Virus record (IMG/VR): IMGVR_UViG_3300046817_000634
Coordinates: 1 to 38,769 of that record
Source of the DNA: a virus
Length of the DNA stretch: 38,769 bases
Reading direction: 5' to 3' (one strand)
Both the position numbers and the translations under genes were made by a program. The notes beneath the pieces were generated by a model, which saw only the letters and a list, made by a program, of their open reading frames with translations, did no database searches and was not told the DNA's origin. Positions 1 to 38,769 of this stretch are shown in pieces. The first letter of the stretch is position 1, and the number at the start of each line of letters is the position of its first letter.

Positions 1-448
1 TGCTCAGTTTGGCTCCCGTGAACCAGCCGTAGATCGACCCATCGAAAAGGATGTAGGCCGAGATTTCGTCTTCGAGCGCCCTTTCGGGGTATTTGTGCAG
101 GTCGGCGTCGATTTCGTATTTCGCCAAATGCGTTGTTGCTTTGATGTAGTTGTCCTCCCACGTGTTCTGAACGTGGCCGCGACCGTAGTAACAATGCCCG
201 TAGGGTCCGCACGGCTTGCCGTATTTCTTGCCCTTCCCCTTGCCGATTTCCTCGACGGGCTGCATTTTGCGCCCGGTTTCGTGGAACGCGGTGGCGAGAC
301 AGTAGGCGAGGTATTTAAGCGGCCTGTCGCCGAAATCGCTCTCCCACACCTTGAGCAGCGCTTCCTGCCCCGTCACTTGCCCGATTGTCATTTCGCCACC
401 GAAAAGCAGCTTTCTGACGGTATCGAAGTAAAACTTGTGGTCGATCAT
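1..448 (-). CDS. Endolysin, GH19 chitinase-like (3' end cut by window edge)
   Basis: Predicted muralytic enzyme that would cleave peptidoglycan at lysis. Translated leftward from 448 it gives 149 codons and runs off the window. The N-terminal part carries HETGRKMQPVEEIG (from about residue 56) followed by YYGRGHVQNTWEDNY, the pattern of GH19 chitinase-type phage endolysins. Glu57 in HETG is the likely catalytic acid, and GWFTGAK near the cut also fits the family. An ATG at 454 overlaps the tail fibre stop as ATGA, but GGAG lies 8 nt before the ATG at 448, so I chose 448. It sits directly downstream of the tail fibre gene in the same leftward unit. The missing C-terminus would normally be some 30 residues. 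No holin or spanin is recognisable nearby. Confidence 0.8.
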   Translation of the reverse strand, partial: MIDHKFYFDTVRKLLFGGEMTIGQVTGQEALLKVWESDFGDRPLKYLAYCLATAFHETGRKMQPVEEIGKGKGKKYGKPCGPYGHCYYGRGHVQNTWEDNYIKATTHLAKYEIDADLHKYPERALEDEISAYILFDGSIYGWFTGAKLS

Positions 449-450
449 GT

Positions 451-3400
451 TCATATCTCCGCACTGGCAGTGAAAGTGTAAGCCCAACTCATTATACCAG
501 CACCGCCACCGGTCGCTTGTTGGACAAAGCTGCCGACTGTTGGAATTACAGCAATTACACTAGTCCAGCCGCCGCCTCCGCTTGGGGCTAAATTTATAGT
601 TGGTGGGCCTCCCCGCATTTGCGGTGAAAGTACGGTAGTACAATAAAATACTCCTCCAGTACCACTGCTATAACCACTGAGAGTGCCAGTACCAGTCTGA
701 TAGTACCGCTGACAATACTGAAGTTCTAGTGCGTATGGCCTCAACTCAAACGGTGTCGCTACAGAACCGGCTTCAAGCTGGATGCCTGTGATGCTCAACA
801 CAGCAGCATTGGTCTGAACGACGCCAACGTCGCCCGTGGCTGCTAGGTAATTTCCCGCAGCCCAAGCTCCCGCCGCCGCAGCAGAATATGTCGCTCCAGT
901 GCCGAGACTAAACGCCAGGGTCGCTGCGCCCGCGTTGCTCTGGCCCACCCACGTCCCTGCCGTGTCGCCGGGGATGGTTACGGTGTATTTGTTCCATGTG
1001 TTTGCCGTCGCCACGGTGTATGTGAACGGGCAGGAGCGACTGTTCGCATAATTCCTAAGCGCGCCAGAGTGCAACCCCGCCACAGAGCATGCAGCCCAAA
1101 AGGACAACGTAACTGATTTGGCCGCCGCAGTGCCAAAACCCATGTCAGCCCAATTAAAACCCTCTATGCCTTGGTAAAACGCAAAGTAGTCCCCAGCAGT
1201 AACAGCATACGGACTGGCGACGCTAAATGTTAAATAATTCGTGAATCCCAGACCCAGCAATGCGTTAGAGTTATTTACCACTTGTGCATTAAATCTTGAC
1301 GTTGCTGGGGCAGAACCAAAAGTCCAGCGATCACACAACATTCCGGTGACTGCAGCAAAGCCAGCAAAGTTATGGTACTGATCGATTATGAAATTACCGT
1401 TGAGCAGCCGATTGCGGAAATCCAACCCCGGCGCATTAATCGGCTGCGAGAACGTCGCCTGCCCTGTGGCGCGATTGATAGACAACGGCGTGTCTATCAG
1501 CGAACTTGCATCGCTGTATCTTTGCAACCCGAAATTGGACCCGGCATTGCTGCCGCTTTCGGCGGCCGAATCGCCAAACATCATCTGCCATCTGGCGCTG
1601 CCCGCCATGTAACCGACGACGCGAGACGTGCCGCCAGATGCGTTCTTACTCAAAGATACTGACGGATTGACGCCATTTATTGAGGCTGCTTCTGCCACCG
1701 CCAAATTGCCAGCAAGACTTAATTTAGCGGTGTTGTCAATACTAGCGTATTCAGTGGTGCCGTTGCCAAATGCAATCGGCTTGGAGCTTCCGCTGTTAAA
1801 TTCGATGTAGCCCATCTTGGTGCTGTCTACTTGACGGTAGATTTGCCAAGCGGCGGTACTCCAATCCGATCCTGCCGACTTGCGCTGGATTTCCGTGCGA
1901 ATGTTGTCGCCATTGGTGTCGGTCACATACACGTTTAGCGGGATGATCGTGGTGCCAATCGTGCTGCCGAGCGCGCCGCCATTGATTTGCGTCGTTCCAG
2001 AGAAAACCACGCCAGTGGTGCCTGCTGGCGCGCCAGATCCGTTGAGCGTCAAGCCGCCGAGGACGCCCGCATTGTTGTACTGGATTTGGCCGTTGGTTCC
2101 TCCAGCCGCAACCGCGCCAGCCGCAACCGGACCCCACGCCGAGCCATTCCAGCCCATCAGGTTGCCCGTCGCGGGCGCGGAGGCTGATAGTGGACGTCCC
2201 TGCAGCTGGACAACCGTGTTGGGAATGCTGGTGGTGCCAGAACCGGTAACGTCGCCGGTATGCGTAATGGTTTGGTTGGCGGTTAGATAGCTCTGCGACT
2301 TAACATAGGCCGTGGTCGCCAGCTTGGTGCTGTTGTCAGCCGCTGCCTGTGTCACACCGATGGTGCCGGTCGGCAGCGACGGCGTACCGGTGAACACCTG
2401 CGAGTTGACCAAGGCGTAGGGATTCAGCAGCGTGGTGAAGCCAGCGCCGGAGACGACGCCCGACGCCGAAAGGGTAGTGAAAGCTCCGGTGCTCGGCGTG
2501 GTTGCGCCAACCGTCGTGCCGTTGATCGCGCCGCCTGTGATCGCAACCGCGTTGGCGTTCTGGGTGGACATGGTGCCCAGACCCTTCGCCGTGATCGCGC
2601 CGTCAACATAGGCGGTGGTAGCCACTTTCGTTGAATTGTTGAGCGCAGTCTGCGTAATGGCGGTGGTTCCGGTCGGCAACGAGGGCGTCCCGGTAAACAC
2701 TTGCGAGTCCACTTTCGCATAAGGGTTCAGCAGCGTGGTGAAACCAGCGCCTGAAACAACACCCGACGCCGAAAGGGTGGTGAAAGAACCAGTGCTCCCT
2801 GAAATCGGTGTTCCAGTGATCGAGCCGCCCGTAATCGCAACCGCGTTGGCGTTCTGCGTCGCCATCGTACCGAGGCCGAGCGCCGTAACTTTGTTCGCAA
2901 CGAAAGCTGTGGTCGCCACTTTCGTTGAACTGTCGCCCGCTGTCGGCGTCGGGGCGATGGGTATCGTGGAAAATGTCGCTTGCCCGTCGCTGCGCCTAAT
3001 GCGCAACACTTCACTCGTAGTGCCAACGTCGCTGCCCTTCTGCAGCACAAAATCAGAACCAGCGTCGCCGCCCGGTTCCGCGCTGTTCTCCCCCAGCAAC
3101 ATGAACCAACGAGTAGACCCGTTGAGGGACGCCAAAATACCCGCCCCGCCGCCTAATCCGGTGCGGTTAAGTCCAAGAGTGGGCCAAGAACTCTTTAGGT
3201 CCAATTCGCCGTAGTTGAAAAACATCGAACTGGCGTCTGGACTGTTCACCGTGAGCGAACTGTTGATCGTCAGTTGGCCGGTCATAGTGTCGCCGGACTT
3301 CTGTACGAACGTGCTCACATCTGCCGCTGGGCCGGTTGCACCCGTGTCGCCCGTGTCGCCTTTATCGCCCTTGTCGCCCTTATCACCCTTGTCACCTTTA

Positions 3401-3717
3401 TCGCCTTTGTCCCCCTTTACGTCTATCTCCATCTGCGCCACGAGGCTGCTGTAATACAGCGTCGTAGGAACCCACTCGCCCGAAAGCCATTGGTTCAGCA
3501 GGATCAGGTCGTTGGTTTTCACGGGGAGGACAGCGGACCCAGCGTCCGGTGTGGCTGGATATACCGGCTTCGGGTTCCAGTTGCCGTCGTAAGGCGGCGG
3601 GGCGGGTTCCCAGTAGTCGGTGCCGCGCGTATCGATGCCGGGTGTGTGCGGCTCCGGGGCAGGAGGAAGCGTCCACGTCCCGCTTTTCGGTGATACGGGC
3701 TTCCATTCGTTAGTCAT
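451..3717 (-). CDS. Tail fibre protein with collagen-like segment and internal repeats
   Basis: Predicted 1088-residue receptor-binding fibre. The N-terminal 100 residues are Pro-rich and probably attach to the tail. Residues about 102-130 are Gly-X-Y triplets (GDKGDKGD...), which form a trimeric collagen-like rod in many phage fibres. Around residues 265-465 a unit of about 100 residues occurs twice (ATTAYV, GLGTM.TQNANAVAITGG, TLSASGVVSGAGFTTLLNPYA, VFTGTPSLPTG). A second motif pair, STRWFMLLG and SARWQMMFG, marks two further related domains. The C-terminus has LEAGSVATPFELRPYALELQ and CQRYYQ, seen in many phage fibre ends. The start at 3717 has GGGGA upstream and promoter P1 just before it; the longer frame from 3756 would begin inside the promoter. 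Confidence 0.85.
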   Translation of the reverse strand: MTNEWKPVSPKSGTWTLPPAPEPHTPGIDTRGTDYWEPAPPPYDGNWNPKPVYPATPDAGSAVLPVKTNDLILLNQWLSGEWVPTTLYYSSLVAQMEIDVKGDKGDKGDKGDKGDKGDKGDTGDTGATGPAADVSTFVQKSGDTMTGQLTINSSLTVNSPDASSMFFNYGELDLKSSWPTLGLNRTGLGGGAGILASLNGSTRWFMLLGENSAEPGGDAGSDFVLQKGSDVGTTSEVLRIRRSDGQATFSTIPIAPTPTAGDSSTKVATTAFVANKVTALGLGTMATQNANAVAITGGSITGTPISGSTGSFTTLSASGVVSGAGFTTLLNPYAKVDSQVFTGTPSLPTGTTAITQTALNNSTKVATTAYVDGAITAKGLGTMSTQNANAVAITGGAINGTTVGATTPSTGAFTTLSASGVVSGAGFTTLLNPYALVNSQVFTGTPSLPTGTIGVTQAAADNSTKLATTAYVKSQSYLTANQTITHTGDVTGSGTTSIPNTVVQLQGRPLSASAPATGNLMGWNGSAWGPVAAGAVAAGGTNGQIQYNNAGVLGGLTLNGSGAPAGTTGVVFSGTTQINGGALGSTIGTTIIPLNVYVTDTNGDNIRTEIQRKSAGSDWSTAAWQIYRQVDSTKMGYIEFNSGSSKPIAFGNGTTEYASIDNTAKLSLAGNLAVAEAASINGVNPSVSLSKNASGGTSRVVGYMAGSARWQMMFGDSAAESGSNAGSNFGLQRYSDASSLIDTPLSINRATGQATFSQPINAPGLDFRNRLLNGNFIIDQYHNFAGFAAVTGMLCDRWTFGSAPATSRFNAQVVNNSNALLGLGFTNYLTFSVASPYAVTAGDYFAFYQGIEGFNWADMGFGTAAAKSVTLSFWAACSVAGLHSGALRNYANSRSCPFTYTVATANTWNKYTVTIPGDTAGTWVGQSNAGAATLAFSLGTGATYSAAAAGAWAAGNYLAATGDVGVVQTNAAVLSITGIQLEAGSVATPFELRPYALELQYCQRYYQTGTGTLSGYSSGTGGVFYCTTVLSPQMRGGPPTINLAPSGGGGWTSVIAVIPTVGSFVQQATGGGAGIMSWAYTFTASAEI
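2326..2925 (-). repeat. Imperfect tandem duplication inside the tail fibre gene
   Basis: Two units of about 300 bp follow each other. For example, the segments starting at 2368 and 2671 are 303 bp apart and nearly identical over more than 100 bp. The offset is a whole number of codons, so the frame is kept. The protein units share VFTGTPSLPTGT and TLSASGVVSGAGFTTLLNPYA. Confidence 0.85.
3328..3417 (-). repeat. 9-bp-type tandem repeats coding for Gly-X-Y collagen-like triplets
   Basis: Short repeats of the type cctttatcgcccttgtcg on the plus strand encode Gly-Asp-Lys triplets on the minus strand, about nine or ten in a row. Such a tract can change length by slippage without losing frame. Confidence 0.85.
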
Positions 3718-3746
3718 GGCATTCCCCGGTGGTGCGGTGCGGGAAT

Positions 3747-3775
3747 ATTGTACCATACCGCCACGGGGCTGTCAA
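3747..3775 (-). promoter_or_regulatory. Promoter P1 for tail fibre/endolysin
   Basis: Read leftward: TTGACA at 3775-3770, 17 bp, TACAAT at 3752-3747, with TGG directly before the -10 (extended -10). Transcription would start about 20 nt before the fibre ATG at 3717. Confidence 0.8.
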
Positions 3776-3794
3776 CTCCCATCTGAATACAGTA

Positions 3795-3826
3795 ACGCCC
3801 CCGGTGGAGCGAATCACCGGGAGCGC
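3795..3826 (-). terminator. Strong hairpin after the 120-aa exported-protein gene
   Basis: The leftward transcript forms an 11-bp stem (CCCGGTG/CACCGGG extended by a G-U pair and CGC/GCG) with an 8-nt loop, between the stop at 3864 and promoter P1. It has no clear U tract, so it may end transcription poorly or protect the RNA 3' end. Confidence 0.45.
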
Positions 3827-3863
3827 CTCTTACTGACTTACGCGGATTGCGCCTATCAGCAGA

Positions 3864-4226
3864 TTAGTGACCGGCGAGGCCGCCGCCAATCGCGATCACG
3901 CTCGAACCACCGGACGTGGTGGAACCGGCGATGCCGTTGCCCGACGACGCAGCGAGAGTGCTGGACGTGGACGAAGCAGTGCCCGCTCCGCCGCCGCCCG
4001 CGATGGAGCCGCCGAAGAAGCCGCCGGTCGCAACGCCGCCGCCGCCAGCAACGCCGGTCGCGCCAGCGGTCGTTCCGCCGATCGCAGCCGCGTGGCCAAG
4101 CGAACCGGTGACGGTCGTCGAGTTGGAGTTGGTGATGACGGTTCCGCCACCAGCGCCGAAAGTGAAGGCCGAAGCCGGGGCAGCGAGAACCGCCAGAACG
4201 GCGGCGAGGGAAAGAATCTTTTTCAT
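3864..4226 (-). CDS. Exported Gly/Ala/Ser-rich small protein
   Basis: Unknown function. The 120-residue product begins MKKILSLAAVLAVLAAPASA, a clear Sec signal peptide with likely cleavage after ASA at residue 20. The mature part is almost wholly Gly, Ala, Ser and Thr with runs such as GGGGVATGGFFGGS and no Cys. Such low-complexity exported proteins can be matrix-like or surface proteins, but I recognise no family. The start at 4226 is fixed by AGAGGAAG 7 nt upstream; the longer frame to 4316 has no signal sequence and overlaps the upstream gene. It lies downstream of another exported protein (4292-5014) and upstream of the tail fibre promoter. Confidence 0.7.
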   Translation of the reverse strand: MKKILSLAAVLAVLAAPASAFTFGAGGGTVITNSNSTTVTGSLGHAAAIGGTTAGATGVAGGGGVATGGFFGGSIAGGGGAGTASSTSSTLAASSGNGIAGSTTSGGSSVIAIGGGLAGH

Positions 4227-4250
4227 GCGTATGCTTCCTCTGCAGAGAAT

Positions 4251-4270
4251 GCCGGGGATTCCGCCCCGGC
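4251..4270. other. Intergenic inverted repeat between two exported-protein genes
   Basis: GCCGGGG (4251-4257) and CCCCGGC (4264-4270) form a 7-bp stem with a 6-nt loop in the 65-bp gap between the genes ending at 4292 and starting at 4226. There is no U tract on either strand. Confidence 0.4.
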
Positions 4271-4291
4271 GCGGTTTACACCCTTGCGGGA

Positions 4292-5014
4292 TTAGTTTGC
4301 GGCGAGTGCGACGCACACGCCACGATCAGCCGAAAGGCGAGCGCCCCGGCTGTGGCAGTTGACGGGGCGATAGTGCCGCCCGCGACGATCTGTGTAGTCA
4401 CCAACCGACACCGAGGCGCTGACGGCGTAAGGTGTAGGCTGCGTAGCGAAATGCCCAACCCGGCATCGAATCCCACCGGCAACCATCGACGTCGCCAGTT
4501 CGTCGTCCAAGCAGAGAGTCTGCAAAGCGGCTTCGCGCTGCCCGAAGGCCCACAAAGTACGAGCGTTCAGCCTCTTGTTGCAGGGGCCGTCCTGCCAAGG
4601 AAAACCCAAAGCCCCACCACCGCCAACAGCTGCGCCGCCAAGTGAAACGGAGCCGTTGCAAGATTCGATGCCCGCCGCCGACATGCCGGGCGCGAAGACA
4701 GCAGGAGCTTGACCGGTGGTTGTGCTGTTGAATGTGTTGGTGTTGGCCGCGCCAGACTGATTGGCGTTGACAGAGCGCACAGCGGTGCTCTGGCTGGAAT
4801 TGATGCGGGAGTTGACGTTGGAGTTGGAGTTTGAACGGGACTGCGACGCCGAGGCTGCGTTGGCGGTGTTGCGGTTGTTCTGGACGGGGGCAGCGACGGC
4901 GTTTGAACTAGAGCGAGAGTTGGAAATTCCAGTTCCGATGCCCAGCGCGTTCTGCGCGAATGAGGGCGACGCGGCAACAATCAAAAGTGCGGTGAATAGG
5001 CCCGTGTACTTCAT
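4292..5014 (-). CDS. Exported protein with Asn/Ser-rich linker and six-Cys C-terminal domain
   Basis: 240 residues, unknown function. The N-terminus MKYTGLFTALLIVAASPSFA is a signal peptide, likely cut near residue 20. Residues about 25-105 are rich in Asn, Ser and Ala (SQSRSNSNSNVNSRINSSQS). From about residue 117 a compact domain follows with six Cys (ESCNGS, GPCNKR, TLCLDD, IRCRVG, VNCHSR, GVCVAL), which suggests up to three disulfides outside the cytoplasm. The arrangement CNGS...GPCNKR..ARTLWAFGQREAALQTLC resembles uncharacterised phage proteins I have a general memory of, but I cannot name the family. AAGGA lies 7 nt before the ATG. It probably shares promoter P2 with the gene at 5105-5506. 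Confidence 0.75.
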   Translation of the reverse strand: MKYTGLFTALLIVAASPSFAQNALGIGTGISNSRSSSNAVAAPVQNNRNTANAASASQSRSNSNSNVNSRINSSQSTAVRSVNANQSGAANTNTFNSTTTGQAPAVFAPGMSAAGIESCNGSVSLGGAAVGGGGALGFPWQDGPCNKRLNARTLWAFGQREAALQTLCLDDELATSMVAGGIRCRVGHFATQPTPYAVSASVSVGDYTDRRGRHYRPVNCHSRGARLSADRGVCVALAAN

Positions 5015-5042
5015 TGGGGTTTCCTTCGTGTGGTGGGATTAA

Positions 5043-5078
5043 CGCCCCGCCGTAGGGGACAAAACGAACGGCGGGGCG
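5043..5078. other. 10-bp inverted repeat upstream of an exported-protein gene
   Basis: CGCCCCGCCG (5043-5052) and CGGCGGGGCG (5069-5078) are perfect reverse complements around a 16-nt loop. In the leftward transcript the hairpin lies between the stop at 5105 and the ATG at 5014 and is followed by UUAAUCCC. It could attenuate or stabilise the downstream message. Confidence 0.45.
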
Positions 5079-5104
5079 CGCGGAGCCAGCCTATGCCGGG
5101 AGGA

Positions 5105-5506
5105 CTAGGCGGCTACCTTCTCGTCCGCCTTTGCGGCGCGGACGGGAAGCGGGGCGACCGTCAGCGCCACTTCGGCGCCTTCAAGGTCGGTGAGTTTGCC
5201 GTTCTTGCGCACGAGCGTGGCAAGACGGTTGCGGAGGGTCATCCGGGTGCGGCCTTCGGCACCACGCGCCTTTTCGGCGATCGCCTTTTCGTAGGGCGCG
5301 ATGTGCTCGTCCGCGATGCCGTTGGCGCGGCACAGGGCGAACAGCCGAGTGATATCGGACTTGTTGTCGACGATCAGTTGCTCAGCAATGAACTTGCTCA
5401 GTTCATCGGCAGCGCCCTTGTACTTGCCAGCGTATTTCGCGGGGACAATGGACTTGCTCTTCTTGGGGGCTTCATCGTTGACGGGCTGGGTTTCAACTTC
5501 GGTCAT
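5105..5506 (-). CDS. Unknown phage protein, paralogue 1 of a three-member family
   Basis: 133 residues, no known function. From about residue 20 it shares a core with the genes at 10110-10871 and 16277-16777: a KY..KYK or RYK segment, a helix, an A/N-N/D-G-[IV] turn, then GRTRMTLRNRLATL in place of GRLRM in the paralogues. It lacks their acidic linker and the GxPxxCGD motif, having KYKGAADELSKF instead. The N-terminus is polar and the C-terminus is Ala/Lys-rich. GGAG is 7 nt before the ATG, and promoter P2 lies immediately upstream, so it is the first gene of its own unit. A role in DNA binding is possible from its basic, helical character but not shown. Confidence 0.7.
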   Translation of the reverse strand: MTEVETQPVNDEAPKKSKSIVPAKYAGKYKGAADELSKFIAEQLIVDNKSDITRLFALCRANGIADEHIAPYEKAIAEKARGAEGRTRMTLRNRLATLVRKNGKLTDLEGAEVALTVAPLPVRAAKADEKVAA

Positions 5507-5550
5507 TTGTTACTCCTAGGGTCGGTGGAGCGGGTGCTCAACTTGGGACC

Positions 5551-5579
5551 ATCATACCACAGGCCGGGACCCCTGTCAA
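5551..5579 (-). promoter_or_regulatory. Promoter P2
   Basis: Leftward TTGACA (5579-5574), 17 bp, TATGAT (5556-5551), with TGTGG before the -10. It drives 5506 and probably the exported-protein genes down to 3864. Confidence 0.8.
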
Positions 5580-5597
5580 GTCCCCTTCTGGGTTCCG

Positions 5598-8138
5598 CTA
5601 GAACTTGTGCGAGCGGGACCCTATTCTGCGGGTCTTATCGGCCAGTGTGGTGGTGTTTTCGCCGGTTTCGCCCTCGACGAAATCGCGGTATATGTCTGTA
5701 AGCTCTGCGTTGGTGCTGGCGGTGAACTGCTCACACGCTGACTGCCACCGCAGGGTGGAACGCTGCAGACGAATGCCGCCGTCCACCACCCTTTCGATTA
5801 GCCCCATCGTCTCGAACTCGGCCATTACCTTGTCAGGCGACACCTTCATACCCGTCTTTTCGGTTTCAAACTTCACGCGCTCGTGCCATTGGTCGCCGTT
5901 GAATGGCATTTCCCACGCCAAGTCGTTAGCGGCGATCCAGCCCGATTCTACTATCTTTTGAGCTATGCGCCTTGTCCACGACATGTTGGCTTTTGCCACT
6001 TCGGAGTCGCTGCTAGACGAGTGCTCTATGCTTTCGATCTCGTGCCGGTCGGTTTTAATGTCCATGAAGTATCGGACCAGATGGCGGCAGAAATCAAAGT
6101 TGTCCAGCGCCGCCTCGAAGTCATCGAAAAACGTCTTTAGTCCCAGCGTCCAATGTCGAAATTGGGGCTGCGTCATCTTTAGGAAGTGCTCATCGTAGGC
6201 GCGCGTGTAGAAAATGGCGCGGTCGGTTACGTCGCGTTCCACCACGCCAGTGTTGGTCTTATTCGAGGCAAACATGAGCCGCGCGTAGATGCTGTAACCC
6301 CGCGATTCTTGAAACTTCTCGGCCCCCTGCACCCTCACGGAACGTACCAAATCCTTGATAATTCCAGCCGCGTCGGCGTCGCGCGTTAGGTCTACTTCGT
6401 CCATGAAGACAAACATCTTGTCTTTGAACGAACCTACGATGAAATCGGTGCCCAGCGTCTTCGCTACCACGATGCCCGCCAGATCGCCCATAATCTTCGG
6501 CATCAGCGTTTTGCCAAAGAACGACTTGCCGACTCCCTGACCACCGACACAGACCCACCCGATTTGCTGCTTCGTGCCGGGGTTTTGCCACGTCCACGCC
6601 AGCCATTTCTTGATCCAGTCGATTTGCTTTTCGTTGTCGCATGTCAGATAGCCCAGAAGGCGGTCAAGCAGCGTCACCGCGCGTTCCATCATGGCGGGGT
6701 CTATGGTGTCGATGGGCAGGACGGTCCAGCCGCGCCACGTGTTGAATACGGTGTGCGCTCTCTCGCTCTCGTCTTCGTCGGACAGGATGCGGCCAGATAT
6801 TCCGCGTCGATACACAAAACCCGGTTGCCAATCAGGCAGCAAATCAGTGGTGCCCACTAGTATTCGCAGCTTGGACCCCTCGAAAATATCGAACGCCCTC
6901 ATTGATTTCCCACCAATCATTACCCTATCGCTGGCGTGGCGGGTTTTCAGCGCCCCCGGTTCGAACTCATAGTTCAGGCCGTCCAGCATAGATTTGCGGT
7001 CGATGTACATTGTGCTGGCTTTGCAGTACAGGTAATCCTCGGCGAATTGGGCGAGAATCGACGTGTCCGCGCCGGGTCGCAGCACCGTCTTGATAGCTTC
7101 CATCGCCTGTGCTTCCAGCATTTTCAACATCGCGCCCCAGCCGGGAACGCGGGCGTTGCTTGGGTTCAGGTCTATCTTTCGGCGCGCGTCGGCAAAGGTG
7201 CGGAGGCGCATAGGCTTTTCATCGTCGCCACAATAGTTGCAAATGAAGCTGATAAGGCTGGCCGCTATTTCGTCGCTATTGATGGGACAGATAACACCGG
7301 CCTTTAGCCCGGTTGTTTCTTCCAGCGCTTGGGACTCATTTACGATGCGGGTCAGCCATCCGCCTAGTATTCGCGCCGTGTCTTGGCGGCTTCCCTTCGT
7401 CCATTCACCCCGCATGAAATAAGCGATGACACCGAAAGCGATGCCCCTGACAACGAGCTTATACTCGGCCTCGCGGGGCGTCGTCACGATGATGGACGTC
7501 ACGTTGTCCGCGATGCTGTTGTCGTGGACGTACCAGACAGCCGGATCGTACTCGATGCCTATGATCTTGGCGTCGTAGACGGAACCGGGCATAACGGTTT
7601 GCGCGGCGGAGGCCACGGCGTTTTTCTTGTCGCTGTTGGTGGGGGAGGAACGCAGCTGGACGTGGAATCTCTCGCCAGATATCTTGAATGCTTTGGGTTC
7701 GAAACGTTGCAGCTGGTCGAAAGTGTCGCTCTCTTCCTTGGGTAACGATACCATTACGTGGGAGGGACAGCCCGTTGATCGTCTCCCGAACGCTAGTCTG
7801 GTGTCCACCCCAACGTGGGTGAGGGCGGCGACGACGACCTTGTTGAACTCCGGGTCGTTGGCGTCAATGTCGATATCGAGCCAGCCCGAATTGGTCATGA
7901 ACCCTAGGTTGCAGGGCTGTCGCTCCGGGTTGTCGATCCACGCGGTCATGTCCAGATCGCCGTGTTCACCCCTCGTCCATTCCGCGTCGATCGGCTCCTT
8001 ACTCTGCGGTTTGAGCCAGACCGCTTTCACCTTGATGAATTTCTCGTTGATTTTCGCCGTTATTGCCTTTTGTCGGCGCACAAGATCGTCGTCTGGCGGT
8101 GTCAAATCTGCACCCCCCTTTATCGACTTGAATGTCAT
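5598..8138 (-). CDS. Primase-polymerase with SF3 (D5-like) helicase domain
   Basis: Replication protein of 846 residues, expected to prime, copy and unwind the phage DNA. The N-terminal archaeo-eukaryotic primase-type domain shows LDIDID (Asp88, Asp90, Asp92) as the metal-binding motif and GCPSHVMVS (His127) as the SxH motif. A W..GSRQDTARILGGWL segment (about 246-262) resembles the PriCT linker. The C-terminal SF3 helicase has Walker A GGQGVGKS (Lys538), Walker B FVFMDEVD (Asp580, Glu581) and sensor ARLMFASNK (Asn626). I chose ATG 8138 because the longer frame (to 8249) would start inside promoter P3; the ribosome site there is weak (GACGGAC). The same fusion type is the only polymerase known in the Z-genome phage S-2L, matching the Z-cluster at 36-38 kb. 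Confidence 0.88.
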   Translation of the reverse strand: MTFKSIKGGADLTPPDDDLVRRQKAITAKINEKFIKVKAVWLKPQSKEPIDAEWTRGEHGDLDMTAWIDNPERQPCNLGFMTNSGWLDIDIDANDPEFNKVVVAALTHVGVDTRLAFGRRSTGCPSHVMVSLPKEESDTFDQLQRFEPKAFKISGERFHVQLRSSPTNSDKKNAVASAAQTVMPGSVYDAKIIGIEYDPAVWYVHDNSIADNVTSIIVTTPREAEYKLVVRGIAFGVIAYFMRGEWTKGSRQDTARILGGWLTRIVNESQALEETTGLKAGVICPINSDEIAASLISFICNYCGDDEKPMRLRTFADARRKIDLNPSNARVPGWGAMLKMLEAQAMEAIKTVLRPGADTSILAQFAEDYLYCKASTMYIDRKSMLDGLNYEFEPGALKTRHASDRVMIGGKSMRAFDIFEGSKLRILVGTTDLLPDWQPGFVYRRGISGRILSDEDESERAHTVFNTWRGWTVLPIDTIDPAMMERAVTLLDRLLGYLTCDNEKQIDWIKKWLAWTWQNPGTKQQIGWVCVGGQGVGKSFFGKTLMPKIMGDLAGIVVAKTLGTDFIVGSFKDKMFVFMDEVDLTRDADAAGIIKDLVRSVRVQGAEKFQESRGYSIYARLMFASNKTNTGVVERDVTDRAIFYTRAYDEHFLKMTQPQFRHWTLGLKTFFDDFEAALDNFDFCRHLVRYFMDIKTDRHEIESIEHSSSSDSEVAKANMSWTRRIAQKIVESGWIAANDLAWEMPFNGDQWHERVKFETEKTGMKVSPDKVMAEFETMGLIERVVDGGIRLQRSTLRWQSACEQFTASTNAELTDIYRDFVEGETGENTTTLADKTRRIGSRSHKF

Positions 8139-8239
8139 GTGTTTTGTCCGTCTGGTGAGTCTCGTGGCAGGACGACGCAGCTTTATAGGGTAGCTAACCC
8201 ATGCTGCGCCGTCCGCATCCTCACCACGAGAAGGTAGGC

Positions 8240-8268
8240 AGTATACCACGCCACAGGGGCGCGGTCAA
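8240..8268 (-). promoter_or_regulatory. Promoter P3 for the primase-polymerase/helicase
   Basis: Leftward TTGACC (8268-8263), 17 bp, TATACT (8245-8240), with TGG before the -10. The predicted leader to ATG 8138 is about 95 nt, longer than for other genes here. Confidence 0.8.
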
Positions 8269-8284
8269 GTATAGGGTAACGATA

Positions 8285-8596
8285 TTACGCTAGATTCCCT
8301 TCGTCGTCGAAGCTACCCTGAACCGGCGGCAAGCCGTGCAGCCCACCGCGCTTCTGCCAACCCGCGTATTTGTCGGGCGAACCCCAGCATTCGCTGGGGG
8401 CCTCGTTGTACAGGAACATCAGGTAGTTCTTGACGCGCCCGATGTTGGTGTCGTCAGCCTTTTCGTAGGTCCTTTTCAGATCGTTGCTCAGCAGCGCCGA
8501 AAGGAAGGACCCAACCGGCTCCCCCTTTTCGATGTAGGCGCGCAAGCCTTCCTTGCAGTGATCGGGAATGTCGTCCCAGAGGCGTGTGTCGAACAT
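8285..8596 (-). CDS. Unknown phage protein (103 aa)
   Basis: Soluble 103-residue protein without a motif I can name. It contains LWDDIPDHCKEGLRAYIEKG near the start, then a helix-rich part with SALLSNDLKRTYEKADD and NYLMFLYNEAPSECWGSP, and ends with GLHGLPPVQGSFDDEG. The sequence has the look of a small all-helical protein that binds a partner. GGAGG is 9 nt upstream of the ATG and the HNH-like gene ends only 13 nt before it, so the two are co-transcribed, probably from promoter P5. No Cys cluster or membrane segment is present. Function unknown. Confidence 0.7.
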   Translation of the reverse strand: MFDTRLWDDIPDHCKEGLRAYIEKGEPVGSFLSALLSNDLKRTYEKADDTNIGRVKNYLMFLYNEAPSECWGSPDKYAGWQKRGGLHGLPPVQGSFDDEGNLA

Positions 8597-8609
8597 CAGT
8601 CGTATCCTC

Positions 8610-9047
8610 CTAGTATTGGGACCGCATCTTTACGGCACCGGGGCATCGTTGCTTTCTGCAATGGTTGCCACGCCCCGCGCGGGCGGGCGGGACGGGTGCT
8701 GGTGCGGCGGGGCACACACCCACCGGCTGCTGCACAGGTGCGGCGGGCGTATGCCCAGCGGGGCAGGGCGGTATAGACCGCCCGCGCGGGTGCGCCCCCA
8801 TGGCCGCGCGACGGGCCTCAGTCCATTCGTCGCCATTCTTGTTGTGAACCGCTGCGTGGCAACGAATGCAAAGCCACCACACTTCGTATGGCTTCGTGTA
8901 GTCTTCGTGATGGCCGTGCAGTTCGGTGGATTTTGGTTCACGCCCGCACCGTTCACATACGGATGGCTTGGAAACCGCGCCGCCTTTCACAGCGGCGCGG
9001 AGTTTGCTAGCAACTGCATCGCGGCGGTATGTTAGCCGTTGACGCAT
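8610..9047 (-). CDS. HNH-like/zinc-ribbon protein with Pro/Ala-rich tail
   Basis: Likely metal-binding DNA-associated protein of 145 residues. Residues about 31-72 show CERCGREP...LHGHHEDYTKP...WWLCIRCHAAVHNK: two CxxC pairs and a His-rich core typical of small HNH-type phage proteins. The CxxC knuckles would hold zinc, and the HH pair plus the later H could form the beta-beta-alpha metal site. The tail from about residue 85 is low-complexity, rich in Pro, Ala, Gly and Cys, and its DNA is very GC-rich and repetitive. A nickase or homing-type nuclease role is possible; a structural zinc ribbon without activity cannot be excluded. GAGGG precedes the ATG; it starts 8 nt after the stop of the gene at 9055-9372. 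Confidence 0.72.
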   Translation of the reverse strand: MRQRLTYRRDAVASKLRAAVKGGAVSKPSVCERCGREPKSTELHGHHEDYTKPYEVWWLCIRCHAAVHNKNGDEWTEARRAAMGAHPRGRSIPPCPAGHTPAAPVQQPVGVCPAAPAPVPPARAGRGNHCRKQRCPGAVKMRSQY

Positions 9048-9054
9048 CGCACCC

Positions 9055-9372
9055 TCAGTTCAGCATGTCGACGAAGACGGGATCGTTAATGTGAGTCGAT
9101 ACCGTCTTCCCCTCCGGACCGGAGAAGTAGTCGATATGGCCGCAGGGCGACAGGAAGACGCGGGGCATCGGCGTCTCGCCCGCCTCGAAGTCGTCGGGAT
9201 GGAAGAATTGCCAATGCTCATCCGAGCCGTCAATGCACGAAAGGACGGCGTGGGGGGCTTTCTTCCACAGATCGAAAAGGATGGCTGTAAGCGCGCGGAA
9301 TTTGCCAATGGTGTAGACGATGCTAACGCGTCCACGGGCGCGACGGGGGTGCTTCAATGCGGTGACGTTCAT
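9055..9372 (-). CDS. Unknown phage protein (105 aa)
   Basis: 105 residues, soluble, no recognised domain. The N-terminal 20 residues are basic (KHPRRARGRVS), followed by YTIGKFRALTAILFDLWKKAPHAVLSCIDG and a DEHWQFFHPDDFEAGETPMPRVF segment with many acidic and aromatic residues. The alternation of strands and helices suggests a small alpha/beta fold. TGGAG lies 8-9 nt before the ATG at 9372 and promoter P5 lies about 35 nt upstream, making this the first gene of the unit 9372-8610-8285. An overlapping reading frame in the same region has no ribosome site and was ignored. Confidence 0.7.
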   Translation of the reverse strand: MNVTALKHPRRARGRVSIVYTIGKFRALTAILFDLWKKAPHAVLSCIDGSDEHWQFFHPDDFEAGETPMPRVFLSPCGHIDYFSGPEGKTVSTHINDPVFVDMLN

Positions 9373-9394
9373 GTCGATTCTCCAGCGGGCAGAG

Positions 9395-9430
9395 CGCCCA
9401 GCCCCACCATATCACAGGCGGGGCTGGGCG
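9395..9430. other. 11-bp perfect inverted repeat enclosing the -10 of promoter P5
   Basis: CGCCCAGCCCC (9395-9405) and GGGGCTGGGCG (9420-9430) flank the -10 hexamer. In read-through RNA from the upstream gene this is a GC-rich hairpin; as DNA it is an operator-like dyad over the promoter. Confidence 0.6.
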
Positions 9431-9434
9431 TCAA
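9406..9434 (-). promoter_or_regulatory. Promoter P5
   Basis: Leftward TTGACG (9434-9429), 17 bp, TATGGT (9411-9406), with TGA before the -10. It serves the operon beginning at 9372. Confidence 0.7.
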
Positions 9435-9441
9435 TCTGCGT

Positions 9442-9588
9442 TCAGTAGCACTGCTGGGTGCAAGTGGTCTGGTTGCCGTACGTGTTGCAATGGGTGTAAC
9501 ACGCGTAGGCTTGCGCGGGGGCGACATAGGCGGCGATGCTGCCAGCAATGGCGAGGGCGGCGACGGCGGCGAGGATGATGTTTTTCAT
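9442..9588 (-). CDS. Exported 48-aa microprotein with paired CX3C motifs
   Basis: Very small exported protein. Residues 1-27 form a signal peptide (MKNIILAAVAALAIAGSIAA, then YVAPAQA as the cleavage region), leaving a mature peptide of about 21 residues. That peptide holds four Cys at 30, 34, 43 and 47, arranged CX3C-X8-CX3C, the spacing of a disulfide-stapled helical hairpin. Its target is unknown; a periplasmic role such as exclusion of other phages or toxicity is speculation. The ATG at 9588 follows AAGGA by about 8 nt, and that ribosome site is part of a 7-bp hairpin (9595-9617). It is the last gene of the unit driven by P6. Confidence 0.72.
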   Translation of the reverse strand: MKNIILAAVAALAIAGSIAAYVAPAQAYACYTHCNTYGNQTTCTQQCY

Positions 9589-9594
9589 GTTCGT

Positions 9595-9617
9595 GGTTCC
9601 TTGGAGATTGAGGAACC
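9595..9617 (-). promoter_or_regulatory. Hairpin covering the ribosome binding site of the CX3C microprotein
   Basis: GGTTCCT and AGGAACC pair over 7 bp with a 9-nt loop in the leftward transcript. The AAGGA ribosome site lies in the 3' arm, so translation from 9588 may be low unless the stem opens. Confidence 0.5.
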
Positions 9618-9652
9618 CCACGCACCCATCGCGGGCGCGGGGGGCGGTGTCG

Positions 9653-9847
9653 TTAGTTGGAGGCGGCGGCTTCGCGGGCGAGCCGCGCCTCAACGGCGGT
9701 GTTGTATTCGTCGCGGATTTCTTCCGCCATCGAAAGCAGCGAATCCACGTCGTGTGGGCCGATCTTGAAGTCCGGCTTCATCATGCGTTCGGCCAGACCG
9801 CGCAAGAACGACTCGTGGTCGAGTTCGAAGGTGGTTTCGTCTTCCAT
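9653..9847 (-). CDS. Unknown small acidic protein (64 aa)
   Basis: 64-residue acidic protein, MEDETTFELDHESFLRGLAE at the start, then KPDFKIGPHDVDSLLSMAEEIRDEYNTAVEARLARE, which is strongly helical and could form a coiled coil in its second half. No catalytic motif is visible. The start at 9847 has GGAG 8 nt upstream; a GTG three codons earlier is possible but badly spaced. The gene starts 5 nt after the stop of 9853-10050 and belongs to the P6 unit. Small acidic phage proteins often inhibit host DNA-binding enzymes, but nothing here shows that. Confidence 0.65.
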   Translation of the reverse strand: MEDETTFELDHESFLRGLAERMMKPDFKIGPHDVDSLLSMAEEIRDEYNTAVEARLAREAAASN

Positions 9848-9852
9848 GTGTT

Positions 9853-10050
9853 TCACTCCGTGTGGTTGATGGAATCAGCGACGTCGCTGGCGTACGCGAC
9901 GGCGCGTTCATTATCGCTGTTTACAACGAAATGCACGTCGCCGTCGATCAGTTCCAAGCTGACGAGTTCCTCCGGTTCGAGGGCGGCGATGCCGCTGAAA
10001 CCGAGACGCTCAAGAAGCTTGCCGGTTTTAATAGTGAAGCTGATTACCAT
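9853..10050 (-). CDS. Unknown small protein (65 aa)
   Basis: 65 residues beginning MVISFTIKTGKLLERLGFSG, followed by ALEPEELVSLELIDGDVHFVVNSDNERAVAYASDVADSI. The pattern of short strands and helices suggests a compact alpha/beta fold; no Cys, membrane segment or known motif. GGAG lies 7 nt before the ATG at 10050, and promoter P6 lies about 24 nt further upstream, so this is the first gene of the unit 10050-9653-9442. The longer frame to 10083 begins inside the promoter and was rejected. Confidence 0.65.
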   Translation of the reverse strand: MVISFTIKTGKLLERLGFSGIAALEPEELVSLELIDGDVHFVVNSDNERAVAYASDVADSINHTE

Positions 10051-10066
10051 TGCTGTCTCCTGTCGA

Positions 10067-10093
10067 CGCCCCCACCATACCACGGCGGGGGCG
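10067..10093. other. Inverted repeat enclosing the -10 of promoter P6
   Basis: CGCCCCC (10067-10073) and GGGGGCG (10087-10093) flank the -10 hexamer at 10074-10079, the same layout as at P5 and P11. Confidence 0.55.
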
Positions 10094-10102
10094 CGGCGTC
10101 AA
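10074..10102 (-). promoter_or_regulatory. Promoter P6
   Basis: Leftward TTGACG (10102-10097), 17 bp, TATGGT (10079-10074), with TGG before the -10. It serves 10050, 9847 and 9588. Confidence 0.72.
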
Positions 10103-10109
10103 TCTGCCT

Positions 10110-10871
10110 TCACTCGGCAGCGGCAGGTTGCGCCTCGGCGACGACTTCGGGCTGCTTTTCGCGCTTGAACCGCTGGTTCGCCATCCATTCGCCGCTCATT
10201 TGGTGAACTTCATCGTTCTGCAAAATGAGCTTGCCATCGGCCTCGAACACGACGCGGGACAGAATGTTGCGCCCCGTCATGCGAAGGCGTCCCTGCCAAC
10301 CGTGCGTGGTGCGGTTGTACTTGGCGAGATTGACGCCGTTCAACTCGCACACGTGCTCGAAGATGGCGAGGCTCTGCGCCTCGGTGGACTTGCAATAGTC
10401 CTTGAGGAAGAAGGCGAGTTCATCGCCGCAGTTCGTGGGGTGACCGCCTTCCTTGTAGCGGGCGCGATACACCGGCTTCACCACCGAGCCGGTCTTTTCC
10501 TCTTCGGCGTCCTCTTCGGCCTTCTCTTCGGCGTCGAGTTCCTCCAATTCCTCGTCTTCCATTTCGGCGCGAGCGGCTTGCCACTCCTTCTTGGCCTGTT
10601 CGTAGGCGTAATCGAGATGTTGCGACGAGATTTTGAAATCGGGGTGCTTGGTGGTCACGACGTACGCGCCGTCCGTGAACTCCATCGAAAATGAGCGGTA
10701 GTTCAGCGTCATGTCCTTCAAGGCCAGCATGTTCTTGAGCAGCTGGGGCGGGTTGTCGCCGATCAGGAACCGGTTGCGCTCCGGCCAATAGGCTTTGTAA
10801 GCGTCGTCGGTTTCGCTGAGAATGATGCCGTTCTTCTTGGCTTTTTCCTGCGTGGCGTTGTGGATGGTCAT
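10110..10871 (-). CDS. Unknown phage protein, paralogue 2 of a three-member family (253 aa)
   Basis: 253 residues. The first 120 contain ITETDD-like polar helices and KHPDFKISSQHLDYAYEQAKKEW; then a long acidic linker (residues about 120-145, many Glu and Asp). From about 150 comes the family core: KPVYRARYKEGGHPTNCGDELAFFL, then CELNGVNLAKYNRTTHGWQG and GRLRMTGRNILSRVVFE. The motif GxPxxCGD and W-Q-G-R-L-R-M are shared with 16277-16777. The C-terminus is Gln/Ala-rich. The start at 10871 has AGAGGAC upstream and follows promoter P7; the in-frame extension to 11234 overlaps other genes and has no family signal. Function unknown; the basic GRLRM segment could touch nucleic acid. Confidence 0.75.
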   Translation of the reverse strand: MTIHNATQEKAKKNGIILSETDDAYKAYWPERNRFLIGDNPPQLLKNMLALKDMTLNYRSFSMEFTDGAYVVTTKHPDFKISSQHLDYAYEQAKKEWQAARAEMEDEELEELDAEEKAEEDAEEEKTGSVVKPVYRARYKEGGHPTNCGDELAFFLKDYCKSTEAQSLAIFEHVCELNGVNLAKYNRTTHGWQGRLRMTGRNILSRVVFEADGKLILQNDEVHQMSGEWMANQRFKREKQPEVVAEAQPAAAE

Positions 10872-10911
10872 TGAACTTGTCCTCTGTGTGGGCGGGAGCG
10901 CCAACCCATGG

Positions 10912-10940
10912 AGTGTACCACAGGCTGGCGCGGTTGTCAA
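10912..10940 (-). promoter_or_regulatory. Promoter P7
   Basis: Leftward TTGACA (10940-10935), 17 bp, TACACT (10917-10912), with TGTGG before the -10. GCGCCA/TGGCGC (10898-10903 and 10926-10931) flank the -10. It drives the gene at 10871. Confidence 0.78.
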
Positions 10941-10941
10941 G

Positions 10942-11265
10942 TTACTCTTCTGTCGGCGCGAACGCGACATCTTGGCATGCTTGGCACATGCCGCTGATGC
11001 CGTATTCCACCGCCGAAATCTCGTCCTTAAACAAGAACGACTTGGGCGCGTCGTTGTCGTGGACGTCGATGGGCTGCGGAACCGTGGTGGGCGGTTTGCC
11101 GCAGGTCGGGCATTCCACATAGCCGTACTTGTTGTCGCCCGCGATGCGGCCATACGGCAGCTTTTCGGCGTCGAACACGTCGGGGGGCGGAACCACCTTG
11201 CCTTTGCGGGCGGTAGCGCTCGCCAGATCGGCAAAGCTCTTGAGGGTGATGATGGAACGGCTCAC
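10942..11265 (-). CDS. Unknown protein with CxxC zinc-binding motifs (107 aa)
   Basis: 107 residues starting at GTG. It has ECPTCGKPP (about residue 71) and MCQACQ near the C-terminus, two CxxC pairs about 25 residues apart that would hold a zinc ion. The middle part, DVHDNDAPKSFLFKDEISAVEYG, is polar. GTG at 11265 is supported by GGAG 8 nt upstream and by its GTGA overlap with the stop of the upstream exported gene; no ATG fits. Such small zinc-ribbon proteins in phages often bind nucleic acid or host transcription proteins, but no specific family is recognised. It ends next to promoter P7, closing the operon that begins at 13378. Confidence 0.65.
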   Translation of the reverse strand: MSRSIITLKSFADLASATARKGKVVPPPDVFDAEKLPYGRIAGDNKYGYVECPTCGKPPTTVPQPIDVHDNDAPKSFLFKDEISAVEYGISGMCQACQDVAFAPTEE

Positions 11266-11681
11266 AGTTTCAACTCCGGATAGAGAGCGCCAGCCCACGG
11301 CGAGATTACTGAAAACACGGGCTTGGGCGGACTGGTACGAATGCTGTAGGGCGACAGCATGTCGGGGCCGATGCCCAGAACCACAGCGGTGGTCTTGCAC
11401 AGGCGATAGAGGGCGGGGGACTTCCCGTCGTCCGTCTTCGGTGGGGGAAGCGGGATCGGGGGGCGCGGCGGCTCCGGGTCAGGGCGTCGCTCTGACTCGA
11501 CGGGGGCATACCAACGGGCGTGAGCGCGCAACCCGTGATGATGGCGCGGGTGCCAGACAGGGCGCTGGGCGATATGTCGCGGGTGCCAGACAGGCGGGCG
11601 TTGCAGATAGTGGTGCAGCCGCGCCTCGGCGGGAATGGCGGTGAGTATCGCGAGCACCGAAAGGGTGGACAGTAACTTCAT
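11262..11681 (-). CDS. Exported His/Pro-rich protein with WHPRH repeats
   Basis: 139 residues with signal peptide MKLLSTLSVLAILTAIPAEA (cleavage near residue 20). The mature N-terminus has RPPVWHPRH and RPVWHPRHHHG, two copies of a short repeat that give seven or more His in 30 residues and suggest divalent metal binding in the periplasm. A Pro-rich stretch (PEPPRPPIPLPPP) follows, then a C-terminal part with one Cys and LYPELKL at the end. GGAG is 7 nt before the ATG. Its start overlaps the stop of 11678-12082 as ATGA and its stop overlaps the GTG of 10942-11265, so it is inside a translationally coupled operon. Function unknown. Confidence 0.7.
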   Translation of the reverse strand: MKLLSTLSVLAILTAIPAEARLHHYLQRPPVWHPRHIAQRPVWHPRHHHGLRAHARWYAPVESERRPDPEPPRPPIPLPPPKTDDGKSPALYRLCKTTAVVLGIGPDMLSPYSIRTSPPKPVFSVISPWAGALYPELKL

Positions 11682-12082
11682 TTGACTCTCCTGAAATTGC
11701 CTCTAGCTATGGACACTATGAACCCGTTGTCCCTCAACACACGGGTCGAGTTGTTTATCATGTCTTTGCTGAACCCTTTTGGCACCAGCACGTCCCGCAG
11801 TTGTGAAGTGTACAGGTTCATTTTGTCATCGGTGAACTCACCGAGCACCGTTTTTTGGGTGGCGGTGAGTTTGGCGTACGCCTTGCTGGCGTTTTTGAAA
11901 ACGGACGGCGGGAATGGTATTTGCTCCTCCTTCGGGGTCGCTTTCGCTTTCGGCGGGTCGGTGAAAGCGGCGGTACTGTACAACGGTCTGCGATACACTA
12001 TGTCCGCCTTCCCGCTGTGGTTAAAGATGAAGTCCTCGATCACAGAATCGTAGGCGATGAACAGCACCACGCTCTTGTTCAT
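11678..12082 (-). CDS. Unknown phage protein (134 aa)
   Basis: 134 residues. It begins MNKSVVLFIAYDSVIEDFIF and contains a Pro/Lys-rich middle (KAKATPKEEQIPFPPSVF). The C-terminal half, TATQKTVLGEFTDDKMNLYT then RVLRDNGFIVSIARGNFRRV, resembles a small winged-helix arrangement (helices then a beta wing), so DNA binding is conceivable; this is inference from pattern only. The ribosome site GGA lies about 7 nt before the ATG. Its start overlaps the stop of the zinc-finger microprotein (12079-12243) and its stop overlaps the next start, both as ATGA. Confidence 0.65.
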   Translation of the reverse strand: MNKSVVLFIAYDSVIEDFIFNHSGKADIVYRRPLYSTAAFTDPPKAKATPKEEQIPFPPSVFKNASKAYAKLTATQKTVLGEFTDDKMNLYTSQLRDVLVPKGFSKDMINNSTRVLRDNGFIVSIARGNFRRVK

Positions 12083-12243
12083 TTCTTGTTCCTAGGGTTG
12101 GAAGTGCATTGGTGGCTGTGGCGCGTGAAGCCCAGCCGGGTGTAAATCAATTGGCAATGGCGACACTTAACGAAGCGGTCCTCGCCATTGCGGGCTGTTG
12201 GGTTCTCAACGCGAGTCCCCATCAGCCCTTTCGGCATTGGCAT
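12079..12243 (-). CDS. C2H2-like zinc-finger microprotein (54 aa)
   Basis: 54 residues, MPMPKGLMGTRVENPTARNG then KCRHCQLIYTRLGFTRHSHQC. The spacing CxxC, then His near residues 43 and 45 followed by Cys, matches a single small zinc finger. The start is set by context: ATG at 12243 overlaps the stop of the DUF2786 gene as TGATG, so ribosomes can re-initiate; there is no separate ribosome site. A longer frame to 12588 lies wholly within the DUF2786 gene and is not supported. A single-finger phage protein could bind DNA or a host protein. Confidence 0.62.
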   Translation of the reverse strand: MPMPKGLMGTRVENPTARNGEDRFVKCRHCQLIYTRLGFTRHSHQCTSNPRNKK

Positions 12244-13190
12244 CACAGAATCGCACGCGATGTTTTCTTGTCGATCTGCTGGTCGAGGCCAATCGCCTCG
12301 GCATCCCGATAGCCGGTGCGGAAAGAGGGCAATGCGGCGCGCAACTCTTCTGCGGTCGGCGCGCGTTGCTGCATCTTTTCCCATTTCTTCTGCCACTTTT
12401 CGCTCTCCATCTTCTCTGCGGCCTCTCGCGCTGCTTTCAGCGCGGGATTCTTGAGTTCCGCCGCGTCGCGCGCGGCGAGCATGGCGTCTGCGTTCTTGTC
12501 GGCTTCGCGCTGGCGGAGACGCTGCTCCATCACCATCGCTTTCGTGCTGCCCGGTTCGCGACCGTAAAGGTGGTCGTAGTTCAGCCACGTTTCGTCGTCG
12601 ATGGTGTCGGCGAGAACGAGGGCGCTGCCCGACGCCGGGTGGGCGCGCTGCTCTTCCTCGGCTTTGCGCTTTTCGGCTTGGAGACGTTCCCAGCGCAGCT
12701 GGCGGAGACGCTCGGTGAGGCGGGTGGCCATGCCTTCGCGGTAGGCGATCGCCTCGCGCACGAAGCAGGAGTTATAGCCTTCGTCCTTCGCCCAGCGCTG
12801 CGCCAGACGCTCGATGGTTTGCTGCAGATACTCGGCCATGATTTCAGCGCCGATCACGTTTTCCTGCCGACCGAGGATGCGGTGTTCGTAGGTGCTGCCC
12901 TTTTTCAGCCCCTTGATGGACCAATACATGCAGAAGTTCAGCTGGCACACACCCTCCCAGAGCTTGCGCTGCCACCCGTAAAGCCCGCCTTTGCGGTGCT
13001 TATCGTCGCGGTTGGAGGAACGCGGCTTGTGGGAGTCCGCGTGGTGCATCGAAAGGTTGTGGGCCTCCAACAACTCCATGGCCTTCGCGGTGGCGCTCTC
13101 GGCCTCGGCCTCAGACGGGTTGTTCGCGGCGAGCGCCAGCAGCTTTTTCACTTTTTCGATGATGGCGAACTGGTGGTGATTGAGTTCCAT
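12243..13190 (-). CDS. DUF2786-domain protein (315 aa)
   Basis: Residues about 10-48 match the DUF2786 pattern: EKVKKLLALAANNPSEAEAE and then TAKAMELLEAHNLSM. The domain occurs in many phages and bacteria and has no known function. The middle (about 70-150) includes WQRKLWEGVCQLNFCMYW and QENVIGAEIMAEYLQQTIER, and YREGMATRLTERL; this resembles the region that follows DUF2786 in longer family members. The C-terminal half is highly charged and likely coiled coil (Arg, Glu, Lys, Ala-rich). GGGG is 9 nt before the ATG at 13190; the extension to 13331 overlaps the previous gene and lacks a ribosome site. Second gene of the P8 operon. Confidence 0.75.
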   Translation of the reverse strand: MELNHHQFAIIEKVKKLLALAANNPSEAEAESATAKAMELLEAHNLSMHHADSHKPRSSNRDDKHRKGGLYGWQRKLWEGVCQLNFCMYWSIKGLKKGSTYEHRILGRQENVIGAEIMAEYLQQTIERLAQRWAKDEGYNSCFVREAIAYREGMATRLTERLRQLRWERLQAEKRKAEEEQRAHPASGSALVLADTIDDETWLNYDHLYGREPGSTKAMVMEQRLRQREADKNADAMLAARDAAELKNPALKAAREAAEKMESEKWQKKWEKMQQRAPTAEELRAALPSFRTGYRDAEAIGLDQQIDKKTSRAIL

Positions 13191-13201
13191 GGTGTGTCCC
13201 C

Positions 13202-13378
13202 TTACGCAAAGTCGTTGTAGGTGAAGCCGACGATCATAATGCAGTCGGAAGAATTGTGGAAGGCGTCGACGAACTGCGGCCAGAAGTCGGCGTCGAGGAT
13301 CACCTTGGAATTGACCAGATCGATGCCGCACACTTTGCGCGAGACGCTGCCGAGGCAGTAAACGATCAGCTGTTGCAT
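13202..13378 (-). CDS. Unknown small protein (58 aa)
   Basis: 58 residues, MQQLIVYCLGSVSRKVCGID then VNSKVILDADFWPQFVDAFHNSSDCIMIVGFTYNDF. Short beta strands flank a helix and there are three Cys, not arranged as a metal site. No known family. GGGG precedes the ATG at 13378 by about 6 nt, and promoter P8 starts 27 nt further upstream, so it is the leader gene of the long operon 13378-10942. The frame to 13414 would begin inside the promoter. Confidence 0.65.
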   Translation of the reverse strand: MQQLIVYCLGSVSRKVCGIDLVNSKVILDADFWPQFVDAFHNSSDCIMIVGFTYNDFA

Positions 13379-13404
13379 TTTGTCCCCTCTCTCAACTGTC
13401 CCAC

Positions 13405-13433
13405 AGTATACCACATGACGCGGCGCGGGTCAA
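13405..13433 (-). promoter_or_regulatory. Promoter P8
   Basis: Leftward TTGACC (13433-13428), 17 bp, TATACT (13410-13405), with TGTGG before the -10. Drives the six-gene operon ending at 10942. Confidence 0.8.
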
Positions 13434-13440
13434 CCCCCCT

Positions 13441-13674
13441 TCACGGTTCGCTCTGGTACAGGTAGCCGAGGCCCTGCGCTTCGGGGAATCCCAGCCGCAG
13501 CACGGCGATGGCGCGTCGCTCTGATTCTGCGCGAGCTATCGCCGCGACGTTCTCGGTGTAATAGCCGGGCCTCATTTCGTAGAGGTAAGCGACCCAATAG
13601 TCAGGAACGTGTTTGTTCTTGAACGTATAGTGTCGCGCGGCGAGGCGGTAGGTGGGCTGTTCATTGTTGTTCAT
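13441..13674 (-). CDS. Unknown small protein (77 aa)
   Basis: 77 residues beginning MNNNEQPTYRLAARHYTFKN, then VPDYWVAYLYEMRPGYYTENVAAIARAESERRAIAVLRLGFPEAQGLGYLY. Rich in aromatic residues; the RAESERRAIAVLR stretch is probably a helix. No family recognised. GGAG lies 6 nt before ATG 13674; an ATG at 13686 lies before that site and was rejected. It follows a 9-bp hairpin (13696-13717) after the gene ending at 13725 and is the last gene of the P9 unit. Confidence 0.62.
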   Translation of the reverse strand: MNNNEQPTYRLAARHYTFKNKHVPDYWVAYLYEMRPGYYTENVAAIARAESERRAIAVLRLGFPEAQGLGYLYQSEP

Positions 13675-13695
13675 GTTTCGCTCCATCGAAAGGAC

Positions 13696-13717
13696 GCCAC
13701 CAGCCTTCGCTGGTGGC
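13696..13717 (-). terminator. Hairpin between two small genes
   Basis: GCCACCAGC and GCTGGTGGC are perfect reverse complements around a 4-nt loop. In the leftward RNA the stem is followed by GUCCUUUCG, a weak U-containing tail. It may be a leaky terminator or an RNA stabiliser just before the gene at 13674. Confidence 0.5.
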
Positions 13718-13724
13718 GGCAAGG

Positions 13725-13940
13725 CTAATGTTTGGTGCGGCCCAGCATGTCGACGATGGCTTCCCAGTCTTCCTTGCACCGGACGAACATGCCGTCCTCG
13801 TCCTTCCACACCGAAAAGCCGGTCTGGGGTCCGTTCGGATTGTGGTGTGAGCCTTCGTGGTCCTGCTCCATCATGCAGCCGCGAAGGTTGTAATGGTGGT
13901 GGCAACAGGTTGTGGCGGTGCGATAGATCGGCTTTTTCAT
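13725..13940 (-). CDS. Unknown Cys/His-rich protein (71 aa)
   Basis: 71 residues. The first 40 hold KPIYRTATTCCHHHYNLRGC and MMEQDHEGSHHNPNG, with three Cys and six His, a probable metal-binding region although the spacing fits no named finger. The rest is acidic and aromatic (SVWKDEDGMFVRCKEDWEAI). Similar CxHxxG...DHEGxHH patterns appear in small phage and actinobacterial proteins, but I cannot name one. GGAG lies 7 nt before ATG 13940. It is the second gene of the P9 unit, 10 nt after the stop of 13951-14070. Confidence 0.65.
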   Translation of the reverse strand: MKKPIYRTATTCCHHHYNLRGCMMEQDHEGSHHNPNGPQTGFSVWKDEDGMFVRCKEDWEAIVDMLGRTKH

Positions 13941-13950
13941 AGTAGGCTCC

Positions 13951-14070
13951 TTAGGCGTAACGAATGGCGAGCTTCCACAGGAGGCCCAGCGGGGAGAATC
14001 GCGCACCGAAAAGCCAGCGCGGGAGGCGATGGAGGGGAAGGCACACGAACCAAGTGCAAAGGCGAGACAT
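13951..14070 (-). CDS. Basic hydrophobic microprotein (39 aa)
   Basis: 39 residues: MSRLCTWFVCLPLHRLPRWL, then FGARFSPLGLLWKLAIRYA. Hydrophobic and aromatic residues alternate with Arg/Lys, so it is likely membrane-active or peripheral. GGAG is 7 nt before the ATG and the gene begins about 22 nt after the start point expected from P9, making it the first gene of that unit. The in-frame extension to 14187 crosses the promoter. Function unknown; it is short enough that chance cannot be fully excluded, but ribosome site and promoter support it. Confidence 0.55.
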   Translation of the reverse strand: MSRLCTWFVCLPLHRLPRWLFGARFSPLGLLWKLAIRYA

Positions 14071-14098
14071 GGAAAGCTCCTGTGATCGACTAGGGTCC

Positions 14099-14127
14099 AT
14101 GATACCACGATACGTGCGCGGTGTCAA
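14099..14127 (-). promoter_or_regulatory. Promoter P9
   Basis: Leftward TTGACA (14127-14122), 17 bp, TATCAT (14104-14099), with TGG before the -10. Drives 14070, 13940 and 13674. Confidence 0.8.
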
Positions 14128-14176
14128 TCCGAGTTCGTAATGCGCCGCGTCGTTCAGCGCTAGGGAAATGGAGCGG

Positions 14177-14398
14177 CTACGCTTCATAGGGCCTAATTCC
14201 TCTCACTGTTTCGCACGGGGTTTTTGCTATAACACACTCGTACGTGTCCACAGTGTAATATTTTATGTCAGGACCGTAGCATTTGAACAGTATTTTTATG
14301 GCCCGCGCGCGGGTTCCAGCCCAAAAGCCACCCCATCGGCTTTGTTCTGATCCTTCTTCTAAAATCCACGCCCTTGCGTAATACATTTTCGTGCGCAT
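14177..14398 (-). CDS. Unknown small protein (73 aa)
   Basis: 73 residues beginning MRTKMYYARAWILEEGSEQS, then GGFWAGTRARAIKILFKCYGPDIKYYTVDTYECVIAKTPCETV. The strand-rich, basic sequence suggests a small beta or alpha/beta fold. ATG 14398 overlaps the stop of the upstream gene as TGATG and has GGGAG 8 nt before it; an ATG at 14413 lies inside the upstream gene. Base composition is more AT-rich than its neighbours, which may mark a recent acquisition. Function unknown. Confidence 0.62.
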   Translation of the reverse strand: MRTKMYYARAWILEEGSEQSRWGGFWAGTRARAIKILFKCYGPDIKYYTVDTYECVIAKTPCETVRGIRPYEA

Positions 14399-14928
14399 CA
14401 GATGTTCTCCCATCCATCTTTGAAAGCGAGGGTGCTGGTGTTATGCGGCCCAGCCGGTTTGGCTTCATCGAGGCCCATGTTGTAATACCCGACACCGAAA
14501 GGGCCGTCCTTGTCCCAGTACACGTTGAACACGTGACCGTTCTTGCTGATGTGCTCGCCAACGTGTCGATCGGCGCGAACGCTGGGAAGTGTGGGGGGCG
14601 GTGGCGACTTGTTGTCCTGTATCGCCTTGACAGCGAAAATAAGCTCCTCATCCAAGAACTCAAGAAGAAAGTTGCGGCGTCCCATTTCTTCCATTTTACG
14701 CCGGATGGGGCGGTAGTTCACGGAGTAGCGATTCCAGCAGTGCGCGACGTTCGCACGATTGATACCGAAATAAAGCGCCACCGCTTCGCGGTTTATGTCG
14801 GGCCACTGCAACCCAATTGCAAGCAGCTGACCTTGTTGACGCTTGGTAAGCTTGGGGCGGAACTTGCTGTTTGTGGCAATGAGGCCCGACTCGGCGACGA
14901 TGCGATCTAATTCTTCCAACTTGTCCAT
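14398..14928 (-). CDS. Putative DNA-binding protein with HTH-like region (176 aa)
   Basis: 176 residues. After DKLEELDRIVAESGLIA the segment about 27-65 (KLTKRQQGQLLAIGLQWPDI then REAVALYFGINRANVAHCW) looks like a helix-turn-helix: two helices separated by NREAVALYFGINRANV, with the second as recognition helix. The middle is basic (RPIRRKMEEMGRRN). The C-terminal 60 residues form a different, strand-rich part (SKNGHVFNVYWDKDGPFGVGYYNMG). As the first gene after the repeat-rich island (14990-15540) it may be a regulator or an origin-binding protein; this is inference from position and pattern. GGAG is 7 nt before ATG 14928; the ATG at 14967 is inside the promoter. Confidence 0.65.
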   Translation of the reverse strand: MDKLEELDRIVAESGLIATNSKFRPKLTKRQQGQLLAIGLQWPDINREAVALYFGINRANVAHCWNRYSVNYRPIRRKMEEMGRRNFLLEFLDEELIFAVKAIQDNKSPPPPTLPSVRADRHVGEHISKNGHVFNVYWDKDGPFGVGYYNMGLDEAKPAGPHNTSTLAFKDGWENI

Positions 14929-14957
14929 GTAAGGCTCCTGTGTGCTGGTAGGGGGGT

Positions 14958-14986
14958 AGCTTAGCACGGCGGCGCAGCGGTGTCAA
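14958..14986 (-). promoter_or_regulatory. Promoter P10
   Basis: Leftward TTGACA (14986-14981), 17 bp, TAAGCT (14963-14958), with TGC before the -10. Drives 14928 and 14398. It borders the repeat-rich island. Confidence 0.7.
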
Positions 14987-15010
14987 GTCCCCTTCTGAAC
15001 TCTACACACG

Positions 15011-15153
15011 GTCCCCGTACCTAGCACACTAGAACGTACAGGGGGCGGCAGCTACGCGCGCTAGGCAGTGGTGGAAGTATTGGGGGGGGCCGCTGCGGGG
15101 CGGGGGGCCTTTCGGTGCCGCCCTGTGAAGTCCGGTATGCTGGGTACGGGGAC
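15011..15153. repeat. Inverted repeat pair around a G-rich tract
   Basis: GTCCCCGTACC at 15011-15021 and its exact complement at 15143-15153; similarity continues inward (19 positions, 2 mismatches). The enclosed 120 bp includes runs of eight, four and six G at about 15082-15107, which could form a G-quadruplex on the plus strand. Confidence 0.7.
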
Positions 15154-15254
15154 TAGAAGTACGTAGAACGCCGTTCCAGGCACAACTTTCGGCGTTCCGA
15201 GAACCACCTGCGGAACCGCTTCGTGCTTCGCGCGACACACTTCCTCCCTTTCGA

Positions 15255-15346
15255 TGAGAAATTGCGAAGCGCTTCGGACCAGGGAACCGCTTCCGCGCTC
15301 GATGGAACCGCTTCATCACTGAGAAATTGCGAAACGCTTCGGACCA
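15255..15346. repeat. 27-bp direct repeats and GGAACCGCTTC iterons
   Basis: The 27-bp unit starting TGAGAAATTGCGAA occurs at 15255-15281 and 15320-15346 with a single mismatch (AAGCGC versus AAACGC), 65 bp apart. GGAACCGCTTC lies at 15283-15293 and 15304-15314 between them and once more at 15212-15222. Confidence 0.85.
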
Positions 15347-15425
15347 CGATTCCTTTAGCGCCAGCGTGCACCTTGTTCCCGGGTAACCCGTCGAAACCGC
15401 GCTGCGCGCGACCCAATTGTGAACT

Positions 15426-15443
15426 GCCGTGTTCTCACACGGC
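15426..15443. other. Short perfect hairpin in the repeat island
   Basis: GCCGTGT and ACACGGC pair over 7 bp with loop TCTC. Confidence 0.55.
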
Positions 15444-15510
15444 GCTACAACGACCGATGATGCAGCGCGAAGCGCTTCCGATTAGCGACGTCCTATGAAG
15501 CACAGTTGTA

Positions 15511-15545
15511 GCCGCCCCGGTGTGGTTCCGGGGCGGCTGTTTTTA
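15511..15545 (+). terminator. Rho-independent terminator reading rightward
   Basis: GCCGCCCCGG (15511-15520), 7-nt loop, CCGGGGCGGC (15528-15537), then TGTTTTTATT. A perfect 10-bp GC stem with a T run. The T run is only on the plus strand, yet no plus-strand gene lies upstream, so it implies a non-coding transcript from the repeat island, or it blocks rightward read-through into the leftward genes. Confidence 0.8.
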
Positions 15546-15854
15546 TTCGTCGAATACCGCGGTCGTTACCAGCGCGCGTCCGCTGCATTCACCTTCATCG
15601 CCGGTTATCGTGAACCAGTAGCCTCCGCCACCGGCTTCGTCGTATATCGTCGCTTTGTCGAAGTCCAGCGGGTCGCCGGTTTGCGGTTCGAGCACGCTTA
15701 CCGCGTATTCCATCACGGCCTCGTCCAGCGCCGCTTCCGCTTCTGCGAATGTCTTGTACGGGTATTCCGTCGTGTGGTCTTCGTGCAGCCAATCGCGTAG
15801 GCTGTCGCTGTTGCCTTCTTGCTCGCGAATCCTGATTCCGTGGCGCTTCGTCAT
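15543..15854 (-). CDS. Unknown phage protein (103 aa)
   Basis: 103 acidic residues. It begins MTKRHGIRIREQEGNSDSLR, then YPYKTFAEAEAALDEAVMEY, followed by strands KATIYDEAGGGGYWFTITGD and a C-terminal ECSGRALVTTAVFDE. The alternation of one helix and several strands suggests a small alpha/beta protein. No motif I can name. GGAG lies 7 nt before ATG 15854, which overlaps the stop of 15851-16105 as ATGA. Its stop codon lies in the T run of the opposite-strand terminator. Last gene of the P11 unit. Confidence 0.65.
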   Translation of the reverse strand: MTKRHGIRIREQEGNSDSLRDWLHEDHTTEYPYKTFAEAEAALDEAVMEYAVSVLEPQTGDPLDFDKATIYDEAGGGGYWFTITGDEGECSGRALVTTAVFDE

Positions 15855-16105
15855 TTGCTGTCTCCGTTTTCTAGCATCATGTTCCGGTATGTGGGGTCGA
15901 TCTCGAATTTGGCTGAAGCCTCGCCCTTGCTTTCGGCCCGGACGCTTAGCGCGATGTGGAAGTGCCCGCCGTTGTCCAGCCTGACGCCGTTCTTGTAGCG
16001 CTTGCCAAATTCCCACCCTGTTTGTTCGTTCGCGGCGCGCATTTCGCTTGCCGTCATTTCGACGATCTCGCAGTTGATCTCGTCCCAGCTGTAGAGCTTT
16101 TTCAT
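15851..16105 (-). CDS. Unknown phage protein (84 aa)
   Basis: 84 residues: MKKLYSWDEINCEIVEMTAS, EMRAANEQTGWEFGKRYKNG, then GHFHIALSVRAESKGEASAKFEID. A charged helix near the N-terminus is followed by strands. No signal peptide, although the N-terminus has two Lys. No family recognised. GGAG is 7-8 nt upstream of ATG 16105. It lies 13 nt after the stop of a 31-residue membrane microprotein and overlaps the next gene by 4 nt, so the three are one operon from P11. Confidence 0.65.
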   Translation of the reverse strand: MKKLYSWDEINCEIVEMTASEMRAANEQTGWEFGKRYKNGVRLDNGGHFHIALSVRAESKGEASAKFEIDPTYRNMMLENGDSK

Positions 16106-16118
16106 GTCGTTCTCCTCG

Positions 16119-16214
16119 TTATATCAGGAAGATTATCCACCACGGAATGTGCGCGATTGTCATCAACCCCGCCGTTATCAGCCCCAGCACTAGCCACGCC
16201 ATTAGTTTGTCCAT
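16119..16214 (-). CDS. Membrane microprotein (31 aa)
   Basis: A short gene: MDKLMAWLVLGLITAGLMTI followed by AHIPWWIIFLI. Nearly all residues from 5 to 31 are hydrophobic, enough for one membrane-spanning helix. The ribosome site GAGG lies 6 nt before the ATG and promoter P11 lies 32 nt upstream, so it is the first gene of its operon, which argues that it is real. Small phage membrane proteins can act as holins, antiholins or exclusion factors; none can be assigned here. Confidence 0.6.
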   Translation of the reverse strand: MDKLMAWLVLGLITAGLMTIAHIPWWIIFLI

Positions 16215-16238
16215 GTCGTCCTCTTTCCGTTGTAACGA

Positions 16239-16262
16239 CCCCGCCATTTTACCACGGCGGGG
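16239..16262. other. Inverted repeat enclosing the -10 of promoter P11
   Basis: CCCCGCC (16239-16245) and GGCGGGG (16256-16262) flank the -10 hexamer at 16246-16251. Confidence 0.55.
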
Positions 16263-16274
16263 CCGCTGTGTCAA
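16246..16274 (-). promoter_or_regulatory. Promoter P11
   Basis: Leftward TTGACA (16274-16269), 17 bp, TAAAAT (16251-16246), with TGG before the -10. Drives 16214, 16105 and 15854. Confidence 0.8.
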
Positions 16275-16276
16275 TC

Positions 16277-16777
16277 TCAGTTGCTCATGTGCTTGTCGCA
16301 GAACCTGACCGGGGCTTCCAGTTCGGTCCCGTCGGGCAGTATCAGCGCGAACTGGTTAGCTACCTTCGTCCTGAGCGCCATCCCGCCGCTCATCCGCAAC
16401 CGGCCCTGCCAGCCCGGTGTCGTGCGGTTCCAGTGCGCGTGTTTCACCCCGTTCGCGTCGAGGATTGCTTCGAGTTCGGCTACCCGGAGCTTGCCGTTCT
16501 GGTCGAGGGTGTATTCTTTCAGTGTTTGTTGCAGCCAGTCGCCGCAGCCGCGCGGGTCGCCGCGTTCCGCGTATCGGGCCTTGTACTTGGCTTTTACAAC
16601 GCCGCTGCCCTTCTTTTCTTCTTCCTCTTCGGTTACCTCGATCGTATCGTTTTCGTAGTTGTTGAATGCGGACTGCAGTAGCGTGAAGCCGATCTCGGGG
16701 GCGTCCATGTTGTCCTCGTGGCTGTCGTAGGTGCCGGTCTTGGTGGTCTTGTTGCTGGTCTTGCGGGCGTTTTTCAT
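16277..16777 (-). CDS. Unknown phage protein, paralogue 3 of a three-member family (166 aa)
   Basis: 166 residues. A Lys/Thr-rich N-terminus (KNARKTSNKTTKTGTYDSHE) leads to an acidic linker (EVTEEEEEKKG, about residue 47), then the family core: GVVKAKYKARYAERGDPRGC, GDWLQQTLKEY, ILDANGVKHAHWNRTTPGWQ, GRLRMSGGMALR. It is closest to 10110-10871, sharing GxPxxCGD-like GDPRGCGD, NRTT.GWQGRLRM and the acidic linker. AGGA is 7-8 nt before the ATG. It follows the Ala-rich gene (16836-17192) and ends beside promoter P11. Function unknown; three copies in one small genome suggest a dosage need or three partner-specific variants. Confidence 0.75.
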   Translation of the reverse strand: MKNARKTSNKTTKTGTYDSHEDNMDAPEIGFTLLQSAFNNYENDTIEVTEEEEEKKGSGVVKAKYKARYAERGDPRGCGDWLQQTLKEYTLDQNGKLRVAELEAILDANGVKHAHWNRTTPGWQGRLRMSGGMALRTKVANQFALILPDGTELEAPVRFCDKHMSN

Positions 16778-16835
16778 GGTGTGTTCCTTTGGTGTGTTGG
16801 GGCGGATGCCGCCGCCCCTCGGTTTTGGGTTTTGG

Positions 16836-17192
16836 TTACTTGGTGAGTGCAGCGCGGCTGTGTGCGTTGGCCGCGTGGTGGTGGTGTTTCGCCGCGTCGT
16901 CGTGCGCTGCGGGTGTTGCTTCGTCGCCGTAGAGTACCGCGCATTGGGCCGCTTCTTCTGCGTTCCACGCCTCGTCCATTGCTATTCCGGCGTCTCCGTC
17001 GTCCGGCTCGATTTGTTGCGTCAGCTCGATTGCGGCTTTGGTTGCGGCGGTTGCCGCTTCCTGCGCTGCTATCGCCGCGTCGCGCTGGGCGTCGTTGTCG
17101 GGCGTTTCGATGTGCTTGCGCCCTTCCTCTGCCGCTTTGCTGTGGGCTGCGGCGGCGTCGCGGTGGGCGTTTGCGGCGTTGTTGTGCGTCAT
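16836..17192 (-). CDS. Ala/His-rich helical repeat protein (118 aa)
   Basis: 118 residues with about one third Ala. Motifs of the type A-A-x-A-H-x-x-A-A recur at both ends (AANAHRDAAAAHSKAAEEGR near the start, AAKHHHHAANAHSRAALTK at the end), with an acidic middle (QQIEPDDGDAGIAMDEAWNA). It should be almost entirely helical. No family recognised; it might be a coiled-coil or DNA-bridging protein. AAGGA is 8 nt before the ATG. It is the gene nearest to the divergent non-coding region and the start of the leftward half. I could not find a clear promoter of the P1-P11 type for it. Confidence 0.6.
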   Translation of the reverse strand: MTHNNAANAHRDAAAAHSKAAEEGRKHIETPDNDAQRDAAIAAQEAATAATKAAIELTQQIEPDDGDAGIAMDEAWNAEEAAQCAVLYGDEATPAAHDDAAKHHHHAANAHSRAALTK

Positions 17193-17500
17193 TGTCGTGT
17201 TCCTTGTTTCTTGCTTGCCTTTCTTTGGCCCCTTCTACCAACACGTTCGTCTGCCTCCGTGTCACCTGCGAACCCGCTGGTCGTGCGCGGGCGTCTTGTA
17301 CCGGCGTGCTTGGTGCTGGTACAGGGGGCGTTCTTGCATTGCTACGAGCCGCTCTTGCGGCGACCCGGTTTGTGTAACCTCGATTCCGCACCTTGTACGC
17401 TGGTGCAGGGCGTTCGCGTCCGACCGTGCTTAGATGCTCGGCGCGCAGCGCCGTCCGCTTCGCGTTCGCGGCCGCGCTCGGCGCGGACCCCCTTGCGGGG

Positions 17501-17527
17501 TTGACACGGGGCGTCTCGTGTTATACT
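17501..17527 (+). promoter_or_regulatory. Promoter P12, rightward
   Basis: TTGACA (17501-17506), 15 bp, TATACT (17522-17527), with TGT before the -10. The short spacer makes it weaker than the others. It would give a leader of about 300 nt before the small terminase gene. Confidence 0.55.
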
Positions 17528-17790
17528 TGGGGGTCATAGAGAGTTTTCTTTCATTGCTATCGCGTGTGCAGCTTGCTGCTCTGCTTCTTTCTCTTCGCTT
17601 GGACGCATGCGGCAGCATGCCTTACTCTTCGCTACACTTAACCGCGCGTCAGCGCGCCCTACACTCGGAACAGACGTTTCCGGGGTTCGCATTGCTCTGA
17701 AACCCCCCCGTACTTATAGAAATGGCTGCAGCTTTCGCGGGACCCGCTCGCGGCGCGCGAAATACTCTGGATCCTTATTCCACATACTTC

Positions 17791-17820
17791 TTGACAGCCC
17801 CCCTGCGCGCGTGGTATACT
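17791..17820 (+). promoter_or_regulatory. Promoter P13 for the late operon
   Basis: TTGACA (17791-17796), 18 bp, TATACT (17815-17820), with TGG before the -10. AGGAGG follows at 17827, then ATG at 17843. The message would have almost no leader beyond the ribosome site. Confidence 0.82.
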
Positions 17821-17842
17821 CGTGTCAGGAGGTTCACCCCTT

Positions 17843-18307
17843 ATGTCTTTACCCGATAACCTGGAACCCCTTTCGCCGTCGCGCCACGATTGGCCCGATG
17901 ACGTCCCTTTGGATGTGCAGGAATGTCGGACGGCCCTCTGGCTTTTCGCTGGTAATATTACGAAAGCCGCAGAGCGTCTCGGCGTTACTTCTCTTCGTCT
18001 TCGCACTTTCGTTCGCAAGTCAGAATTGCTGTCTCGGGAAATCGATGAGGCGCGGCAGCAAATCGTCGATCAAGCCGAGCATAAAATACGTGAAGCCGTG
18101 CACTCCGATGATGCTTCTCGCTCCGACAGCATGGCCCGATGGATCGCGGGTAGCCAAGGGAAGTCTCGCGGATGGGGACAGGGGTCTCCCGGCATTTCGG
18201 CGCAGGGCAATGTGAATATACTGGTGCAATGGCCGGGGGGCGCGGATAATCCGATGAACCTACTGGCTGACCTTTCGCAGAAAGCGGGAAGCGCCAAAGA
18301 TGAGTGA
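17843..18307 (+). CDS. Small terminase subunit (putative)
   Basis: 154 residues. It lies directly before the large terminase gene and overlaps it by 8 nt, the usual place for the DNA-recognition subunit. The N-terminal half has CRTALWLFAGNITKAAERLG then VTSLRLRTFVRKSELLSREI, which reads as a helix-turn-helix (NITKAAERLGVTSLRLRTFV). The central part EARQQIVDQAEHKIREAVHS is a helix suited for ring assembly. The C-terminus is polar and low-complexity. AGGAGG lies 10 nt before ATG 17843; a GTG at 17822 overlaps the promoter and was rejected. No Walker motif, as expected. Confidence 0.72.
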   Translation: MSLPDNLEPLSPSRHDWPDDVPLDVQECRTALWLFAGNITKAAERLGVTSLRLRTFVRKSELLSREIDEARQQIVDQAEHKIREAVHSDDASRSDSMARWIAGSQGKSRGWGQGSPGISAQGNVNILVQWPGGADNPMNLLADLSQKAGSAKDE

Positions 18308-19598
18308 CGCGCCCGCCCAGCAAGTAGTAACTATTCCGTATATTCCGCGGAGCCACTTCGTACCGCTCCACATATCTATCAAGAGGTTCAAATTCGTGGT
18401 GGCACATCGTCGCGCGGGAAAGAGTGTCGCCGAAATCAACGAAATGATACGCGCGGCATTGCGGAATACCCGTGTGCAACCGCCACCGCGTTACGCATAT
18501 GTCGGACCGTCCTTCGCGCAGACCAAAGACCTGATCTGGGGGTATCTGAAACACTACACCGATGGGATACCGGGCCGGATCGTATCAGAAGGTGAATTGT
18601 ACGTGGAGTTCCCCGGTGGGAAACGAATCACTCTTTATGGGGGCGCTGCTGCTTATGAGCGCATGCGTGGCCTCTATTTCGATGGTGTTGTTATGGACGA
18701 ATTTCCTCTCCTTGCGGCAACTGCTTGGAGTACTGTTGTACGCCCTTGTCTTGCTGACTATCGGGGGTGGGCTATTGTTAGCGGTACATCAAATGGCGAG
18801 GACCATTTTTACAAAATAAAGCTGCAAGCCGAGAACGACAACGATTGGGACAGCTTCGAAATACCGGTCACAAACACCGACGCGCTGCACCCCGACGAAA
18901 TCGCGGAAATGACGAAAGACATGTCGCCCGACGAGTTCGCCAGAGAAATGATGTGCAGCTTTTCGGCGAGCGTCGAGGGTGCGTATTACGGCGAGCAGAT
19001 GAACAACATATCTCTCGAAGGGCGCATCCTACCCGTTCCGTACGACAACGAAGCGCCGGTCTGGACATGTTGGGATATCGGCATCGACGACAGCACCGCC
19101 GTGTGGTTCCTACAACGGTGCGGACGCGAAATACACGTAATAGAATATCTGGAACAGAAGGACAAGCTGTTCAACTGGTATTTCAGCGAAGTAAAATCAC
19201 GTCCGTATGTCTACGGCGGGCACATCTTCCCCCAAGACATTAAAGTGCGCGAGTTGATCGCCGGTTCCCGCTATCTCTACGCGCAAGAAGAACTCGGTCA
19301 CCTGCTCGTGCAGGTCTGCCCGCCCCACAGTCCAGAAGACGGGATCGTTGCGGTGCGGCGGTTCCTGGGTGCATGCTTTTTCGATGCCGTAAAGACGAAG
19401 CTGGGCGTCGTCGTGCTCCGCAGCTACCACAAAAACCCAAAAACGGGCAAGCCGGTCCACGACAAATACTCCCACGGTGCCGATTCCCTGCGGCAAGGGG
19501 CGGTCTACCTTTCGGCGATGGGTTGGGACGCTGGATGGGGCACGAACATTGTTTCCATACGGGGCGCGTTGAAGCGTCGCATCGGCGGAGTGTATTGA
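18300..19598 (+). CDS. Large terminase subunit
   Basis: Packaging motor ATPase and nuclease, 432 residues. Walker A is AHRRAGKS (Lys41), Walker B is VVMDEF (Asp133, Glu134), and the coupling segment follows as AIVSGTSNG (about 158-166). The C-terminal RNase H-like nuclease begins near WTCWDIGIDD (Asp259), with a later acidic site expected in SHGADSLRQ, the region that is Asp-Ala-Leu-Arg in relatives. Length fits podovirus terminases. It begins inside the small subunit gene and is followed 1 nt later by the portal gene. Relatives in this class usually package by headful or from a pac site, but type cannot be decided here. Confidence 0.9.
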   Translation: MSDAPAQQVVTIPYIPRSHFVPLHISIKRFKFVVAHRRAGKSVAEINEMIRAALRNTRVQPPPRYAYVGPSFAQTKDLIWGYLKHYTDGIPGRIVSEGELYVEFPGGKRITLYGGAAAYERMRGLYFDGVVMDEFPLLAATAWSTVVRPCLADYRGWAIVSGTSNGEDHFYKIKLQAENDNDWDSFEIPVTNTDALHPDEIAEMTKDMSPDEFAREMMCSFSASVEGAYYGEQMNNISLEGRILPVPYDNEAPVWTCWDIGIDDSTAVWFLQRCGREIHVIEYLEQKDKLFNWYFSEVKSRPYVYGGHIFPQDIKVRELIAGSRYLYAQEELGHLLVQVCPPHSPEDGIVAVRRFLGACFFDAVKTKLGVVVLRSYHKNPKTGKPVHDKYSHGADSLRQGAVYLSAMGWDAGWGTNIVSIRGALKRRIGGVY

Positions 19599-19599
19599 T

Positions 19600-21984
19600 A
19601 TGCCCAGAAGCGATGACGCAGATATCGTTGAGCGCATCTTCGGTGAAGGCGACGGCAAGCAGTGGGACAAGTCCCACGGCGACTACACGGATTTCTACGA
19701 GTACAAGGTGCGGATGCTGATCGAAGACGCCCGCTTCTACAATCTGGATATTCGCGCGCCGAAAAGAGAAATGGCGATGCGGTATTACCAAGGCATCGAG
19801 CCGTATCTCGACGAGCAGGGCCGCAGCACCATTGTGTCCACGGAAGTCCGCGACACCATTTTGCAGATCATGCCGAGCCTCATGCGCATCTTCACCGCGC
19901 AAGAGCACGTCGTGGAGTTCATCCCAAACACCGAAGCAATGGTCCCGCTGGCTGAACAGGCCACGGATTGGGTTCAGTGGATATTCATGGAGGACAATCC
20001 GGGCTTCCTTTCGCTGCACAACGTGTTCAAGGACACTCTGACGAAGGGCGAAGGCATCGTAATGTGGCGCGTCGACAAGCAGCCGACCGTGACATATCGC
20101 GAATATACCAACATCACCATGGAACAGGCTCAGTTCACTATCTCGCAGGACGAGCGCACCGAAGTGATAAAGTTCGCGCCGCATCAACTCGGCAAAGTGC
20201 AGAAGAAAAAGGCTCTGCAGAATAAAATAAAGGCGGCGGGACAACCGCAACAGGCTCAGCAACCCCCTCCGGACCCCCCCGCCGAGCCGACCTTCGACAT
20301 GTCGGTGCGCATCGACCAGAGCAAGCCGCGCATCATCGTTGAGCCGGTTCCCCCGGACGAGTTCCGTATCGACCGATACGCCAAAGGCATCTACGACGCC
20401 ACTCTCTGCGGCATCGAAACCATCAAATCGCCGTCTGAACTCATCGAAATGGGTTACGACGAGGACACTGTGGACCATTTTCGTGGAGTGAGCATCGCGA
20501 GCGTCCGCTGGAATGAGGAACGCGCCCTGCGGAATCAGGGTCTTGAACTGGGTGTTGGGGGGCCGGATGTTCAGGGCGGGGTCATGTATGGGGAATACTA
20601 TATCCGAGTCGATAAGGACGGGGATGGTATTGCCGAACTGCGCCGAATTTGTGTCATGGGCGACCGCGACGAAATTGTCGACGACGAACCCGTCGACTTT
20701 GCTAAATGCGCATATTTTACTCCCGATCCAGAACCGCACACGGCTATTGGACACAGCATCACGGAGCTAGTGCAGGATATTCAGAAGATCAAGACGAATA
20801 TCATGCGCAACAGTCTGGACAGCATCGCGAGCACCATCTACCCGCGTCTGTGGATGGTGGAGAACCAAGTCAACATCGACGACGTGCTGAACGCCGAGCT
20901 TGGCGCTCCGATCCGCTGTAAGGCCCCGAACACGGTCGGCCAGCTGCAGAGCCAGTTTATCGGCGACGCGCCGATGGCCATGATTCAGTACCTCGATGGC
21001 GTTAAGGCGGTGCGGACGGGCATCACCGAAGCGTCGAAGGGCCTCGACCCCAAAGCGTTGCAGTCCACCACCGTTAAGGGCGTGGACATGGTTATCACTG
21101 GTGCGCAAGAGCGCATCGAACTTATCGCCCGCATCCTCGCTGAGACGGGGATGAAGGACATGTTTAAGGGGTTGCTTCGTGAAACTGTCCAAAACCCCGA
21201 CCCCGGTCGCGTCATCAAAATCCGTGGAAAATGGGTCCCTATCGTCGCTGACTCCTATGATCCCACTATGGGCGTTCGTGTTAATCCTTCTCTTGGACAC
21301 GGCTCTGATACTGATCGCTTTGCTATGCTTGGACAGATAGCGCAGAAGCAGGAACAGATTATCCAGGCTTTCGGTCCACAAAACCCGATGGTGTCGCCCA
21401 TCGAGATTCGGAATACCTACGAAGATATGCTCCTGTGCGCGGGCATCAAAAATGTGTCTCGCTACTTCAAGCAGATCGACCCGCAGCAGTTGGCGCAACA
21501 GGCCGCGCAACCGCCGCCACCCAACCCGGCGATCATGCTGGCGCAGAACGAGCAGCAGAAGACGCAGACGGAGGCCGTCAAGATCAACAGCGACGACGCG
21601 TTCCGCCGCGAAAAGTTGAAGGTCGACGACCAGTTCCGCCGCGACAAGATGGTGACCGACGCCATGATCAAGGATGCGTCGAACAAGGCCCAATACGGCT
21701 TGGCGGCGGATTCCAAGGCTCTCGACGCGCAGCTTAAGCGCGAACAGGCGATGCTCGCCATGGCGCAACAGCACGACCAACAGACCCACGCCGTGGGTAT
21801 GGAGCAGATGGGCCAAGAGCACGAACAGAACATGTCGCAACAAGATAGGGACCATGAAGCCAACATGGCCGAGTTGCAGCATCAGCAGGGCCTCGAAGCC
21901 GGTGAAGTGCAACACGCGCAGGGTATGGAACAGAACGAGCAACAGGCGGAACTTGCGCCGAAACCGCCGAAAGGTAAGAAATGA
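19600..21984 (+). CDS. Portal protein (P22/SU10 type)
   Basis: 794 residues, the length of P22-type podovirus portals. It forms the dodecameric ring through which DNA enters. The core includes RYYQGIEPYLDEQGRSTIVS, EVRDTILQIMPSLMRIF, LTKGEGIVMWRVD and HSITELVQDIQKIKTNIMRN with STTVKGVDMVITGAQERIEL, all typical of this portal family. From about residue 630 the sequence is Gln/Ala/Pro-rich and helical (NEQQKTQTEAVK, HDQQTHAVGMEQMGQEHEQ), probably the barrel that points into the capsid. GGAG lies 9 nt before the ATG. It overlaps the next small gene as ATGA. Confidence 0.9.
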   Translation: MPRSDDADIVERIFGEGDGKQWDKSHGDYTDFYEYKVRMLIEDARFYNLDIRAPKREMAMRYYQGIEPYLDEQGRSTIVSTEVRDTILQIMPSLMRIFTAQEHVVEFIPNTEAMVPLAEQATDWVQWIFMEDNPGFLSLHNVFKDTLTKGEGIVMWRVDKQPTVTYREYTNITMEQAQFTISQDERTEVIKFAPHQLGKVQKKKALQNKIKAAGQPQQAQQPPPDPPAEPTFDMSVRIDQSKPRIIVEPVPPDEFRIDRYAKGIYDATLCGIETIKSPSELIEMGYDEDTVDHFRGVSIASVRWNEERALRNQGLELGVGGPDVQGGVMYGEYYIRVDKDGDGIAELRRICVMGDRDEIVDDEPVDFAKCAYFTPDPEPHTAIGHSITELVQDIQKIKTNIMRNSLDSIASTIYPRLWMVENQVNIDDVLNAELGAPIRCKAPNTVGQLQSQFIGDAPMAMIQYLDGVKAVRTGITEASKGLDPKALQSTTVKGVDMVITGAQERIELIARILAETGMKDMFKGLLRETVQNPDPGRVIKIRGKWVPIVADSYDPTMGVRVNPSLGHGSDTDRFAMLGQIAQKQEQIIQAFGPQNPMVSPIEIRNTYEDMLLCAGIKNVSRYFKQIDPQQLAQQAAQPPPPNPAIMLAQNEQQKTQTEAVKINSDDAFRREKLKVDDQFRRDKMVTDAMIKDASNKAQYGLAADSKALDAQLKREQAMLAMAQQHDQQTHAVGMEQMGQEHEQNMSQQDRDHEANMAELQHQQGLEAGEVQHAQGMEQNEQQAELAPKPPKGKK

Positions 21985-22211
21985 CCCCCATTGAAAGAAT
22001 CGAGCGCGCGGGACAGGCCAAGGCGCTGCTTGACCACCCCATCCTGAATGAGGTTATCGCCACGCTCCGCGAGGACGCGCTGGTGACCATTTCGGCGGGC
22101 GCAGAGGGTATGGAAAGGGACCGTCATTGCTACATGCTGGCCTCCCTTTCGGTGTTGATGGGCCGCATTCAGGCCATCGTCGACGACGAGAAATTCCTCA
22201 AGAAGGCGTAG
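21981..22211 (+). CDS. Unknown small virion-region protein (76 aa)
   Basis: 76 residues, MTPIERIERAGQAKALLDHP then ILNEVIATLREDALVTISAG and REDALVT..MERDRHCYMLASLSVLMGRIQAIVDDEKF. Entirely helical in appearance. A gene of this size often lies between portal and scaffold in SU10-like podoviruses; the role is unknown and could be a portal or scaffold partner. It starts with an ATGA overlap onto the portal stop. Promoter P14 lies directly after it. Confidence 0.7.
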   Translation: MTPIERIERAGQAKALLDHPILNEVIATLREDALVTISAGAEGMERDRHCYMLASLSVLMGRIQAIVDDEKFLKKA

Positions 22212-22225
22212 CGTTCCTATACTAC

Positions 22226-22255
22226 TTGACAGCAGCCACGCGCCCGTGGTACCAT
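22226..22255 (+). promoter_or_regulatory. Promoter P14 for scaffold and capsid
   Basis: TTGACA (22226-22231), 18 bp, TACCAT (22250-22255), with CGTGG before the -10. The spacer is nearly the same as in P13. An internal promoter here would raise the amount of scaffold and capsid over terminase and portal. Confidence 0.72.
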
Positions 22256-22278
22256 AATCACACACTAGGGACCCGACA

Positions 22279-23331
22279 ATGAGCGACGAAGCCATCAATT
22301 CAGTAGCCAGCGCTTTCGATGCCTCGATGCAACCAGAGGCCCCCGCGAAACCCGCCAAGGTTACGCCGAAAGCTCCCACCGATACTCCGCCGCAGGAGCC
22401 GGAAGAGCGGCTATTTGTTCAGGGCGACGATGAGGGGGACGACGACGATGAAAATGGCCTCTCCGAAACACATGAAGATGGCGAACCCGGTGAAGACGGC
22501 GAGGATGAAGGCGGAGAAGATGATGAAGGAGGCGATGAAGTCGTCGAAGATTCGTCAGACCTTCCCCTCGGCTCCAAAGTCCGGGTTACTGTCGATGGGG
22601 AGCCTGTCGAAGTTACTGTGAAGGAGGCCCTTGAGGGGTACATCCGCACACAGACTTTCCACAAGCGCCTCAACGAAGTCAACGAGGCGAAGAAGACGGT
22701 CGAGAAGGAGCAGGGCGAAGTCACGCAAGCTCGCGGCGTCTACGCCGACATGTTGCAGACCCTCGCGTCGCAGCTGGACGCTCTGACGCCCCCGGAGCCG
22801 GAATGGGACAAAGAGTTCGCCGCCGATCCGGTCGGCGCTATCCAGAAGCAACGCCTCTGGGACAAATTCAAGGAGCAGCGCTACGCCGTCGATCAGGAGC
22901 GCAAGCGCGTCGACGCCGAGACGCAGCAGGAACAGGGCAAGAAGCTTTCGCAGTACGTCGAGAGCGAACGCAAGCTTCTCGCCGAGAAGAATCCCCAATG
23001 GACTGATCCAACCAATGGGCAAAAGAACTGGGAACGCGACCGTGCGGCAATGGACAAAACGGCACGGTCGTGTGGATTCACCGATGCGGAGATCAACAAT
23101 ATTCTCGATCACCGTATGATCAGCATCCTGCACAAGGCTGCGCAATACGACCGCATTAGGGCCGCGAAGCCCCAACCGGTCATCAACAACGGCAAGAAAC
23201 CCACGCGTCCTGGATCGGGAAACATTGGAACCGGTCAAAGAGGCATGTCGCGGGAGGCAAACCGTCTAGCACGGACAGGCAGCATCAGCGATGCTACCGC
23301 CCTCTTTCAGCGTGTTCTCCAATCGGAGTAA
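22279..23331 (+). CDS. Scaffolding protein
   Basis: 350 residues. It is placed between portal and capsid and has the composition of a scaffold. Residues about 50-95 are extremely acidic (runs of Asp/Glu such as GDDDDENG and GEDEGGEDDEGGDE). Residues about 100-125 (SKVRVTVDGEPVEVTVKEAL) resemble the short strand domain seen in SU10-like scaffolds. The rest is charged helix (KTVEKEQGEVTQARGVYADM, KEQRYAVDQERKRVDAETQQ). The last residues NRLARTGSISDATALFQRVL may be the capsid-binding tail. The AGGGA site precedes the ATG, and P14 lies upstream. Confidence 0.82.
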   Translation: MSDEAINSVASAFDASMQPEAPAKPAKVTPKAPTDTPPQEPEERLFVQGDDEGDDDDENGLSETHEDGEPGEDGEDEGGEDDEGGDEVVEDSSDLPLGSKVRVTVDGEPVEVTVKEALEGYIRTQTFHKRLNEVNEAKKTVEKEQGEVTQARGVYADMLQTLASQLDALTPPEPEWDKEFAADPVGAIQKQRLWDKFKEQRYAVDQERKRVDAETQQEQGKKLSQYVESERKLLAEKNPQWTDPTNGQKNWERDRAAMDKTARSCGFTDAEINNILDHRMISILHKAAQYDRIRAAKPQPVINNGKKPTRPGSGNIGTGQRGMSREANRLARTGSISDATALFQRVLQSE

Positions 23332-23337
23332 AATCCT

Positions 23338-24309
23338 ATGCCTCAGGTCGCAGGTTCGTTCACCACCTATCAGGCGGTCGGCAATCGTGAAGATTTGTCG
23401 AACGGCATCTACAATATCGATCCGTTCGATACCCCCGTCATGTCGATGGCGGGTCGGCGCAACGTCAAAGAGCGCCAGTTCGATTGGCAGTCCGAGCATC
23501 TGCCGGTCGTCGACCCGAACAACGCCCAACTCGAAGGCTTCCAGCTGGTGGCGACCAATGGTCAGCCCACCATCCGCCTGAGCAACGTCACGCAGATCAG
23601 CAAGCGCGACGCCACCGTTTCCGGCTCTCAGGAAGAGGCGGTCAAGGCGGGCAAGGGTTCGGAAATGGCGCATCAGCTGGCGCTCAAGTCCAAGGTGCTG
23701 AAAAGCGACATGGAAACCATCCTGTGCGGGCGTCAGCAGCGCAACGATGGCTCCGACGCCGCCGCTCGCACCACGGAAGCGATCTGCCACTGGATCGCCC
23801 GCACCGTGGACCGCAACGCCGTCGCGGCTTCCTCGGTGTTCGGTTACAAGGTCGGTCTTCCGGTTCTGGCGACCGACGCTTTCGCTGCCGTCATCGCGGG
23901 CAACCAGACGGCGTTCACCGAGCAGATGCTTGGCGACGCCATGCAGCAAGCCTATCAGCTTGGCGCTTCGCCGAAAGTGCTGATCACTCCGCCCGCCATC
24001 AAGCGTGAAGTTTCGACCTTCGTTGGTCGCTCCACCACGCAGGTGTTGGTCGGCAAGACGGAAGTCGTTTCGACCGTCGACGTGATCGCCACCGATTTCG
24101 GTCGCATCAAGGTGATGCCGTCCCGCTGGCTGCAGACCGATACGGCTCTGCTGCTCGATCCGGCCTATTTGGCCCTCGGCTTCTTCCGCAACTTCCGGCA
24201 GGTTCCGCTCGCCAAGGTCGGCGATTCCGAGACTCGCATGGTCGTCGTCGAGTGGGGCGTCGAAATGAAGAACGGCAACGCCCACATCCTATTCAACGGG
24301 GTGAAGTGA
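23338..24309 (+). CDS. Major capsid protein (SU10/DUF5309 type)
   Basis: 323 residues. The start, GSFTTYQAVGNREDLSNGIY then NIDPFDTPVMSMAGRRNVKE, and the next FDWQSEHLPVVDPNNAQLEG are the hallmark of the SU10-type capsid family (DUF5309), which has the HK97 fold. ATVSGSQEEAVKAGKGSEMA and DMETILCGRQQRNDGSD follow in the expected order, and the C-terminal FRQVPLAKVGDSETRMVVVE also fits. No separate delta domain is obvious, so the scaffold upstream may play that part. GGAG is 8 nt before the ATG, 6 nt after the scaffold stop. Highly expressed gene by position after P14. Confidence 0.9.
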   Translation: MPQVAGSFTTYQAVGNREDLSNGIYNIDPFDTPVMSMAGRRNVKERQFDWQSEHLPVVDPNNAQLEGFQLVATNGQPTIRLSNVTQISKRDATVSGSQEEAVKAGKGSEMAHQLALKSKVLKSDMETILCGRQQRNDGSDAAARTTEAICHWIARTVDRNAVAASSVFGYKVGLPVLATDAFAAVIAGNQTAFTEQMLGDAMQQAYQLGASPKVLITPPAIKREVSTFVGRSTTQVLVGKTEVVSTVDVIATDFGRIKVMPSRWLQTDTALLLDPAYLALGFFRNFRQVPLAKVGDSETRMVVVEWGVEMKNGNAHILFNGVK

Positions 24310-24310
24310 T

Positions 24311-24634
24311 ATGACCGAACGCGCCCATCAGAGGGAGGCGGTGGTAACACCGCAACTTATCGGCATCGCGCCGACCGATCCGCTGGTCGCTATTTGTCAA
24401 AATGCGAACGGCAAATGGCTTGCGCTGTACGATACGCATGCCAGCAACCGCGTCACTTACGTAGCGGACACCCTCCGCTACTATCTCGCGGTGGTCAATG
24501 CCGGTGGACAGGCTCCCACCGACATTACGAAAATCCCCGACGCGCGGGGCAACACTCAGTGTTACCCTTCGCTGCGGTCCGCGTTCAATGCCTTTTGGCA
24601 CGAACAGGTGCGCCGCGAGCGCATTGGCATCTGA
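24311..24634 (+). CDS. Unknown virion-region protein (107 aa)
   Basis: 107 residues: MTERAHQREAVVTPQLIGIA, PTDPLVAICQNANGKWLALY, then NRVTYVADTLRYYLAVVNAG and SLRSAFNAFWHEQVRRERIG. It starts 1 nt after the capsid stop and its stop overlaps the next start as TGATG. The place between capsid and adaptor suggests a head-completion or capsid-decoration role, but no family is recognised. Mixed strands and helices. No ribosome site better than a weak purine run; translational coupling is likely. Confidence 0.68.
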   Translation: MTERAHQREAVVTPQLIGIAPTDPLVAICQNANGKWLALYDTHASNRVTYVADTLRYYLAVVNAGGQAPTDITKIPDARGNTQCYPSLRSAFNAFWHEQVRRERIGI

Positions 24635-24930
24635 TGCGCTCGCACGTCTACCGCAACAGCGACGGGGTTCGGCGCACAATGCTGCTGGACCCCGACACGC
24701 CCAACGCCGTGACGGTCCATACCGAAGTGGACGTCACGGCGTTGCTGGCCAACAATCGACGGTTGGAGGAAGAGCAGCGCGACTCTAAATCCCCCAACAA
24801 GTTGCTCGCCCGCGTCCCGATGAGCATCTACGAGAAGTCGATGATCGAGGATTGGGACGAGGAGCAGTGGAAGCGCTGGCTTAACGATCCGGACAACGCA
24901 GCGTTCCGGGTGTGGAGGGGCAAGGTATGA
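24634..24930 (+). CDS. Unknown virion-region protein (98 aa)
   Basis: 98 residues starting MRSHVYRNSDGVRRTMLLDP. The C-terminal half, LLARVPMSIYEKSMIEDWDE then WKRWLNDPDNAAFRVWRGKV, is a pattern I associate with small proteins next to the adaptor gene in alphaproteobacterial podophages, where function is unknown. Start is by TGATG overlap with the preceding stop, and its own stop overlaps the adaptor start as ATGA. A longer frame to 24394 is out of phase with any gene signal. Likely a head-tail junction accessory protein. Confidence 0.68.
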   Translation: MRSHVYRNSDGVRRTMLLDPDTPNAVTVHTEVDVTALLANNRRLEEEQRDSKSPNKLLARVPMSIYEKSMIEDWDEEQWKRWLNDPDNAAFRVWRGKV

Positions 24931-25610
24931 CGGCTCTCACGGACCTGCTTTCGGCGTTGCGGTCGCACATCAACCGCCCCGATCTGCCCGACGACACGGT
25001 TACGACGTGGGTCCGTTTTGCCGAAGAGCGCATGAACAACGAGCTTCGCGTCGCGGAGATGATAGTCCGTGCCAATATTCAGATGACGGATAACGTCATC
25101 GCGCTACCTCCCGATTGGCTTGAAGGGGAGTACCTGAAATATGTCCCCACTCAAACCCCCGACACTAACGATGGTTCTGTTTATGGTGGGCCTCACGTTT
25201 ACAATTACGATATTCTGTATGGGCGTACTATTCATTATTGCACTACCGACGAGTATTATGCCGCTCAAAATGACCCCGGAAACCCCCTCCATTACAAATC
25301 CTATTACACGATAATCGGAGGACAGCTTTTCGTCTCCCCCGCGCCCGATCCTACCCTCGGCAGGGACTACGAAATGGCTTATTTCGGCAGGGTGCCGCCG
25401 CTCGACGCCACCAATAAGGTGTACGAGCGGTTCCCATCCCTGTATCTGAATGCATCACTGGTTTATAGCGCTCCATTTCTCGCGGATGACGAGCGTGTAA
25501 CTATGTGGGCTGAATTTGCAACAGCGACTATCACCAACGCCAATATGGTGTATGACAAGTCGAAGCGTGGCAACGGCCCCCTCCACGTGAGGCGGCGCTC
25601 TTTCGGGTGA
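24927..25610 (+). CDS. Head-to-tail adaptor protein (SU10-like)
   Basis: 227 residues. The N-terminus MTALTDLLSALRSHINRPDL followed by DDTVTTWVRFAEERMNNELR and later IALPPDWLEGEYLKYV is the pattern of podovirus adaptor proteins that bind below the portal and open the tail ring. The middle is rich in Tyr and strands (YTIIGGQLFVSPAPDPTLGR), and the end holds VYSAPFLADDERVTMWAEF. The ATG at 24927 overlaps the previous stop; an ATG at 24912 would begin inside the previous gene. Position between capsid and nozzle supports the call. Confidence 0.78.
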   Translation: MTALTDLLSALRSHINRPDLPDDTVTTWVRFAEERMNNELRVAEMIVRANIQMTDNVIALPPDWLEGEYLKYVPTQTPDTNDGSVYGGPHVYNYDILYGRTIHYCTTDEYYAAQNDPGNPLHYKSYYTIIGGQLFVSPAPDPTLGRDYEMAYFGRVPPLDATNKVYERFPSLYLNASLVYSAPFLADDERVTMWAEFATATITNANMVYDKSKRGNGPLHVRRRSFG

Positions 25611-25616
25611 CGCAAT

Positions 25617-26384
25617 ATGGTTGACACATCAACTTCCCATTACGCTTTTGTAAAGCCGGAGATATTCGGCTCCCCCGATACGTGGGGGACGAAGCTTAAT
25701 GCGAACATGGATGCCATCGACAACATCCTGTTCACCATCAACCAAACCGGCGCGGCCAATCTGCCCGCGCAAGTCGCGGCGCTACCCTCCATGGTGCCCA
25801 TCGGCGGCATCGTGTTTTTCTACGGCAACGCCACGCAAGCGGCAGCGCTCCCTCCCAACTGGAAGGTGTGCGATGGAACAGGGGGCACACCAGACCTTCG
25901 CGACCGGTCCATCGTCGGCGCTGGTCTGACGTGGACGGCGGGAACTATCGGCGGCAATGCGTCATTCACCCCCGCCATCACCGTCGCGGCGCACCAGATA
26001 TCCATCGCCGAAATGCCAGGTCACGACCACGGATGGTCACAGACGCCCCACAGTCATTCTGGCGGCGACAGCGGCCATGGACACGGCGCGACTCAAGATG
26101 ACCATGTTCACAACATGGGCGGCTCTCGGCTGGAAGTTGGCGGGTCGGGTATACAATTCGGCACTGGCTGGATTACCGGCAATAAGAACACCGATGGTGC
26201 CAGTGCGAGCGGCGTCTACGTTCAGACCGGTTACGCCAACGTCGTCATCAATCCGTCCAACGCCAACATCAACTTCGTCGGGCAAGGCGGCTGGGCGGCG
26301 CACGGACATGCCGGATCGTACTGCCAAGCTATCCCGATGTATTCGCCGTTCGTCGTGGCCTATTACATCATGAGAATGAGCTGA
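25617..26384 (+). CDS. Tail fibre/collar-domain protein with His-rich loop
   Basis: 255 residues. Residues about 60-100 hold PIGGIVFFYGNATQAAALPP then NWKVCDGTGGTPDLRDRSIV, the phage tail collar domain found in short tail fibres and spikes. About residues 130-166 follow a Gly/His-rich loop (GHDHGWSQTPHSHSGGDSGH), similar to the metal-coordinating region of short tail fibres, where paired HxH motifs bind metal along a trimer axis. The C-terminus returns to the collar pattern (AIPMYSPFVVAYYIMRMS). Weak ribosome site; it begins 6 nt after the adaptor stop. The gene overlaps the nozzle start as TGATG. Confidence 0.8.
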   Translation: MVDTSTSHYAFVKPEIFGSPDTWGTKLNANMDAIDNILFTINQTGAANLPAQVAALPSMVPIGGIVFFYGNATQAAALPPNWKVCDGTGGTPDLRDRSIVGAGLTWTAGTIGGNASFTPAITVAAHQISIAEMPGHDHGWSQTPHSHSGGDSGHGHGATQDDHVHNMGGSRLEVGGSGIQFGTGWITGNKNTDGASASGVYVQTGYANVVINPSNANINFVGQGGWAAHGHAGSYCQAIPMYSPFVVAYYIMRMS

Positions 26385-27934
26385 TGGGCGATTTTGACCC
26401 GATTCAGATACCCCCCGGCGTCGTCGGCGGACCGTCCAACGCCACGGCGAAAGGGCGGTGGGCTGACGCGAACATGGTCCGCTGGGTTGGCGGCAACCTG
26501 CGCCCCGTGATGGGTTGGGATCGGCTGGTTTTGCACAGCGCGTTCGCGTCGCCCGTCCGCGCCGTCCACACGTGGGTTGACAACCTCAACGGTACGTGGA
26601 TCGGCGTTCTGTGTGAGAAGAAGATATACGTCGTCGACGTTACGGGCAACGTAACCGACATTACCCCCGTCGATTTCACCGGGCCTCAGGACGACGTTTT
26701 CGCTGGCGGATACGGGAACAACCAGTACAGCAAATACAACTACGGCGACCCCCGCCCCGATGTTTATAGCTATGGCGTGATCGGACCCGCTTGGACGCTG
26801 GACAATTGGGGACAAGACCTGCTAATCTGCTCAAGTTATGATGGGCGGCTGTTACAGTGGACGCCGAACGTCGCGGGCGGCTCTTTGGCGGCAAAAGTGC
26901 CGAACTCCCCGCTGCCGATCCGCACCTTCGTTGTTACCCCTGAACGCTACGTCATGGTTTTCGGCGGCAACAGTGCGACCAACTTTAACCAGTTTGCGTG
27001 GTGCTCTCAGGAAGTCATCACCGATTGGGACTACGCCTCCCTCACCAACACAGCGGGTTTCTACACCGTTCAGCCAGCCGCTCCCATCCTTTCGGCGAGG
27101 GTGACGAAGTTTGGCATCGTTATGTTCACGGCGACCGGCATCTTTCTGATCCAATACATCGGAGTGCCGTACGTCTACAGCTTCTATCAGATGGCGGGCG
27201 ACGCTATCCCGCTGGCCGACGCCCTCGTGGTGCGCTATTCTGGCAAGCTGATGTGGTTGGCGGCGGATGGCTTCTGGACTTTCGATGGCGGCGCTATTAC
27301 GCAGCTTGCGTGTTCGCTCATCAACTATATCCGCGAAACGTGCGACCCGTCCTACATTCGCATTCGCGGCGTCAGCGTTAATATCGGGATGATGCCTGAG
27401 ATATGGGTGTTCTTTCCGATCAAAAACTCCAAGGAAAACGGCAGGTATATCTCGTGGAACTACGCTGAAAATTGGTGGTCAATGGGCCAACTGAACCGGA
27501 CCTGCGGCTATCAGTCCATCTTCACCACCTTTCCGGTAATGTCCGATGGTACGAATCTGTATTATCATGAACGCTACAACTCGCCATATAGCGATTATAA
27601 TGCGTTGCCGTATGCGACGTGCACGTTCATAAATACAAATTCCGGTGGCGTGTTGACGGCCATCAGTCAGGCCATCGTGGATCAGGACGCCTCCGAGGAT
27701 GTTGTCAACTACACTTTGGAAGGTCGCATCACCACTCGAATGGATCAGAAGGTGCCGTGCGAAATACAGTCCGACCCGCCCGGTCCGTTGCAGCCGCGCA
27801 AGGATGGGTATCTGGACTGCCGCATCACGGCGCGCGACATTCAGCTGACCGTGGCGCAAGCCAGCAATGACGCCAAGCGCTGGTCGTTTGGACAGATTCT
27901 CATCAAATCAGCGAAAGGGAGGGGTAAAAGATGA
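26384..27934 (+). CDS. Tail nozzle-like protein (P22 gp10 position)
   Basis: 516 residues, the expected size of a podovirus tail nozzle that forms a hexamer below the adaptor. It shows many strand-rich repeats of a beta-propeller kind: WVDNLNGTWIGVLCEKKIYV, DVTGNVTDITPVDFTGPQDD, WDYASLTNTAGFYTVQPAAP, TDGTNLYYHERY-like segments. The N-terminus GDFDPIQIPPGVVGGPSNAT is proline-rich as in many phage nozzle relatives. The end (CEIQSDPPGPLQPRKDGYLD) is polar. Placement after adaptor and collar protein supports the role; a DNA-stabilisation label is equally apt. Start by TGATG coupling. Confidence 0.72.
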   Translation: MGDFDPIQIPPGVVGGPSNATAKGRWADANMVRWVGGNLRPVMGWDRLVLHSAFASPVRAVHTWVDNLNGTWIGVLCEKKIYVVDVTGNVTDITPVDFTGPQDDVFAGGYGNNQYSKYNYGDPRPDVYSYGVIGPAWTLDNWGQDLLICSSYDGRLLQWTPNVAGGSLAAKVPNSPLPIRTFVVTPERYVMVFGGNSATNFNQFAWCSQEVITDWDYASLTNTAGFYTVQPAAPILSARVTKFGIVMFTATGIFLIQYIGVPYVYSFYQMAGDAIPLADALVVRYSGKLMWLAADGFWTFDGGAITQLACSLINYIRETCDPSYIRIRGVSVNIGMMPEIWVFFPIKNSKENGRYISWNYAENWWSMGQLNRTCGYQSIFTTFPVMSDGTNLYYHERYNSPYSDYNALPYATCTFINTNSGGVLTAISQAIVDQDASEDVVNYTLEGRITTRMDQKVPCEIQSDPPGPLQPRKDGYLDCRITARDIQLTVAQASNDAKRWSFGQILIKSAKGRGKR

Positions 27935-28200
27935 CCTTCGCCCCTTACATCACACCGCCCCTGCGCTCTGCGCTGCCCGATCCGCCCGTAAACGAGGGGG
28001 ACGACGCGGATTTGATGGACAAAATCCTGGCGTATCTTCCCAACCTGAACGCTGCTATTCTGCAGGCTCTCGTCAAGAAGGTGCCGATATCCTCCCCGGT
28101 GGCGGAATTGCTGCTGGCGTCCCCTAACGGCAGCGTGTACGCTATCACCGTAAGCGACACCGGGGTTCTTTCTACCCATTTGAGGTACCAACAGACGTGA
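27931..28200 (+). CDS. Unknown virion-region protein (89 aa)
   Basis: 89 residues: MTFAPYITPPLRSALPDPPV, then NEGDDADLMDKILAYLPNLN, AAILQALVKKVPISSPVAEL and NGSVYAITVSDTGVLSTHLR. The C-terminal NGSVYAITVSDTGVL resembles a short fibre-tip strand segment. A tail-associated role is likely from position only. It starts with an ATGA overlap with the nozzle stop and overlaps the next gene by 4 nt. Confidence 0.65.
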   Translation: MTFAPYITPPLRSALPDPPVNEGDDADLMDKILAYLPNLNAAILQALVKKVPISSPVAELLLASPNGSVYAITVSDTGVLSTHLRYQQT

Positions 28201-28556
28201 TGCTGATATCCGCCCTTAGGAGTCGTTTAGAACGCGCTTTAGCGATCAACGGGGGCCTATACAAGCTAGACGACATACTGGACGAGATTAAGCGAAACAA
28301 GATGCAGAGCTTCGCTTGCAACCAAAGCTGGGCCGTTACGCAGGTCGAGGACTACCCGCAAAAGCGGGTGCTGACGATAGTGCTGGTGGTCGGTGAAATG
28401 GAAGACGTGGACGACATGTACGCGCAGATAAAGAAATACGCCCTCGAAAATGGCGCGGTGCGTATTCAGGCGTGGGGTCGCCCCGGCTGGGTCAAAAAGG
28501 CCGATCAAATGGGGTGGCACAAAACCACCGAACTCTATGTAGAGGACCTGATATGA
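28197..28556 (+). CDS. GNAT-like virion-region protein (119 aa)
   Basis: 119 residues. It contains KMQSFACNQSWAVTQVEDYP, then RVLTIVLVVGEMEDVDDMYA and YALENGAVRIQAWGRPGWVK with ADQMGWHKTTELYVEDLI. The strand-helix order and the GRPGW element match the short acetyltransferase-fold proteins encoded near internal virion genes of T7-like and other podoviruses; whether it has activity is unknown, and most such proteins are thought to be structural. It overlaps its neighbours on both sides by 4 nt (ATGA), so it is in the same coupled operon. No acetyl-CoA-binding motif is clear. Confidence 0.6.
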   Translation: MMLISALRSRLERALAINGGLYKLDDILDEIKRNKMQSFACNQSWAVTQVEDYPQKRVLTIVLVVGEMEDVDDMYAQIKKYALENGAVRIQAWGRPGWVKKADQMGWHKTTELYVEDLI

Positions 28557-29746
28557 GCGGTTCCAGCACCACAAAATCCGACAGCACCACGCAGAACATT
28601 CTGCCTCAGTGGGTGCAACAGGCTGGCCAAGAGAACTACGATCTGGCGAAACAGGTCGGCAACGTTCCCTACAACCCGGCCATGAACCAGAACGTGGCGG
28701 GCCTTTCGGACAACCAAAACGCGGCTATCGGCGGCGCGGCGGGGTTGGCGGGGCAGGGCCAGGCTGTTACCGGGCAGGGCATTGCTGGGTTGCAGGGGCT
28801 GATGGGCTACCAGCCTCAGCAGGTGGACGCCTCCGGTGTAAGGGCCGGTCAGCTGTCCAATACGAATCTGTCGCCTTACATGAACCCTTACACCAATGAC
28901 GTCATCAAATCCACCATGGATCAGATGAACCAGGGGAATGCGCAAGCGCTGGCCGCGAATGACTCCAGAGCGGCGGCTGCTGGTGCTTTCGGCGGGTCGC
29001 GTGGAGCGGTTCAGAACGCCGCCCAAAATGCCCAGAACACCATGAACCAAGCCACGATGCAGTCGGGCCTCCTTTCGCAGAACTTCCAACAGGCGCAAGG
29101 CGCGGCGCAGCAGGATATCGCTACTCGTCTACAGGCGGGCACCACCAATGCGCAGTTGCAGCAGCAAGCGGCACTCGCCAACCAACAGGCGGGCTTGCAG
29201 GGCGCTGGTTTGAACCTCAACGCGGCGGGACAGCTTGTCGGCGCTGGCACCACTTTGCAGGGCCAGAACACGCAGGACTTGAACAACCTCCTGCAGACCG
29301 GCGCGCTGGCGCAGACCCAGAACCAGAATGTCCTCAACGCCGCCACGGCCAATGCGGACAAGCAGAATCAGTACAGTCTGCAGGGACTTAACACCCGCCT
29401 TTCGGCGCTGGGGATGACGCCGTACAACACGACACAGCAGACGCAAGGCGAGCAGAAGACCACCCAATCGAATCCGCTCGGCGCGGCGCTAGGCATCGCT
29501 CAGATGGGTGCCAGCTTGTTCTCCGACGACGCTGCCAAGACCGACAAGACGAAAATCGGCAAAGCCCCCGGCACCAATCTGGACATGTACGCTTATCGCT
29601 ACAAGGGCGACCCGAAATCCTACCCAAAGGTGGTGGGCTTGATGGCGTCCGACGTCCAGAAGAAGGTTCCGGGCGCGGTTCAGCGCCTCCCCGGCAAGGG
29701 CGGCAAGCGCGTCGTCGATTACTCCGCCGCGTTGCAGGGAGGCTAA
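28553..29746 (+). CDS. Tail/ejection protein with C-terminal S74-like chaperone domain
   Basis: 397 residues. Residues about 20-310 are rich in Gln, Ala and Asn (QQAGQENYDLAKQVGN, NDSRAAAAGAFGGSRGAVQN, GLQGAGLNLNAAGQLVGAGT). The last 75, from FSDDAAKTDKTKIGKAPGT, LDMYAYRYKGDPKSYP, VVGLMASDVQKKVPGAV and VDYSAALQG, match the intramolecular chaperone domain (peptidase S74) in many podovirus tail and ejection proteins. The Ser/Asp start of the domain is present (SDDAAK rather than SDxRLK), so self-cleavage is not certain. The ATG at 28553 overlaps the previous stop. Following genes are ejection proteins, so a virion-internal role is likely. Confidence 0.72.
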   Translation: MSGSSTTKSDSTTQNILPQWVQQAGQENYDLAKQVGNVPYNPAMNQNVAGLSDNQNAAIGGAAGLAGQGQAVTGQGIAGLQGLMGYQPQQVDASGVRAGQLSNTNLSPYMNPYTNDVIKSTMDQMNQGNAQALAANDSRAAAAGAFGGSRGAVQNAAQNAQNTMNQATMQSGLLSQNFQQAQGAAQQDIATRLQAGTTNAQLQQQAALANQQAGLQGAGLNLNAAGQLVGAGTTLQGQNTQDLNNLLQTGALAQTQNQNVLNAATANADKQNQYSLQGLNTRLSALGMTPYNTTQQTQGEQKTTQSNPLGAALGIAQMGASLFSDDAAKTDKTKIGKAPGTNLDMYAYRYKGDPKSYPKVVGLMASDVQKKVPGAVQRLPGKGGKRVVDYSAALQGG

Positions 29747-29749
29747 GAC

Positions 29750-30814
29750 ATGGGGCTGTTTGCAAACTTCCTTGGGGACGGTGGTACGTTGGGCGGCCTA
29801 ATGGGTACGGGTGTGCAACCCCCTGTCGGCACCCCGGTTCCTAGTGTCGGCGACGTCGGCATTGCCGCCAATCCGCCGCCCGCCGCTCCTACTGTTCAGG
29901 TGGCGCAAAACGGCGGGTTGATGCCCATCAGCGACGCCGCGCAAAAGTACAACTTCGCGGGGCTTGAGAGCCAGCACAATATTCCTCCCGGATATCTGTC
30001 CAGCATTCTCAACGTGGAGTCTGGCGACAAACGGGGCAACTTCAACCCCAACGCCCACAATGACAGCGGCGCTGCGGGTCCGTTTCAGTACGTTCCCAGC
30101 ACCGCTCGCAGGATGGGCCTCAGCAATCCGTACGACGTCGGTGCGTCGGCGGAAGCCACGGCGAGGATGGCGGGCAACGACTACGCCCATTTGTCGAACG
30201 CACTTGGCAGACCAGCCACTATCCCTGAATTGTACATGACGCACCAGCAAGGCTCGGGCATTATCCCGGCGTTGGCTCACCCCAATGAACCCGCCGCCAA
30301 TTACGTCAAAGCGTCTGCGCTCACGTCGAACGGCATGCCCGCCAACGTCAAGGGCGGCGAAATGGTCAACTATTTTGCCAAAGCGTTGAACGCGGGTGGG
30401 CCAACTGTCAATACGGCGATGAGCGCGGCAAATACCGGCGCTGGTGCGACGATGCCCGCCGCTGTTGCTGGGGAAACCCCCGGTGGGCTGATGGGCTACA
30501 ACAATGTGGGCATGAATACTACCCAACAGGTGGCAATGCCCCCCGGCACCAACAACGCCCCTATCGTACCTGTTCCTGGGGGACCTTTACCGGCAGCGGT
30601 TCCTACTACTGTCGCCGCTGGTACGGGGGCGTCGTGGTCGCAGAAAGCTAAGGAACTAGCTGGAATACTAAAACAAGGCCAAGAGGGCATGGCTAAGCAG
30701 GAACAAAAACCTGCCGCTGCGCCGCAAGGCGGCTACAACGCCTACCTTGCTCAACACAACCAAATGGTAGAGGCTCTTGCCCGCCAGTTGGCTCAAAAAA
30801 CGTTCAGGAGTTGA
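29750..30814 (+). CDS. Virion lytic transglycosylase (ejection protein)
   Basis: 354 residues. Residues about 69-200 form a soluble lytic transglycosylase-like domain: NIPPGYLSSILNVESGDKRG with Glu90 as the probable catalytic acid, NFNPNAHNDSGAAGPFQYVP and STARRMGL after it, then TIPELYMTHQQGSGI. It would cut peptidoglycan during DNA entry, as in T7 gp16 or P22-type ejection proteins. The N-terminus is Gly/Pro-rich, and the C-terminal 120 residues are Gly/Ala/Thr/Pro-rich with KELAGILKQGQEGMAKQEQ at the end. Located between two other virion-internal genes, separate from the endolysin at 1-448, so the phage has two muralytic enzymes. Confidence 0.82.
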   Translation: MGLFANFLGDGGTLGGLMGTGVQPPVGTPVPSVGDVGIAANPPPAAPTVQVAQNGGLMPISDAAQKYNFAGLESQHNIPPGYLSSILNVESGDKRGNFNPNAHNDSGAAGPFQYVPSTARRMGLSNPYDVGASAEATARMAGNDYAHLSNALGRPATIPELYMTHQQGSGIIPALAHPNEPAANYVKASALTSNGMPANVKGGEMVNYFAKALNAGGPTVNTAMSAANTGAGATMPAAVAGETPGGLMGYNNVGMNTTQQVAMPPGTNNAPIVPVPGGPLPAAVPTTVAAGTGASWSQKAKELAGILKQGQEGMAKQEQKPAAAPQGGYNAYLAQHNQMVEALARQLAQKTFRS

Positions 30815-30815
30815 C

Positions 30816-32651
30816 ATGTCGCTTCTTGAAGAACTTTTCCAAATGGCGCAGGGCGGTTCTTCCCCGCAAGCTCAAATATTACAGGCGATGCAGCAGGGTC
30901 AGCCCCAGCAGCCCGGTCAGCAGCCGACCCCGCCCGCCCCCGCTGACAGTACGCCGACGCCAACCGTCATGCAGCCGGTACAGGGCCAGCCCGGTGTGCA
31001 GGTGCCCGTCCCGCCCCCGCGCCCGCCCGCTGAGGAGCTTGCAGCGAAGCCCAGCGCTGTCCCGCCCCCGTTGACGCCTGTTCCCGGTGGCGGCAACCCG
31101 CCCGACATTTCCTCGCTTTATGAAAAGATGATGGACAGGCAGCGCGACCACGAAATGTTCTGGAACGGCGCGAAGACGCTAGCCGCGTCGTATTCCACGC
31201 CGACCATGGCCAGCGCCATTATGAGCCAAGGAAACGCCAGCAGTGGTTCCCCCGCCGATGCGCTCACCACCATGTTGAAGCTGCAAGGCATGCAGCAGGA
31301 CAAGGTTCGTCTCGCCGCCGATCTGGCCCGTATCCCCGCTATTGCGCAGAAGCTCAAAGTTGATCCGGAAGTGTTGGCCCAGCTTCGCACCAACGAACCG
31401 GCGAAATACGCCGAGATTATCGCCAAGATGGCGGTGCCCGACAACGAATTCCTCAAGAACGCTCAGAACCAGATCGTTTTGGGCAACAAGCGCACGGGTG
31501 GTCTTGATCTGCAAGGCGGCGAGGAAGGCGGTGTCAACGCGCCGAAAGCCGACCCCACCAAGTCGCAGGTTATTGATATCCAACTGCCGGATGGAAGCCC
31601 TGGGAAGCAGGTCATCGATACCACCACCGGCAAGGCCATCGGCGACCCGTACAAGGCGGTGCTGACCGAAGCCGACAAGAAGTTCGCGGCGCTGGCCCAT
31701 CCGGAAAGCCTCACCGACGAGCAGATTTCGGCGATGGGTGGAAGGCCGGATGCTTGGCGGTCGAAAATTAAGTTCGTCGATGACCATCTGGCTGACTTTG
31801 ATTTGGACCCCAACGCCCCCGGTTTCGCTGCCAAGAAAGCTGCTGCCTATAAGTCTATCGTAATGCCCAACACCGGCACCACCGTCAACAACGCCATCAA
31901 CACCGTGGATACCGCTGCCAACGCCGGGGCGAAGAAAGAAGCGGAAATGTCGGGCGAAGAGGCTGCAAAGCGCGAAGGCGAATTGTACAAGTCTGCGGGT
32001 GGCTCCGACGAGCGCAAATCTCGTCTCAAACTGCTCAACACTGTGTTACAGCAGACCAAGCAAGGCCCGTTGGCTGGCGTCGAAGGTCAGGTTGGCAGCG
32101 TTATGAAGGCGCTCAATCTGGACGACGACGCTATCAAGGCGATGGGTATCGACCCCAAACAGGCCATGAACAACGAAATCAGCAACAAGGTTGCTAGCGA
32201 ATTGGTGGTTGGCTCCATCGGCGCGAAAAACGGCGGGTTTCCGGCGTCCAACTTTTCGGTGGCAGAACGGCAGTTCATCGAAAAGATGTTTCCGAGCATG
32301 CTCAATCAGCCGGGGTCCAACCAAGCGGTCACCGATATCCTCACTGCGAAAGAGAACGCGCTGCAAAAGCAACTATCTGCGTACAAGGACTACCGCACCG
32401 CGAACAAGGGTAAGGCTATATCGTTCCGCGACTTCGAGGATGATTGGCATGCTCAGCACGGCAACGAAAACATGTTCGATAAGGTGATCGCCAAGTCGCA
32501 GAGTGGCGAATACGCGAACCTAGCCAAGGCGAGTATTCTTCGTCAGGAAGCGGCAAAAGGACCAGAGGCTCGTCAAGCTGCTATGGCGAGATATGACGGC
32601 ATGGTTGGAAAACCCGGCGCTGCCGCCAAGATTCTAGCGGTGGAGGATTGA
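30816..32651 (+). CDS. Large virion-internal (ejection) protein
   Basis: 611 residues. The first 110 are Gln/Pro-rich (QAMQQGQPQQPGQQPTPPAP). The rest is helical and polar: HEMFWNGAKTLAASYSTPTM, KLQGMQQDKVRLAADLARIP, AANAGAKKEAEMSGEEAAKR, then VEGQVGSVMKALNLDDDAIK and KQLSAYKDYRTANKGKAI. No enzyme motif. The size, composition and place between the transglycosylase and the last late gene match podovirus ejection proteins that cross the envelope. AGGAG lies 5 nt before ATG 30816; an upstream ATG at 30777 is inside the previous gene. Confidence 0.7.
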   Translation: MSLLEELFQMAQGGSSPQAQILQAMQQGQPQQPGQQPTPPAPADSTPTPTVMQPVQGQPGVQVPVPPPRPPAEELAAKPSAVPPPLTPVPGGGNPPDISSLYEKMMDRQRDHEMFWNGAKTLAASYSTPTMASAIMSQGNASSGSPADALTTMLKLQGMQQDKVRLAADLARIPAIAQKLKVDPEVLAQLRTNEPAKYAEIIAKMAVPDNEFLKNAQNQIVLGNKRTGGLDLQGGEEGGVNAPKADPTKSQVIDIQLPDGSPGKQVIDTTTGKAIGDPYKAVLTEADKKFAALAHPESLTDEQISAMGGRPDAWRSKIKFVDDHLADFDLDPNAPGFAAKKAAAYKSIVMPNTGTTVNNAINTVDTAANAGAKKEAEMSGEEAAKREGELYKSAGGSDERKSRLKLLNTVLQQTKQGPLAGVEGQVGSVMKALNLDDDAIKAMGIDPKQAMNNEISNKVASELVVGSIGAKNGGFPASNFSVAERQFIEKMFPSMLNQPGSNQAVTDILTAKENALQKQLSAYKDYRTANKGKAISFRDFEDDWHAQHGNENMFDKVIAKSQSGEYANLAKASILRQEAAKGPEARQAAMARYDGMVGKPGAAAKILAVED

Positions 32652-32654
32652 TAA

Positions 32655-34628
32655 ATGGCTGAGGACCCGTGGGCGGAAGCCGCCGCGAAAGACAAGGCCA
32701 ACGTTGACGCTCACGAAGCCGTGATGAGCGAACGTGAGTCCGATGGGTCGTTGCGTGGCGATCCGTGGTATCAGCGTTTGATGCACCTTACCGGCGTCGG
32801 CGCGCGGAGCGCGCTTAGTTCAGCGACCCTTGGCGCTTCCGATACGCTGTACAACTTGGGAAAATCGTACGTTACTGGTCGCCCATACAAGGACCTGCAG
32901 ACCGAGGCGCAGCAATTCTACGAGCATGACCCCGTTACCACCGGCACCACGTCGCTTGCTGGAACCGCCTTGTCTGGCGGATTGATATCCAAGGGCGTCG
33001 GCGTGGCAGGGAAAGCGATCGGACCCGCCATCGAGGAAGCCGCCGCTAAGTATCTACCTGAATGGGTAGCGAAACCGGCTGCGGCGGTTGGTCGCGGCGC
33101 GGCGAAACTCGACCTTCCCAACGCCGGTCCGGTCATGGCCAACCAAGCTATTACCGGCGCTGGGGTGGCGGCGGGCGAGGATGTTGGCCACGGTCACGCC
33201 CCCAATTTGCAGATGATGGGGCTGTCGGCGCTGGCGGGCGCTGGAATGGGCGGTCTTACATCAGGCGCTGGCTTCTTGCTTTCGCCGTCGCGGCGTCTCC
33301 GCGTCGCTGGTTCCGAGTTCAACCCGGAAGACGTGGTTAAAGCGCGCACCATGCTGGACCCCGCCAATTCCGGCGGCATTCAGCTGAACATTCCCGAGGC
33401 GATGGCCGCGTCGGATGTTGGTGGGCGCGACGCCGTTCTTCGCGGCGTTTACAACACCGATATTCGTATGCCCAAAGGATCGGTGGAGGCGGCGCGGCAA
33501 TCCAGCGCGCGAGAAAGCGATATCAAAAACACCACCAACGTTATGTACGAGCGGTTGCGCGGCGGCGGCGGTCCGTTGAACCCAGAGTTTGAACCGGGAG
33601 CGCCTGTACAACAAGCTGCTGGTGACGTTGTGAAAAACGCGCGCACCGAGTTAGGTAAGCTTACCTCCCCCGATTTCGCTGCTACGGCTAATGAGAAAAT
33701 ACCCCGCTGGGGAGGGTGGCGCGGTCCGGAATATGCTGAAGCCCGCACCGCGTTGGGTAAGGACCCCTATGCAATGGAGGGGCTAAAAGGCGTGGCGGAA
33801 GATTCCCCGCTGTTCCAAGGTCAAATCGCTGCCAAGATGGGCGGGTTGGCCCAAGAAGCTGAGAAAGACCCCGCGATGGCAGCGTCTGGCTCCCATGCCA
33901 AGCTGTACCGAGCGAAAGATTACTTGCAAGACCACATTAATCAGCACTCCCCCACTTACGCGGCTGCAGACGCCCAATACACGCGTAACATTAAGCAAGC
34001 GGCAGAGCCTATTGAACAAGGACCGCCTGGTATTATCGCTGGCACTAAAAACGCCGACGAGCAAGCTAGAGCGCTGTTCGGCGCTAGGACGCCGCAGGAG
34101 GGCGAAGTTGCCCAGCGCGCTTTCGGCGTCCCCATTCCTGCGCAGGGGGCGTCTATCGGCCCCAACCCCAGCATTGGCGCGTTACCGCCCGGCGCTATTC
34201 GTGGGTTGCTAGCGCATACTTATGGCGTTGCAAAGAACATAGCGCCGGGGGAAGAGGGTGCCGAGGCGGCGATGAAGCGCGTCGCCAACATTTTCCCGTC
34301 CAAGGAAGGCGAAAATGTGGCCAGAGGCTTACTTTCGCCGCAGGACATGTCCGATCTGTCGCAGCATTTGAAGATCGCCAGTGCCATCCGCGACGCCAGA
34401 GAGCCGACCGCCAGCAGCGTTCACAGCGGCGATACGCTTAAGTCCAAGTTCCACAATTGGTTGTCCAACCTCGCCCCCGACGTTCGCGTCAAGATGTTGA
34501 ACGACCCGAAAACCTTGGAGTTGTTTGGGAAGCAGGGGATGGGCCAGCGTCTTATCAACGCTGGCTCCACCAGTGCGGTTAATTCACTGCTCAATCTGTA
34601 CCAGTTTGGGTCTAAAGACCGCCCTTAA
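32655..34628 (+). CDS. Virion-internal protein, last late gene
   Basis: 657 residues. The N-terminal part has GVGARSALSSATLGASDTLY and glycine/alanine-rich helices (TSLAGTALSGGLISKGVGVA, ITGAGVAAGEDVGHG, LSALAGAGMGGLTSGAGFLL) that could interact with membranes during DNA entry. The middle is helical and charged. No catalytic motif is seen. It follows the previous ejection gene by 3 nt. Its end overlaps the 3' end of the opposite helicase gene by 17 bp (34612-34628), with only a 5-bp GGTCT/AGACC dyad at the meeting point. Probably an ejection or structural protein; function inferred from context. Confidence 0.65.
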   Translation: MAEDPWAEAAAKDKANVDAHEAVMSERESDGSLRGDPWYQRLMHLTGVGARSALSSATLGASDTLYNLGKSYVTGRPYKDLQTEAQQFYEHDPVTTGTTSLAGTALSGGLISKGVGVAGKAIGPAIEEAAAKYLPEWVAKPAAAVGRGAAKLDLPNAGPVMANQAITGAGVAAGEDVGHGHAPNLQMMGLSALAGAGMGGLTSGAGFLLSPSRRLRVAGSEFNPEDVVKARTMLDPANSGGIQLNIPEAMAASDVGGRDAVLRGVYNTDIRMPKGSVEAARQSSARESDIKNTTNVMYERLRGGGGPLNPEFEPGAPVQQAAGDVVKNARTELGKLTSPDFAATANEKIPRWGGWRGPEYAEARTALGKDPYAMEGLKGVAEDSPLFQGQIAAKMGGLAQEAEKDPAMAASGSHAKLYRAKDYLQDHINQHSPTYAAADAQYTRNIKQAAEPIEQGPPGIIAGTKNADEQARALFGARTPQEGEVAQRAFGVPIPAQGASIGPNPSIGALPPGAIRGLLAHTYGVAKNIAPGEEGAEAAMKRVANIFPSKEGENVARGLLSPQDMSDLSQHLKIASAIRDAREPTASSVHSGDTLKSKFHNWLSNLAPDVRVKMLNDPKTLELFGKQGMGQRLINAGSTSAVNSLLNLYQFGSKDRP

Positions 34629-36042
34629 CGAGGCGCATGATCGCATTGTAGATGTTTTCTTTACGCTGCAACGCCTCGATCATAGCCATATCGACGGGCG
34701 TCCCAACGGAGTCCACATAACCGCAGTAGTCCGATGTTTGCCCGCGACGATGAATGCGATCCTCGATTTGGGACCGGTCATCAAGACTGTACGTATTTTC
34801 ATAGAAGTACATGGTCCAACAACGATCGTTGTCATCGCCGTGGCCAAGCAGGGTATGGCCATATTTTGAAGCCACTGTTTGTAAGAGTATAGCTCGACAC
34901 CCCGGATCATTGTTGAACCTGCTCTTCTGGCGCTCAATTTCGTCGGGGGTCATTCCCCCCTTGATAATGGCGGGGTTCAGGTTCTGCAGCGCCAAGCTCA
35001 GTTCCTTCCCGACGTGGATATGCTTGTAGGGGATGGCTATCTTCCCTGTGAGTTCATTTTCGATGAAGTCGAGCAACGAAAGGAGGCGCGGGTTCTTTCC
35101 CGGCTCGACCAGTTGGTGGACTTTCTGGTTTTCGTCGATGATGAACCCGCACTGTATCTGCGCCAGTTTGATGTATTTCGTGATGGCGGCGTCGACCGAT
35201 ACGGTCATGCCGTCGCCGATGAACGCCACGAACTCGTCCCACATTGATGTAAAGTGGGCCTGCATTTCCTTGGTGAGCCGGTATTCGCGCGCGGTGTATC
35301 GCCGCCCGATGTTGATGCCCCAATCCTTCTTCTTGGCTTGGAAAATCCACGGCGACACCAGCCCTGCCAACTGCTCTTCGTTTTGTGCGCCCGTCACTTT
35401 CTTGTTGCGAAACCCCCCGGTAACGCAGTACCGGCCTTTGAACGAGTAGTAGTTGAAACCGTCGATGGCACCCATCGCGCGCAGTTGCGACCAGAAATCG
35501 TGGGGGCCTTGCTTCATCCACTTCCCCGAAAGGTCAACCCGCCAGACAAACTCCTTGGCTAGTTCGATGGCGGCTTTGGTCTGGGCGCTGTCGTGGGTGC
35601 TGATCTGGATGCTCTCGTCGAAGTAGATCGAGGCGCGGCGCAGCAGCTTGAACCGGCGAATGTACTCGCGTGTGGCTTCGCTGCGGATCGCCTCATAGTT
35701 GACGATCAGCATTGGTATATTGCCGCCACTCGCCGCTGTCTTTCGCAGCCACCATTCGTTGATGCTGTCCGCGCCGCTCTCAAACACGAACGAGTTGATT
35801 GGGAACCCCTGCTTTTTGATTTCCTCGACCCAACCCGCCTTGAACGAGTTGGGGGCGACGATCACCACGCAATCAATTGCGTCCTCCGCGTACATTTCCA
35901 GGGCCTCACCACACGCCACGGACGTTTTGCCGAGGCCCTGTTCCATGATGTATCCAAACCCGGTCTGGCCGCGCTTCCGCGCATCCTTTCCGTGCTTCCA
36001 CGCCTCTATCTGTACCGGATCGGGTTTGAATGTTTTGCTCAT
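34612..36042 (-). CDS. SNF2-type DEAD/DEAH-like helicase
   Basis: 476 residues. Walker A MEQGLGKTSVA (Lys39, Thr40), motif Ia VIVAPNSFKAGW, motif II YFDESIQI (Asp142, Glu143, in place of DEAH) and motif VI DRIHRRGQ (Arg432, Arg433, Gln435) define a Swi2/Snf2-type ATPase. A motif V-like region is ILLQTVASKYGHTLLGHGDD. It would translocate on DNA; SNF2-type phage proteins aid replication or recombination. The ATG at 36042 overlaps the stop of the HD phosphohydrolase gene (ATGA), so it belongs to the Z-genome operon. Possibly adapted to the stiffer 2-aminoadenine DNA, which is inference. It meets the late operon tail to tail at 34628. Confidence 0.85.
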   Translation of the reverse strand: MSKTFKPDPVQIEAWKHGKDARKRGQTGFGYIMEQGLGKTSVACGEALEMYAEDAIDCVVIVAPNSFKAGWVEEIKKQGFPINSFVFESGADSINEWWLRKTAASGGNIPMLIVNYEAIRSEATREYIRRFKLLRRASIYFDESIQISTHDSAQTKAAIELAKEFVWRVDLSGKWMKQGPHDFWSQLRAMGAIDGFNYYSFKGRYCVTGGFRNKKVTGAQNEEQLAGLVSPWIFQAKKKDWGINIGRRYTAREYRLTKEMQAHFTSMWDEFVAFIGDGMTVSVDAAITKYIKLAQIQCGFIIDENQKVHQLVEPGKNPRLLSLLDFIENELTGKIAIPYKHIHVGKELSLALQNLNPAIIKGGMTPDEIERQKSRFNNDPGCRAILLQTVASKYGHTLLGHGDDNDRCWTMYFYENTYSLDDRSQIEDRIHRRGQTSDYCGYVDSVGTPVDMAMIEALQRKENIYNAIMRLVKGGL

Positions 36043-36578
36043 AGCGGGTCCTGATCTCTACCGTGTCCATCTACGTGTAGCATAATGTCGTCGCGGTCAG
36101 CGTCGCACAGTCCACATTTTATCATGACGGCGGTCAGGTCGTCAAGTAGCTTTCGGTACAGGGATTGCACCGAGTGGTTGCCCATCATCATTTCATGACC
36201 GAGGAAGATGACCGACTCCATTATGTCGGCTATCTTCACCGCGTCTGTCACAACGGGCAGGTTGAGCAGCGAGTACACCGTCTTTTCGATGATGCGGTCG
36301 CCGTAATGGTGGTACACGTAACCCATGTCGTACCCCGGTTTCGCCGGGGTGGGAATGTCGCCTGTGAACGCCTCCCATTGGTCGTGGAGCAGCGCGTACC
36401 GCGATATCAAGAACAGGGTCTCGAAGTCTGCTTTGCTGACGCCGAGGTAGTCCACGGCGACGCGCGGGGCCATCAATGCGACACGGAATGAGTGCTCCGC
36501 GACGCTCTGCTTCTGGACTGTCCGAACAATCCCCCAGCGGGGGACGTCGGAGAGTCTGGCTTCAAACTCTCCGAGCAT
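36039..36578 (-). CDS. datZ: HD-domain dATP phosphohydrolase, DatZ type
   Basis: 179 residues of the YfbR-like HD family. Motifs in order: RWGIVRTVQKQSVAEHS (Arg14, Trp15, His29), YALLHDQWEAFTGDIPTPAK (His65, Asp66, Glu69, Asp74) and VKIADIMES (Asp118). In Z-genome phages DatZ removes the phosphates from dATP and so keeps A out of the DNA, and it sits next to purZ, as here. Distinguishing DatZ from a general 5'-deoxynucleotidase needs phylogeny; the neighbourhood makes DatZ most likely. GGGGAA is about 8 nt before the ATG. It begins 3 nt after the MazZ stop and overlaps the helicase start by 4 nt. Confidence 0.8.
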   Translation of the reverse strand: MLGEFEARLSDVPRWGIVRTVQKQSVAEHSFRVALMAPRVAVDYLGVSKADFETLFLISRYALLHDQWEAFTGDIPTPAKPGYDMGYVYHHYGDRIIEKTVYSLLNLPVVTDAVKIADIMESVIFLGHEMMMGNHSVQSLYRKLLDDLTAVMIKCGLCDADRDDIMLHVDGHGRDQDPL

Positions 36579-36580
36579 TG

Positions 36581-36988
36581 TTACTTCCCCTTGTCGATGG
36601 ATATGGCGGCGACGATCATGGCGAAGTTGGCGACGTCCGCAGCCTCCAACAGTATCTCGACCATGTTGCCCTCAATGATGGCCTCTTTCAACTCTTGAAC
36701 CTCCTTGTTGAGCAGCGTCAGCGCCTCAATAAGGCCGATATCCTCCCAGCGCCCTTTGTGGGCGTTGCGCTTCATTTTGTACTTCATCGCGTCGACGAAA
36801 CGCCGAAAGTCGTCGGTATAATCGGGCGGCTCTTTCATCGCCGTCGTCGATTTGTACAGTTCGTTCATTGCCTCGTCGCGCGTTGGCGTCGGGTTGATCC
36901 GATCCTCCGACGCGCGGAATTTTAGGGCCTGATCGTACAGTTCAGCGGGGGACAGCCCCTTGGTGAAATCGGTGTGGGTGTTATTCAT
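36581..36988 (-). CDS. mazZ: MazG-type nucleotide pyrophosphohydrolase, MazZ type
   Basis: 135 residues. The MazG motif ExxE, 15 residues, ExxD is complete: Glu96 and Glu99 in NKEVQELKEA, Glu115 and Asp118 in LLEAADVANF. HKGRWEDIGLIEALTLL precedes it, typical of the fold. In Z phages MazZ hydrolyses dGTP to dGMP and pyrophosphate, giving PurZ its substrate. The start at 36988 has AGGAGG 5 nt upstream and overlaps the purZ stop by 8 nt (ATGAATAA); the longer frame to 37075 lacks a ribosome site. The N-terminal 60 residues are a polar helix region not common to short MazG proteins. Alternative: a general MazG with no Z link. Confidence 0.78.
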   Translation of the reverse strand: MNNTHTDFTKGLSPAELYDQALKFRASEDRINPTPTRDEAMNELYKSTTAMKEPPDYTDDFRRFVDAMKYKMKRNAHKGRWEDIGLIEALTLLNKEVQELKEAIIEGNMVEILLEAADVANFAMIVAAISIDKGK

Positions 36989-38027
36989 TAGTTCCTCCTG
37001 CCGGATCATCGCTAATGTCGGTGGTGTACGGTCCGTTTCCGTACAGCATTTCGGGTCGATATTTGAGGACTTCATAAGTGAACTCCTGCATTTCGTAGGC
37101 GAACTTGTACTTCGCCTCGTCCGTTTTGAGATAGTCCATGAAGTTGATGCAGACGGTGGACGGCATGTTGGTGAGCAGCGCGTCGGCGTATTGCATCTTG
37201 GAGAAGGTGAAGACGCGGCGGATGCGCTGCGTCACCGTTGTCAGTTCAGGTTTCAGGTTGAGTTCTTCCCACGACGTCTCTTCCTGATCCTGATAGTAGT
37301 CGCCGCTGGAATGCCCATCGACGTTGCCCACGCGGATCGGGAAGGTTCGGATGGTCATTCCTACTGACGTCACGCGCTGGGCTGGTATGCGGGCGTCGGC
37401 TAGCCCCTGCATGACGGTGCATTCCCGGCTCGTCACCTTGGGGTAGAAGTGCGAGTTCAGCCCCAGCGAAAAGCCTTGACTGACTTCGACACCCACCCGC
37501 ACATCTGCCCAATTCGGGGTGTCCTGAATGAGGCGGATGTTGCCAGCCCACGGTCCCTTGTACGCGCCGACGACGGCATCGGGTTCCCGCAGGATTTTGC
37601 GGGCGATGGCGATGCCGACGCCCTGCCGCGTCCCGGCGACCGCGCCGACTGAACCCCGCTTTTCGGCGTCCTTGTCTTCGGGTCGTATCAGCGCTGCCCA
37701 TCGCGACAGGAAGACGAGGCCCGCGTATTCGCTAGCCTCCTTGTTGAGTATATCCGGGTCAATCGCCGCCCCCGCCGAAAGGAAGATCGGGACCGAGCGC
37801 TGGTGAAACATCTGCGTCGCCACGGCGAGGGTCGGCAGCTGTTTCAGGACCACCTTTTCGTCGTTCGGTCCGTAGAAGGTGTGGCCGCTGTTCGGCCCAG
37901 CGTTCGCCACCACAACGTCGAGGTTCATGCCGCCCTTGCGGGCAGCGTAAGCGGCAAACGCCCCCTTGCCGGTGCTGCCGTATTGCCCGTCCACGATGAC
38001 GTGGACGCCTCTGCGGTGGAACATCAT
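36981..38027 (-). CDS. purZ: PurZ, phage adenylosuccinate synthetase-like (dSMP/dZMP pathway)
   Basis: 348 residues, the expected PurZ length. PurZ joins aspartate to dGMP; host enzymes then form dZMP. The P-loop region reads VDGQYGSTGKGAF (residues 12-24): the catalytic Asp of PurA (GDEGKGK) is Ser18, the known mark of PurZ. NAGPNSGHTF (about 42-51) matches the IMP/GMP loop, GTRQGVGIA the next substrate loop, VEVSQGFSLGLNSHFYPKVT the core of PurA EGAQG...TYPYVTS, and VTQRIRRVFTFS the C-terminal Asp-binding part. ATG 38027 has GGAGGA upstream and overlaps the DUF6378 stop; the longer frame to 38291 is out of place. A diverged PurA is the alternative and is unlikely. Confidence 0.9.
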   Translation of the reverse strand: MMFHRRGVHVIVDGQYGSTGKGAFAAYAARKGGMNLDVVVANAGPNSGHTFYGPNDEKVVLKQLPTLAVATQMFHQRSVPIFLSAGAAIDPDILNKEASEYAGLVFLSRWAALIRPEDKDAEKRGSVGAVAGTRQGVGIAIARKILREPDAVVGAYKGPWAGNIRLIQDTPNWADVRVGVEVSQGFSLGLNSHFYPKVTSRECTVMQGLADARIPAQRVTSVGMTIRTFPIRVGNVDGHSSGDYYQDQEETSWEELNLKPELTTVTQRIRRVFTFSKMQYADALLTNMPSTVCINFMDYLKTDEAKYKFAYEMQEFTYEVLKYRPEMLYGNGPYTTDISDDPAGGTNE

Positions 38028-38278
38028 TTGCAAATCCTCCGGCCAAGACCGGCATAACCGCCAAGATCGTCCCAATGCTCGCCGTGGTCGGCCATCCCCG
38101 AAAGGATGCGGCTGATTTTCAGCGCCGCCATGTCGAGCGCCTCCTTCTGCACGTCCGGCAGCATCGTCCATCCCGACGCGGAGTGCATCACGTTCTTCAA
38201 TTCTTGACTGACCCGCGCATTTTCGGCGAAGTTGCCGTGGGTCTGACCGCGCGCCTCTAACAGTTCCTTCGTATTCAT
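38024..38278 (-). CDS. DUF6378-like protein
   Basis: 84 residues from ATG 38278. MNTKELLEARGQTHGNFAEN then ARVSQELKNVMHSASGW, QKEALDMAALKISRILSGMA and DHGEHWDDLGGYAGLG match the DUF6378 pattern found in many phages. It is probably an all-helical protein; no enzyme activity is known. GGAG lies about 8 nt before ATG 38278; an ATG at 38338 gives a longer form with a weak site and overlaps the nuclease gene. Its stop overlaps purZ as ATGA, so both are translated together. A link to nucleotide metabolism is possible from this coupling but is inference. Confidence 0.78.
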   Translation of the reverse strand: MNTKELLEARGQTHGNFAENARVSQELKNVMHSASGWTMLPDVQKEALDMAALKISRILSGMADHGEHWDDLGGYAGLGRRICK

Positions 38279-38318
38279 TCTCGCTCTCCACTCCGCGAAC
38301 CCACGCTCTGTGAGTTCT

Positions 38319-38699
38319 TCAAGTATGTCCTTGCCCATGGTATGCTTTCAGCAACTTGGTTATTTCCTTCCAATGCCCGCTTACGCGGGCGTTCTTATTG
38401 TGCGCCTCTGGACCCAACGGGTTAAGGTACACATTATGGTTGTCGGGGTTGCAGCCCATAAGAATGACTACCGCCCCGCCTTCGGCGTTTTGTATCCTGT
38501 TTAGCTCCACCAGTTGGCGCGGACGGGGCCGATAGATGCCGCGCGATATTTTGGCCTCGATGAAGAAGGTTGGCCCCCCGTGCGGGATCAGAATCATGTC
38601 GAATATGCCGACAGCAAACTGATCCTCGAACCGGCGTCCATAGCCGAGTTCTGATTGCACCTGCTTCACCATGTTGGTCTTGAACTCTGCCTCATTCAT
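38319..38699 (-). CDS. PD-(D/E)XK-like nuclease (VRR-NUC or resolvase type)
   Basis: 126 residues. VGIFDMILIPHGGPTFFIEA then KISRGIYRPRPRQLVELNRI carries the restriction-nuclease-fold signature: Asp34 followed by Glu-Ala-Lys (EAK, about residues 48-50), a basic helix with PRPRQ, and a strand VVILMG. The fold fits a small VRR-NUC-like or Holliday-junction-type nuclease. It is the first complete gene of the Z-genome operon and could degrade unmodified host DNA or resolve replication junctions. The ATG at 38699 has no strong ribosome site; it overlaps an upstream reading frame as ATGA, so coupling is possible. The frame is open upstream to the window end, so the true start could lie outside. Confidence 0.7.
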   Translation of the reverse strand: MNEAEFKTNMVKQVQSELGYGRRFEDQFAVGIFDMILIPHGGPTFFIEAKISRGIYRPRPRQLVELNRIQNAEGGAVVILMGCNPDNHNVYLNPLGPEAHNKNARVSGHWKEITKLLKAYHGQGHT

Positions 38700-38769
38700 C
38701 GGCGCACCCGCGTCCAGCGGCGCGGCATCAGTGCGACGCCCAGCACCGCGAGGAACGCCACCACGTTGA
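38696..38769 (-). CDS. C-terminal end of a possible membrane protein (5' end cut)
   Basis: The last 23 codons, read leftward from the window end, are NVVAFLAVLGVALMPRRWTR then VRR and stop. The hydrophobic stretch followed by a basic end looks like a membrane segment facing the cytoplasm. Its stop overlaps the nuclease start as ATGA, as for other genes of this operon. Only 74 bp are visible, so this is tentative. By chance or because the genome is circular, the frame also continues the endolysin fragment at the left end. Confidence 0.4.
   Translation of the reverse strand, partial: NVVAFLAVLGVALMPRRWTRVRR

Follow-up and report, generated by a model that had tools for sequence, protein, structure and literature searches.

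A phiVC8-kind purZ-mazZ-datZ cassette in a Wolominvirus-like tailed phage

Does a phage that carries purZ, mazZ and datZ side by side replace adenine (A) in its DNA by 2-aminoadenine (Z), and which polymerase would copy such DNA? Expressed in E. coli, the triad of cyanophage S-2L brings Z into the DNA of that host (PMC8342488), and the three-gene Z system is already known; what is new here is this phage as a good further example. The window, by which we mean the whole stretch analysed, is a linear IMG/VR virus record of 38,769 bp from an uncultured phage.

The cassette and its gene order

An earlier note, made from the sequence alone, had described the three genes as one coupled set, and this description holds. 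All three lie on the minus strand (Table 1), with purZ overlapping mazZ by 8 nt and a gap of 2 nt between mazZ and datZ, and a purine-rich, Shine-Dalgarno-like stretch stands ahead of each triad start. The coupled run extends past the triad, taking in the nuclease and DUF6378 genes upstream and, across a 4-nt overlap with datZ, the gene for an SNF2-type helicase downstream. DUF6378 is not specific to Z, because a relative that lacks purZ has it too. A role for it as an extra nucleotide hydrolase was considered and rejected, on a predicted model that was too poor (pLDDT 64) and on its presence in that same relative.

Table 1. Coordinates of the cassette, its neighbours and the genes at the contig ends
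Feature	Position	Strand	Remarks
purZ (2-amino-(deoxy)adenylosuccinate synthetase)	36981..38027	-	348 aa; P-loop DGQYGSTGKG
mazZ (MazZ-2/phiVC8-type MazG-like NTP pyrophosphohydrolase)	36581..36988	-	135 aa
datZ (HD-domain dATP triphosphohydrolase)	36039..36578	-	179 aa
DUF6378 protein gene	38024..38338	-	ATGA overlap with purZ, upstream
Small nuclease/endonuclease-like protein	38319..38699	-	OH gp30 counterpart
SNF2-type DNA helicase	34612..36042	-	OH gp36, 49%; closes the cassette downstream
Primase-polymerase/DUF5906 helicase protein	5598..8138	-	OH gp22 PrimPol, 43%
OH gp23 counterpart	5105..5506	-	followed by secreted proteins, tail fibre and lysin to the contig end
GH19-type endolysin gene	2..454	-	truncated by the left contig end
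Hydrophobic C-terminal tail (NVVAFLAVLGVALMPRRWTRVRR*) of a truncated gene	38700..38769	-	at the right contig end

The nearest kin of the window is Ochrobactrum phage vB_OspP_OH (OH; NC_070933, Wolominvirus), which shares the order nuclease-DUF6378-purZ-mazZ-datZ-helicase, as do the IMG/VR relatives. Identities between OH and the window are 55% for PurZ, 57% over 79 aa for MazZ, 41% for DatZ and 43% for PrimPol, and most of the structural genes are also held in common (TerL 57%, major capsid protein (MCP) 70%, portal 34%). Of the two, OH alone carries Gam, gp26, PolA and gp29 in the interval from gp23 to the nuclease, and it has one more small gene separating mazZ from datZ. The window alone of the two carries a tail fibre and a truncated lysin after gp23 and an N-terminal extension on MazZ, and upstream of its nuclease lies a gene other than OH gp29. 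A search of a phage collection for a close DNA relative of the record found none, and a search for a CATCAT pattern gave nothing useful.

Assignment of PurZ, MazZ and DatZ

The purZ product is, as the earlier note had read it, a PurA relative with the P-loop of PurZ (VDGQYGSTGKG). Its PHROG match is 2-amino adenylosuccinate synthetase (E 1.6e-53), and a search of the PDB returned phiVC8 PurZ first (6fm1, E 5e-46), then S-2L PurZ (7odx) and archaeal PurA. The NCBIfam PurZ model NF038379 scores 218 bits, compared with 111 for archaeal-type PurA and 69 for bacterial PurA; this lies below the curated cut-off of 300 bits, yet it is the top score among all PurA-type models. That cut-off serves automatic naming, and the placement of the protein rests on the tree and on its residues. 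A maximum-likelihood tree of 42 proteins places the PurZ of the window inside a 29-member PurZ clade (support 100/98), beside OH and other Wolominvirus-like PurZ, with archaeal and E. coli PurA outside and the sole PurZ0 row, on a long branch, basal to the clade. The grouping with bacterial PurA that had been named as evidence against a Z phage did not occur.

The residues agree with this placement. Ser18 occupies the position of the PurA catalytic Asp13, which is Asp in archaeal and E. coli PurA, and a survey of NCBI viruses reports Ser at that position in 147 of 147 PurZ-group phage sequences (PMC12884076). The protein retains H49, V233 and the TTVT loop, and it has Asp where S-2L contacts adenine with Q308. 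The predicted reaction of PurZ is the synthesis of succino-dZMP from dGMP.

PurZ-clade proteins also turned up outside phages, in two alphaproteobacterial assemblies, where the gene sits in a housekeeping locus (FGGY kinase, DUF805, cmk, purZ, Ham1, rpsA, sppA). In both it encodes the only PF00709 protein, with Ser at the Asp13 position. YfbR was not found in either assembly, although both are metagenomic and of 1.6-1.8 Mb, so that the absence of a gene is weak evidence. Matches to the PurB model reach 93-95 bits where its cut-off is 326, and from their sequences (GSSIMPGKVNPTQ) they look like fumarase C.

The mazZ open reading frame has its first ATG at 37075, and the likelier start is at 36988, behind AGGAGG. 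The 135-aa protein carries an N-terminal extension of ~50 aa and has the ExxE/ExxD metal-binding motif that the earlier note had seen, intact at E96, E99, E115 and D118. Its best PHROG is phrog_9860 (E 1.6e-7), of which phiVC8 p26, encoded between purZ and datZ, is a full-length member. Phage matches by tblastn comprise OH, phiVC8-like phages (E 3e-4) and three weak others, and nothing else. A structure model built from 15 relatives (pLDDT 79) aligns with the MazG-type protein 2p06 over 79 residues (Z 11.7), above unrelated helical rows. Because of the phrog_9860 and phiVC8-like matches, the conserved acidic ligands and the MazG fold, the assignment as a phiVC8-type MazZ-2, the kind described in PMC8342488, holds by profile, position and residues. 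A MazZ-1 of the S-2L type was considered and rejected: counting from the ExxD motif, N and I stand at the positions of its guanine contacts I56 and D60, and the matches also speak against it. The window protein, which lacks these two contacts, is predicted to be guanine-specific, and the substrate specificity of MazZ-2 is less well supported than that of MazZ-1.

The third protein was taken earlier for an HD phosphohydrolase of YfbR type acting as DatZ. Its top PDB match is S-2L DatZ (6zpa, E 1.2e-9) and its PHROG match is dATP triphosphohydrolase (E 7.4e-20). It keeps the HD metal ligands H29, H65-D66 and D118, and also E69. R14, W15 and I17 correspond to the adenine-selecting R19, W20 and I22 of S-2L, the R-W-x-I motif being identical; in S-2L DatZ the Ile of this motif shuts out the 2-amino group (PMC8065100). 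In a tree with long branches and a single YfbR row, the protein joins Wolominvirus-like DatZ (98/96). The DatZ assignment holds by profile, position and residues, and the protein probably hydrolyses dATP, as its motifs suggest.

The earlier note had taken S-2L, SH-Ab 15497 and phiVC8 together as models, and of these the comparison with phiVC8 stands, through its MazZ-2. Phages like phiVC8 (Enhodamvirus; also Alteromonas phage ZP6) have purZ, MazZ-2 and datZ in the order of the window, but differ in capsid and replication genes, with PurZ at about 35% identity. S-2L shares the purZ-mazZ-datZ triad, a PrimPol and the identical DatZ RW-I motif, whereas its MazZ is a MazZ-1 and its PurZ is 33% identical. 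In Acinetobacter phage SH-Ab 15497, purZ, a MazG-type gene and datZ are adjacent, with PolA upstream, but MazZ is a DUF5664-DUF550 fusion (PMC12884076).

The polymerase and the contig break

The word "complete", applied earlier to this Z gene set, was too strong, and the claim that the DNA contains Z likewise reaches further than the record does. A family A polymerase was sought in the 38.8-kb record and none was found, and the record ends where relatives carry PolA. PrimPol is the only polymerase-like replication gene detected in it. The idea of an S-2L-like PrimPol was examined and rejected: S-2L is absent from the tblastn matches of the window PrimPol, and a comparison with PDB sequences gave no match.

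OH and all relatives that cover the interval have Gam, gp26 and PolA between the PrimPol-gp23 and nuclease-DUF6378-purZ blocks. In the window, the corresponding interval coincides with the contig break. Both contig ends cut genes, that of the lysin on the left and that of a hydrophobic protein on the right, and the truncation of the GH19-type lysin gene is evidence of an incomplete record. Beyond gp23 the window carries genes for two secreted proteins, a tail fibre and the lysin, and a 60-kb phage that otherwise differs (G020) has secreted proteins and a lysin 74-77% identical to these. In relatives, gp23 is followed by Gam, gp26 and PolA either directly or after an insert of ~3 kb. The insert, made up of other genes, is found in three relatives, all with PolA still downstream, so an insert after gp23 does not imply loss of PolA. 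Near-complete relatives are mostly 41.2-44.5 kb long, which makes the record about 2.5-6 kb shorter. Because relatives carry PolA at this place, the contig breaks there and the record is shorter, PolA is expected in the missing few kilobases, most likely as a family A enzyme of the type seen in the group. The two contig ends showed no overlap, and scans with lysin, nuclease and gp23 for a second contig of the same phage to bridge the gap gave no near-identical bridging locus; a 5.5-kb contig (L043) carries an identical MCP.

The PolA of the group forms its own clade (100/100), which includes that of the purZ-less relative (G015); among the rows used, the sister of this clade is phiVC8-like DpoZ (support 100/99 in one tree, 95/88 in another). 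Its motif B reads MGMLTMM or similar. A helix-O insertion and Phe459 mark phiVC8 DpoZ, whereas Wolominvirus-like PolA has neither: at the position of Phe459, which is Phe in the PermaG polymerase too, the group has Thr or Ser, and G015 has Asn. Phe459 is the only characteristic change common to the two known DpoZ types (PMC8599892). Since G015 has the group PolA and no purZ, this PolA by itself does not mark a Z phage. Somewhat doubtfully, we suggest that Wolominvirus-like Z phages may incorporate Z with a polymerase that belongs to neither of the DpoZ types described so far, be it the group PolA, with its Thr/Ser at the helix-O tyrosine position, or PrimPol alone if the gap holds no PolA.

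Function of the cassette and its distribution among relatives

The triad is almost certainly a Z-cluster, and it very likely serves dZTP synthesis and dATP removal. What the analysis shows is the identity of the genes, their place in the trees, their catalytic residues, coupling and conserved position, and the existence of a purZ-less relative; what the enzymes do, that a polymerase lies in the gap and that the DNA contains Z are inferred. MazZ-2 would convert dGTP to dGMP, which PurZ, driven by ATP or dATP, would join with aspartate to give succino-dZMP. Host PurB and nucleotide kinases would carry this on to dZTP, DatZ would remove dATP, and the polymerase, most likely of family A and encoded in the contig gap, would place Z opposite T. 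Virion DNA would then contain 2-aminoadenine for adenine and could escape host restriction. As a whole, the explanation that a phiVC8-kind Z-cluster operates in a Wolominvirus-like tailed phage, with its polymerase in the gap and Z replacing A, appears to us highly probable.

Three other explanations were weighed. The triad could work with Z copied by PrimPol or a host polymerase and no family A enzyme, DatZ alone excluding A as in S-2L, if the tail fibre/lysin block had replaced Gam-PolA. The record does have PrimPol and lack PolA; secreted proteins, tail fibre and lysin do follow gp23, the nuclease has a gene other than OH gp29 upstream, and the DatZ on which S-2L relies (PMC8065100) is kept. 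However, PolA is present in every relative spanning the interval, including the three with the ~3-kb insert, the record falls about 2.5-6 kb short of near-complete relatives and its ends cut genes, and S-2L is not among the PrimPol matches. We regard this arrangement as unlikely.

Slightly less likely again is a cassette that tunes nucleotide pools, with partial replacement and some A left in the DNA. In E. coli, replacement by the S-2L triad was only partial (PMC8342488), and relatives without datZ exist, but datZ is present in the window, and complete replacement is reported for the characterised phages with this triad (PMC8342488, PMC12884076). Ordinary purA, mazG and yfbR relatives for nucleotide salvage would fit the OH paper, which named the genes adenylosuccinate synthase, pyrophosphatase and 5'-nucleotidase for salvage and did not mention 2-aminoadenine (PMC7139368). 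Against this stand the Ser for the catalytic Asp and the grouping of the protein with PurZ, DatZ and MazZ-2 as the nearest named families, and the adjacency of the three genes in distant phages; salvage is very improbable.

IMG/VR scans returned 16 relatives with PurZ as query, 8 with DatZ and 80 with MCP. Among records at or near full length, purZ, PolA and datZ occur together in OH and five relatives (G008, G012, G028, G029, G030), and purZ and PolA without datZ in six relatives (G005, G007, G010, G011, G014, G016). The 44-kb G015 has PolA without purZ, and its cassette site is empty, with DUF6378 (to 16889) followed by the helicase (from 17096). IMG/VR classes the relatives' records as linear, and genes could be missing at their ends. 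Explaining which of these phages have datZ takes at least three changes on the PolA tree. The cassette is modular, because G015 lacks purZ at the cassette site and several purZ relatives of 41-44 kb lack datZ.

These findings extend the Z-cluster to a phage group known mostly from metagenomes, around the cultured vB_OspP_OH. Within this group, phages whose backbones are almost alike either have or lack purZ, and either have or lack datZ; these natural comparisons make testable both the need for datZ in full replacement and the selection of Z by the group's PolA.

Variation of the Z cassette and the polymerase among relatives

A 44-kb relative, the IMG/VR phage genome record G015, carries PrimPol, Gam, PolA (the family A polymerase of this group), a nuclease, DUF6378 and the helicase, and purZ is absent from that record. 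Its helicase directly follows DUF6378, leaving the site of the Z cassette unoccupied. Homologues of the DUF6378 gene are labelled 'phosphofructokinase' in PHROG and RefSeq, a name that the Pfam result for the window gene does not support.

Six further near-full-length records (G005, G007, G010, G011, G014 and G016; 41-44 kb; in part loci L013, L016, L158 and L157) contain both purZ and PolA, and no YfbR/DatZ was found in them. Several of these datZ-less relatives have a small ORF of 54-66 aa at the place expected for datZ. At the helix-O position occupied by Phe in both known types of DpoZ, a polymerase of Z phages, the group PolA has Thr or Ser, and the PolA of G015 has Asn. The helix-O insertion of phiVC8 is missing from the group PolA.

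Coordinates of the features discussed (L, loci or contigs from the scans)
Feature	Location	Strand
Lysin and two secreted proteins	window 2-5014	
Tail fibre repeat, copy 1	window 2358-2655	
Tail fibre repeat, copy 2	window 2661-2949	
~100-aa domain, copy 1	window 5108-5464	
~100-aa domain, copy 2	window 10155-10493	
~100-aa domain, copy 3	window 16283-16609	
DUF6378 gene	window 38024-38338	-
G015 DUF6378-helicase locus	L154:16491-18469	
Group PolA (example)	L018:13523-15349	
Alphaproteobacterial PurZ-clade genes	L171:3965-5008; L172:3992-5029	
PurZ-clade and YfbR-like genes	L176:3974-5899	
purZ with PolA nearby	L174:942-4999	

PurZ-clade genes in bacterial assemblies

PurZ-clade proteins with Ser at the Asp13 position also occur in two alphaproteobacterial metagenome assemblies of 1.6-1.8 Mb. 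There the gene has housekeeping genes as its chromosomal neighbours, with cmk on one side and, on the other, a Ham1-family gene and then rpsA and sppA. It encodes the sole PF00709 protein found in each assembly; a search of both for PurB returned no clear candidate. On a Verrucomicrobia-assigned contig, a YfbR-like gene closely follows a PurZ-clade gene, and a contig assigned to Gottesmanbacteria has PolA near a PurZ gene; these two contigs may have come from phages and been placed in bacterial bins.

A recurrent domain and the left part of the window

The window encodes a ~100-aa domain in three paralogous copies, a domain shared with gp04, gp15 and gp23 of the window phage's nearest named relative, Ochrobactrum phage vB_OspP_OH. 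The tail fibre gene contains a tandem repeat of ~300 bp whose copies are 75% identical. At the left end, the lysin and two secreted proteins are 74-77% identical to their counterparts in G020, a 60-kb phage record otherwise unlike the window phage. A chimeric contig is the less likely source of this likeness, which points to exchange between phages sharing one host.
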